Part shown: positions 1-32,958 of the stretch, piece after piece
How the letters are laid out: every line of letters begins with the position of its first letter
Position numbering within the stretch: the stretch's first letter is position 1
NCBI GenBank assembly: GCA_944331955.1
Contig: CALVIY010000012.1
Span: forward strand, 1 to 32,958
Source of the DNA: an uncultured Bacilli bacterium
GTDB lineage: Bacteria > Bacillota_I > Bacilli_A > RF39 > UBA660
Length of the DNA stretch: 32,958 bases
Reading direction: 5' to 3'
Made by a program: the position numbers and the translations under genes
Notes under the pieces: model-generated
Databases searched by the model: none
What the model was told of the DNA's origin: nothing
Seen by the model: the letters and a program-made list of their open reading frames with translations, nothing else

Positions 1-124
1 CAAGTATAAAAATATAAAAAAACTAGATTTTATCTAGGCTTGCAAAGATTTTTATATTAAAACTGTCAAACTAGGGGGTGTCAACTTTAGCATATGAAAG
101 TATATATTAGAAAAATTCTAGTTC

Positions 125-153
125 TTGTCTAAAACCTTATTCTTTGATAAAAT
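125..153 (+). promoter_or_regulatory. Sigma-A-type promoter of smc
   Basis: TTGTCT (125-130), a 17-nt spacer and TAAAAT (148-153), placed about 40 nt before the smc start. The first 120 nt of the window hold no gene that I can see, only AT-rich sequence with a small CTAGA/TCTAG dyad near 24-38. Confidence 0.6.
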
Positions 154-192
154 GATAAAGGAAGATAAGGCAATCCAACGGAGGTGTTTTAA

Positions 193-3138
193 ATGTACTT
201 GAAAGAAATTGTAACTAATGGTTTTAAATCTTTCGCTGATAAAATGGAAATAAAACTAGATGATGAAGTTACTTGTATTGTTGGACCTAATGGAAGTGGT
301 AAGAGTAATATTGTCGATGCTATTCGTTGGGTATTAGGAGAACAATCAGTTAAAAACTTACGAGGGGACGGAGGTATGAGCGATGTAATATTCGCAGGAA
401 GTGAGTCTCGTAAATCTAAAAATGTTGCTAGTGTAGAACTTATCTTTGATAATAGTGATCACTATCTAAAAGTAGACTACAGTGAAGTTAGTATTAAAAG
501 AAGAGTTTATAGAAGTGGAGAGAATGAATACTTTATTAATAATAATAAAGCAAGACTTAAAGATATAGTTAATCTCTTCTTAGACAGTGGTGTTGGAAAA
601 GAATCATTTAATATTATCTCTCAAGGAGAAGTATCTAAAATAATTAGTGAAAGTACTGATGATAGAAGAGTTGTTTTTGAAGAAGCAGCAGGTATTTTGA
701 AATATAAAAAACGTAAAGAAGAAGCTTTAAGAAAACTAGATAAGACAAATGATGCACTTGACAGAGTAGAAGATATTATTAAAGAGTTAGAAGTACAAGT
801 AGAGCCTTTAAAAGAACAAAGTGAGAAAGCAAGAGAATATAAAACACTTAAAGAAGAATTAGAAAAACTTGAAATAGCTTTAATTGCTTATGATATTTAT
901 AATCTATCTACAAATGAAGAGATATTAAAGAAAGAAAAAGAAACTTTAGATAAAGAGATATTAGATTTAGAGAGTACTGTTAATAAAGATAGTGGTGTTT
1001 TCCTGAAGAAAAAGACTGATTTATTTAACTTAGAGAAAGATTTAGAATTTACTCAGAAAGAGTTACTTAATAAAACAGAAGAAATAGGTAAATTAAATTT
1101 ACAACTTAATATCTTAAAAGAACAAAGAAAGAACAAAAGTACTACTAAAGTAGAAGAAGAGTTAAGAGCCTTAATAGATGAGAAAGGTAAGATTAGTAAA
1201 GATATTAGTGTCTTAGAAAGTGAGATAAACATTATAAATCAAGATATTTCTAATATGAATGAAGATATTAATTCTAGTAAGAATAATCTTAAAGGTCTTA
1301 AATTAACTTTAAAAAATTATGAACAGACGGAGAGTAGACAAGATAGAGATATCTTAACTAATAAACATAAAGTAGAGTTATTAAGATTAGAAGCTGAAAG
1401 AGGTAATAACTTACCTAATGCTATTAAGAAAATATTAGAAAATGATAATTTACAAGGTATATATGATATTATAGGTAATGTTATTAAGACAAAAGATGAG
1501 TATGTAAGATGTTTAGATGTTGCTATTTCTAGTAGCAAAAATTTTGTTATAGTTAAAGATGAAGATAGTGCTAAAGAAGCAATTAGATATTTAAAGAATA
1601 ATAATTTAGGAAGAGCGACTTTCTTTCCTATTAATGTTATTAAGAAAAGATATATTGATGATGCGACTAAAAGACTTTTAGAGACTATAGATGGATATAT
1701 TGGTGTCCTAGCAGATTTAGTTACTACAGATAATGAATATAAAAATATTATCTATAATCAATTAGGACTTGTACTTGTAGCAGAAGATTTAGATATTGCC
1801 ATAAGAATAAGTAAGAAGATAGATAGACGTTATAAAGTTATTACTTTAGCAGGTGATGTTATTAATGTAGGAGGTTCATTAACAGGAGGTACTAACTATA
1901 AAGGTAGAAGTGCTGTTATGATTAATCAAGAGATAACTAACTATATTAATATAATTACTAGTTTAGAAGAAGCTAATAAAAAAATTGCTATAGATATTAA
2001 TGATACTAAAGAAGATATAAGAAAATTAGAAGATAAGATATATCTAAAAGAAAAAGATTTAAAACTATTAATAGATGATATTACTAATAAAAATCATGCT
2101 CTAATAAATAATAAAGATATGCTTAGTAGTATTAATGATAATATAGATAATTTGTCTAGTAATGATAATACTTTAGATACAAAAGAAGAAGAATTAGTAA
2201 ATAGATTCTATAATTTAGAGAGTTTTAAAGAAAAATTAGAACTTAAACTAACTACTCTTAAGAAAGATATTAAACTATTAAAAGACGAGATAGAGGAAGA
2301 TGAAGAGAAAAGTAAATATAAGAATAATTTAATTAGAAAGACTGAAGAGAAAAGAAATAGTTTAGATCTTAAACTTAAAGAAATAGATGTGAAGTTAGAT
2401 AACTTACTTAATAATTTAAGTAGTGAATATTCTATTACTTATGAAAAGGCTAGAAAAGATTATGAACTTGAAGTAGAAGAAAAAACTGCTAGAAGTAAAG
2501 TAAGTAACTATAAAGCTAGAATTAAAAGTCTTGGTATGGTTAATTTAGCAGCAATAGATGAATATGAAAGAGTTAATACTAGATATATGTTTTTATTACA
2601 TCAAAAAGAGGATTTATCTAAAGCAATTGCAACACTTCTTGAGATAATGAATGAGATGGATGAAGTTATGAAAGAGGAGTTCTTAAAGACTTTTGAGCTT
2701 ATAAGAAAAGAATTTAAAGAAGTATTTAGAGCATTGTTCCATGGTGGAGAAGCTGATTTAAAATTAACTAGTGATGATATTTTAACTACAGGAATAGAAA
2801 TAGTTGCATGTCCTCCAGGTAAGAAGTTAACTACTATTAGTTTATTATCAGGAGGAGAAAAGACATTAACGGCAATTAGTTTATTGTTTGCAATTATTAA
2901 TGTTAGAACAGTACCATTCTGTGTTTTTGATGAAGTAGAGGCAGCTTTAGATGAAGCGAATGTTATGGAGTTTGGTAAATATCTAGCTAATTATAAGCAT
3001 AAAACACAGTTTTTAATAATTACTCATAAGAAAAAGACTATGGAGTATGCAGATACTTTATATGGTATTACGATGCAAGAGTCTGGTGTTTCTAAACTTG
3101 TAAGTGTAAAGTTAACTAATAATGAAGAATTGATATAG
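193..3138 (+). CDS. smc: Chromosome partition protein Smc (short form)
   Basis: ATPase of the Smc-ScpAB condensin complex, which organises and segregates the chromosome. The protein has the full SMC plan: N-terminal ATP-binding head with Walker A GPNGSGKS (residues 31-38), a coiled coil, a hinge domain (about 419-567, ending in GGSLTGG), the returning coiled coil, and the C-terminal head with the ABC signature LLSGGEK (S886-G887-G888) and Walker B with D913-E914. At 981 residues it is roughly 200 shorter than Bacillus subtilis Smc (about 1190); the loss lies in the coiled-coil arms, because heads and hinge look complete. The ATG follows GGAGGTG at 181-187. It is a single-gene unit with its own promoter and terminator; no rnc or ftsY neighbour is seen downstream. 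Confidence 0.97.
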   Translation: MYLKEIVTNGFKSFADKMEIKLDDEVTCIVGPNGSGKSNIVDAIRWVLGEQSVKNLRGDGGMSDVIFAGSESRKSKNVASVELIFDNSDHYLKVDYSEVSIKRRVYRSGENEYFINNNKARLKDIVNLFLDSGVGKESFNIISQGEVSKIISESTDDRRVVFEEAAGILKYKKRKEEALRKLDKTNDALDRVEDIIKELEVQVEPLKEQSEKAREYKTLKEELEKLEIALIAYDIYNLSTNEEILKKEKETLDKEILDLESTVNKDSGVFLKKKTDLFNLEKDLEFTQKELLNKTEEIGKLNLQLNILKEQRKNKSTTKVEEELRALIDEKGKISKDISVLESEINIINQDISNMNEDINSSKNNLKGLKLTLKNYEQTESRQDRDILTNKHKVELLRLEAERGNNLPNAIKKILENDNLQGIYDIIGNVIKTKDEYVRCLDVAISSSKNFVIVKDEDSAKEAIRYLKNNNLGRATFFPINVIKKRYIDDATKRLLETIDGYIGVLADLVTTDNEYKNIIYNQLGLVLVAEDLDIAIRISKKIDRRYKVITLAGDVINVGGSLTGGTNYKGRSAVMINQEITNYINIITSLEEANKKIAIDINDTKEDIRKLEDKIYLKEKDLKLLIDDITNKNHALINNKDMLSSINDNIDNLSSNDNTLDTKEEELVNRFYNLESFKEKLELKLTTLKKDIKLLKDEIEEDEEKSKYKNNLIRKTEEKRNSLDLKLKEIDVKLDNLLNNLSSEYSITYEKARKDYELEVEEKTARSKVSNYKARIKSLGMVNLAAIDEYERVNTRYMFLLHQKEDLSKAIATLLEIMNEMDEVMKEEFLKTFELIRKEFKEVFRALFHGGEADLKLTSDDILTTGIEIVACPPGKKLTTISLLSGGEKTLTAISLLFAIINVRTVPFCVFDEVEAALDEANVMEFGKYLANYKHKTQFLIITHKKKTMEYADTLYGITMQESGVSKLVSVKLTNNEELI

Positions 3139-3167
3139 TATACATTAATTTATTCGTTTTGAAACTT

Positions 3168-3206
3168 GAAAAGAAGCAAATTCACTTGCTTCTTTTCTCA
3201 TTTTCT
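3168..3206 (+). terminator. Intrinsic terminator after smc
   Basis: Perfect 12-bp stem GAAAAGAAGCAA (3168-3179) with TTGCTTCTTTTC (3186-3197), loop of 6 nt, followed by a T-rich tail. Confidence 0.8.
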
Positions 3207-3232
3207 ATTATTCTATTTTCAGGTGAAGTTTT

Positions 3233-4387
3233 ATGTCTAAAAGAATAGATGCAGTATATATACATATTCCTTTTTGTAATTATATTTGTGCTTACTGTGA
3301 TTTCTGTAAGGTGTTTTATAATAGAGAGTATGTTAATAAATATTTAGAAGCTTTAGATAAAGAGATAAAAGCTAATTATAAAGGAGAAATTATTACTTCT
3401 CTATATATAGGGGGAGGTACTCCTAGTAGTTTAAGTTTAGACGAATTAGAGAGATTATTTAATATATTAAAAATATTTACTCTAAGTAAAGATTGTGAAA
3501 TTACATTTGAATCTAATCCCGATAGTTTAACATTAGATAAGATTAAATTATTAAAGAAATATGGTGTTAATAGAGTTAGTCTTGGAGTAGAGACTATTAA
3601 TGATAAATTACAAGAGACTCTTGAAAGAAAAACTAGTAAAGATAATGTTATTAATTGTATAAATAATCTAAAAAATAATGATATTACTAATATAAATGTA
3701 GATTTAATATATGCTATTATTGGAGAAACTTTAGATGATTTAAAGAAAGATTTAGAGTTTTTATTATCACTAGATGTTCCTCATATTTCTACTTATTCTC
3801 TAATTATAGAAGATAATACTAAATTAAAAATAAATGGTATTAAGAATATAGATAAAACTTTAGATAGAGCGATGTATGACCTTATTTCTTCTACTTTAAA
3901 AGATAATTCTTATATACATTATGAAATATCTAATTTTGCTAAAGCTAATAATCAGTCACAACATAATTTAAAATACTGGTTAAATCTTAACTATTATGGC
4001 TTTGGAGTAGGTGCAAGTGGTTTTATTGATAATATTAGATATACTAATACTAGAAGTATTACTAATTATATTAAAGGTAAAACTGTTATAGATGAAGAGA
4101 TACTTAGTATTAAAGATAAAATCTTTTATGAAATTATGTTAGGATTTAGAACTAATTTGGGAATTAATAAAAAAAGTTTTAAGAATAAGTATAATATAAA
4201 TATAGAAGAGTTATTTAATTATAAGAGATTAGTTAAAGATAAGATATTATTAGATGATTCTTGTTGTTTAAGAGTAAGTGAAGAATATTTTTATGTATTA
4301 GATGAAGTTACATTAAAATTTCTAGAGACTTTACAAACAAATGTTTATAATGATATAATAGAAATAAGTGAGGTATGTTATGAATAA
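3233..4387 (+). CDS. hemW: Radical SAM heme chaperone HemW
   Basis: HemW family protein, related to oxygen-independent coproporphyrinogen oxidase HemN but acting as a heme chaperone/insertase. The radical SAM cluster motif is C15-x3-C19-x2-C22, followed by C25 in the CDFCK context typical of HemW. The glycine-rich GGGTPSSL motif follows, and the C-terminal HemN-type domain contains HNLKYW and GFGVGASGF. Length 384 is normal. The ATG is preceded by AGGTGA (3221-3226). It sits directly after the smc terminator and overlaps the start of the HD gene, so the two are translationally coupled. No heme biosynthesis genes lie in the window, so its client protein cannot be inferred. Confidence 0.93.
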   Translation: MSKRIDAVYIHIPFCNYICAYCDFCKVFYNREYVNKYLEALDKEIKANYKGEIITSLYIGGGTPSSLSLDELERLFNILKIFTLSKDCEITFESNPDSLTLDKIKLLKKYGVNRVSLGVETINDKLQETLERKTSKDNVINCINNLKNNDITNINVDLIYAIIGETLDDLKKDLEFLLSLDVPHISTYSLIIEDNTKLKINGIKNIDKTLDRAMYDLISSTLKDNSYIHYEISNFAKANNQSQHNLKYWLNLNYYGFGVGASGFIDNIRYTNTRSITNYIKGKTVIDEEILSIKDKIFYEIMLGFRTNLGINKKSFKNKYNINIEELFNYKRLVKDKILLDDSCCLRVSEEYFYVLDEVTLKFLETLQTNVYNDIIEISEVCYE

Positions 4388-4961
4388 AAAAGAGATATTT
4401 TATGATGAGATAAATTATATAAAAGATGAATCTTTAAGAAAGAGTTTAGGTGAACTAATAGAATTATTACCAGATTATTTCTTTAAAGAAGCAGCATCTT
4501 CTACTGGCAAATATCATCCTAAATATGCTTTGGGTGATGGGGGACTATTACGTCATACTAAGGCTGCTGTTAGAATAGGTTATGAACTATTAAGTGATTT
4601 ATCTATTGGTAAGAAGTATACTAATCATGAACAAGATTTAATGCTTATGGCACTTCTATTACATGATGGTTTTAAAAAAGGACTTGTTGAAGAGAGATAT
4701 ACTCGTTTTGATCATCCTTTAATTGCTAGTAAAGTTGTTCTTGATAATGCTAGTAAAGTAGGATTAACTTTAGAAGATGCAACTTTTATAAGTGATGCTA
4801 TTAAGACTCATATGGGGGATTATACAGTTGATTATAATGGTAATGAAGTGTTAGAGAAACCTCATAGTAAATATCAGAATTTTGTTCATATGTGTGACTA
4901 TCTTGCTAGTCGTAAATGTTTGTTAGTACCATTTGATGAGCATAACAATATAAATATGTAG
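4380..4961 (+). CDS. HD-domain phosphohydrolase, unknown substrate
   Basis: A 193-residue metal-dependent HD-superfamily hydrolase. Visible ligands: H59 (LRHTK), the H95-D96 pair (LLLHDG), H112, H144 (KTHMGD) and D173 in a late helix (HMCDYLASR), matching the H...HD...H...D pattern. I chose the ATG at 4380 over an upstream in-frame GTG (4368) because AGTGAGG (4367-4373) is then correctly spaced; this start overlaps the hemW stop by 8 nt. It lies in a short operon with hemW and tmk. Families of this size include nucleotide- and (p)ppGpp-type hydrolases, but the sequence does not tell which substrate is used; proximity to tmk makes a nucleotide plausible only by inference. Confidence 0.85.
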   Translation: MNKKEIFYDEINYIKDESLRKSLGELIELLPDYFFKEAASSTGKYHPKYALGDGGLLRHTKAAVRIGYELLSDLSIGKKYTNHEQDLMLMALLLHDGFKKGLVEERYTRFDHPLIASKVVLDNASKVGLTLEDATFISDAIKTHMGDYTVDYNGNEVLEKPHSKYQNFVHMCDYLASRKCLLVPFDEHNNINM

Positions 4962-4973
4962 GAGGAATCTATC

Positions 4974-5618
4974 ATGGGTAAGATTATTGTTATTGAAGGT
5001 ATAGAAGGTAGTGGTAAAGAAACACAAAGTAAATTATTAGTTGATTCATTAAATGAAATGGGGATAAAATCAGTAGAGTTTTCTTTTCCTATGTATGATA
5101 CTCCTACTGGTAGAATCTTTAAAGATTGTCTTTTGAATAATGATAATTACTTTAATGAAGGAATAGATACACTAGATCCTGAACTTGTATGTTTATATAC
5201 AGCGGCAGATCGTAAATATAATATTAAAAAAATAAATGAATATCTTGATTTAGACTATATAGTTGTAATTAACCGTTATACTAGTTCTAATATGGCTAAT
5301 CAAGGTAGTAAATATAAAGATTCTGAAGAGAGATTTTATATGTATCAGTGGATAGATAAATTAGAATATTGGCTTTTAAAATTACCTAAGCCTGATTATA
5401 CAATTCTTCTTAATATGCCATATAAATATAGTAATCAACTATCTTTTGATATTTTAAAAGATAATACTAAACAAGAAAAAGTATTAGAAGCTTATTTAGA
5501 ACTTGCAGGACTTTATAATTGGGATATTATTGATTGTATAGATGATAATAAAGAAAAAAGTATAGAAGAAATACATAAAGAAATTATGGAACTTTTAAAG
5601 AATAAAGGTATAAAATAG
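4974..5618 (+). CDS. tmk: Thymidylate kinase (dTMP kinase)
   Basis: Phosphorylates dTMP to dTDP using ATP, an essential step of dTTP synthesis in the cytoplasm. The P-loop is EGIEGSGKET (residues 8-17). The substrate region contains RYTSSNMANQGSKY, where the family's DR(Y/F) is NRY. The acidic segment TLDPELVCLYTAADR fits the TMP-binding helix. Length 214 is typical. The ATG follows AGGAGG (4961-4966), 12 nt after the HD gene. The closest subfamily appears to be the version found in many gut Firmicutes rather than classical Bacillus Tmk; this is an impression from the sequence. The N in place of D in the DRY motif is worth noting. Confidence 0.9.
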   Translation: MGKIIVIEGIEGSGKETQSKLLVDSLNEMGIKSVEFSFPMYDTPTGRIFKDCLLNNDNYFNEGIDTLDPELVCLYTAADRKYNIKKINEYLDLDYIVVINRYTSSNMANQGSKYKDSEERFYMYQWIDKLEYWLLKLPKPDYTILLNMPYKYSNQLSFDILKDNTKQEKVLEAYLELAGLYNWDIIDCIDDNKEKSIEEIHKEIMELLKNKGIK

Positions 5619-5659
5619 AAGAGTTTTGGCAAAGTTATTAGTAGAAAGGCCGTGATTAT

Positions 5660-6307
5660 ATGGATTATTTACTAATACTTTTAAAAACTCTTTTCTTTTA
5701 TTTTGCAATTGTTATATTTTACCGCTTTATGGGAAAAAGAGAAGTAGGGGAACTTGGTATAATAGATTTAATAGTTTCAATATTAATCGCTGAACTTGCC
5801 GCTATTAGTATTGAAAAGTATAATACTAATATCTTTTTAATGCTTTTACCTATAGTAGTTTTAGTAATTTTACAAATATTACTTGCTAAAATTTCTTTAA
5901 AAAGTGATAAACTTAGAAGTATGTTAGATGGAAATGCTTCTGTTATAATAGATAATGGCAAAGTTAATTTTAAAGAAATGATAAAACAACGTTATAATTT
6001 AGAAGACTTACTTACACAGTTACGTGCTAAAGAAGTTAAAAGTATAGAAGAAGTTGAATATGCTATTCTTGAAACTAGTGGGAAGTTATCAGTTTTTACT
6101 AAGAATGCTAATAATAGTGGACCATATCCTTTGCCTTTGATTCTCGATGGTAAAATTCAAGAAATGACTTTAAAAAAATTAAGAAGAAAAGAAAAATGGC
6201 TTAATGAGTTGCTTGAGATGAAGAAAGTTAAACTAGATGATGTCTTTTATGCCTTTTATAAAGATAATCAATTATTTATTATAAAAAATAGTGATTGTAT
6301 TTCTTAA
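5660..6307 (+). CDS. DUF421 / YetF-type membrane protein
   Basis: A 215-residue integral membrane protein of the DUF421 (YetF-like) family. Three hydrophobic segments occupy roughly residues 3-20, 33-50 and 58-76, with the conserved RxxGKREVGEL segment between the first two, followed by a soluble mixed alpha/beta domain (LDGNASVIIDNGKVN..., AKEVKSIEEVEYAILETSGKL). These last motifs are diagnostic of the family. The biochemical role is unknown; several Bacillus paralogues are expressed in the forespore. It follows tmk by about 40 nt with a weak ribosome site (GAAAGG), so it is probably part of the same operon. Confidence 0.85.
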   Translation: MDYLLILLKTLFFYFAIVIFYRFMGKREVGELGIIDLIVSILIAELAAISIEKYNTNIFLMLLPIVVLVILQILLAKISLKSDKLRSMLDGNASVIIDNGKVNFKEMIKQRYNLEDLLTQLRAKEVKSIEEVEYAILETSGKLSVFTKNANNSGPYPLPLILDGKIQEMTLKKLRRKEKWLNELLEMKKVKLDDVFYAFYKDNQLFIIKNSDCIS

Positions 6308-6347
6308 TTAGACAAATTATTTATAATTATAATAATATGATAAGAGT

Positions 6348-7517
6348 ATGAGAAAAGAATATTATTTACTACTTATCATTTTTATATTATTAATAGTTTA
6401 TCTTTTAATACCAAGTCCTAAGTTAAAAGAAGATAAGAATAAAATAGAAGAGAAGCGTGCTATTTTTATTTCTTATATTGAACTTGGTAATAATTTGCGT
6501 GGTAAAAGTGAGAAAGAGATGAAAAATACGATTGATGAGATGATTGATAAATCTTATGAATTTGGTTTTAATATGCTTATTTTACAAGTTAGAAGTTTTA
6601 GTGATGCGATATATCCATCAGATATTTTTCCTAGTAGTCGTAGTGTTGTAAATAAAGAAGGAGATAAATTTCCTTTTGATATATTAAAATATTTTATTAA
6701 AAAAGCACATCAAAAGGACTTAGAATTACATGCTTGGATTAATCCTTATAGAGTTAGTAATACTAAAGAGCTTTCTCTTATTAGTAAAGATAATCCTTAC
6801 TATGATATGAATGAGTATGATATAGAAACATTAGATACAGGTATTTATTATAACCCTGCTAGTAGTGAAGTAGAGTCTTTAATACTTGAGGGAATTGAAG
6901 AAATAATTAAAAATTATGATGTTGATGGTATTCATTTTGATGACTATTTTTATCCTAAATCACTTAGTATAGATGAATATCAATACAATGAATTTAAGGA
7001 AGAAATGGCTTTAAGTGAGTTTAGATTAAATACTATAACTTCTTTAATAAAGAAAACTTATGATTTAGTTAAATCATATGATGAGTCTATACAGTTTGGT
7101 ATATCTCCTGATGGAAATATAGATAATAACTATAATAGTAATTATGTAGATACAAGAAAGTTTTGTAGTGAAAAAGGATATCTTGATTATATAATGCCTC
7201 AAGTGTATTATGGATTTTTAAATAGTACTAAGCCATTTGAAGATACAGTTAAATCTTGGAATAGTTTGATAACTAATGATATAGAGTTAATACCTGCCTT
7301 AGCTTTTTATAAAACAGGTAATGTAGATAGTTATGCTAAAGAAGGTATTAATGAATGGGTAGAGTATAATAATATTATTGCAAGAGAAGTTATGTTAAGT
7401 AGAGATTTATCTAATTATAAAGGTTTTGCTATCTTTAGATATGATTCTATATTTGGATCTAATTTGACAGATATTACTTTTTTAGAAAAAGAAAATTTAA
7501 AAAACATTTTGACTTAA
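6348..7517 (+). CDS. Membrane-anchored GHL10-type glycosyl hydrolase (DUF187/YngK-like)
   Basis: Predicted cell-envelope glycosidase with an N-terminal membrane anchor (residues about 5-22, no lipobox cysteine) and a TIM-barrel hydrolase domain. The family markers are LQVRSFSDAIYPS, LHAWINPYRVS and the acidic catalytic-type motif DVDGIHFDDYFYP (D191-Y200), then FGISPDG and MPQVYYG. GHL10/YngK/YddW proteins act on peptidoglycan-derived or related glycans. Length 389 is usual for the catalytic domain plus anchor. The ATG has only a weak ribosome site (AAGAG). A -10-like TAATAT (6333-6338) with TAGACA (6309-6314) suggests its own promoter, but it would give a very short leader. The gene end carries the -35 of the next promoter. 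Confidence 0.85.
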   Translation: MRKEYYLLLIIFILLIVYLLIPSPKLKEDKNKIEEKRAIFISYIELGNNLRGKSEKEMKNTIDEMIDKSYEFGFNMLILQVRSFSDAIYPSDIFPSSRSVVNKEGDKFPFDILKYFIKKAHQKDLELHAWINPYRVSNTKELSLISKDNPYYDMNEYDIETLDTGIYYNPASSEVESLILEGIEEIIKNYDVDGIHFDDYFYPKSLSIDEYQYNEFKEEMALSEFRLNTITSLIKKTYDLVKSYDESIQFGISPDGNIDNNYNSNYVDTRKFCSEKGYLDYIMPQVYYGFLNSTKPFEDTVKSWNSLITNDIELIPALAFYKTGNVDSYAKEGINEWVEYNNIIAREVMLSRDLSNYKGFAIFRYDSIFGSNLTDITFLEKENLKNILT

Positions 7518-7535
7518 TATAAAAGATGCTATAAT
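7509..7535 (+). promoter_or_regulatory. Extended -10 promoter of the first prepilin gene
   Basis: TTGACT (7509-7514) overlaps the last codons of the glycosidase gene; TGCTATAAT (7527-7535) is a perfect extended -10. The spacer is 15 nt, short but compensated by the TGn element. Confidence 0.65.
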
Positions 7536-7568
7536 ATATATATGAAGGTAAAGTAAGGTTGTGATTGT

Positions 7569-8081
7569 GTGGGAAGAAAAGGATTTACATTAATTGAACT
7601 TTTGGCGACGATACTAATACTTTCTCTTTTAATGTTAGTGGCTGTACCTAATGTTATGAGTACAATCGATAAAAATAAAAGAGATACTTATGTAGAGGAT
7701 GCTAAAAGAATGATTACTTTGGCTGAATATAAGGTTAGAAGTGATACTAGTATAGAACTGCCTACTTCTGGTAATTGTATTGTACTTAAACTTAGTAGTC
7801 TTGATTTAAGTGATTTTAATGAAGGACCTGAAGGTGGTAGTTATAATCTTGCAAATTCATATGTAGTTATGGCAAGAAGTGGTAGTACTTATAAGTATTA
7901 TGCTACTATTGTTGAGAATTATGATGGCACAAAAAGAGGGCTTCCACTTACTTCTAGAGAAAATTTAAATAAATCATCTGCTAGAAATGAAGTCTTAAGT
8001 GGAAGTGAACTTAGGGTTACAACTCCTTCTGTTGGTTCAAAATTAAGTGGCTTTACTGTTAAGAAGATTATTGACAGTTAG
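7569..8081 (+). CDS. Type IV prepilin-like protein (divergent member)
   Basis: A 170-residue protein with a class-III (type IV pilin-like) signal: MGRKG followed by FTLIELL, so cleavage is expected after G5, leaving N-terminal F and the conserved E5 of the mature form, then about 20 hydrophobic residues. The C-terminal two thirds is a soluble head with one cysteine (GNCIVL) at a position comparable to the GQCLVV of the next three pilins. It starts at GTG (7569), because no other start is in frame before the upstream stop at 7554; AAGG lies nearby. It is clearly a paralogue of the downstream triplet but well diverged. No prepilin peptidase or assembly ATPase is in the window, so whether these form pili, pseudopili or DNA-uptake fibres cannot be decided. 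Confidence 0.85.
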   Translation: MGRKGFTLIELLATILILSLLMLVAVPNVMSTIDKNKRDTYVEDAKRMITLAEYKVRSDTSIELPTSGNCIVLKLSSLDLSDFNEGPEGGSYNLANSYVVMARSGSTYKYYATIVENYDGTKRGLPLTSRENLNKSSARNEVLSGSELRVTTPSVGSKLSGFTVKKIIDS

Positions 8082-8099
8082 GATAATATTTGATATTAT
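8071..8099 (+). promoter_or_regulatory. Promoter of pilin copy 1
   Basis: TTGACA (8071-8076), 17-nt spacer, TATTAT (8094-8099) with an upstream TG at -15. The -35 lies inside the last codons of the preceding prepilin gene. The element resembles the promoters of copies 2 and 3 (both share TTGACAGTTA and ATATTTG) and so is homologous to them. Confidence 0.75.
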
Positions 8100-8127
8100 G
8101 AAAGAGTAGGATGTGGAGGTTTAGAAA

Positions 8128-8691
8128 ATGCAAAAAAAGGTTAATAAGAAAGGTTTTACCTTAATTGAATTACTTGCTGTTATTATAATTTTAGCAATTT
8201 TAATGACACTTGCTATTACAGCAATGTCTGGTTATATTAGAAATGCTAGAAAAGATACATTTATTACAACAGCACAACAATATGCAAATGCGGCGAGACT
8301 TAGCTTTATAAATGGTGAATATAATGCTACTCCTGGTCGTGGTCAATGTTTAGTTGTTCAAACATCTACAGTTGCCTTAGAAAGTGGTAGTACAGATAGT
8401 TCATTTGATCAACCATTTGATAAAAAAAATAGTTATATTGTAATACGTAATGTAACACAAACTTCTGCAACAGGTGCAGATGATGCTTATGAATATTATA
8501 TTCAAATGGCAGATCAACAAGGCAATGGTTTTGGACTAAAACAAGAAAATGATATCGAAAGAGAAGATGTAGTTCAAAATGATGCAGATGATGAAACAGA
8601 ATTCCAAACACCAACAAAAAATGGCACTTTGAAATTATATACTTCAGGTGGCCAAGATGGTACATGTACTGTTGTAGATATTATATCTTAA
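8128..8691 (+). CDS. Type IV prepilin-like protein, tandem copy 1
   Basis: A 187-residue prepilin-like protein. Prepilin leader MQKKVNKKG, cleavage before FTLIELLAV (mature E5 present), hydrophobic helix to about residue 31, then a soluble domain with two cysteines (GQCLVV and GTCTVV near the C-terminus) that could form the disulfide-bounded loop seen in many pilins. Ribosome site GGAGG at 8115-8119. The protein differs from copy 2 by a single residue (V5 versus N5). Its upstream region is unlike those of copies 2 and 3, whereas its 3' part and downstream spacer equal those of copy 2, so it is the founder of the left end of the array. Each copy carries its own promoter and terminator, implying high expression of a major subunit. 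Confidence 0.88.
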   Translation: MQKKVNKKGFTLIELLAVIIILAILMTLAITAMSGYIRNARKDTFITTAQQYANAARLSFINGEYNATPGRGQCLVVQTSTVALESGSTDSSFDQPFDKKNSYIVIRNVTQTSATGADDAYEYYIQMADQQGNGFGLKQENDIEREDVVQNDADDETEFQTPTKNGTLKLYTSGGQDGTCTVVDIIS

Positions 8692-8693
8692 TT

Positions 8694-8722
8694 AAGAACA
8701 GGAAGAGACTTGTTCTTTTTTT
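8694..8722 (+). terminator. Terminator of pilin copy 1
   Basis: Stem AAGAACAGG (8694-8702) with the complementary half at 8709-8717 (one G-U pair), followed by seven T residues (8716-8722). Confidence 0.75.
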
Positions 8723-8757
8723 CTTTACATCTTTTAACTTTTTAAAAGCAATTTAAA

Positions 8758-8786
8758 TTGACAGTTACAACAATATTTGCTATTAT
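8758..8786 (+). promoter_or_regulatory. Promoter of pilin copy 2
   Basis: TTGACA (8758-8763), exactly 17 nt, TATTAT (8781-8786) preceded by TGC: a near-consensus extended -10 sigma-A promoter. Confidence 0.8.
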
Positions 8787-8814
8787 TAAATAGTAAGATA
8801 TGGAGGTTTAAGAT

Positions 8815-9378
8815 ATGCAAAAGAAAAATAATAAGAAAGGTTTTACTTTAATCGAATTACTTGCTGTTATTATAATTTTAGCAATTTTAATGACACTTGC
8901 TATTACAGCAATGTCTGGTTATATTAGAAATGCTAGAAAAGATACATTTATTACAACAGCACAACAATATGCAAATGCGGCGAGACTTAGCTTTATAAAT
9001 GGTGAATATAATGCTACTCCTGGTCGTGGTCAATGTTTAGTTGTTCAAACATCTACAGTTGCCTTAGAAAGTGGTAGTACAGATAGTTCATTTGATCAAC
9101 CATTTGATAAAAAAAATAGTTATATTGTAATACGTAATGTAACACAAACTTCTGCAACAGGTGCAGATGATGCTTATGAATATTATATTCAAATGGCAGA
9201 TCAACAAGGCAATGGTTTTGGACTAAAACAAGAAAATGATATCGAAAGAGAAGATGTAGTTCAAAATGATGCAGATGATGAAACAGAATTCCAAACACCA
9301 ACAAAAAATGGCACTTTGAAATTATATACTTCAGGTGGCCAAGATGGTACATGTACTGTTGTAGATATTATATCTTAA
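8815..9378 (+). CDS. Type IV prepilin-like protein, tandem copy 2 (chimeric)
   Basis: A 187-residue prepilin with leader MQKKNNKKG, mature FTLIELLAV, hydrophobic helix and a two-cysteine head domain. Its promoter, ribosome site (GGAGG at 8802-8806) and first 13 codons are identical in DNA to copy 3, while everything after the shared core is identical to copy 1, including the terminator. It is therefore best read as the recombinant gene created when the array grew from two to three copies. The protein should be fully functional, being a mosaic of two intact ones. Expression signals are as strong as those of its neighbours. Confidence 0.88.
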   Translation: MQKKNNKKGFTLIELLAVIIILAILMTLAITAMSGYIRNARKDTFITTAQQYANAARLSFINGEYNATPGRGQCLVVQTSTVALESGSTDSSFDQPFDKKNSYIVIRNVTQTSATGADDAYEYYIQMADQQGNGFGLKQENDIEREDVVQNDADDETEFQTPTKNGTLKLYTSGGQDGTCTVVDIIS

Positions 9379-9380
9379 TT

Positions 9381-9409
9381 AAGAACAGGAAGAGACTTGT
9401 TCTTTTTTT
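9381..9409 (+). terminator. Terminator of pilin copy 2
   Basis: Exact duplicate of the copy 1 terminator, shifted by 687 bp. Confidence 0.75.
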
Positions 9410-9444
9410 CTTTACATCTTTTAACTTTTTAAAAGCAATTTAAA

Positions 9445-9473
9445 TTGACAGTTACAACAATATTTGCTATTAT
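9445..9473 (+). promoter_or_regulatory. Promoter of pilin copy 3
   Basis: Exact duplicate of the copy 2 promoter: TTGACA (9445-9450), 17 nt, TATTAT (9468-9473) with TG element. Confidence 0.8.
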
Positions 9474-9501
9474 TAAATAGTAAGATATGGAGGTTTAAGA
9501 T

Positions 9502-10065
9502 ATGCAAAAGAAAAATAATAAGAAAGGTTTTACTTTAATCGAATTACTTGCTGTTATTATAATTTTAGCAATTTTAATGACACTTGCTATTACAGCAATG
9601 TCTGGTTATATTAGAAATGCTAGAAAAGATACATTTATTACAACAGCACAACAATATGCAAATGCGGCGAGACTTAGCTTTATAAATGGTGAATATAATG
9701 CTACTCCTGGTCGTGGTCAATGTTTAGTTGTTCAAACATCTACAGTTGCCTTAGAAAGTGGTAGTACAGATAGTTCATTTGATCAACCATTTGATAAAAA
9801 AAATAGTTATATTGTAATACGTAATGTAACACAAACTTCTGCAACAGGTGCAGATGATGCTTATGAATATTATATTCAAATGGCAGATCAACAAGGCAAT
9901 GGTTTTGCATTAATGCAAGAGAATGATATCGAAAGAGAAGATGTTGTTCAAAACGATGCGGCTGATCAAACAGGCTTCCAAACACCTAAAAAGAGTAGTA
10001 AGTTAACACTATATAATTCTGGTGGATCTGATGGTACATGTACAGTAGTAGATGTTATATCTTAG
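9502..10065 (+). CDS. Type IV prepilin-like protein, tandem copy 3
   Basis: A 187-residue prepilin identical to copies 1 and 2 up to about residue 134. The last 53 residues then carry about a dozen substitutions (for example FALMQEN for FGLKQEN, TPKKSS for TPTKNG). Both cysteines, GQCLVV and GTCTVV, are kept. The DNA also diverges at silent sites in this C-terminal part, so it represents an older, independently evolving paralogue whose core has been homogenised with the others. The downstream terminator is unrelated to those of copies 1 and 2, marking the right end of the array. The variable C-terminal face suggests different surface properties of the assembled subunits. Confidence 0.88.
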   Translation: MQKKNNKKGFTLIELLAVIIILAILMTLAITAMSGYIRNARKDTFITTAQQYANAARLSFINGEYNATPGRGQCLVVQTSTVALESGSTDSSFDQPFDKKNSYIVIRNVTQTSATGADDAYEYYIQMADQQGNGFALMQENDIEREDVVQNDAADQTGFQTPKKSSKLTLYNSGGSDGTCTVVDVIS

Positions 10066-10083
10066 TACAATCAATAAGTTGAA

Positions 10084-10110
10084 AAAAGGACAAGAAAACT
10101 TGTTCTTTTC
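10084..10110 (+). terminator. Terminator after the pilin array
   Basis: Stem of 11 bp, AAAAGGACAAG (10084-10094) with CTTGTTCTTTT (10099-10109) including one G-U pair, loop AAAA. Confidence 0.7.
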
Positions 10111-10112
10111 TA

Positions 10113-10140
10113 TTGTCAAATTTCAAAAATTCGTTATAAT
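10113..10140 (+). promoter_or_regulatory. Promoter of lon
   Basis: TTGTCA (10113-10118), 16-nt spacer, TATAAT (10135-10140), 30 nt before the lon ATG. No CIRCE or other heat-shock operator is evident. Confidence 0.7.
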
Positions 10141-10169
10141 AAATATTAGTTCTTTGGGGAGGAATATAA

Positions 10170-12485
10170 ATGGCAAAGTTACCTATTTTAATTGTTAATA
10201 CGGCTATACTTTTTCCTGGAATGGAATATAGGGGTGAGAGTGTAGACTATCTTGAACAAAATATAATTGATACAGTAGATAAGACTGATAGTAAAGAATT
10301 AGTTATAATCCATTCTATTGATAATATAAGTACAGATGATGTTACAGAATTTCCAAAAATAGGTCTTTTAGCAACCCTAACTTTAAAACTAAATATTCCA
10401 AACTCAAAGATGCGTTATATCTTTATTGGTTTAAAAAGAATAGAGATATCTTCTTACGAAGAAGAAAATGGTATTTATTATGCTAATTATAAAGAAATAA
10501 ATATTAATAAAGACAATCCTTTAGAAGAAGATAAATATTTAAATATGTTATATCGTAATTATGAGAAATATGTTAGAGAAATATCTACAGTTAGTAATGC
10601 TATGTTAGGAGAGATTTCTTCTATTAATAGTTTAGATAAACTAACAGATTTTATTGTTTCATTCTTAAATTTATCACCAGAAGTTAAAAAGAGTTATTTA
10701 TATGAATTAGATCCTATTAAAAGAGCGATTTCTTTAGTTAGTCAATTAAAAGAAGAAATTAATTTAGCGAAACTTGAAAAAGAAATAGAAGTTAAAGTTC
10801 ATAAGAAAATAGATGAAGATCAAAGAAGATATTATTTATCTGAGAAAATGAAAATAATATCTAATGAACTTGGTACTGTTAGTAGTAAAAGTATTATTAT
10901 TGAAAACTTTAATAAGAAATTAAAAAAACTTAAATGTTCTAATAAAGTAAGAAGTAAAATTAAAGAAGAAATTGCTCATTATAAATCTATTAATGAAAGT
11001 ACTCCAGAATCATCAATATTAAGAGAATATCTTGAATTAATGTTAAGTTTACCTTGGGATTATAAAACTCGTGATATAACAGATATTAAAGAAATAGAAA
11101 CTACTTTAAATAATAGTCATTATGGTCTTAGTAAAGTAAAGTCAAGAATTGTTGAATATATTGCTGTTAAACAGAATTCTCCTAAAGAAAAGAGTCCTAT
11201 TCTTTGTTTAATAGGACCTCCTGGGGTTGGTAAGACTTCTCTTGCTAAAACAATTGCTAAAGCCTTAAATCGCCGTCTTGTTAGTGTTTCTGTTGGAGGA
11301 GTTAATGATGAAGCGGAAATTGTAGGACATAGAAGAACTTATGTAGGGGCTTTACCTGGTAGAATAATTAGTGGTATTAGAAAGTGTGGTAGTTCTAATC
11401 CTGTCTTTATTATAGATGAGATTGATAAGATGACTAAGAACTTTAGGGGAGATCCTGCTAGTAGTCTTTTAGAAGTTTTAGATAAAGAACAAAATAGTAC
11501 TTTTTATGATCATTATTTAGAAGAAGAGTATGACTTATCTAATGTCTTGTTTATTGCTACTGCTAATTATGAAGACCAGATACCTCCTGAATTAAAAGAT
11601 AGATTGGAAATTATCTATTTAGATTCATATACAGAGTATGAAAAACTATCTATTGCTAAAAATTATTTAATACCAAGAGCTTTAGATGAACATGGATTAA
11701 CATCATTACAAGTTAATTTTACTGATGAAGCGATACTTGATATTATTAATTACTATACTAAAGAAGCAGGAGTTAGAAATTTAGAAAGATTAATTTCTAA
11801 AATACTTAGAAAGATAGTAAAAAGAGTTTTAACAGAAAGTGATGCTGTCTTTTATTCTATTACTAGTAATGATTTAGAAGAGTATTTAGATAGAAAAGTT
11901 TATACTAATAGAGAAAATAAAGAAACAAAACTAAAGGGTGTTGTTAATGGCCTTGCTTATACTCCTTATGGAGGTGATACTTTACCTATAGAAGTAACTT
12001 ATTATAAAGGAAACTCTAATTTACTTTTAACTGGTTCTTTAGGGGAAGTAATGCAAGAGTCTGCTAAAATAGCTTTAAGTTATATAAAATCTAATGCTAA
12101 AAAGTTTAATCTTTCTAAAGATATCTTTAATTGTGATATTCATATTCATGTACCAGAGGGTGCTATTCCTAAAGAAGGTCCAAGTGCAGGGATTGCCCTT
12201 ACTACGGCTTTACTTAGCGCTTTTACTAATACTAAGATATCTACACGTATTGCAATGACAGGTGAGATTACTTTACAAGGAGATATTTTAGAAATAGGTG
12301 GAGTGAAAGAAAAAGTATTAGGAGCATATAGAGAAGGAATTAAGACTATTTATTTACCTTTAAAAAATAAAGATGATGTTAAAGATATACCTCTTGAAAT
12401 AAGAGAAAAACTAGAGTTTATTTATGTATCTAATTATAATGAACTATATGAAAATTTATTTTGTAAAGAGGAAGTAATGTGTTAG
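10170..12485 (+). CDS. lon: ATP-dependent protease LonA
   Basis: Hexameric AAA+ serine protease for quality control and regulatory proteolysis in the cytoplasm. Domain order: N-terminal LonN substrate domain (about 1-190), coiled coil, AAA+ module with Walker A GPPGVGKT (349-356) and Walker B VFIIDEIDK, then the peptidase domain with catalytic S672 in KEGPSAG and K715 in GGVKEK. Length 771 is normal for LonA. Ribosome site GGGGAGG before the ATG. The 3' end overlaps the next gene's GTG by 7 nt. The N-terminal domain is less conserved than the rest but has the usual start (LPILIVNTAILFPGM). Confidence 0.97.
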   Translation: MAKLPILIVNTAILFPGMEYRGESVDYLEQNIIDTVDKTDSKELVIIHSIDNISTDDVTEFPKIGLLATLTLKLNIPNSKMRYIFIGLKRIEISSYEEENGIYYANYKEININKDNPLEEDKYLNMLYRNYEKYVREISTVSNAMLGEISSINSLDKLTDFIVSFLNLSPEVKKSYLYELDPIKRAISLVSQLKEEINLAKLEKEIEVKVHKKIDEDQRRYYLSEKMKIISNELGTVSSKSIIIENFNKKLKKLKCSNKVRSKIKEEIAHYKSINESTPESSILREYLELMLSLPWDYKTRDITDIKEIETTLNNSHYGLSKVKSRIVEYIAVKQNSPKEKSPILCLIGPPGVGKTSLAKTIAKALNRRLVSVSVGGVNDEAEIVGHRRTYVGALPGRIISGIRKCGSSNPVFIIDEIDKMTKNFRGDPASSLLEVLDKEQNSTFYDHYLEEEYDLSNVLFIATANYEDQIPPELKDRLEIIYLDSYTEYEKLSIAKNYLIPRALDEHGLTSLQVNFTDEAILDIINYYTKEAGVRNLERLISKILRKIVKRVLTESDAVFYSITSNDLEEYLDRKVYTNRENKETKLKGVVNGLAYTPYGGDTLPIEVTYYKGNSNLLLTGSLGEVMQESAKIALSYIKSNAKKFNLSKDIFNCDIHIHVPEGAIPKEGPSAGIALTTALLSAFTNTKISTRIAMTGEITLQGDILEIGGVKEKVLGAYREGIKTIYLPLKNKDDVKDIPLEIREKLEFIYVSNYNELYENLFCKEEVMC

Positions 12486-13075
12486 ATGAAAAAATAGAGG
12501 CTCTTAATGTTAAATCTTCTCTAGCATACTTAGATTATTTTGAAAGTTTAAAATCTTTTGATTATAATACTTTAATAAATGGTGTTAATTATCTATTAGA
12601 TTTAGAAAAAGAGTTTTTCTTTTTAGATGATGTGTTCTTAGATTCTGTTATTAAAATAATTACTATATATAATGATAAATCTACTTTAAAAAAATTACTT
12701 AATATTAAAAGTACTGATATTTTAATAAAAGAACAAGAAGTAGATAAATATTTAATAAAAGAATATTTTAAAAGAGGCTTTATCTTTGACTATGTAGGTT
12801 ATTTAGATTTATTAGAACTTGATGATTTATTAATAAATGAAGAAGATTATAGTGAACTTATAGATAGCCCTTATATCATATATTCTATTAACTATTTAAA
12901 AAGAGAATTTGCAGATTATTATCTTGAAAATAGAAAAGCAGATAATTATTTATTATCAATATTAAAACTATTAAGTAAAGAAAAATATAGTGATGTAGAT
13001 ACTATTAATAAAACTTTAAAATTATTTAAAAAAAGAGAAGATGGGATTATTACTTTTAGAAGTAAAATAAAGTAA
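12479..13075 (+). CDS. Hypothetical protein, coupled to lon
   Basis: I do not recognise this 198-residue protein. It is soluble, without signal peptide or membrane segment, rich in L, K, D, I and Y, and probably all-helical, with a repeating leucine/aspartate pattern (YLDLLELDDLLINEEDYSELI). It begins with GTG inside the end of lon (7-nt overlap) and has AAAGAGGA before it, so it is translated from the lon message; the only nearby ATG (12486) is out of frame. In Bacillus the gene after lonA is the GTPase gene ysxC, but there is no P-loop here. Its coding end forms half of a terminator hairpin. A Lon-linked or purely lineage-specific function is equally possible. Confidence 0.7.
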   Translation: MLDEKIEALNVKSSLAYLDYFESLKSFDYNTLINGVNYLLDLEKEFFFLDDVFLDSVIKIITIYNDKSTLKKLLNIKSTDILIKEQEVDKYLIKEYFKRGFIFDYVGYLDLLELDDLLINEEDYSELIDSPYIIYSINYLKREFADYYLENRKADNYLLSILKLLSKEKYSDVDTINKTLKLFKKREDGIITFRSKIK

Positions 13076-13087
13076 TAATCCTTTTTT
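13044..13087 (+). terminator. Terminator of the lon operon, inside the coding end
   Basis: Perfect 13-bp stem GGATTATTACTTT (13044-13056) with its complement at 13069-13081, 12-nt loop, then TTTTTT (13082-13087). The 5' arm and the stop codon (13073-13075) of the upstream gene are part of the hairpin. Confidence 0.85.
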
Positions 13088-13122
13088 ATTATCATATATT
13101 TTAACTAAGGAAAGGAGATAAT

Positions 13123-13944
13123 ATGAAACAGATAATAACTTTAGAAAAAGAAATAGCTTTTAAAACTATGTTGGGAGATATTACTAGTATTTCCTTAGAA
13201 CCTGATTTAGCGTTCATTAATGATAGTGAAATAGAGGGTAATTTAATAATTAGTGGTACTTATAAAATGACAGAAGCATCTACTTTAGAAGAAAAATTTA
13301 ATTATAAAGTACCAGTTGAAATTATGCTTACAACTTCATTATTAGAAGATAAAAGAAAAGTAGATGTTAATAACTTTACTTATGAAATTGTTAATGAAGA
13401 AGCTTTAGCGATTAAAGTAGAACTCTTAATAGAAGGATTAGAGAAAATAGAAATAGAAGAAGATGATAACATGGATTTAAAAGAAGAAGTTAGAAATTCA
13501 GATAGTGAAGAAGAGGAAATAGAAGTGTTAACTACTAATGATTTAGATGATACTACTGAAGAAGTAACTACAAATGTTATGAGTGATGATATTAAAGAAG
13601 AGATATCTACAGTTATGAATGATGATGTTAAAGAAGAAGTATCTACAGTTATGAATGAAGAAGTTAAAGAAGAATTACCTACTTTAAAAGAGGAAGCAGA
13701 GACTATTAAAGAAGATACTAATAATAAAAAAGTTATGGATTCTATCTTTTCTGCTTTTGCTAATACAGATGAGACATATGCAACATATTCAGTTTATATT
13801 TTAAGAGAAGATGATAATTTAGAAGAAGTAATAACTAAATATAAAACTAATAGAGAAGCTTTAGCAGAATATAATGATTTAGATAATTTAAAAGTAGGTT
13901 CTAAGTTAATAATTCCTACTGCTATAGAATCTAATGATAAATAA
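13123..13944 (+). CDS. SpoVID-like LysM protein
   Basis: A 273-residue protein in three parts: an N-terminal beta-rich domain (about 1-115), a very acidic linker (about 115-210) and a C-terminal LysM domain (about 221-266, ending VGSKLIIPT) that would bind glycan. The N-terminal segment (SISLEPDLAFINDSEIEGNL, later VDVNNFTYEI) resembles the N-domain of the Bacillus spore coat morphogenetic protein SpoVID, which also ends in LysM; this rests on remembered family features and was not searched. There is no signal peptide, consistent with a mother-cell protein such as SpoVID but odd for a wall binder. The linker holds 36-nt tandem repeats. Ribosome site AAAGGAG. It overlaps the next gene by 11 nt. 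An ordinary intracellular LysM protein of other function is the alternative. Confidence 0.6.
   Translation: MKQIITLEKEIAFKTMLGDITSISLEPDLAFINDSEIEGNLIISGTYKMTEASTLEEKFNYKVPVEIMLTTSLLEDKRKVDVNNFTYEIVNEEALAIKVELLIEGLEKIEIEEDDNMDLKEEVRNSDSEEEEIEVLTTNDLDDTTEEVTTNVMSDDIKEEISTVMNDDVKEEVSTVMNEEVKEELPTLKEEAETIKEDTNNKKVMDSIFSAFANTDETYATYSVYILREDDNLEEVITKYKTNREALAEYNDLDNLKVGSKLIIPTAIESNDK
13585..13692 (+). repeat. 36-nt tandem repeats in the acidic linker
   Basis: Three in-frame units starting at 13585, 13621 and 13657 encode DDIKEEISTVMN, DDVKEEVSTVMN and the more diverged EEVKEELPTLKE. The first two units are nearly identical in DNA. This is a plausible site of repeat-number variation. Confidence 0.85.
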
Positions 13945-14788
13945 ATTTACTTATTTAAAAAATGTTAAAGTAATAGATGATGCGGATCATAAAATATTAA
14001 TTAAAAATAAGAAAAAATATGATATAGATAAAATATATAAATACTTAGATGATCATAATATTAATAACTATTTAAAGCCTTTTAAAATAACAGATAGAAA
14101 TTTATATTTTGATTATTTAGATAAAAAAAGATTAGATAATGATGAAGTTGCAAAACATTTAATCTTTGCTTTAGCAGATTTAGAGAATAAAACTACTATT
14201 TATAGAGAAATAGATAAAGATAAATTAAAAGAAGAATATGATAACTTTAATATGAAAATAAACTATTTAGAAGAGTATTATTTTACTTTACAAGATATGA
14301 TTGAAAATAAAGTATATCCATCACCTTCTGAATATCTTTTTATAAGAAATGTCTCAATTATATATAGTGCTTTAAATTATTCTAAACATTTATTAGAAAA
14401 ATGGTATAAAATAATGAAAGAGAAAACTAGAGAAAGATATGTATATGCTCATGGTAAATGTGAACTTAGTCATTTTATTACTTCTAGTAATGATTATTTT
14501 ATTAGTTTAGAGAATGCTCATATTGCAAGAGTACCAACTGATTTTATATACTTTTTTAAAAGGAATTATAAAGATACTGATATGATAAGTAATTTTAAAC
14601 TATATCAACATAGGTATCATTATAAAGAAGAAGAATATCTATATTTATTAATAAATTTAACTATACCAGAAAAGATTAATATATATCCTTCTAGTTTAAA
14701 TAAATGTATAGAATTAAGTGAGTTTTTTGATAGATTAAAATTTACTAGTGAATTTATATCAAAAAATGAGAAAGATAAGAAGCACTAA
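13934..14788 (+). CDS. YsxE/CotS-like kinase-fold protein (tentative)
   Basis: A 284-residue soluble protein whose layout recalls the CotS/YutH/YsxE group of kinase-fold spore coat proteins. A helical middle region (NYLEEYYFTLQDMI, SALNYSKHLLEKWY) is followed by a catalytic-loop-like segment YVYAHGKCELSHFI and then YFISLENAHIARVPTDF, which occupy the places of the HGDLHxxN and IDFD(R/K)A motifs of aminoglycoside-kinase folds. The usual D of HGD is K here and the metal-binding D is E, so it would be a pseudokinase. It starts inside the end of the SpoVID-like gene. In Bacillus subtilis spoVID is followed by ysxE, not far from lonA, and this parallel supports the call. The match is from memory of motifs, so confidence is moderate. 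Confidence 0.5.
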   Translation: MINKFTYLKNVKVIDDADHKILIKNKKKYDIDKIYKYLDDHNINNYLKPFKITDRNLYFDYLDKKRLDNDEVAKHLIFALADLENKTTIYREIDKDKLKEEYDNFNMKINYLEEYYFTLQDMIENKVYPSPSEYLFIRNVSIIYSALNYSKHLLEKWYKIMKEKTRERYVYAHGKCELSHFITSSNDYFISLENAHIARVPTDFIYFFKRNYKDTDMISNFKLYQHRYHYKEEEYLYLLINLTIPEKINIYPSSLNKCIELSEFFDRLKFTSEFISKNEKDKKH

Positions 14789-14980
14789 GAAAAGAATTAA
14801 TTCTATTAATAATAGTAAAGCATGAATTCTTGTTACTAAAAATAAAAGTAATATCGCTTGATAAAAGATTATAACTAAGAGTGCTAGAAGACTACCTAAA
14901 TAGAAGATACTGTTTCTTCTTTTTTGTTTGCAATAATTGCATCTACAGAAAGGACTATGTTTGTTTCCTTTAAATTTCAT
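14759..14980 (-). CDS. Small membrane protein with CxCxxC motif
   Basis: A 73-residue protein on the minus strand, MKFKGNKHSPFCRCNYCKQK..., with a short cysteine motif (CRCNYC, possible metal binding) followed by two hydrophobic segments (about 27-47 and 50-72). I chose the ATG at 14980 rather than the in-frame GTG at 14989 because AGGTGA then lies 5 nt upstream. Its 3' end overlaps the convergent YsxE-like gene by 30 nt. Function is unknown. The good ribosome site and membrane-protein composition favour a real gene over a shadow frame, but no strong promoter was found. Confidence 0.55.
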   Translation of the reverse strand: MKFKGNKHSPFCRCNYCKQKRRNSIFYLGSLLALLVIIFYQAILLLFLVTRIHALLLLIELILFLVLLIFLIF

Positions 14981-15018
14981 GCTTATCACCTATAATAGTT
15001 TATGAAATAATAAAAAAG

Positions 15019-15048
15019 TTGTTAAAAGACTAAAAATAATGATAGAAT
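15019..15048 (+). promoter_or_regulatory. Putative promoter of the hypothetical-dnaI pair
   Basis: TTGTTA (15019-15024), 18-nt spacer, TAGAAT (15043-15048), ending 20 nt before the chosen ATG. Confidence 0.5.
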
Positions 15049-15068
15049 GTATTTAGCAGGTGGTATTT

Positions 15069-15506
15069 ATGGATTATAATAAAGTAATAGATAATTTTTC
15101 AAGAAGAGTTATGGGTTTTAATGATGAATTGGTTTTTAATTATGATAAAGTAGTAGAACGTTATATTCTTCTTTTAGATTATTATGCTAAAAATTTAACT
15201 CATGATGAACTTGTAAGTATGGATTATTATGAGAGTTTAAATTTTAGTTTTAACTATTGTACAGGATATATTATCGCAGAATATCTTAATGATGATTTAG
15301 ATACTTCTAAGATAAATGAGAAGGCAAAAGAAAATGAGCATTTTAGTTCAATTTTAACTTCTTCTTCTAAAATAGTAGAAAGATTAAATGATTATGGAGA
15401 AGAAGAGATGGCATCAATATTAGGGGCATATTTTTATACTATTGCAAATGCTGTATATGATTTTGAAAATTCTAAAGAAATGGGTAATGCTAAAATATAT
15501 AGTTAG
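15069..15506 (+). CDS. Hypothetical protein upstream of dnaI
   Basis: I do not recognise this 145-residue protein (MDYNKVIDNFSRRVMGF...). It is soluble and looks helical, rich in Y, D, E and N, with no signal, membrane segment or clear motif. I chose the ATG at 15069 rather than the in-frame GTG at 15060 because AGCAGGTGG (15054-15062) is then correctly placed. It lies 11 nt before dnaI and should be co-transcribed with it. In Bacilli the position before dnaI is normally taken by dnaB/dnaD-type primosome genes, but the DnaD-like motif YxxxIxxxW is not seen, so a primosomal role is only a possibility. Confidence 0.7.
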   Translation: MDYNKVIDNFSRRVMGFNDELVFNYDKVVERYILLLDYYAKNLTHDELVSMDYYESLNFSFNYCTGYIIAEYLNDDLDTSKINEKAKENEHFSSILTSSSKIVERLNDYGEEEMASILGAYFYTIANAVYDFENSKEMGNAKIYS

Positions 15507-15517
15507 GAAGTGGTTAT

Positions 15518-16423
15518 ATGAAGAAGATTAGTACATTAATAAAAAAAGAAGATGTTGTTAAGTTAAAGAGTTATTATGGGGAAGCTTTAAATGATAAAGA
15601 CTTTAGTGATTATGTAAGTAAGCTTGATGTTAGTATGGATGTTTTAATTAAATATACTTCTAGTATAGAAGATGCTGTTATGGAGTTAAATAATTGTAGG
15701 AAGTGTAAGGGGTTAAAGAATTGTCCTAATACTTTAAGAGGCCATGTTTTTAAAGCGATTAAAGATGGAAATAATTTAAACTTTAGTTATGCACCTTGTT
15801 CTAAGCTTATTAGGGAAGAAGATACTTATGCTTATAAAAAGAATATTACTTGTTTTGAACTTCCTAAAGAAATAAGTGAAGCTTCTTTTTCTTATGCTTA
15901 TAGAGATGATAAGAAAAGATTACCTATCTTTAAATATTTTAAAGAATTTATGGATAGTTATTTAAAAGATAAAAAAGGTAAGGGATTATATTTAAGCGGT
16001 TCTTTTGGAAGTGGTAAGACTTATTTAATAGCAGCATTATTTAATGAACTTGCTAAGAAGGGGGTAAGTTCTGCTTTAGTATATTATCCTGAGTTATTGA
16101 GAAGTTTAAAGTCTTCTTTTGGTAGTGATTATGAAGAGAAGTTTGATTTTATTAAAAGAGTACCTTTATTATTATTAGATGATATAGGAGCTGAAAATAC
16201 TACTTCTTGGAGTAGAGATGAGGTTTTAGGACCTATACTTCAATATCGAATGGAAGAAGAATTACCAACGTTTTTTACTTCTAATTTAAAGATAGATGAA
16301 TTAGAGAGTGTTTTAAGTATTACAAACAGTGGGGTTGAAAAGATTAAAGCGAAAAGAATTGTAGAAAGAATTAAACAATTAACTGTTTCTTTAGAATTAA
16401 TAAGTAAAAATCGGAGAAATTAA
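15518..16423 (+). CDS. dnaI: Primosomal helicase loader DnaI
   Basis: AAA+ loader that places the replicative helicase DnaC on DNA. The N-terminal helicase-binding domain carries a zinc site (C60, C63, C69, C94; CRKCKGLKNC), and the C-terminal AAA+ domain has Walker A GSFGSGKT (161-168), Walker B LLLLDDIGAE (from residue 217) and a sensor-1-like FFTSN. Length 301 matches the family. The ribosome site is GGAAG before the ATG. It is the second gene after the unknown 145-residue protein and is followed by a modest terminator. There is no dnaB/dnaD neighbour in the window. Confidence 0.92.
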   Translation: MKKISTLIKKEDVVKLKSYYGEALNDKDFSDYVSKLDVSMDVLIKYTSSIEDAVMELNNCRKCKGLKNCPNTLRGHVFKAIKDGNNLNFSYAPCSKLIREEDTYAYKKNITCFELPKEISEASFSYAYRDDKKRLPIFKYFKEFMDSYLKDKKGKGLYLSGSFGSGKTYLIAALFNELAKKGVSSALVYYPELLRSLKSSFGSDYEEKFDFIKRVPLLLLDDIGAENTTSWSRDEVLGPILQYRMEEELPTFFTSNLKIDELESVLSITNSGVEKIKAKRIVERIKQLTVSLELISKNRRN

Positions 16424-16433
16424 AAAATAATTT

Positions 16434-16462
16434 AGAAAGAGTAGAATTTTCTTTCTTTTTTT
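16434..16462 (+). terminator. Terminator after dnaI
   Basis: Stem AGAAAGA (16434-16440) with TCTTTCT (16450-16456), 9-nt loop, running into seven T residues (16456-16462). The stem is AT-rich and rather weak. Confidence 0.55.
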
Positions 16463-16469
16463 GGTATTA

Positions 16470-16475
16470 TATAAT
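16470..16475 (+). promoter_or_regulatory. -10 element of pnp promoter
   Basis: TATAAT at 16470-16475. A good -35 is not evident; TTTTCT near 16447 overlaps the dnaI terminator. Confidence 0.45.
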
Positions 16476-16495
16476 AGATTTTGGAGGAAGTAGAT

Positions 16496-18655
16496 ATGAC
16501 TAAAAAAGTATATGAATATGATTTTTATGGAAAGAAAATAATTGTAGAACATGGTGAGCTTGCTAAACAGGCCAGTGGTTCTGTTTTAGTTAGATATAAT
16601 GATACTGTTATATTAACGGCAACAGTTATTAATAAGAATACTAATCTTTTAAGTGATTTCTTTCCTTTAACTGTAAATTATCAAGAGAAACTTTATTCTG
16701 TAGGAAAGATTCCTGGAGGGTTTATAAAAAGAGAAGGAAGACCTACTGAAGCTGCTACACTTGCTGCTAGAATGATTGATAGACCTATGAGACCTTTATT
16801 TAAAGAAGATTTTAAAAATGAAGTTCAAGTTATTAATACAGTTTTATCTGTTGATCAAGATTGTTCTCCTGAGTTAACTGCAATGTTAGGATCTTCTCTT
16901 GCAACATTAATCAGTGGTGCGCCTTTCTTAGGACCTATCGCTGGGGTTAAAGTTGGGTATGTTGATGGAGAGTATATTATTAATCCAACTGTAGAAGAGT
17001 TAGAAAAAAGTGTTTTAGACCTTACGGTTGCAGGAACAAAGGATGCTATTAATATGGTAGAAGCAGGGGCTAAACAAGTAGACGAAGAGGTTATGCTAGA
17101 AGGACTTATGAAAGGTCATGAAGCGATAAAAGAGTTATGTGCTTGGCAAGAAGAAATAATTACTGATATTGGAGTTACATCATTCCTTTATGAATCTTTA
17201 ACTATTGAAGATGATTTAAGAGATGAAGTAGGTAAACTAATAGAAAAAGACTTAGATGAAGCGTTAAGAATTAAAGAAAAATTAGAACGTTATGGAAAAA
17301 TAGATGAAATTAAAGAAAATCTATTAGAAAAATATAAGGAAGATAATAAAGAACTTGATAAAGAAGAGTTAGATTTATTACTTGTAAAAGTAGAAAAGAT
17401 ATTTAGTGATGTAGAATATAGATTATTTAGAAATATTGTAGTTAAAGAAAAAATAAGATCAGATGGAAGACGTATGGATGAGATTAGACCACTTTCAACT
17501 GATATAGATTTACTTCCTAGAACTCATGGTTCTGCTTTATTTACAAGAGGAGAAACACAATGTCTTGCTGTTACAACACTAGGTGCGTTAGGTGAACATC
17601 AAATTCTTGATGGACTTAGTTTAGAAGATGAAAAAAGATTTATGTTACATTATAACTTTCCTCAGTTCTCAGTTGGTGAGACAGGTAGATATGGTGCACC
17701 TGGAAGACGTGAGATTGGTCATGGGGCTTTAGGTGAGAGAGCACTACTTCAAGTTATTCCTAGTGAAGATGAATTTCCTTATACAATTCGTGTAGTATCA
17801 GAAATACTTGAAAGTAATGGTAGTAGTTCACAAGCATCAATTTGTGCAGGTTGTATGAGTTTAATGGCAGCAGGTGTTCCTATTAAAAGCCCTGTAGCAG
17901 GTATTGCAATGGGTCTTATTACAAGTGATGATGATTATACTATTCTTACAGATATCGCAGGTATGGAAGATCATTTAGGAGATATGGACTTTAAAGTTGC
18001 AGGAACTTCTAATGGTATTACAGCCTTACAAATGGATATTAAGATAAAAGGAGTTACTAAAGAGATATTAAAAGAAGCATTAGAACAAGCTAGAAAAGCA
18101 AGATTAGAAATTCTTGAAGTTATTAAGAAACAGATTCCTGAACCAAGAAAAGAAGTATCTAAGTATGCTCCTAAGACTAAAGTGTTTTATATTTCTCCAT
18201 CTAAAATACGTGATGTTATAGGTAAAGGTGGAGAGATGATTACTAAGATTATCTGTGATGCTAGTAATGTTACTGATGTAAATAATATTAATGCTGTTAA
18301 AGTAGATTTAGAAGATGATGGTAGAGTAATTGTATATCATAGTGATCAGGATATCATTGATAAAACAGTTAAAATGATTGAAGATGTGGCAAGAGAAGTA
18401 GAAGTTGGTAAAGTCTATGAAGCGAAAGTAGTGGCAGTTCATGACTTTGGTTGCTTTGTAGAAGTATGGCCAGGGTGTGAAGGACTTGTTCATGTATCTC
18501 AACTTGATATTAAACATATTGATAAAGTAGAGGATGTTGTAAAGGTAGGAGATACTATCTTAGTGAAAGCGGTAGGTAAAGATAAAAAAGGTAAAGAAAA
18601 TTTCTCTAGAAAAGAAGTATTACTTGATATGAAAAAGAAGAAGTCTAAAGAATAA
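16496..18655 (+). CDS. pnp: Polyribonucleotide nucleotidyltransferase (PNPase)
   Basis: Trimeric 3'-5' phosphorolytic exoribonuclease of the RNA degradosome. Two RNase PH domains with an alpha-helical linker are followed by a KH domain with GKGG at 576-579 (SPSKIRDVIGKGGEMI) and a C-terminal S1 domain (about 636-705, DFGCFVEVWPGCEGLVHVSQ). The ATG at 16496 is chosen over an in-frame TTG at 16481, since GGAGGAAG (16483-16490) sits just before it; this gives 719 residues, the usual length. The lysine-rich tail (KKKKSKE) is encoded by one arm of the terminator. In many Bacilli rpsO precedes pnp; here dnaI does. No long leader for PNPase autoregulation is present. Confidence 0.97.
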   Translation: MTKKVYEYDFYGKKIIVEHGELAKQASGSVLVRYNDTVILTATVINKNTNLLSDFFPLTVNYQEKLYSVGKIPGGFIKREGRPTEAATLAARMIDRPMRPLFKEDFKNEVQVINTVLSVDQDCSPELTAMLGSSLATLISGAPFLGPIAGVKVGYVDGEYIINPTVEELEKSVLDLTVAGTKDAINMVEAGAKQVDEEVMLEGLMKGHEAIKELCAWQEEIITDIGVTSFLYESLTIEDDLRDEVGKLIEKDLDEALRIKEKLERYGKIDEIKENLLEKYKEDNKELDKEELDLLLVKVEKIFSDVEYRLFRNIVVKEKIRSDGRRMDEIRPLSTDIDLLPRTHGSALFTRGETQCLAVTTLGALGEHQILDGLSLEDEKRFMLHYNFPQFSVGETGRYGAPGRREIGHGALGERALLQVIPSEDEFPYTIRVVSEILESNGSSSQASICAGCMSLMAAGVPIKSPVAGIAMGLITSDDDYTILTDIAGMEDHLGDMDFKVAGTSNGITALQMDIKIKGVTKEILKEALEQARKARLEILEVIKKQIPEPRKEVSKYAPKTKVFYISPSKIRDVIGKGGEMITKIICDASNVTDVNNINAVKVDLEDDGRVIVYHSDQDIIDKTVKMIEDVAREVEVGKVYEAKVVAVHDFGCFVEVWPGCEGLVHVSQLDIKHIDKVEDVVKVGDTILVKAVGKDKKGKENFSRKEVLLDMKKKKSKE

Positions 18656-18667
18656 ACTTCTTCTTTT
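18633..18667. terminator. Bidirectional terminator between pnp and the HTH gene
   Basis: Stem AAAAGAAGAAGT (18633-18644) with ACTTCTTCTTTT (18656-18667), 11-nt loop. The stop codon of pnp (18653-18655) lies in the loop, and the minus-strand gene ends at 18666. Both strands end in T runs. Confidence 0.75.
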
Positions 18668-19124
18668 AGTATGAAAATAATTTGCAGTTATATGTTTCTA
18701 ATAAGTCATTAACATCTTTAAGTTCATATATTCCTTCACAAAAACAAAATCTAATAATTAAGTCATATATATTATTTTTTGGTAGTGAGTAAGAGGCGCT
18801 GTTAAGTAGTTTATCTATTTCTTCTTCATTTAATTTTAAAGATAATCCTAATAATATAACTGTTTCTTTACTTGGGTGATAATTAATATCACTTCTAATT
18901 TTAGAAAATAATCTTCTATCAATATGAACTTTGTTATAGACATCACTATCTTTTAAGTTTTTATCATCAATATACTTAAATAATAGTTCTTGGAAATGAC
19001 TTTCCTTATTACTTTCATTAATATAATTATCTATTTTTGAAGTTTGATAATTACTTAATCTTCTTCTTACACGAGGTAGTGCTTTTAAGTTCTCATTAAT
19101 ATATTCATTTAATCTTTCTTTCAT
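18666..19124 (-). CDS. Helix-turn-helix-like protein of the macro-domain-associated family
   Basis: A 152-residue protein on the minus strand. The central part, DRRLFSKIRSD followed by HPSKETVILLGLSLKLNEEE and LLNSASYSL, matches a Cro/C1-like helix-turn-helix segment common in Firmicutes proteins encoded next to or fused to macro-domain (ADP-ribose) or TerY-type proteins; the role of that family is not firmly known. The ATG at 19124 is chosen because AAAGGAGA is 6 nt upstream; longer in-frame starts would run through the divergent gene's start. It is divergent from a small unknown gene, with a dyad between them that overlaps its ribosome site and could be its own operator. No macro domain is in this window. 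Confidence 0.65.
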   Translation of the reverse strand: MKERLNEYINENLKALPRVRRRLSNYQTSKIDNYINESNKESHFQELLFKYIDDKNLKDSDVYNKVHIDRRLFSKIRSDINYHPSKETVILLGLSLKLNEEEIDKLLNSASYSLPKNNIYDLIIRFCFCEGIYELKDVNDLLETYNCKLFSY

Positions 19125-19134
19125 AATTGTCTCC

Positions 19135-19149
19135 TTTGGTGCGACCAAA
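19135..19149. promoter_or_regulatory. Inverted repeat in the divergent spacer
   Basis: TTTGGT-GCG-ACCAAA, perfect 6-bp arms, between two divergent genes. In the minus-strand message the right arm runs into the ribosome site (ACCAAAGGAGA), so it could be an operator or an RNA hairpin limiting translation. A TATAAT at 19162-19167 may serve the plus-strand gene. Confidence 0.5.
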
Positions 19150-19196
19150 TTAATTATTAAATATAATACAATTATATCAGAAAGAAGGAGATGTGT

Positions 19197-19607
19197 ATGC
19201 AAGAGTTAGTAGATAAGTTAAAAGAAAATAGTATTTTAGGAATAGAAGTTAAAGCTAATTTGAGTATTAGTCCTGGAAAAAGTGGAACTATTATAACAAA
19301 AGATAAGAAAGTATATGGTTACTCTTTATATATTTTTATGACTCCATTTATGGAAAAAAATAATATTCCATTAGAAAATATATATTTAATAAAAGAATTA
19401 ACAAGTGATGAGTATGATAAGATTCTAAAATTTATTCAAGAAGAAATAATCAGTAAAGAGTATGAATGTAGGATACAACGAGATAGTTCTTCTATTGTTT
19501 TTGGAAAAGTTGAATCTAAACTATTTTATTATCCTAATTGTTATGATATTAATACTAATGAAAACTTATATGATAAGACTATAAAAATAATAGAAGAGGT
19601 TAAATAG
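19197..19607 (+). CDS. Hypothetical protein
   Basis: I do not recognise this 136-residue soluble protein (MQELVDKLKENSILGIEVKANL...). It looks like a mixed alpha/beta fold, with no catalytic motif or membrane segment; the GIEVKANLSISPGKSGTI segment suggests beta-strands with a glycine-rich turn. Two ATGs are in frame (19191 and 19197); the second is chosen because GAAGGAG (19184-19190) directly abuts the first. It is divergent from the HTH-type protein and convergent with the toxin gene, whose end it overlaps by 8 nt. Its position in an accessory island with a toxin-antitoxin locus suggests a mobile or defence-related origin, but nothing in the protein proves that. Confidence 0.65.
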   Translation: MQELVDKLKENSILGIEVKANLSISPGKSGTIITKDKKVYGYSLYIFMTPFMEKNNIPLENIYLIKELTSDEYDKILKFIQEEIISKEYECRIQRDSSSIVFGKVESKLFYYPNCYDINTNENLYDKTIKIIEEVK

Positions 19608-19622
19608 CAACCTCTTCTTTTT
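19592..19622. terminator. Terminator shared by convergent genes
   Basis: Stem AGAAGAGGTT (19592-19601) with AACCTCTTCT (19609-19618), 7-nt loop; T run on the plus strand (19618-19622). The stop codons of the plus-strand gene and of the toxin gene both lie in the hairpin. Confidence 0.7.
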
Positions 19623-20097
19623 CATATTCCTTACATTTTTCTTCTAATAGATTAAAGTCACAGCACCTATCCATAATTCTTTTAGGTAAAATATTCTTAT
19701 TATATTGTAACATAAACCATTTTATTTTATTCATTAATCTTTTTTTATGATTATTTAAATAAGTGGTTTGCTCTATAATTAATTTTCTATATTGTTTATC
19801 TTTTACTAAAGGAAGTACTTCAGTTAAACAAGATTTTGGTGAAGGTATCATATTATTAATATTAACTATGCCAAGTTTACCATCATTAATTTTAAATATA
19901 TCTGGTGCATTTTTATTCATTGTTAAATGTTTAGGTTTAGGACTTGAAAGTGGAGCGAAGTAAGTTTAATTATTAAAAGTATAGACAACTCCTATATAAG
20001 GTCTAGTTTTTGTTTTATTATAGGCAACTCTTTTATCAAATTTTCTTAAATAATCGATATAATTGTTATTGATATAGTATATTTTTAATGTTTTCAT
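19600..20097 (-). pseudogene. ToxN/AbiQ-family type III toxin with in-frame stop
   Basis: Endoribonuclease toxin of a type III toxin-antitoxin system. Reading the minus strand from ATG 20097 (AAGGAGG 5 nt upstream) gives 165 codons in one frame, the family's length of about 170, broken only by TAA at codon 44 (19966-19968). The N-terminus (MKTLKIYYINNNYIDYL...IGVVYTF) and, after the stop, TYFAPLSSPKPKH match the start and active-site strand of ToxN (its T-S-P-K motif). GIVNINNMIPSP, a Y(R/K)xLIxxQ helix and the final CDFNLLEEKCKEYEKE are family hallmarks. The stop precedes the S-S-P-K motif, so neither the 43-residue peptide nor a restart at M63 (19920) should be active. One base change (for example AAA to TAA) would explain it. 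Antitoxin repeats and terminator lie just upstream, as expected. Confidence 0.85.
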
Positions 20098-20121
20098 TTG
20101 AACCTCCTTAAAATATATAAT

Positions 20122-20148
20122 AAAAAGGCGACTTAATTAAAAATCGCC
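20122..20148 (-). terminator. Terminator between antitoxin repeats and toxin
   Basis: On the minus strand GGCGA (20148-20144) pairs with TCGCC (20131-20127), followed by five T residues (20126-20122). Type III systems use such a leaky terminator to make excess antitoxin RNA over toxin mRNA. The 5' arm overlaps the end of the last repeat. Confidence 0.8.
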
Positions 20149-20266
20149 CACTTTTTTCAGTCCCTACTATGGCAAGGGTATGCCCACTTTTTTCAGTCCC
20201 TACTATGGCAAGGGTATGCCCACTTTTTTCAGTCCCTACTATGGCAAGGGTATTCCAACTTTTTTG
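20146..20266 (-). repeat. 36-nt tandem direct repeats, three perfect units plus partial
   Basis: Units at 20146-20181, 20182-20217 and 20218-20253 are identical; 20254-20266 is a degenerate fourth start. There are no spacers between units, so this is not a CRISPR array. Confidence 0.95.
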
Positions 20267-20276
20267 TTACAAGACT

Positions 20277-20305
20277 ATAGTATCAAATAAATTGTACTTT
20301 GTAAA
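20277..20305 (-). promoter_or_regulatory. Antitoxin RNA promoter
   Basis: On the minus strand TTTACA (20305-20300), 17-nt spacer, TACTAT (20282-20277). It overlaps the divergent promoter of the next plus-strand gene. Confidence 0.7.
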
Positions 20306-20320
20306 GAATTTTGTTATAAT
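20292..20320 (+). promoter_or_regulatory. Promoter of the gene at 20340
   Basis: TTGTAC (20292-20297), 17 nt, TATAAT (20315-20320), overlapping the antitoxin promoter on the other strand. Confidence 0.7.
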
Positions 20321-20339
20321 TTATTTAGAAGGTGGTATT

Positions 20340-21104
20340 ATGTCTAAATATTATGAACTTGTCGCATCTAATTATGATAAATATAAAAAAAATTATCATG
20401 ATGAACAAGTAGTATTAGGAGTTAATTCAATAGAAAAAATAGATGAGATAACTGCAGGAGTTAAGAAGTATGATTTTATAAATAGTTTAGATGAAAAATA
20501 TCAAGATAAGAATACTTTTTCTATTAGAATTACTAATGATAAAGGATATTCTTACTATCAAAAAGTAATTTTTGATGATAAAGATTTATTAGAAATTATA
20601 AATTCTTTAACTAAAAAAACTATTTCAACAGCAGAAGGACCTAGAACAGTTAAATATATTACTAGTAGAAATAACTTATTTAGAAAGTCTTTTAATGAAG
20701 TAATAAAGTTAATAGAGTCAGATCAGTTAGATAAGTTAAATCTTATATTTAATGAAAATAGTAATTATAGTTTTCTTATTAAAAGATATTTAAACCGTGA
20801 TAGGACTGAAGATAATGAATATTTATTTAGAGATTTAAGTGAGAGTTTTAAAGATTATGAAGTGTTTCGTAAATATTTAGTTAATAAAGATAAAAAATTA
20901 GTTTCTAATTTAAGGGTTAAGCCTACTGTTATTAATACTTCTAATAAAGTAGTAGTAAGAGGAAGTGTAGATATTCCTTTAAAACAAGATGGTTATAATG
21001 AGAGAATTATTAGTTTTGATGATGGAACTTATAAAGAAGAAGAAGAGTTCTTAAGTGATGAAGAAAAAGAAGGAATGTATGGTAGTGAAGGTAGAAGTAT
21101 ATGA
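20340..21104 (+). CDS. Hypothetical protein upstream of xer
   Basis: I do not recognise this 254-residue soluble protein (MSKYYELVASNYDKYKKNY...). It has no signal peptide or membrane segment. The charged middle (RYLNRDRTEDNEYLFRDL) is helical, and the end is acidic (EEEEEFLSDEEKEGMYG). The ATG at 20340 has AAGGTGG before it and lies 20 nt after a clear promoter; a longer in-frame reading from 20169 only translates the antitoxin repeats and is rejected. The stop (TGA) overlaps the Xer start as ATGA, so the two are translationally coupled. A link with recombination or chromosome resolution is possible from context only. Confidence 0.75.
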   Translation: MSKYYELVASNYDKYKKNYHDEQVVLGVNSIEKIDEITAGVKKYDFINSLDEKYQDKNTFSIRITNDKGYSYYQKVIFDDKDLLEIINSLTKKTISTAEGPRTVKYITSRNNLFRKSFNEVIKLIESDQLDKLNLIFNENSNYSFLIKRYLNRDRTEDNEYLFRDLSESFKDYEVFRKYLVNKDKKLVSNLRVKPTVINTSNKVVVRGSVDIPLKQDGYNERIISFDDGTYKEEEEFLSDEEKEGMYGSEGRSI

Positions 21105-21991
21105 GTGATTTACCATTTTATTTAGAATATTTAGAGTATGAAAGACATTATTCTAGATATACAATTGATAATTATGAGAAAGATATAGAAGAGTTTTTAA
21201 ATTATTTAGAGAAAGAAAATCTTAATTACTTAAAGTTAGAGTATAGTGATATTAGGATGTATTTAGGCTATTTAAAGGATGTTAAGCATGAGAAGTCTAC
21301 TTCTATTAATAGAAAGCTTAGTGCCCTTAGAAGTTATTATAAGTATCTTTGTAGTAATAATAAGGTTAAGAGTAATTTATTTAATTTAATATCTTCTCCT
21401 AAGAAGGAACAAAAACTACCTAGATACTTTGAATATAATGAACTAGAAGAGTTATTTAATGTTCCGGATTTAAGTACTCCTTTAGGACAAAGAGATAGAT
21501 TAGTACTAGAAGTAATGTATGCGACAGGGATAAGAGTTGGAGAGTTAGTTAAGATTAGATTAAAAGATATAAATAAGAGTGAAAGAACTATTTTAATACA
21601 TGGTAAAGGTAGTAAAGAGAGAATTGTTAATTATGGAGAGTATGCTAGTGAAGTATTAAATATGTATTTAAATGATGGGTATAGAAAATTAAATAAGTTT
21701 AATAGTGATTATTTAGTATTAAATAATAATGGTAGAGTTATAACAGAGCGAGGAATTAGATATATACTTACTAATTTAATAAAGAAGACATCTTTACATA
21801 AAAATATATCTCCTCATATGTTGAGACATTCTTTTGCAACACATCTTTTAAATGAAGGTTGTGATATATTATCTGTTAAAGAATTATTAGGACATGAGAG
21901 TATAAGTTCTACTCAGATTTATACTCATATTACTAATGATAGGTTAAAAGATGTATATTTACATAGTTTTCCAAGAAGTAAAATAAAATAA
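21101..21991 (+). CDS. xerC: Tyrosine recombinase XerC/XerD
   Basis: Site-specific recombinase of 296 residues. The N-terminal SAM-like core-binding domain (FYLEYLEYERHYSRYTIDNY) precedes the catalytic domain with R145 (ATGIRVGEL), K169 (GKGSKER), H239 and R242 (HMLRHSFATH), H265 (LGHESI) and the nucleophile Y274 (TQIYTHI). All six residues are present and the length is that of chromosomal XerC/XerD, which resolve chromosome dimers at dif. XerC and XerD cannot be told apart with certainty by eye; an integrase of a mobile element is less likely, because there is no AP2-type arm-binding domain. It overlaps the previous gene by 4 nt. Confidence 0.9.
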   Translation: MSDLPFYLEYLEYERHYSRYTIDNYEKDIEEFLNYLEKENLNYLKLEYSDIRMYLGYLKDVKHEKSTSINRKLSALRSYYKYLCSNNKVKSNLFNLISSPKKEQKLPRYFEYNELEELFNVPDLSTPLGQRDRLVLEVMYATGIRVGELVKIRLKDINKSERTILIHGKGSKERIVNYGEYASEVLNMYLNDGYRKLNKFNSDYLVLNNNGRVITERGIRYILTNLIKKTSLHKNISPHMLRHSFATHLLNEGCDILSVKELLGHESISSTQIYTHITNDRLKDVYLHSFPRSKIK

Positions 21992-22020
21992 TTGAAAATT
22001 GTAATTGTATATGATAATAT
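21992..22020 (+). promoter_or_regulatory. Promoter of the structured leader
   Basis: TTGAAA (21992-21997), 17 nt, TAATAT (22015-22020), directly after the xer stop codon and about 175 nt before the surface protein ATG. Confidence 0.6.
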
Positions 22021-22165
22021 TAAGTTAACGAGAATAGGAAAGAAGGTAAAAAATATGAAGAGAGTTTGTTTATAGCTTGTTACCTGGGGGGGGCAGTTTA
22101 ATAGTAATTTAGTTACTTTCTTTCATGGTGGAATAAGAGCAGGATGAGATATTTCTGTTCTTTTT
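22021..22165 (+). promoter_or_regulatory. Structured leader with mini-ORF, G8 tract and terminator
   Basis: Untranslated region before the large surface protein gene. It contains a six-codon mini-ORF (ATG at 22055, MKRVCL, stop TAG). AGGTAA (22044-22049) can pair with TTACCT (22080-22085) across that mini-ORF. A run of eight G residues lies at 22086-22093. A terminator-like hairpin, AAGAGCAG (22135-22142) with CTGTTCTT (22055+100 to 22162, i.e. 22155-22162), is followed by T residues. The layout suggests attenuation or slippage control. I recognise no known riboswitch or T-box motif. Confidence 0.5.
22086..22093 (+). repeat. Poly-G tract (G8)
   Basis: Eight consecutive G residues in an otherwise AT-rich leader; a candidate slipped-strand site. 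Confidence 0.9.
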
Positions 22166-22196
22166 AATGTCAGTAAATAATGGGAGGAGTAAGAAA

Positions 22197-23789
22197 ATGA
22201 AAACAAGGAAAAAAGAGAACGTTATAATAATTATAGTATTAGTTGTAATGATACTAGCGATAATAGGAGTAAGTTATGCAGCATTTAGTTTTAGTCAGCA
22301 AGGTAGTGTTCCTAACAAGATTACAACAGGATCAATTACCATGACTTATGAAGAAAGTGATAATACTATCACTTTAGGTAATGCCTTACCTACTCGTGAC
22401 GCGACAGGGACAACAAGATTAAAAGAAGGAGAATACTTTGACTTTACAGTAAGTAGTGAGATAACAGGAGATGTAAATATCAATTATGAAGTGAGTGCTA
22501 AAGAAGTAGGAGATGGCACCATAGATGGTTCTAATATTAAATTATATCTAACAGAGTTAGTAGATGGAGAAGAACAAGAGTTAATGACGCCTGAAGTATA
22601 TAATGAAGAGGCAAGTGAAAATACATATACAGGAAGACCTGCAAATGAAATGAGTTTATATACAAGTAGTATGAATGCAAGTGAAGAACATAATTATAGA
22701 CTTAGAATGTATGTAACAGAAGAATATAATCCTCAAGGAGATGGTGGAGGCCTAGCCTTTAAAGTTCAAGTAAATGTATATGGAAAAGCAGGAGATAAAC
22801 CTTTAACGGGAGCAGAGATGTTGATTAAGAAAGCTAATCCAGAAGATTTAGATTATAATAGTGCAACTGATGAAGAGAAGAAAGAAATGTGGACACATAC
22901 ACATCCAGAAACAGAACAAACAGAAGCACTAACAGATTATAGATATATAGGAGCAGATCCTAATAATTATGTACAGTTTAATAATGAGTTATGGAGAATA
23001 ATAGGAGTATTCACAGTAGATGATGGAACAGGAAAGAAAGAAGAAAGACTAAAGATAATTAGAAATGAATCTATTGGAGAATACTCTTGGGATAATAAAG
23101 ATACTAGTACAGGAGCTGAGTCTGATTTTGGTAAAAATAACTGGACCGATGCAAGACTAAATTACTTATTAAATCCAGGGCACGAAAGTGAAAGCGTAGG
23201 GGGAAGCCTATACTGGAAAAGTGGTGGTGGAACTTGTTATAATGGCTGGGAAAATGCAACAGAAACTTGTGACTTTACAACAACAGGATTAAAAGAAGAG
23301 GCAAGAGACATGATAGGAGATACCCTATGGTATTTAGGAGGAACATCAAGTTACCAAAGTGCAAGTGATGGATTAACAAGCCACTTTTACACATATGAAA
23401 GAGGAACAAATGTATATAGTGGAAGAGACCCCTCATGGGTAGGAAAAGTGGGTTTGATGTATCCAAGTGATTATGGCTATGCAACAAGTGGAGGAAGTAC
23501 AACTGACAGAAATAGTTGTTTAAATAAAGAATTATACAATTGGGATAGTAGTGAATTTGGTGACTGTAAAAACAATAACTGGCTTTATGAAAATAGTTAT
23601 TATCAATGGACTATTTCGCATAGTGTACCAGAATCTTATGGTGTGTTCTATCTGAACATATATGGTAGTTTTTTAAGCGATGGTGCTGGTTTTAGTTACG
23701 GGATTCGCCCAGTTACCTTTCTAAAGTCTGATATAAAAATAACAGATGGAGATGGAAGCAGTAGTAATCCGTATATATTGCAGAGTTAA
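22197..23789 (+). CDS. Large anchored surface protein with C-type-lectin-like C-terminus
   Basis: A 530-residue exported protein. An N-terminal hydrophobic segment (about residues 8-28, ending GVSYAAFSF) and the following NKITTGSITMTY resemble SipW-dependent/TasA-camelysin-type signal regions. A beta-rich ectodomain follows, then a domain (about 250-530) with NNYVQFNNELWRIIGV, GLMYPSDYG, YYQWTISH and finally YGIRPV (Y501-V506) and DGDGSSSNPYIL. The same C-terminal signature occurs in the surface gene at 31279. The stretch before YGIRP (about residues 476-500) has unusual codons (GTG, CTG, AGC, TAC) and sits where variable loops of C-type-lectin-fold proteins lie. The ATG at 22197 follows GGGAGGAG, preferred over an upstream in-frame ATG. 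Ligand unknown. Confidence 0.75.
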   Translation: MKTRKKENVIIIIVLVVMILAIIGVSYAAFSFSQQGSVPNKITTGSITMTYEESDNTITLGNALPTRDATGTTRLKEGEYFDFTVSSEITGDVNINYEVSAKEVGDGTIDGSNIKLYLTELVDGEEQELMTPEVYNEEASENTYTGRPANEMSLYTSSMNASEEHNYRLRMYVTEEYNPQGDGGGLAFKVQVNVYGKAGDKPLTGAEMLIKKANPEDLDYNSATDEEKKEMWTHTHPETEQTEALTDYRYIGADPNNYVQFNNELWRIIGVFTVDDGTGKKEERLKIIRNESIGEYSWDNKDTSTGAESDFGKNNWTDARLNYLLNPGHESESVGGSLYWKSGGGTCYNGWENATETCDFTTTGLKEEARDMIGDTLWYLGGTSSYQSASDGLTSHFYTYERGTNVYSGRDPSWVGKVGLMYPSDYGYATSGGSTTDRNSCLNKELYNWDSSEFGDCKNNNWLYENSYYQWTISHSVPESYGVFYLNIYGSFLSDGAGFSYGIRPVTFLKSDIKITDGDGSSSNPYILQS

Positions 23790-23801
23790 AAGAATGAAAT
23801 T

Positions 23802-23825
23802 AGCAACAATTTAGTTGCTTTTTTT
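23802..23825 (+). terminator. Terminator after the surface protein gene
   Basis: AGCAAC (23802-23807) with GTTGCT (23814-23819), loop of 6 nt, followed by T7. Confidence 0.8.
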
Positions 23826-24084
23826 CTATTGACTAATTCTATCTATTATGATACATTGTAAAAGAAAGAGCGACTTGTAAAAAATGATGGAGAAAAGGAG
23901 GTTATGAAAAAAATTAAAAAAAGTATGAATTTTGTAAATTGAGGGTGTTTTTTGGGTGAATTTTGTATTTTTCCCTAGAGAATTTACTAAATTGACCTCT
24001 GATTTAGGAGTGAATTTTCAAAATTACCTTTTTGCAATCCCTTTTATACTATGATATAAGTGTTGCAGAAAGGAAGTGATTTGG
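23826..24084 (+). other. Intergenic stretch with a mini-ORF, otherwise featureless
   Basis: A possible promoter (TTGACT 23829-23834, 17 nt, TACATT 23852-23857) precedes AAGGAGG (23895-23901) and a 12-codon ORF (ATG 23904, stop TGA 23940-23942; MKKIKKSMNFVN). It may be a leader peptide or a decayed gene start. The next 90 nt contain no feature I can identify. Confidence 0.4.
24032..24060 (+). promoter_or_regulatory. Promoter of the Rpn-type nuclease gene
   Basis: TTGCAA (24032-24037), 17 nt, TATAAG (24055-24060). Confidence 0.5.
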
Positions 24085-24978
24085 TTGAAATCACCTAAAA
24101 AGACTGCTGAAGAAAGAATAAAAGAACTACAAGAAAAAGGAGAAGTTTTTCCTGCTTGAAAAGCTAGCAATGATTATATATATAAATCTATTATGACTAA
24201 TTGCTTTCTTTTTAAGGCAGATATGACTTCTAGGATAACTGGTATACCTAAAGACTTAATACTTAAAACTTACTATGAGAAGAATACTGAATTTGTTGTA
24301 AGTAATGCACTAGAACGTGGAAAAAGATCTGATATATTGTTTGGTGTGGAAGGTTATATCATTAACTATGAGTTAAATAATAGATATAGCTTAGCAACTA
24401 TTATAAGAAACGATAATTACTTAGATAAAGTTAAAATAGACATATCAAGTAAAAACTATACTTATAATAATATGCCAATGGCCATTCAGATTAATTTAAA
24501 TAATTTTAATCATCTTAATAAGAAAAATGAAATAGAAGTTTTTAAATCAAGAGATGAAAATGGGGTAGTAGAAAATGTAAAATGGGAGAAATTCCATTTA
24601 AGTTTTTTAAAAGCTTATAAGAAATATAAAAAGGGATTAAAACTTACTAAATTAGATAAAGAAATGTTAATACTAAGATTAAGAAAAATAGAAGAAATAG
24701 AAAAAATAGCGGAAGGAGACGAAGAATTAATGGAAGTTGCAAATGAATTAAAGAGATTAAGTCTTGATATTAATACAGTGGGACAATATGATGAGGCGGA
24801 AGAGATGGAAAAGATGATGAATAGTCTTAGAGAAGAAGGAGAGATGAAAGGTATTAAAAAGGGTGCTAATAATGAGAAAAAGTCTATTGCAAAAACAATG
24901 CTTGCTAAAAAGATGGATATACCTTTAATAAGTGAATTAACTGGTCTTTCTAAAAAACAAATAACAAGTTTGATGTAG
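24085..24978 (+). pseudogene. Rpn/PD-(D/E)XK nuclease family transposase-like gene with in-frame stop
   Basis: Reading from TTG 24085 (AAAGGAAG upstream) gives KSPKKTAEERIKELQEKGEVFPA, then TGA at codon 25 (24157-24159), then KASNDYIYKSIMTN and the rest in the same frame. Homologues of the Rpn-like (recombination-promoting nuclease, PDDEXK) family carry a similar NDYIFKxIM start, so the open part from ATG 24193 (261 residues) lacks the true N-terminus. The catalytic-type pair is the D of GKRSDILF and the E of NYELNN. The tail has the family's GxxKGxxxxxxxIAxxMLxxxM...ISxLTGLSxxxI pattern. GTGATTT/AAATCAC (24076-24094) forms a hairpin around the start codon. TGG to TGA is one base change. Recoding is rejected because core genes use TGA as stop. 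Confidence 0.7.
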
Positions 24979-24981
24979 ATA

Positions 24982-25019
24982 AAAAATACCTAAGATCATA
25001 ATAGATCTCAGGTATTTTT
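24982..25019. terminator. Bidirectional terminator
   Basis: Long stem AAAAATACCTAAGATC (24982-24997) with 25004-25019, one A-C mismatch, 6-nt loop. It serves the nuclease gene and the convergent CPBP protease gene. Confidence 0.85.
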
Positions 25020-25028
25020 ATTTTCTTT

Positions 25029-25712
25029 TTATAATGCAAATATTGATAGTAGTATTAAAGCACTATTATGAATAGCATGCATTATGATAGATGGATATAT
25101 ACTTTTAGTTTCATAATAGGTTAGTGCAAAGAAGAATCCTAAACTACCATAAGGTATTACATAAAGATATTCAACTATATTGCCACTTCCTATTACATGT
25201 AATAAACCAAATATTAATCCAGACGCAGTAGCATAGACCCATTTGTTTTTAAAGATCTTTGATACACCTTTTCTAAACGTTAACTCTTCAGCGATAGGAG
25301 CAAGTATTCCTGCTGTAAATAACATTAAATATGGAGTCGCTGATACTAATCCTTGAACTGCTTGTTCATTACTAGAAGTATTTAAATTAGTTATAAAACT
25401 TATAGTAATATTAGATACGCACATAATCATTAAGCCTATAAACCAATATTTAAATGCAGTATCCATATTTAACTTCCAGTTCTTTTTAAAACTCTTAAAT
25501 TCACTCTTTAACTCTTTAAAATAAAGAATAATCAATAATATTACTAATAATAAATCAGAAAAAGTATTAACAATCGCTAAATCTCCTGCAGTATAGTTAT
25601 TTACATCAATATTAAATATAGCAATTGCAATTACTGAGAAGTAACTACTAAAATAAAAAAGTAAAAATGTAATTAGCCCTTTACATATTTCTAATATTCT
25701 TTCTTTCTTCAT
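25029..25712 (-). CDS. CPBP family intramembrane metalloprotease
   Basis: A 227-residue polytopic membrane protein of the CPBP/Abi (CAAX protease Rce1-like) family. Hydrophobic segments lie near 12-33, 45-64, 88-108, 128-142, 160-175 and 186-225. Motif 1 is APIAEELTFRKGV (E142, E143, R147), motif 2 has H172 (FGLLHV), and H212 with N216 (MHAIHNS) forms motif 4, so the active site looks intact. In Firmicutes such proteins are often linked to bacteriocin immunity or peptide processing; no bacteriocin gene is seen here. The ATG has AGGTGA upstream, and there is its own minus-strand promoter. It is divergent from the rimP operon. Confidence 0.9.
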   Translation of the reverse strand: MKKERILEICKGLITFLLFYFSSYFSVIAIAIFNIDVNNYTAGDLAIVNTFSDLLLVILLIILYFKELKSEFKSFKKNWKLNMDTAFKYWFIGLMIMCVSNITISFITNLNTSSNEQAVQGLVSATPYLMLFTAGILAPIAEELTFRKGVSKIFKNKWVYATASGLIFGLLHVIGSGNIVEYLYVIPYGSLGFFFALTYYETKSIYPSIIMHAIHNSALILLSIFAL

Positions 25713-25730
25713 AAAATCACCTACTATATA

Positions 25731-25759
25731 ATAATAACATTAAATAAGTTTTTTGACAA
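25731..25759 (-). promoter_or_regulatory. Promoter of the CPBP protease gene
   Basis: Minus strand TTGTCA (25759-25754), 17 nt, TATTAT (25736-25731) with TG extension. Its -35 shares bases with the opposing promoter. Confidence 0.75.
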
Positions 25760-25781
25760 AAATATTTTTATATAGTATAAT
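25753..25781 (+). promoter_or_regulatory. Consensus promoter of the rimP-nusA-ylxR-infB operon
   Basis: TTGACA (25753-25758), 17 nt, TATAAT (25776-25781): full sigma-A consensus. It shares its -35 with the divergent CPBP promoter (25754-25759). Confidence 0.88.
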
Positions 25782-25795
25782 TAGTTTTAAGAAAG

Positions 25796-25822
25796 GAGTG
25801 AAGTTTTTAAAAAACTTCGCTC
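25796..25822 (+). promoter_or_regulatory. Hairpin in the rimP operon leader
   Basis: GAGTGAAG (25796-25803) pairs with CTTCGCTC (25815-25822, one G-U pair), extended by a T5/A6 stretch, with a few T residues after it. It is placed between promoter and rimP; possibly an attenuator or an mRNA-stabilising structure. Confidence 0.55.
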
Positions 25823-25843
25823 TTTAGTTTGTAAGGAGGAGTT

Positions 25844-26092
25844 ATGAAAGAAAAAGTAAAAAAATTAGTAGATGATAATATTAAAGACTTAGGACTTTTT
25901 GTTAGTGATGTTTATTATTCTACTGAAGAAGGAATTAAAACTTTAAATGTTGAACTTGATAGTGATGAAGTTATTGATGTTAATAGAATAACAGAAGCGA
26001 CTAAAATAATTAGTCCAATTATGGATGATAATAATTTATGTGATGATATAGATGTACTTGATATACATTCTAAAGAAAAAGGAGATGAGTAA
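25844..26092 (+). CDS. rimP: Ribosome maturation factor RimP, N-domain only
   Basis: RimP helps assemble the 30S subunit. Its identity comes from position and from the N-domain features: a first helix, GLFVSDVYYSTEEGIKTLNVELDSDEVIDVNRITEATKIISPIMD, and the final DDIDVLDIHS. Length is only 82 residues, against about 150 in most bacteria; the C-terminal SH3-like domain is absent and the stop is followed at once by nusA. The ATG follows AAGGAGGAG. There is no sign of a frameshifted C-terminal domain, since nusA begins 1 nt after the stop. The protein may work with the N-domain alone, or the gene may be a lineage-specific truncation. Confidence 0.8.
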   Translation: MKEKVKKLVDDNIKDLGLFVSDVYYSTEEGIKTLNVELDSDEVIDVNRITEATKIISPIMDDNNLCDDIDVLDIHSKEKGDE

Positions 26093-26093
26093 G

Positions 26094-27311
26094 ATGAATG
26101 GAAAAGAATTTCTTAAGGCAGTTGATTTAGTTGTTAAAGAAAAGCATATTGATAAAGAAATAATTTTCGAAGCGATGAGAAATGCCTTAACTAGTGCATA
26201 TAAGAAAAATGCTAAGACTAAAAATAATAATGTTAAAGTTTTAATTAATGAAAATACAGGAGATATTAAAGTTATTTCTTATTTAACTGTAGTAGAAGAT
26301 GATAAAATGACTAAGGAAGAGTATGAAGATGCTTTGTTTGAGCGTTATGCAGAAGATGAAGAGTTAGATACTGAGATTAGTGAGAAAGAGTTTAAAGAAG
26401 AAGAAAAAGCTAAGGAAAAAGAAGAGGATGATAAAGAAAAGATTAGTTTCTTTAATCCTGCTGTTGAGATAAAACTTAGTGATGCCAGAAAAATAGATAA
26501 AACAGTTAATGTTGGAGATACTATTGATACTGAAGTTACACCTAAAGACTTTGGTAGAGTTGCAGCATCTACTGCTAAACAAGTAGTTATTCAAAAAATA
26601 AGAGAAGCAGAAAGAAGTAGTATAACTGATGAATTTGGAGATAAACAAGATGAATTACTTGTTGGTACTGTTTCATTAGAAGATACAGATAACTACTTTA
26701 TAGACTTAGGACGTACTAATGGTATATTACCTAAAAAAGATATAATACCTGGTGAAAAAATAAAAATGGGTAGCCAGATTAAAGTTTATGTTACTAAAGT
26801 AGATAATAATGGTAGAAGTTTACTTGTTCTTTTAAGTAGAAGGCATTATGGCTTTGTTAAAAGACTTTTTGAAAATGAAATACCAGAATTATCTGATGGT
26901 ACAGTACTTCTTTACAGTGTTGCAAGAGAAGCAGGAGTTAGAAGTAAAGTAGCAGTATATTCAGAAAATCCTAAAGTAGATCCAATTGGAGCATGTATAG
27001 GAGAAAGAGGAGCGCGTATTGCCAATATAATCACAGAACTTAATGGTGAGAAAGTAGATATTGTTAAATATGATAGCGATCCTGCTGTATTTATAGAAAA
27101 TGCTTTAAGTCCTGCTAAAGAGTTAACAGTTTTAATTACTGATCCTAAGAAAAAAGAAGCATTAGTAATAGCAGATGGAGATAATTTCTCACTTGCTATT
27201 GGTAAAAAAGGACTTAATGCTAAACTTGCAACTAGACTTACTAAATATAAAATAGATATTAAAACAACAGAACAAGCTAAGGAAATGGGCATTAGTATTA
27301 AATCAGAATAG
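26094..27311 (+). CDS. nusA: Transcription factor NusA
   Basis: RNA polymerase-binding elongation, pausing and termination factor. Domains: N-terminal RNAP-binding domain with an unusually long acidic lysine/glutamate-rich insert (about residues 70-118), S1 domain (about 185-255, LVGTVSLEDTDNYFIDLG), KH1 (about 290-330, DPIGACIGERGARI) and KH2 (about 350-400, AIGKKGLNAKLATRLTKYKIDI). Length 406 is at the Firmicutes norm, without the C-terminal acidic repeats of proteobacterial NusA. The start at 26094 is preferred over 26085 because AAAAAGGAG (26076-26084) abuts the earlier ATG and MNGKEFLKAVDLV is the usual N-terminus. Second gene of the operon. Confidence 0.96.
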   Translation: MNGKEFLKAVDLVVKEKHIDKEIIFEAMRNALTSAYKKNAKTKNNNVKVLINENTGDIKVISYLTVVEDDKMTKEEYEDALFERYAEDEELDTEISEKEFKEEEKAKEKEEDDKEKISFFNPAVEIKLSDARKIDKTVNVGDTIDTEVTPKDFGRVAASTAKQVVIQKIREAERSSITDEFGDKQDELLVGTVSLEDTDNYFIDLGRTNGILPKKDIIPGEKIKMGSQIKVYVTKVDNNGRSLLVLLSRRHYGFVKRLFENEIPELSDGTVLLYSVAREAGVRSKVAVYSENPKVDPIGACIGERGARIANIITELNGEKVDIVKYDSDPAVFIENALSPAKELTVLITDPKKKEALVIADGDNFSLAIGKKGLNAKLATRLTKYKIDIKTTEQAKEMGISIKSE

Positions 27312-27320
27312 GAGGTATTT

Positions 27321-27581
27321 ATGAAGACTAGAAAGATTCCTCTTAGAACCTGTGTTGTAACAGGTGAAAAATTAGATAAAAGAGATATGCTAAGAATAGT
27401 TAGAGATAAAGATTTTAATGTAAAAGTTGATTTAACAGGAAAGATGAACGGTAGAGGTGCATATATTAAAAGAGATGTAAAAGTTTTAGATGAAGCGATT
27501 AAGAAAAAAAGTTTAGAGCGAAAACTAGAATGTTCTATTAGTGATGAGGTATATGATGAAATAAGAAAAATATTAGAGTGA
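27321..27581 (+). CDS. ylxR: RNA-binding protein YlxR (RnpM family)
   Basis: An 86-residue YlxR/RnpM (DUF448) protein; in Bacillus it binds RNase P RNA and other RNA. Signature: PLRTCVVTGEKLDKRDMLRIV and GRGAYIKRD. Length is as expected (about 90). Preceded by AGGAGG and followed after TGA (27579-27581) by infB. The stop TGA and infB are in the same frame, so the genes would be fused if TGA were read as Trp; the normal length and the separate infB ribosome site GAGGTGA argue against that. The usual partner ylxQ is missing. Confidence 0.92.
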   Translation: MKTRKIPLRTCVVTGEKLDKRDMLRIVRDKDFNVKVDLTGKMNGRGAYIKRDVKVLDEAIKKKSLERKLECSISDEVYDEIRKILE

Positions 27582-27590
27582 GGTGATTTT

Positions 27591-29714
27591 ATGACAATTA
27601 GAGATTATGCAGAAGATATTAATAAAAGTATAGAAGATGTTTTAGCACATATGGAAAGCCTTTCTATGGATGTCAGTGATGTAGAAAGAGTACTTAGTGA
27701 TGATGAAGTAATACTTTTAGATAATTCTTTTCAAGATGAAGAAGATTATGTAGAAGAAGATAATACAGATGAAGAGATGATTAAAGATTACTCTTTAGAT
27801 GAGAAAGCTGAACAAATAGCATATGATTCTAATCTTGCTAATGATAATGATGTTAAAACTAGTAAAGTAAAGAAAGTTAAAAGACAAGATAAAGATAATA
27901 ATTTTAAACAAGAAAGAAAGAAGATATATAAACATAAAGAGAAACTTCAAAGTAATGAACAAGAATTAGATGATAATACTTTACTATATAAAGAAGGTAT
28001 GACTGTAACAGAGTTAGCGAAAGCTCTTGATGTTCCTGTTAGTCAAATTATTATGAAATTAATGGGATTAGGTATTATGGCTACTGCTAATAATTCTCTT
28101 AGTTTTGAAGATGTAGAAGTGTTAGCTTTAGATTATGATAAAACTGTTAAGAAAGAGGAGACTGCTGATATTTCTAATTTTGAAAACTATGAGATAGAAG
28201 ATAAGGAAGAAGATTTAGTAGAACGTCCTCCTGTTGTTACTATTATGGGACATGTTGATCATGGTAAGACAACTCTTCTTGATTATATTAGAAAAAGTAA
28301 TGTTGCAAGTGGAGAAGCTGGTGGTATTACTCAAGAGATTGGCGCTTATCAAGTAGAATATAATGGTAAGAAGATAACATTTATTGATACTCCAGGACAT
28401 GCTGCTTTTACAGAAATGAGAGCAAGAGGTGCTAGTGTTACTGATATAGTTATCATTATAGTAGCAGCAGATGATGGAGTTATGCCACAGACAAGGGAAG
28501 CAATAGATCATGCTAAAGCTGCTAATGTTCCTATAATAGTATGTATTAATAAAATAGATAAACCTGAAGCTAATATTGATAGAGTTATGACAGGACTTGT
28601 AGAAGCAGGTCTTACTCCTGAAGAATGGGGAGGAGATACATTAGTTAATAAGATATCTGCTATAACAGGTGAAGGTGTTGAAGAATTACTTGAAAATATC
28701 TTATTAATAGCAGAAATGAGTGAATTGAAAGCAAATCCTAATCGTTATGCTACAGGAACTGTTTTAGAAAGTAAAATGGATAAACATGTTGGAGCATTAG
28801 CAACTTTACTTATAGGAAATGGTACTTTAAGATTAGGAGATCCTATTGTTGTAGGAACATCTTTTGGAAAGGTTAGAACTCTAAAAGATGATTTAGGAAG
28901 AAATATTGTAGAAGCTTTACCTGCTATGCCAGTTGAAATTACAGGACTTTCTAGTGTTCCTAGTGCTGGTGATAAATTTATGGCTTTTGAAACTGAAAAA
29001 CAAGCTAAACAAATTGCAAATGATAGAGCATTAAGAGAAAAAGAAGCTGATAGTAATAGAACTGGTATGAGTTTAGATGAACTATTTAGTAAAATTAATG
29101 ATGGCTTAAAAGAGATAAATGTAGTATTAAAAACAGATACTAATGGTAGTTTAGAAGCTGTTAGATCATCACTTGAGAAAATAGAAGTAGAAGGTGTTAA
29201 AATTAGTATTATACGTGGTGCTGTTGGTGCTATTACTGAAAGTGATATCGTTCTAGCTTCCGCTTCTAATGCTATTATAATAGGCTTTAATGTTAGAGGA
29301 ACTAATAAAGTAATGGATATGGCTAAACAATATAATATTGAAATAAGACTTTATGATATTATTTATAAAGTAGTTGAAGATATGGAAAAAGCTATGAAAG
29401 GTATGCTTGAACCTATTTATGAAGAGAAAGTTACAGGAACAGTAGAAGTTAGACAGTTATTTAAATTCTCTAAAGTAGGTATGATAGCAGGTTGTCATGT
29501 AACAAGTGGTATTATTAAAAATAATGATAAAGCTAGAGTAATAAGAGATGGTATTGTTATATATAATGGATCTATAAAAAGTCTTCAACATGAAAAAGAT
29601 CAAGTTAAAGAAATAACTAAAGATCATGATTGTGGACTTACATTAGATAACTTTCAAGATTATAAAGAAGGAGATTCTATTGAAGTATACGAACTTGTAG
29701 AAATTGAAAGATAA
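27591..29714 (+). CDS. infB: Translation initiation factor IF-2
   Basis: GTPase that brings initiator tRNA to the ribosome. A variable acidic/lysine-rich N-terminal region contains an IF2N domain ([20 protein letters not shown]). The G domain has G1 GHVDHGKT (220-227), G3 DTPGHAAF and G4 NKID, followed by domain II, domain III and the C-terminal fMet-tRNA-binding domain ([18 protein letters not shown]). Length 707 is normal for Bacillota. The ATG is in the context GAGGTGATTTTATG. The first 40 residues ([21 protein letters not shown]) look like a second IF2N-like unit. rbfA, usually next, is replaced by a terminator. Confidence 0.97.
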
Positions 29715-29715
29715 A

Positions 29716-29738
29716 AAAAGAAGCTTAAGGCTTCTTTT
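29716..29738. terminator. Bidirectional terminator after infB
   Basis: AAAAGAAGC (29716-29724) with GCTTCTTTT (29730-29738), loop of 5 nt; T runs on both sides. The stop codon of the convergent membrane protein (29725-29727) is in the loop. Confidence 0.85.
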
Positions 29739-30093
29739 GTAGTTTATTGATACCGATAATAGAACCTATAGAAGTAGTTAAGATAATTATTATGCTATAA
29801 ATAAAAGTTCTTATATCAAAAGTACTATTAGTAATTATTTTTATTATTATCATAATAAGTATAAAGATAGCACCTAGTTTTAATCCTTCTAAAATACCAT
29901 ATTTATCGGTGTTTTTACCAAGTATTAAAGCATTAATAAATAAAGTAGCAAGGACAATAATCATTTTCATAATATTATAAATATTATTACTTATAATATC
30001 AAAATAATAAAGAGTATTTAGAAGTAAACCAAGTATTATAATACTTAATAGAGTAAAGAGTATAACTTTACCTAATCTTTTTAAATAATTCAT
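29725..30093 (-). CDS. TIGR04086-like small membrane protein
   Basis: A 122-residue protein with four hydrophobic segments (about 7-25, 37-56, 65-84 and 93-113). The arrangement, with a charged GKxxxKYGxLEGLKLG segment between helices 2 and 3, matches the TIGR04086/YrzE family of Firmicutes membrane proteins of unknown function. The ATG at 30093 is chosen because AGGTGATA lies 4 nt upstream; an in-frame GTG at 30102 overlaps that site. It is divergent from trpS and convergent with infB. The family assignment is made from memory. Confidence 0.7.
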   Translation of the reverse strand: MNYLKRLGKVILFTLLSIIILGLLLNTLYYFDIISNNIYNIMKMIIVLATLFINALILGKNTDKYGILEGLKLGAIFILIMIIIKIITNSTFDIRTFIYSIIIILTTSIGSIIGINKLQKKP

Positions 30094-30124
30094 TAGTATC
30101 ACCTAATAAATATTATGTTGAAAG

Positions 30125-30153
30125 TTGAAACATTATGTAATTAATGATAAAAT
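30125..30153 (+). promoter_or_regulatory. Promoter of trpS
   Basis: TTGAAA (30125-30130), 17 nt, TAAAAT (30148-30153). The leader is too short for a T-box, so tryptophan control of the usual Firmicutes kind is absent. Confidence 0.65.
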
Positions 30154-30174
30154 TAAAAAAACGAGGTGAAAGAA

Positions 30175-31218
30175 ATGAAAAGAATAATTTTAACAGGTGA
30201 TAGACCTACTGGTAATTTACATTTAGGACATTATGTAGGATCATTAAAAAATAGAGTTAAGATGCAAGAAGATGGTAACTATGATGAGATGTATGTTTTT
30301 ATCGCTGATACACAAGCTTTAACAGATAATTTTAATAATCCTAAGAAAGTTAGAGATAGTGTAATAGAAGTAGCATTAGATTATTTATCTGTAGGGCTAG
30401 ATCCTTCTAAAGTGACTATCTTTATTCAGAGTATGATTAGAGCATTACCAGAGCTTACCATGTATTATATGAATTTAGTAACACTTGCAAGGTTAGAGAG
30501 AAACCCTACTGTAAAAAGTGAAGTTAAACAAAAAGATTTTGGTAGTAGTATTCCTGTTGGATTTTTAAATTATCCTATTAGTCAAACAGCAGATATAACT
30601 GCTTTTGATGCTACTATTGTACCTGTTGGAGAAGATCAATTACCTATGTTAGAACAAGCAAGAGAAATTGTTAGAAGTTTTAATAATATATATGGAGAGA
30701 CTTTAGTAGAACCTAAAGCGGTAATTCCTGATAATGAAGTATGTAGAAGACTTCCTGGTACTGATGGTAAAGCTAAGATGAGTAAATCTTTAGGTAATTG
30801 TATATATTTAAAAGATGATAGTGAAACTGTTAAGAAGAAAGTTATGGGAATGTATACTGATCCTAATCATTTAAGAGTAGAAGATCCTGGGAATACTAAA
30901 GATAATACAGTATTTATATATTTAGAAGCACTTGCAACTGATGAACATTTTAAGAAGTATTTACCTAATTATAAGAATCTAGATGAGTTGAAAGCTCATT
31001 ATGAAAAAGGTGGTTTAGGAGATGTTAAAGTAAAGAAATTCCTTTATGATGTAATAGAAGATACATTAAAGCCTATAAGGGAAAGAAGAAAGTATTATGA
31101 AGAGAATATTGATAAAGTCTATGATATTTTAAAAGAAGGTAGTAAAAAAGCAGATTTAAAAGCAGAAGAGACTTTAAAACGTGTAAAGAAAGCAATGTTA
31201 ATAGATTATTTTGAATAA
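30175..31218 (+). CDS. trpS: Tryptophanyl-tRNA synthetase
   Basis: Class I aminoacyl-tRNA synthetase that charges tRNA-Trp. The HIGH-type motif is HLGH (16-19, after TGDRPTGNL) and the KMSKS loop is KMSKS (201-205). Other family segments are YPISQTADI and VPVGEDQLPMLEQARE. Length 347 is normal. The ATG at 30175 follows GAGGTGA (30163-30169) and is preferred over the in-frame GTG 30166, which lies within that ribosome site. It is a single-gene unit with its own promoter and a strong terminator. Confidence 0.96.
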   Translation: MKRIILTGDRPTGNLHLGHYVGSLKNRVKMQEDGNYDEMYVFIADTQALTDNFNNPKKVRDSVIEVALDYLSVGLDPSKVTIFIQSMIRALPELTMYYMNLVTLARLERNPTVKSEVKQKDFGSSIPVGFLNYPISQTADITAFDATIVPVGEDQLPMLEQAREIVRSFNNIYGETLVEPKAVIPDNEVCRRLPGTDGKAKMSKSLGNCIYLKDDSETVKKKVMGMYTDPNHLRVEDPGNTKDNTVFIYLEALATDEHFKKYLPNYKNLDELKAHYEKGGLGDVKVKKFLYDVIEDTLKPIRERRKYYEENIDKVYDILKEGSKKADLKAEETLKRVKKAMLIDYFE

Positions 31219-31227
31219 AAGTTCTTT

Positions 31228-31257
31228 AATAATAACACATTTTGTGTTATTATTTTT
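31228..31257 (+). terminator. Terminator after trpS
   Basis: Perfect 12-bp stem AATAATAACACA (31228-31239) with TGTGTTATTATT (31243-31254), 3-nt loop, then T residues. Confidence 0.85.
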
Positions 31258-31278
31258 ATATAAAGATAGGGTGAGATT

Positions 31279-32958
31279 ATGAAATATAAGATTAAAGAAC
31301 TTATGAAGGCAGATATATCTAAAATCTATATTTTAGGAGTAGGTATTATCTGTTTATTATTAGTAGGAGGATTCTTTTCTTATGCATTATTTACAGTGTC
31401 AGCAGAAAGAGATAATGCAATAAAAATAGTAACAGGTAATTTAATATATGATTTAAAGGTTGATGGTACTACTGGTAATACTTTAACAGTACCAGCAGGA
31501 GAAACAAAGACTTTTACTATTACACTATCTAATCCTAATAATAGAAAAGCAAGATTTAATTTCTATTATGTAGGAAGCCTACCTAGTAATGTAACAGCAG
31601 GTTATATTGTAGGAGATGGTGTTAATACACCTCCAGTAGAAGTAGGAACAAACTTAGAGAAAGCAGATGCTAGTGGCTCTAGTAATACTTATACTATTAG
31701 AGTATCTAATAAGTCAGGTAGTAGTGCAACTATAACTTTAGGAGTAAGTGTAGGTCTAGATTATAATGATTTAATTCTACCTAGTAACGGTCACTTGTTT
31801 GAAGAAATAGTAATGACAGGACCAGTATCAGAAATAGTAATAGATAATTTAACTAGTGGTGACATATATGATGATGGATATGATACATTCATAACAGGAG
31901 AAGATCCAAATAACTATATCTGGTATAGTGGAAAGTTATGGAGAGCGGTAAGTGTTAATAATGAAGCGAAGACAACAAAATTAGTAACCCAGTGGAATAT
32001 AAGTACAATTACTTATTCAAGTGGTAGTACAGATTTTGCAGGAAGTTATATGGAAGACTGGTTAAATGACACTAGTGTTGATGGTTTTTTAGGCAATTTA
32101 AGAGATTATGAGAATTTCATTGTAATAGATGCTATATGGGATGCGACGTTAGATGCTACTGCTCTAGGAAGTATAACAAGACCTAGCAATAGTGGTACAA
32201 TAGTAACAGATGCAGTAGGACTTTTAAATATGTATGAATATCAGTCTAGTAATAATGGAGAAACAAATGGTTATTTAAATAATGGACTTTATTGGTGGAC
32301 ACTAACACCATATAGTACGTCTGACGTGCGTAGCGTCGGCAACTACGGCAACGCGAACAACAACGATCCGGCCTATGCTTACGGCGTGCGACCATCTATA
32401 AATCTAAAATCTAACGTTAAAATTGTAGATGGTGATGGAACAGTAGATAACCCTTATCGCTTAAACGGAGATAATGATACAGACCTTTCAGGAAACCTAC
32501 TTTCAAGTAGATATAGTGGAGAATATATAAAATTTGGGAATGAAGAAAATAATCTATACAGGATAGTAAGCCACGAAAATAGTACAGGGACAAAGATAGT
32601 AAGTGCTGAACCACTAAAAAGTTCGGGAACCTTTATAACAAGTGCCTTTGGAAGTAATACAACATTTTCAAGTACAAATACAATAGGTACATTCTTAAAT
32701 GGCGACTATCTAACAAGTTATGTAGATAGTAGTTATAGTAACATGATAGAAGATAGTACTACATGGTATCTTGGAACAGTAGGGTATGGAACTTCATATA
32801 AACTAGCCAAATATACAAATACTACGGATAATATTCTAACATCAAGTATAACTACAGCAAAGGTAGGATTACTAAGGCATGGAGAATTAATGGCAGGACA
32901 ATTTGATAGATATGGAAATAATACAAGTTATTGGACACTAACACCATATAGTGCGTCT
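31279..32958 (+). CDS. Large surface protein with tandem C-type-lectin-like domains (partial)
   Basis: The reading frame from ATG 31279 (AGGGTGAG upstream) stays open for 560 codons to the window end, so the gene is truncated by the window. An N-terminal anchor (about residues 15-39, YILGVGIICLLLVGGFFSY) is followed by a beta-rich domain of SipW/TasA-like type (AERDNAIKIVTGNLIYDL). A first lectin-like domain (about 220-400) runs from PNNYIWYSGKLWRAVSV to WWTLTPYSTS, YGVRPSINLKS and DGDGTVDNPY, and a second begins near residue 415 (GEYIKFGNEENNLYRIV) and reaches WTLTPYSAS at the end. The C-terminal signature is shared with the gene at 22197. Residues 347-372 are encoded by a GC-rich patch (see the variable region). 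No cognate reverse transcriptase is in the window. Confidence 0.8.
   Translation, partial: MKYKIKELMKADISKIYILGVGIICLLLVGGFFSYALFTVSAERDNAIKIVTGNLIYDLKVDGTTGNTLTVPAGETKTFTITLSNPNNRKARFNFYYVGSLPSNVTAGYIVGDGVNTPPVEVGTNLEKADASGSSNTYTIRVSNKSGSSATITLGVSVGLDYNDLILPSNGHLFEEIVMTGPVSEIVIDNLTSGDIYDDGYDTFITGEDPNNYIWYSGKLWRAVSVNNEAKTTKLVTQWNISTITYSSGSTDFAGSYMEDWLNDTSVDGFLGNLRDYENFIVIDAIWDATLDATALGSITRPSNSGTIVTDAVGLLNMYEYQSSNNGETNGYLNNGLYWWTLTPYSTSDVRSVGNYGNANNNDPAYAYGVRPSINLKSNVKIVDGDGTVDNPYRLNGDNDTDLSGNLLSSRYSGEYIKFGNEENNLYRIVSHENSTGTKIVSAEPLKSSGTFITSAFGSNTTFSSTNTIGTFLNGDYLTSYVDSSYSNMIEDSTTWYLGTVGYGTSYKLAKYTNTTDNILTSSITTAKVGLLRHGELMAGQFDRYGNNTSYWTLTPYSAS
32317..32394 (+). other. Candidate hypervariable region (DGR-like VR)
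   Basis: A 78-nt stretch of about 60% GC (47 of 78 by my count) inside an AT-rich gene. It uses AAC, GGC, GTC, AGC, GAC, TAC and GCC codons where the rest of the gene prefers A- or T-ending ones. Most codons end in C or T, as expected if AAC template codons were mutated to NNC/NNY. It lies between WTLTPYS and YGVRPS, the place of variable loops in C-type-lectin-fold targets. Its upstream flank (32296-32322) recurs at 32932-32958 with a single A/G difference. Confidence 0.55.

Follow-up and report, generated by a model that had tools for sequence, protein, structure and literature searches.

Does an uncultured gut lineage with a very small genome keep a spore-coat assembly module, and if so, to what end? 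The question is raised by two overlapping genes on a contig (C12) of 32,958 nucleotides, the whole of which was analyzed and is hereafter called the window. It belongs to a Bacilli bacterium of RF39, an uncultured gut order over whose sporulation published work disagrees (PMC10868615 versus PMC12536801; publications are cited throughout for the excerpts available). The surrounding genome is a draft of 1,505,173 bases in 95 contigs (94% complete). An earlier note had proposed, from the sequence of the window, that the two genes encode a LysM protein with a SpoVID-like N-domain and a CotS/YsxE-like pseudokinase, and that the lineage either still forms spores or keeps the module for another envelope task. 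The features of the locus are collected in Table 1.

Table 1. Features at the spoVID-ysxE locus (positions in the window).
Feature	Position	Strand	Basis or remark
lon, ATP-dependent protease, upstream neighbour	10170..12485	+	identity read from sequence
198-aa ORF between lon and spoVID, genus-restricted	12479..13075	+	no Pfam or NCBIfam match
Predicted intrinsic terminator of the preceding genes (hairpin and T-run)	13038..13087	+	MFE -16.5 kcal/mol for a 60-nt stretch
Putative sigma-E-type promoter of spoVID	13073..13100	+	sequence pattern; consensus as we take it to be
SpoVID homologue, 273 aa	13123..13944	+	profile searches, structure model, relatives' alignment
Layout of the SpoVID homologue			SPOCS_spoVID-N domain 1-106, acidic disordered linker 107-199, segment 200-220, LysM 221-266
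YsxE homologue, 284 aa, CotS/CotI-type kinase fold	13934..14788	+	HGK replaces HGD; profile searches, model, alignment
Order-specific small membrane protein, convergent with ysxE	14759..14980	-	73 aa from ATG 14980; start given by the ORF tool, GTG 14989
Putative sigma-K-type promoter of the small gene	14990..15022	-	sequence pattern; consensus as we take it to be

The two genes lie on the same strand and share 11 bp, in agreement with the overlap described earlier, and the usual spoVID/ysxE overlap in 80 named loci is 8 to 17 bp. SpoVID and YsxE stand side by side in all 86 loci of a set selected by a match to either protein, which includes several loci from one genome and some with a shortened partner (e.g., L016, L038, L092). 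Among 80 named-record loci selected by YsxE alone, SpoVID was present in 78. The pairing is not due to chance. Gene lon lies upstream of spoVID in 51 of the 80 named loci, the remainder including loci cut by contig or locus ends, and lonA ... spoVID-ysxE is presumably the gene order in B. subtilis. The pair had been placed three genes from lon, which was loose, as only one ORF separates lon and spoVID. This ORF overlaps lon by 7 bp and has homologues in 6 of the 86 loci, all from genomes of the same genus, and in 0 of the 80 named loci. Rfam and tRNA scans across the window were empty. Further upstream, a type IV pilin-like gene of 187 aa is present in three tandem copies (8128-10065, unit of 687 bp) with 93-99% DNA identity and two identical spacers.

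The first protein has the SpoVID-like N-domain and the LysM domain that were proposed for it. Residues 5-106 match the Pfam model SPOCS_spoVID-N (PF20918) with 30.9 bits, above the cut-off of 27.1, and residues 225-265 match LysM (PF01476; E = 8.9e-4) with 19.6 bits, slightly under the cut-off of 20.9, while a LysM fold is present in the predicted model (4uz2, Z 6.4, rmsd 1.7, 46 aligned). Its relatives match PF20918 in 50 of 63 cases and LysM in 58 of 63 (E<=0.1). In the model, an N-domain of six strands, predicted with confidence, is followed by an acidic linker that is disordered (37 D/E versus 8 K/R within 93 residues) and by the LysM domain. The N-domain and LysM are highly conserved, residues 200-220 moderately so and the linker poorly. 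When the N-domain model was compared with solved structures, no clear relative emerged; small heat-shock proteins came out on top (Z up to 6.4), a likeness that may reflect a common arrangement only. PDB sequence searches with each single protein of the pair returned nothing relevant. Against the NCBI equivalog model TIGR02907, the protein scored 27.1 bits (cut-off 169.85), and the only relative tried reached 40 bits.

As for the second protein, residues 64-248 match TIGR02904 (spore_ysxE) with E = 1.4e-23 and 83.6 bits, and the same model was matched by 73 of 73 YsxE relatives. The predicted model (pLDDT 93.4) has 4pdy as its closest structure by VIA-align (Z 19.9, rmsd 3.8, 269 aligned); YtaA/CotI of B. 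subtilis (2q83) gave Z 17.5 (rmsd 4.6, 261 aligned) and the next row Z 14.0. Both the profile match and the fold thus uphold the CotS/YsxE-like identity. The equivalog cut-off of TIGR02904 (263.55 bits) is missed here, and no genome exceeds it either in the order (0 of 193) or in the class-level sample (0 of 395); hence, our alignment contains no Bacillus-type YsxE. Since neither NCBI equivalog cut-off is reached, we refrain from using the NCBI names and describe the proteins as divergent SpoVID and YsxE homologues.

The catalytic Asp of the HGD motif is replaced in 67 of 67 YsxE sequences from the order, by N in 50 and by K in 9, with K found in the genus studied here and N in most of the order. 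The Asn that follows this Asp is replaced in 65 of 67. In another family of the same class, f11, all sequences (6 of 6) retain both residues. An active CotS-type kinase was considered and rejected on account of these two replacements. Because the Asp is replaced throughout the order, the alignment supports the prediction of a pseudokinase, as first suggested. Pseudokinase status has been predicted for five bacterial spore kinases that lost this Asp; YsxE is a keyword of that study, which describes its binding site as very poorly conserved and gives spoVID-ysxE as an operon (PMC2860764). Transposon insertion in ysxE (ysxE::Tn) of B. anthracis was reported to cause a strong sporulation defect (PMC12700454).

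Upstream of spoVID, promoter-like boxes consist of a -35 TAATAAT (13073-13079), a spacer of 13 nt and a -10 CATATATT (13093-13100), and the -35 box sits in the 3' arm of the terminator hairpin. The typing of this putative promoter uses letters that we take to be the sigma-E consensus. The two-part pattern ATA-N14..18-CATANNNT was found within 110 nt upstream of 74 of 133 spoVID genes and 26 of 41 spoIVA genes versus 35 of 620 other ORFs of the named loci, and a T-run lies at most 4 nt from the box in 58 of 133 spoVID versus 34 of 620 other upstreams; these sequences are related, and the counts are not independent tests. The 133 spoVID upstreams are distinct sequences with enough upstream DNA, with seven family f11 loci left out, and the spoIVA set comprises all 41 sequences. 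A sigma-A-like TTG-N17..20-TATAAT precedes 1 of 133 spoVID and 0 of 41 spoIVA genes versus 54 of 620 other ORFs. The two-part pattern is absent from 59 of the 133 spoVID upstreams, and the CATANNNT box is absent upstream of spoIVA in the genome studied here. A pattern-free motif search recovered the same hairpin-T-run-CAT block with a score of 1432, versus 804-821 for shuffles and 910 for other ORFs. Sigma-E drives spoVID, spoIVA and cotE in B. subtilis (PMC517825).

The same genome encodes Spo0A (284 bits, equivalog cut-off 200), SigE adjoining SpoIIGA, SigK-like, SigF-like and SigG-like factors, and a full-length SpoIVA (686 bits, equivalog cut-off 459.9), that is, all the regulators and the coat protein that the earlier note had named for a search. 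SigF and SigG were assigned by best match only, the equivalog scores of SigE, SigF, SigG and SigK are under cut-off, and SigK passes one subfamily model. The SigG-like gene is cut by a contig end and is followed by YlmC/YmxH and YunB. Also encoded are CotE (E = 2.2e-42), one alpha/beta-type small acid-soluble protein (SASP; E = 8.4e-19), and SpoVAC, SpoVAD and SpoVAE, whose scores are slightly under the equivalog cut-offs (160.3/164, 393.5/411.8 and 128.1/131.1) and over those of Pfam. SpoVK, a part of the B. subtilis checkpoint, was not found in this genome, and the search for SafA gave LysM matches only, none over cut-off, with a model that also matches 10 of 14 control genomes. Of the two possibilities set out at the start, spores are thus favoured over another envelope task, because Spo0A, SigE with SpoIIGA, the SigF/G/K-like factors, SpoIVA, CotE, SpoVAC-AD-AE, YunB and the SASP are encoded in one and the same 1.5-Mb genome.

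Three further genes were observed during these searches. A YutH-like spore kinase homologue (L075:3699-4610, G000:C59) is encoded on the contig that begins within SigG, where YunB precedes it by four ORFs. An extra SigK/SigE-like sigma factor (L071:1120-1827, G000:C17) exists besides the clear SigE and SigK, and a YjcZ-like tiny membrane sporulation protein (L077:7679-7906, minus strand) scores slightly over the NCBIfam cut-off.

We then looked at 193 genomes of the order (83 genera, about 0.6-1.9 Mb). YsxE was found in 171, with no internal stop among the matches listed, SpoIVA in 175 (172 over cut-off), SpoVID-N, for which the model is weak, in 127 (97 over cut-off), Spo0A in 183 and alpha/beta-type SASP in 111, including L236, L237 and the genome studied here. 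A SpoVK-like ATPase below the equivalog cut-off occurs in 14 of the 193, several frames being about 490-540 aa long (L186, L187). In the class-level sample, YsxE was present in 94 of 395 genomes, approximately 54 of these outside the order. Named relatives were mostly metagenome-assembled genomes (uncultured Bacilli, Tenericutes, Bacillales), and include Candidatus Faecisoma merdavium and Candidatus Pelethosoma merdigallinarum. Candidatus Faecisoma (L137), which has been assigned to RF39 (PMC8035907), nests inside the sequences of the order in the YsxE tree, a single gene tree, which agrees with RF39 as the order.

Within this order, loss of one coat gene tends to accompany loss of the others, although the co-loss is partial. 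SpoIVA was absent or sub-cut-off in 12 of 22 YsxE-lacking versus 9 of 171 YsxE-carrying genomes (Fisher 3e-8) and Spo0A absent or divergent in 11 of 22 versus 7 of 171 (Fisher 6e-8), P values that are a guide only because the genomes are related and incomplete, the "weak" Spo0A class was set post hoc, with E-values known, and two of the 22 genomes without YsxE were identified by elimination. Strict absence of Spo0A (3 of 22 versus 7 of 171) is not significant (Fisher 0.09). Ten YsxE-lacking genomes retain SpoIVA over cut-off, and it is absent or sub-cut-off in nine that carry YsxE. The eight genomes with a weak Spo0A (G001, G008, G024, G045, G049, G060, G090, G191) all lack SpoIVA and YsxE, and may represent non-sporulating branches whose Spo0A-like regulator is divergent.

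These eight genomes suggest that loss is in progress inside the order, and one could therefore see the pair as vestigial, a decaying remnant that builds no working coat in a lineage losing sporulation. Genome reduction is general in the order, and some YsxE copies are shortened (117 aa in L038, 212 aa in L092). Yet YsxE persists in most genomes of the order, free of internal stops among the matches listed, the SpoIVA of the genome studied here is full length at 686 bits, and the promoter-like boxes as well as the overlapping gene order are kept across many genera, which makes decay an improbable explanation. It is less probable still that a non-sporulating lineage keeps the module for some vegetative task in its envelope. 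Such a role would suit the binding of LysM to peptidoglycan-type glycans, the small genomes of an uncultured lineage and the verdict of SpoMAG, which calls RF39 non-sporulating (PMC12536801). We rejected it in view of the sigma cascade, SpoIIGA, SpoIVA, CotE, the SpoVA proteins and the SASP encoded in the same genome, the tendency of the pair to vanish together with SpoIVA and a normal Spo0A, and the rarity of the sigma-A-like box upstream of spoVID in comparison with other ORFs.

A different doubt concerns the identity of the first protein, which could be a clostridial SipL-type protein rather than a SpoVID homologue. SipL ends in LysM and binds SpoIVA. It is another SPOCS plus LysM protein (PMC10659427), but the RF39 protein has a single N-terminal domain, which matches SPOCS_spoVID-N, with no match to the DUF3794/SipL model at E up to 1. 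Moreover, it is paired with YsxE, and ysxE and spoVID were described in bacilli, not in clostridia (PMC3533761). Membership in the SipL group was rejected on the SpoVID-N match, the unmatched SipL model and the YsxE partner, and we regard it as the least credible of the three alternatives. The pair is almost certainly orthologous to the spoVID-ysxE of Bacillus. We consider it highly likely that it represents divergent homologues of these spore-coat genes, kept by a reduced-genome RF39 lineage within a retained sporulation programme. The host lineage very probably still makes spores, as judged here from its genes.

The small gene that converges with ysxE has homologues in 74 of the 80 named loci and in 35 of 395 class genomes, all within the order. 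Of the order genomes, 34 of 40 with YsxE carry the small gene versus 1 of 14 without YsxE, and in three genomes (G025, G039, G046) it lies on a different contig from ysxE, which indicates a gene in its own right. Differences at codon positions 1, 2 and 3 amount to 34, 11 and 56%, as expected of coding DNA, and a Pfam and NCBIfam search with the small protein gave no convincing family. The -10 box CATAAACTA (15004-14996) immediately precedes the ribosome-binding site, and an AC lies 16 nt upstream of the box (about 15022-15021), a putative promoter typed by what we take to be the sigma-K layout. One set for the small gene had 97 sequences anchored versus 103 upstreams. [CA]ATANNNTA precedes the small gene in 89 of 101 cases versus 121 of 620 other ORFs, and the longer C-N16-[CA]ATANNNTA in 64 of 101 versus 18 of 620. 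It seems rather likely that RF39 has supplemented the spoVID-ysxE locus with a late coat or spore-envelope component of its own, namely a two-helix membrane protein that measures about 58 aa (73 aa in the genus studied here), is so far restricted to the order and has a sigma-K-type promoter. RF39 would then be one of the endospore formers with the smallest genomes, and its coat-assembly core (SpoVID, SpoIVA, CotE, YutH-like, SASP) a minimal one.

The working that we infer, with all its interactions, its timing and spore formation itself, would be as follows. After asymmetric division, mother-cell sigma-E would transcribe spoVID-ysxE from a promoter inside the terminator of the preceding genes. 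At the forespore surface, SpoVID would dock on polymerised SpoIVA and connect it with CotE and later coat proteins, with the SPOCS domain as assembly module, the acidic linker as spacer and the C-terminal LysM region as the counterpart of the part that senses SpoIVA and lipid II in B. subtilis. YsxE would ride with SpoVID as a catalytically dead, kinase-fold structural coat protein, and the convergently encoded small membrane protein would be added late under sigma-K.

New here are the occurrence of the pair in a genome this small, the compactness of its promoter, the SASP that has been retained and, newest of all, the order-specific small gene. RF39 has been predicted to be able to form spores with a different phenotype (PMC10868615). 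That study, whose main text does not name spoVID, ysxE or spoIVA, reports that both small acid-soluble proteins and coat proteins were lost in its Erysipelotrichales reference and ancestral nodes. SpoMAG assigned RF39 genomes a sporulation probability of 0% (PMC12536801); this was the only publication we found that names SpoVID together with RF39. The coat core and SASP described here are missed or not named in the available excerpts of both papers. SpoMAG leans on 16 genes, one of which is spoVID (PMC12536801), so that genes too divergent to reach annotation cut-offs could account for some of the conflict over RF39 sporulation. Cultivable spore-formers have been put above 2300 kb (2.3 Mb; PMC3533761), and the far smaller genomes of the order would thus be a test bed for a minimal coat. 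If the reading proposed here is true, ethanol- or heat-based spore selection would be a rational route to culturing RF39.

Among known systems, the RF39 SpoVID homologue resembles SipL (DUF3794) of Clostridioides difficile, a SpoIVA-binding coat protein, in combining SPOCS with a C-terminal LysM, and is unlike it in having no SipL-model match and in its pairing with YsxE. The comparison with SipL otherwise draws on general background and PMC10659427. B. subtilis SpoVID, which senses SpoIVA, lipid II and SpoVK through its LysM-containing C-terminal part, is at least 575 aa long by the residue numbering in the same paper (PMC10659427), whereas the RF39 protein has 273 aa, scores far below the TIGR02907 cut-off and comes from a genome in which SpoVK was not found. 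The two proteins share a single N-terminal SPOCS_spoVID-N domain, a long linker and a C-terminal LysM, and in RF39, as in B. subtilis, the gene overlaps ysxE, with SpoIVA and CotE encoded in the same genome. The RF39 YsxE differs from the YsxE of TIGR02904 in its low score and in its catalytic Asp, changed to K in the genus and mostly to N in the order, and from the homologues in family f11 of the same class, which retain HGD and the Asn. It is like the YsxE/bacterial spore kinase family (with CotS, YutH and YtaA/CotI as sisters) in its predicted fold, nearest to 4pdy and YtaA, and like YsxE itself in being a predicted pseudokinase whose gene holds the same operon position after spoVID.

Follow-up and report, generated by a model that had tools for sequence, protein, structure and literature searches.

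A membrane-anchored DUF6273-type protein of an uncultured Bacilli bacterium carries paired variable regions of a probable chromosomal diversity-generating retroelement

Introduction

In the diversity-generating retroelement (DGR) of Bordetella phage BPP-1 (Mtd, Avd, bRT), a template repeat (TR) lies beside avd and the reverse transcriptase (RT) gene, sequence differences are adenine-directed, and the variable region (VR) has a GC-rich constant end. In gut phages, DUF6273 has been reported as a domain targeted by DGRs, both in Faecalibacterium prophages (PMC11792537) and in the tentaclins, in whose modelled C-type-lectin-like fold the VR forms a hairpin (PMC10743442). Cellular DGRs with remote targets, some of which match only a TR elsewhere or none that is present, are described in Treponema denticola (PMC4891356) and Thiohalocapsa PB-PSB1 (PMC10907252). 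Several VRs in one open reading frame are known but uncommon, the MetaCSST survey giving 31 DGRs with VRs in one target frame (PMC6642488). Roux et al. found DGRs to be enriched in Firmicutes generally, and argued that cis elements, being intergenic, favour C-terminal VRs and disfavour internal ones (PMC8144416). Our literature search found no paper that combines 'diversity-generating retroelement' with RF39 or Mollicutes.

Here we analyse a stretch of 32,958 nt (hereafter the window) from an uncultured RF39 bacterium, near the end of which an earlier note had proposed a candidate DGR target. Our conclusion is that, very probably, a chromosomal DGR diversifies a membrane-anchored protein of DUF6273 type at the cell surface, the patch concerned being a VR of that protein. 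The system shares with that of BPP-1 the TR beside avd and RT, the adenine-directed differences and the GC-rich constant VR end, but it is chromosomal and cellular, its target is membrane-anchored and has two VRs (one of them internal), and its targets are scattered over the genome. As in the gut-phage DUF6273 targets, the VR lies at the C-terminal end of DUF6273; those, however, are phage proteins, with a receptor-binding role in the tentaclins, whereas the present target is a bacterial membrane protein with tandem DUF6273-like domains, encoded beside housekeeping genes. The Treponema and Thiohalocapsa DGRs are also cellular and have remote targets, but belong to other phyla, and paired VRs per target are not reported in the parts of those papers used here. 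Unlike the multi-VR DGRs of the MetaCSST survey, the architecture seen here is a two-domain one that recurs across the genus, with VRs ~636-660 nt apart. It is this paired-VR target design, together with the many dispersed targets per genome, that is unusual.

Results

The target gene occupies positions 31279-32958 of the forward strand, its 3' part being cut off by the end of the contig. The final 77 nt of the window reappear as the first 77 nt of contig C55 from the same genome, and joining the reading frame across this exact overlap gives a protein of 611 residues, in which an N-terminal membrane anchor precedes two DUF6273-like domains that each end in a VR; VR1 is internal and VR2 is near the C-terminus. 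The predicted transmembrane segment (IYILGVGIICLLLVGGFFS; 31324-31380, forward strand; Kyte-Doolittle maximum 2.42 over 19 residues) would anchor the protein at the cell surface. Pfam places DUF6273 over residues 316-378 (E = 8e-6, above the cut-off), and in two paralogues the family is matched in two stretches. In both domains of the window protein the terminal element is a GC-rich loop, after which comes G-V-R-P-S-I-N-L-K. AlphaFold models are poor (mean pLDDT 36 and 52) and their structural matches are non-significant, the weak viral ones including DUF6273 proteins; it is the DUF6273 match, taken together with the literature, that suggests a C-type lectin fold for the target domain. The neighbouring genes, named from reading their frames, are presumably trpS and infB, and because of these neighbours and the lack of any visible prophage genes in the window the locus looks chromosomal. 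Also encoded in the window (22167-23789) is another membrane-anchored protein whose C-terminus is DUF6273-like. This is a paralogue that is not of the DGR type, and no DGR skeleton was found in its loop (WTISHSVPESYGVFYLNIYGSFLSDGAGFSYGIRP).

The earlier note had singled out a GC-rich patch of AAC and other NNC codons, and base composition bears this out. At 60% GC, against 33% for the gene and 27% for the window, the 78-nt patch at 32317-32394 has the highest GC of all 78-mers in the window. It is in frame with the gene, has G or C at 19 of its 26 third codon positions compared with 78/534 in the rest of the gene (Fisher p = 1.6e-10), and encodes asparagine by five AAC and no AAT codons, as against 8 AAC and 40 AAT outside. 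VR1 itself (32314-32391, forward strand) lies inside the protein and is homologous to DGR TRs, being collinear with those that adjoin RTs in relatives. It is preceded by a constant 5' anchor (TGGACACTAACACCATATAGT; 32296-32316, forward strand) whose DNA sequence is conserved in 45 DGR-type VRs from the genus and recurs before VR2. The constant 3' flank (32392-32418, forward strand) contains AATCTAAAATCTA at 32401-32413, which motif counts in VRs and paralogues mark as a candidate cis element within coding sequence. The two constant anchors between which the patch had been said to lie are thus real and of wider occurrence, with TGGACNNTAACACCATATAGT upstream and CCATC..AATCTAAAATCTA downstream of most related VRs. 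The 27-nt flank reported as repeated at the end of the window was also recovered: BLAST aligns 32932-32958 to 32296-32322 with 26/27 identities, the one difference being ACG versus GCG. The repeat (forward strand) holds the constant 5' anchor of VR2, in the same gene, together with the opening bases of that VR, which is interrupted by the end of the contig and resumes on C55 (locus L058/L007).

The note had further said that a DGR would need a TR and an RT elsewhere in the genome, and elements of both kinds are present in the 1.5 Mb draft, which is 94% complete. RVT_1 is matched by Pfam in contigs C9, C26, C17 and C89, above the cut-off for the RTs of C9 and C26. The C9 and C26 enzymes, of 317 residues each, are 95% identical and have the motifs GLPIGNYTSQ and YMDD. 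They show the DGR-type combination of a GxxxSQ motif, a compact length and no maturase domain, and the score of 91 with the group II intron equivalog model is far below its cut-off of 300. Among PDB chains they are closest to 8ub7_A (E = 5e-19), which we take to be the BPP-1 DGR RT. An Avd-like frame lies upstream of the RT gene and overlaps it; its product matches the PHROG family 'Avd protein of DGR' (E = 2e-6), supplying an accessory protein of the kind (Avd or HRDC type) found with such RTs, while its match to Pfam bAvd is weak (E = 0.007, below the cut-off). These matches of RT and Avd-like protein are a further likeness to the BPP-1 system. The C9 cassette also has a TR, non-coding and intergenic, ~1 kb upstream of the RT, which is homologous to the patch and ends in CATTTCCTTTTAAACCTAG; homologous TRs occupy the same place in relatives. 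An RT relative was found in 31/35 genomes of the genus, some being only 33-48% identical and counted as relatives rather than as DGR RTs.

Two other features were seen. A further DGR-like RT gene, more distant in sequence, lies in contig C17 of the source genome (G000; loci L001 and L005); it appears to be interrupted, beside the region coding for YMDD, by a group II intron that has an RT of its own. Several DGR cassettes are adjoined by genes of a repeat family with the conserved tail SIAK..L.......I...TGLSKKQIT.LM (L056 16012-16881, L054 7811-8653 and L002), which is also present in the window at 24193-24978.

The adenine-directed mutagenesis that the earlier note saw as fitting the single ACG/GCG difference is upheld by comparisons of VRs with templates and with one another, as judged by Fisher and hypergeometric tests, both of which ignore relatedness between sequences. 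Seven relatives provided 12 gap-free comparisons of a TR and a VR from the same locus. The pooled test took pairs with fewer than eight non-adenine differences, a rule set in the script, which removed only the pair of genome G030 (13 non-adenine differences, the VR being unlike the local TR). In the remaining 11 pairs, 114 of 245 template adenines were changed, whereas among the other bases 16 of 494 were (p = 1e-46, relatedness ignored); simple addition over all 12 pairs, G030 included, gives 125/265 adenines against 29/550 other positions. VR1 and VR2 of the window gene differ at 14 of 77 positions, none of them at codon position 3. Thirteen of these differences coincide with adenines in the TR of the closest relative, G026 (p = 3e-7, again leaving relatedness aside), and all 14 do so in the TR of G006 (p = 2e-8, with the same proviso). 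In four VR pairs of the source genome, adenine columns differ in 48/92 cases and other columns in 10/188 (p = 7e-19, relatedness ignored). The two domains of the window gene have a DNA identity of about 45% (range ~35-55%) outside the VR segment and ~80% across it, and the flanks around VR1 and VR2 are also nearly identical, beyond the extent of the TR. High identity across the VRs of otherwise diverged domains is the trace to be expected if one template had written two sites; VR1 and VR2 share one skeleton and were therefore presumably written by one template.

The non-adenine skeleton of the window VR is TCTNNCGTGCGTNNCGTCNNCNNCNNCGGCNNCGCG, in which N marks the variable positions, and the cognate TR would be expected to carry TCTAACGTGCGTAACGTCAACAAC..GGCAACGCGAACAACAAC. 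In the 94%-complete draft, no TR was found that agrees with the VR at every non-adenine position. The C9 TR differs from the window VR at 22-23 of 50 non-adenine positions in an ungapped comparison, part of which is due to a one-codon length difference, and the TR of the closest relative has 5-6 non-adenine differences. Three TR 5' flanks are present in the draft, with a full TR at C9 and truncated ones at C46 and C48. Contig C26, which encodes the other RT, starts inside avd, and the TR position of its cassette is therefore unassembled. Across the family (291 genomes), exact skeleton matches occur only in the source genome and in the congener G022, whose copy has the same non-adenine skeleton over a 45-nt core and is a VR rather than the missing TR; an exact skeleton search of IMG/VR gave no match. 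As the cognate TR is absent from the draft, the donor is unassembled, which we regard as the more likely case, or lost, and we can only infer recent activity.

Composition and assembly bear on that activity. Ten DGR-type VRs were recovered in the source genome, eight of 53-57% GC and two of 46-47% GC with eroded skeletons, together with fourteen other paralogous loops of 29-46% GC that have no skeleton. Window VR1 and VR2, at 55-56% GC, stand at the intact end of this series, the AT-rich, skeleton-less members of which appear to show that targets decay. The contig breaks off precisely where VR2 starts to vary, at the 77-nt overlap with C55, and the draft has no second copy of the 77-mer at this contig end. 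The ends of C9 and C46 likewise have exactly 77 nt in common, and overlaps of this length suggest branch points in an assembly graph with k=77. Sequence variants beyond the break were perhaps the cause of branching at VR2, and the place of this junction, where variability begins, may point to active retrohoming or variation in the population, although some other cause could have produced it.

Discussion

We propose that the DGR RT, together with Avd, would reverse-transcribe a TR transcript and miscopy adenines in the process, and that the cDNA would replace the homologous VR, rewriting a putative ligand-binding loop while restoring the GC-rich non-adenine skeleton. The target, far from any RT and beside trpS and infB, would be addressed in trans, for which the remote targets described in Thiohalocapsa are a precedent (PMC10907252).

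Two explanations would dispense with reverse transcription altogether. Ordinary tandem duplication of a domain, with gene conversion or positive selection acting on a binding loop, accounts readily for two homologous domains in one protein and for VR flanks that are near-identical between copies further than the TR extends. It nevertheless gives no reason for differences to fall on template adenines, or for a non-coding TR to lie next to Avd and an RT of DGR type, and the adenine rule in the local TR/VR pairs of relatives does not follow from it; we consider it very improbable. Horizontally acquired GC-rich DNA, or an effect of codon use, would fit the patch being the most GC-rich stretch of the window. 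The patch is, however, in frame and collinear with paralogues and with TRs of the same genus, and the bases that make it GC-rich are the TR skeleton. Because the TR and paralogue alignments place the patch in this way, we regard such a reading as refuted for practical purposes, and as the least probable of those weighed here.

A more serious alternative accepts the DGR origin but makes the window VR an orphan, a past target whose cognate TR, perhaps with its whole cassette, has been lost, leaving the loop frozen. It draws on the missing cognate TR in a draft whose only full TR is that of C9, those of C46 and C48 being truncated, on the AT-rich, skeleton-less paralogues as a sign that target decay happens, and on Treponema denticola SP32, which is reported to have a remote target matching a TR type that it lacks (PMC4891356). 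Against it, VR1 and VR2 have no difference outside the adenine columns of the G006 TR and have kept their high GC in comparison with the eroded copies (46-47%) and the skeleton-less ones (29-46%), and the draft is only 94% complete and is missing the TR position of C26. We therefore hold this sub-case to be unlikely, though by far the most credible of the three, and prefer a target whose DGR is still in place. The gradation within one genome, from GC-rich VRs down to AT-rich relicts, suggests that base composition could serve as a simple marker of recent activity.

The 3' side of the VRs combines a constant GC-rich end with a flank conserved at the DNA level, a candidate initiation-of-homing element. 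Within that flank AATCTAAAATCTA, encoding N-L-K-S, follows 55/61 DGR-type VRs compared with 10/28 paralogues that have no skeleton (p = 2.4e-7). Its leucine codon is CTA in 60 of the 61 VRs, while CTA makes up 10% of leucine codons in the genes of the window; it is also CTA in 21 of the 28 skeleton-less paralogues, so that part of this conservation reflects shared ancestry. AATCTAAAATCTA is absent from the TR and hence is not simply copied from it. Its conservation could reflect a cis requirement or exchange between paralogues; in the former case a VR could sit inside a protein, at odds with the view that internal VRs are disfavoured (PMC8144416). Our tentative suggestion, which we put at somewhat below even chances, is that the genus commonly builds its targets as two tandem VR domains, one template rewriting two loops, with the internal VR enabled by the coding-embedded AATCTAAAATCTA. 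Paired, internal VRs offer a natural experiment on which target features the machinery of retrohoming requires.

The TR/VR skeleton pattern occurs in 27/35 genomes of the genus, in up to 18 copies per genome (TRs included), and a reversed control gave zero matches. A genus of small-genome gut Bacilli would thus commit a share of its surface repertoire to programmed hypermutation.

Seven genomes of the genus have a TR that breaks off after ~35-40 nt and runs into a palindrome, TTATAAGACATGTCTTATAA, with exactly one copy per genome; junctions lie in L100 (G015:C8) at 10146-16785, in L193 at 5622-7999 and in the source genome at G000:C48:8166-8223. In G015 and G009 the palindrome is followed by runs of adjacent tyrosine recombinase genes that resemble a recombinase-in-trio arrangement. 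We had considered the palindrome as a regulatory hairpin of the DGR and set this aside in view of the bordering recombinase genes; the junctions look like recurrent insertion of a mobile element into DGR templates. The window itself contains, at 8128-10065, three nearly identical tandem genes for prepilin-like proteins of 187 residues each, with the type IV pilin N-terminal signature GFTLIELLAVIIILAILM.
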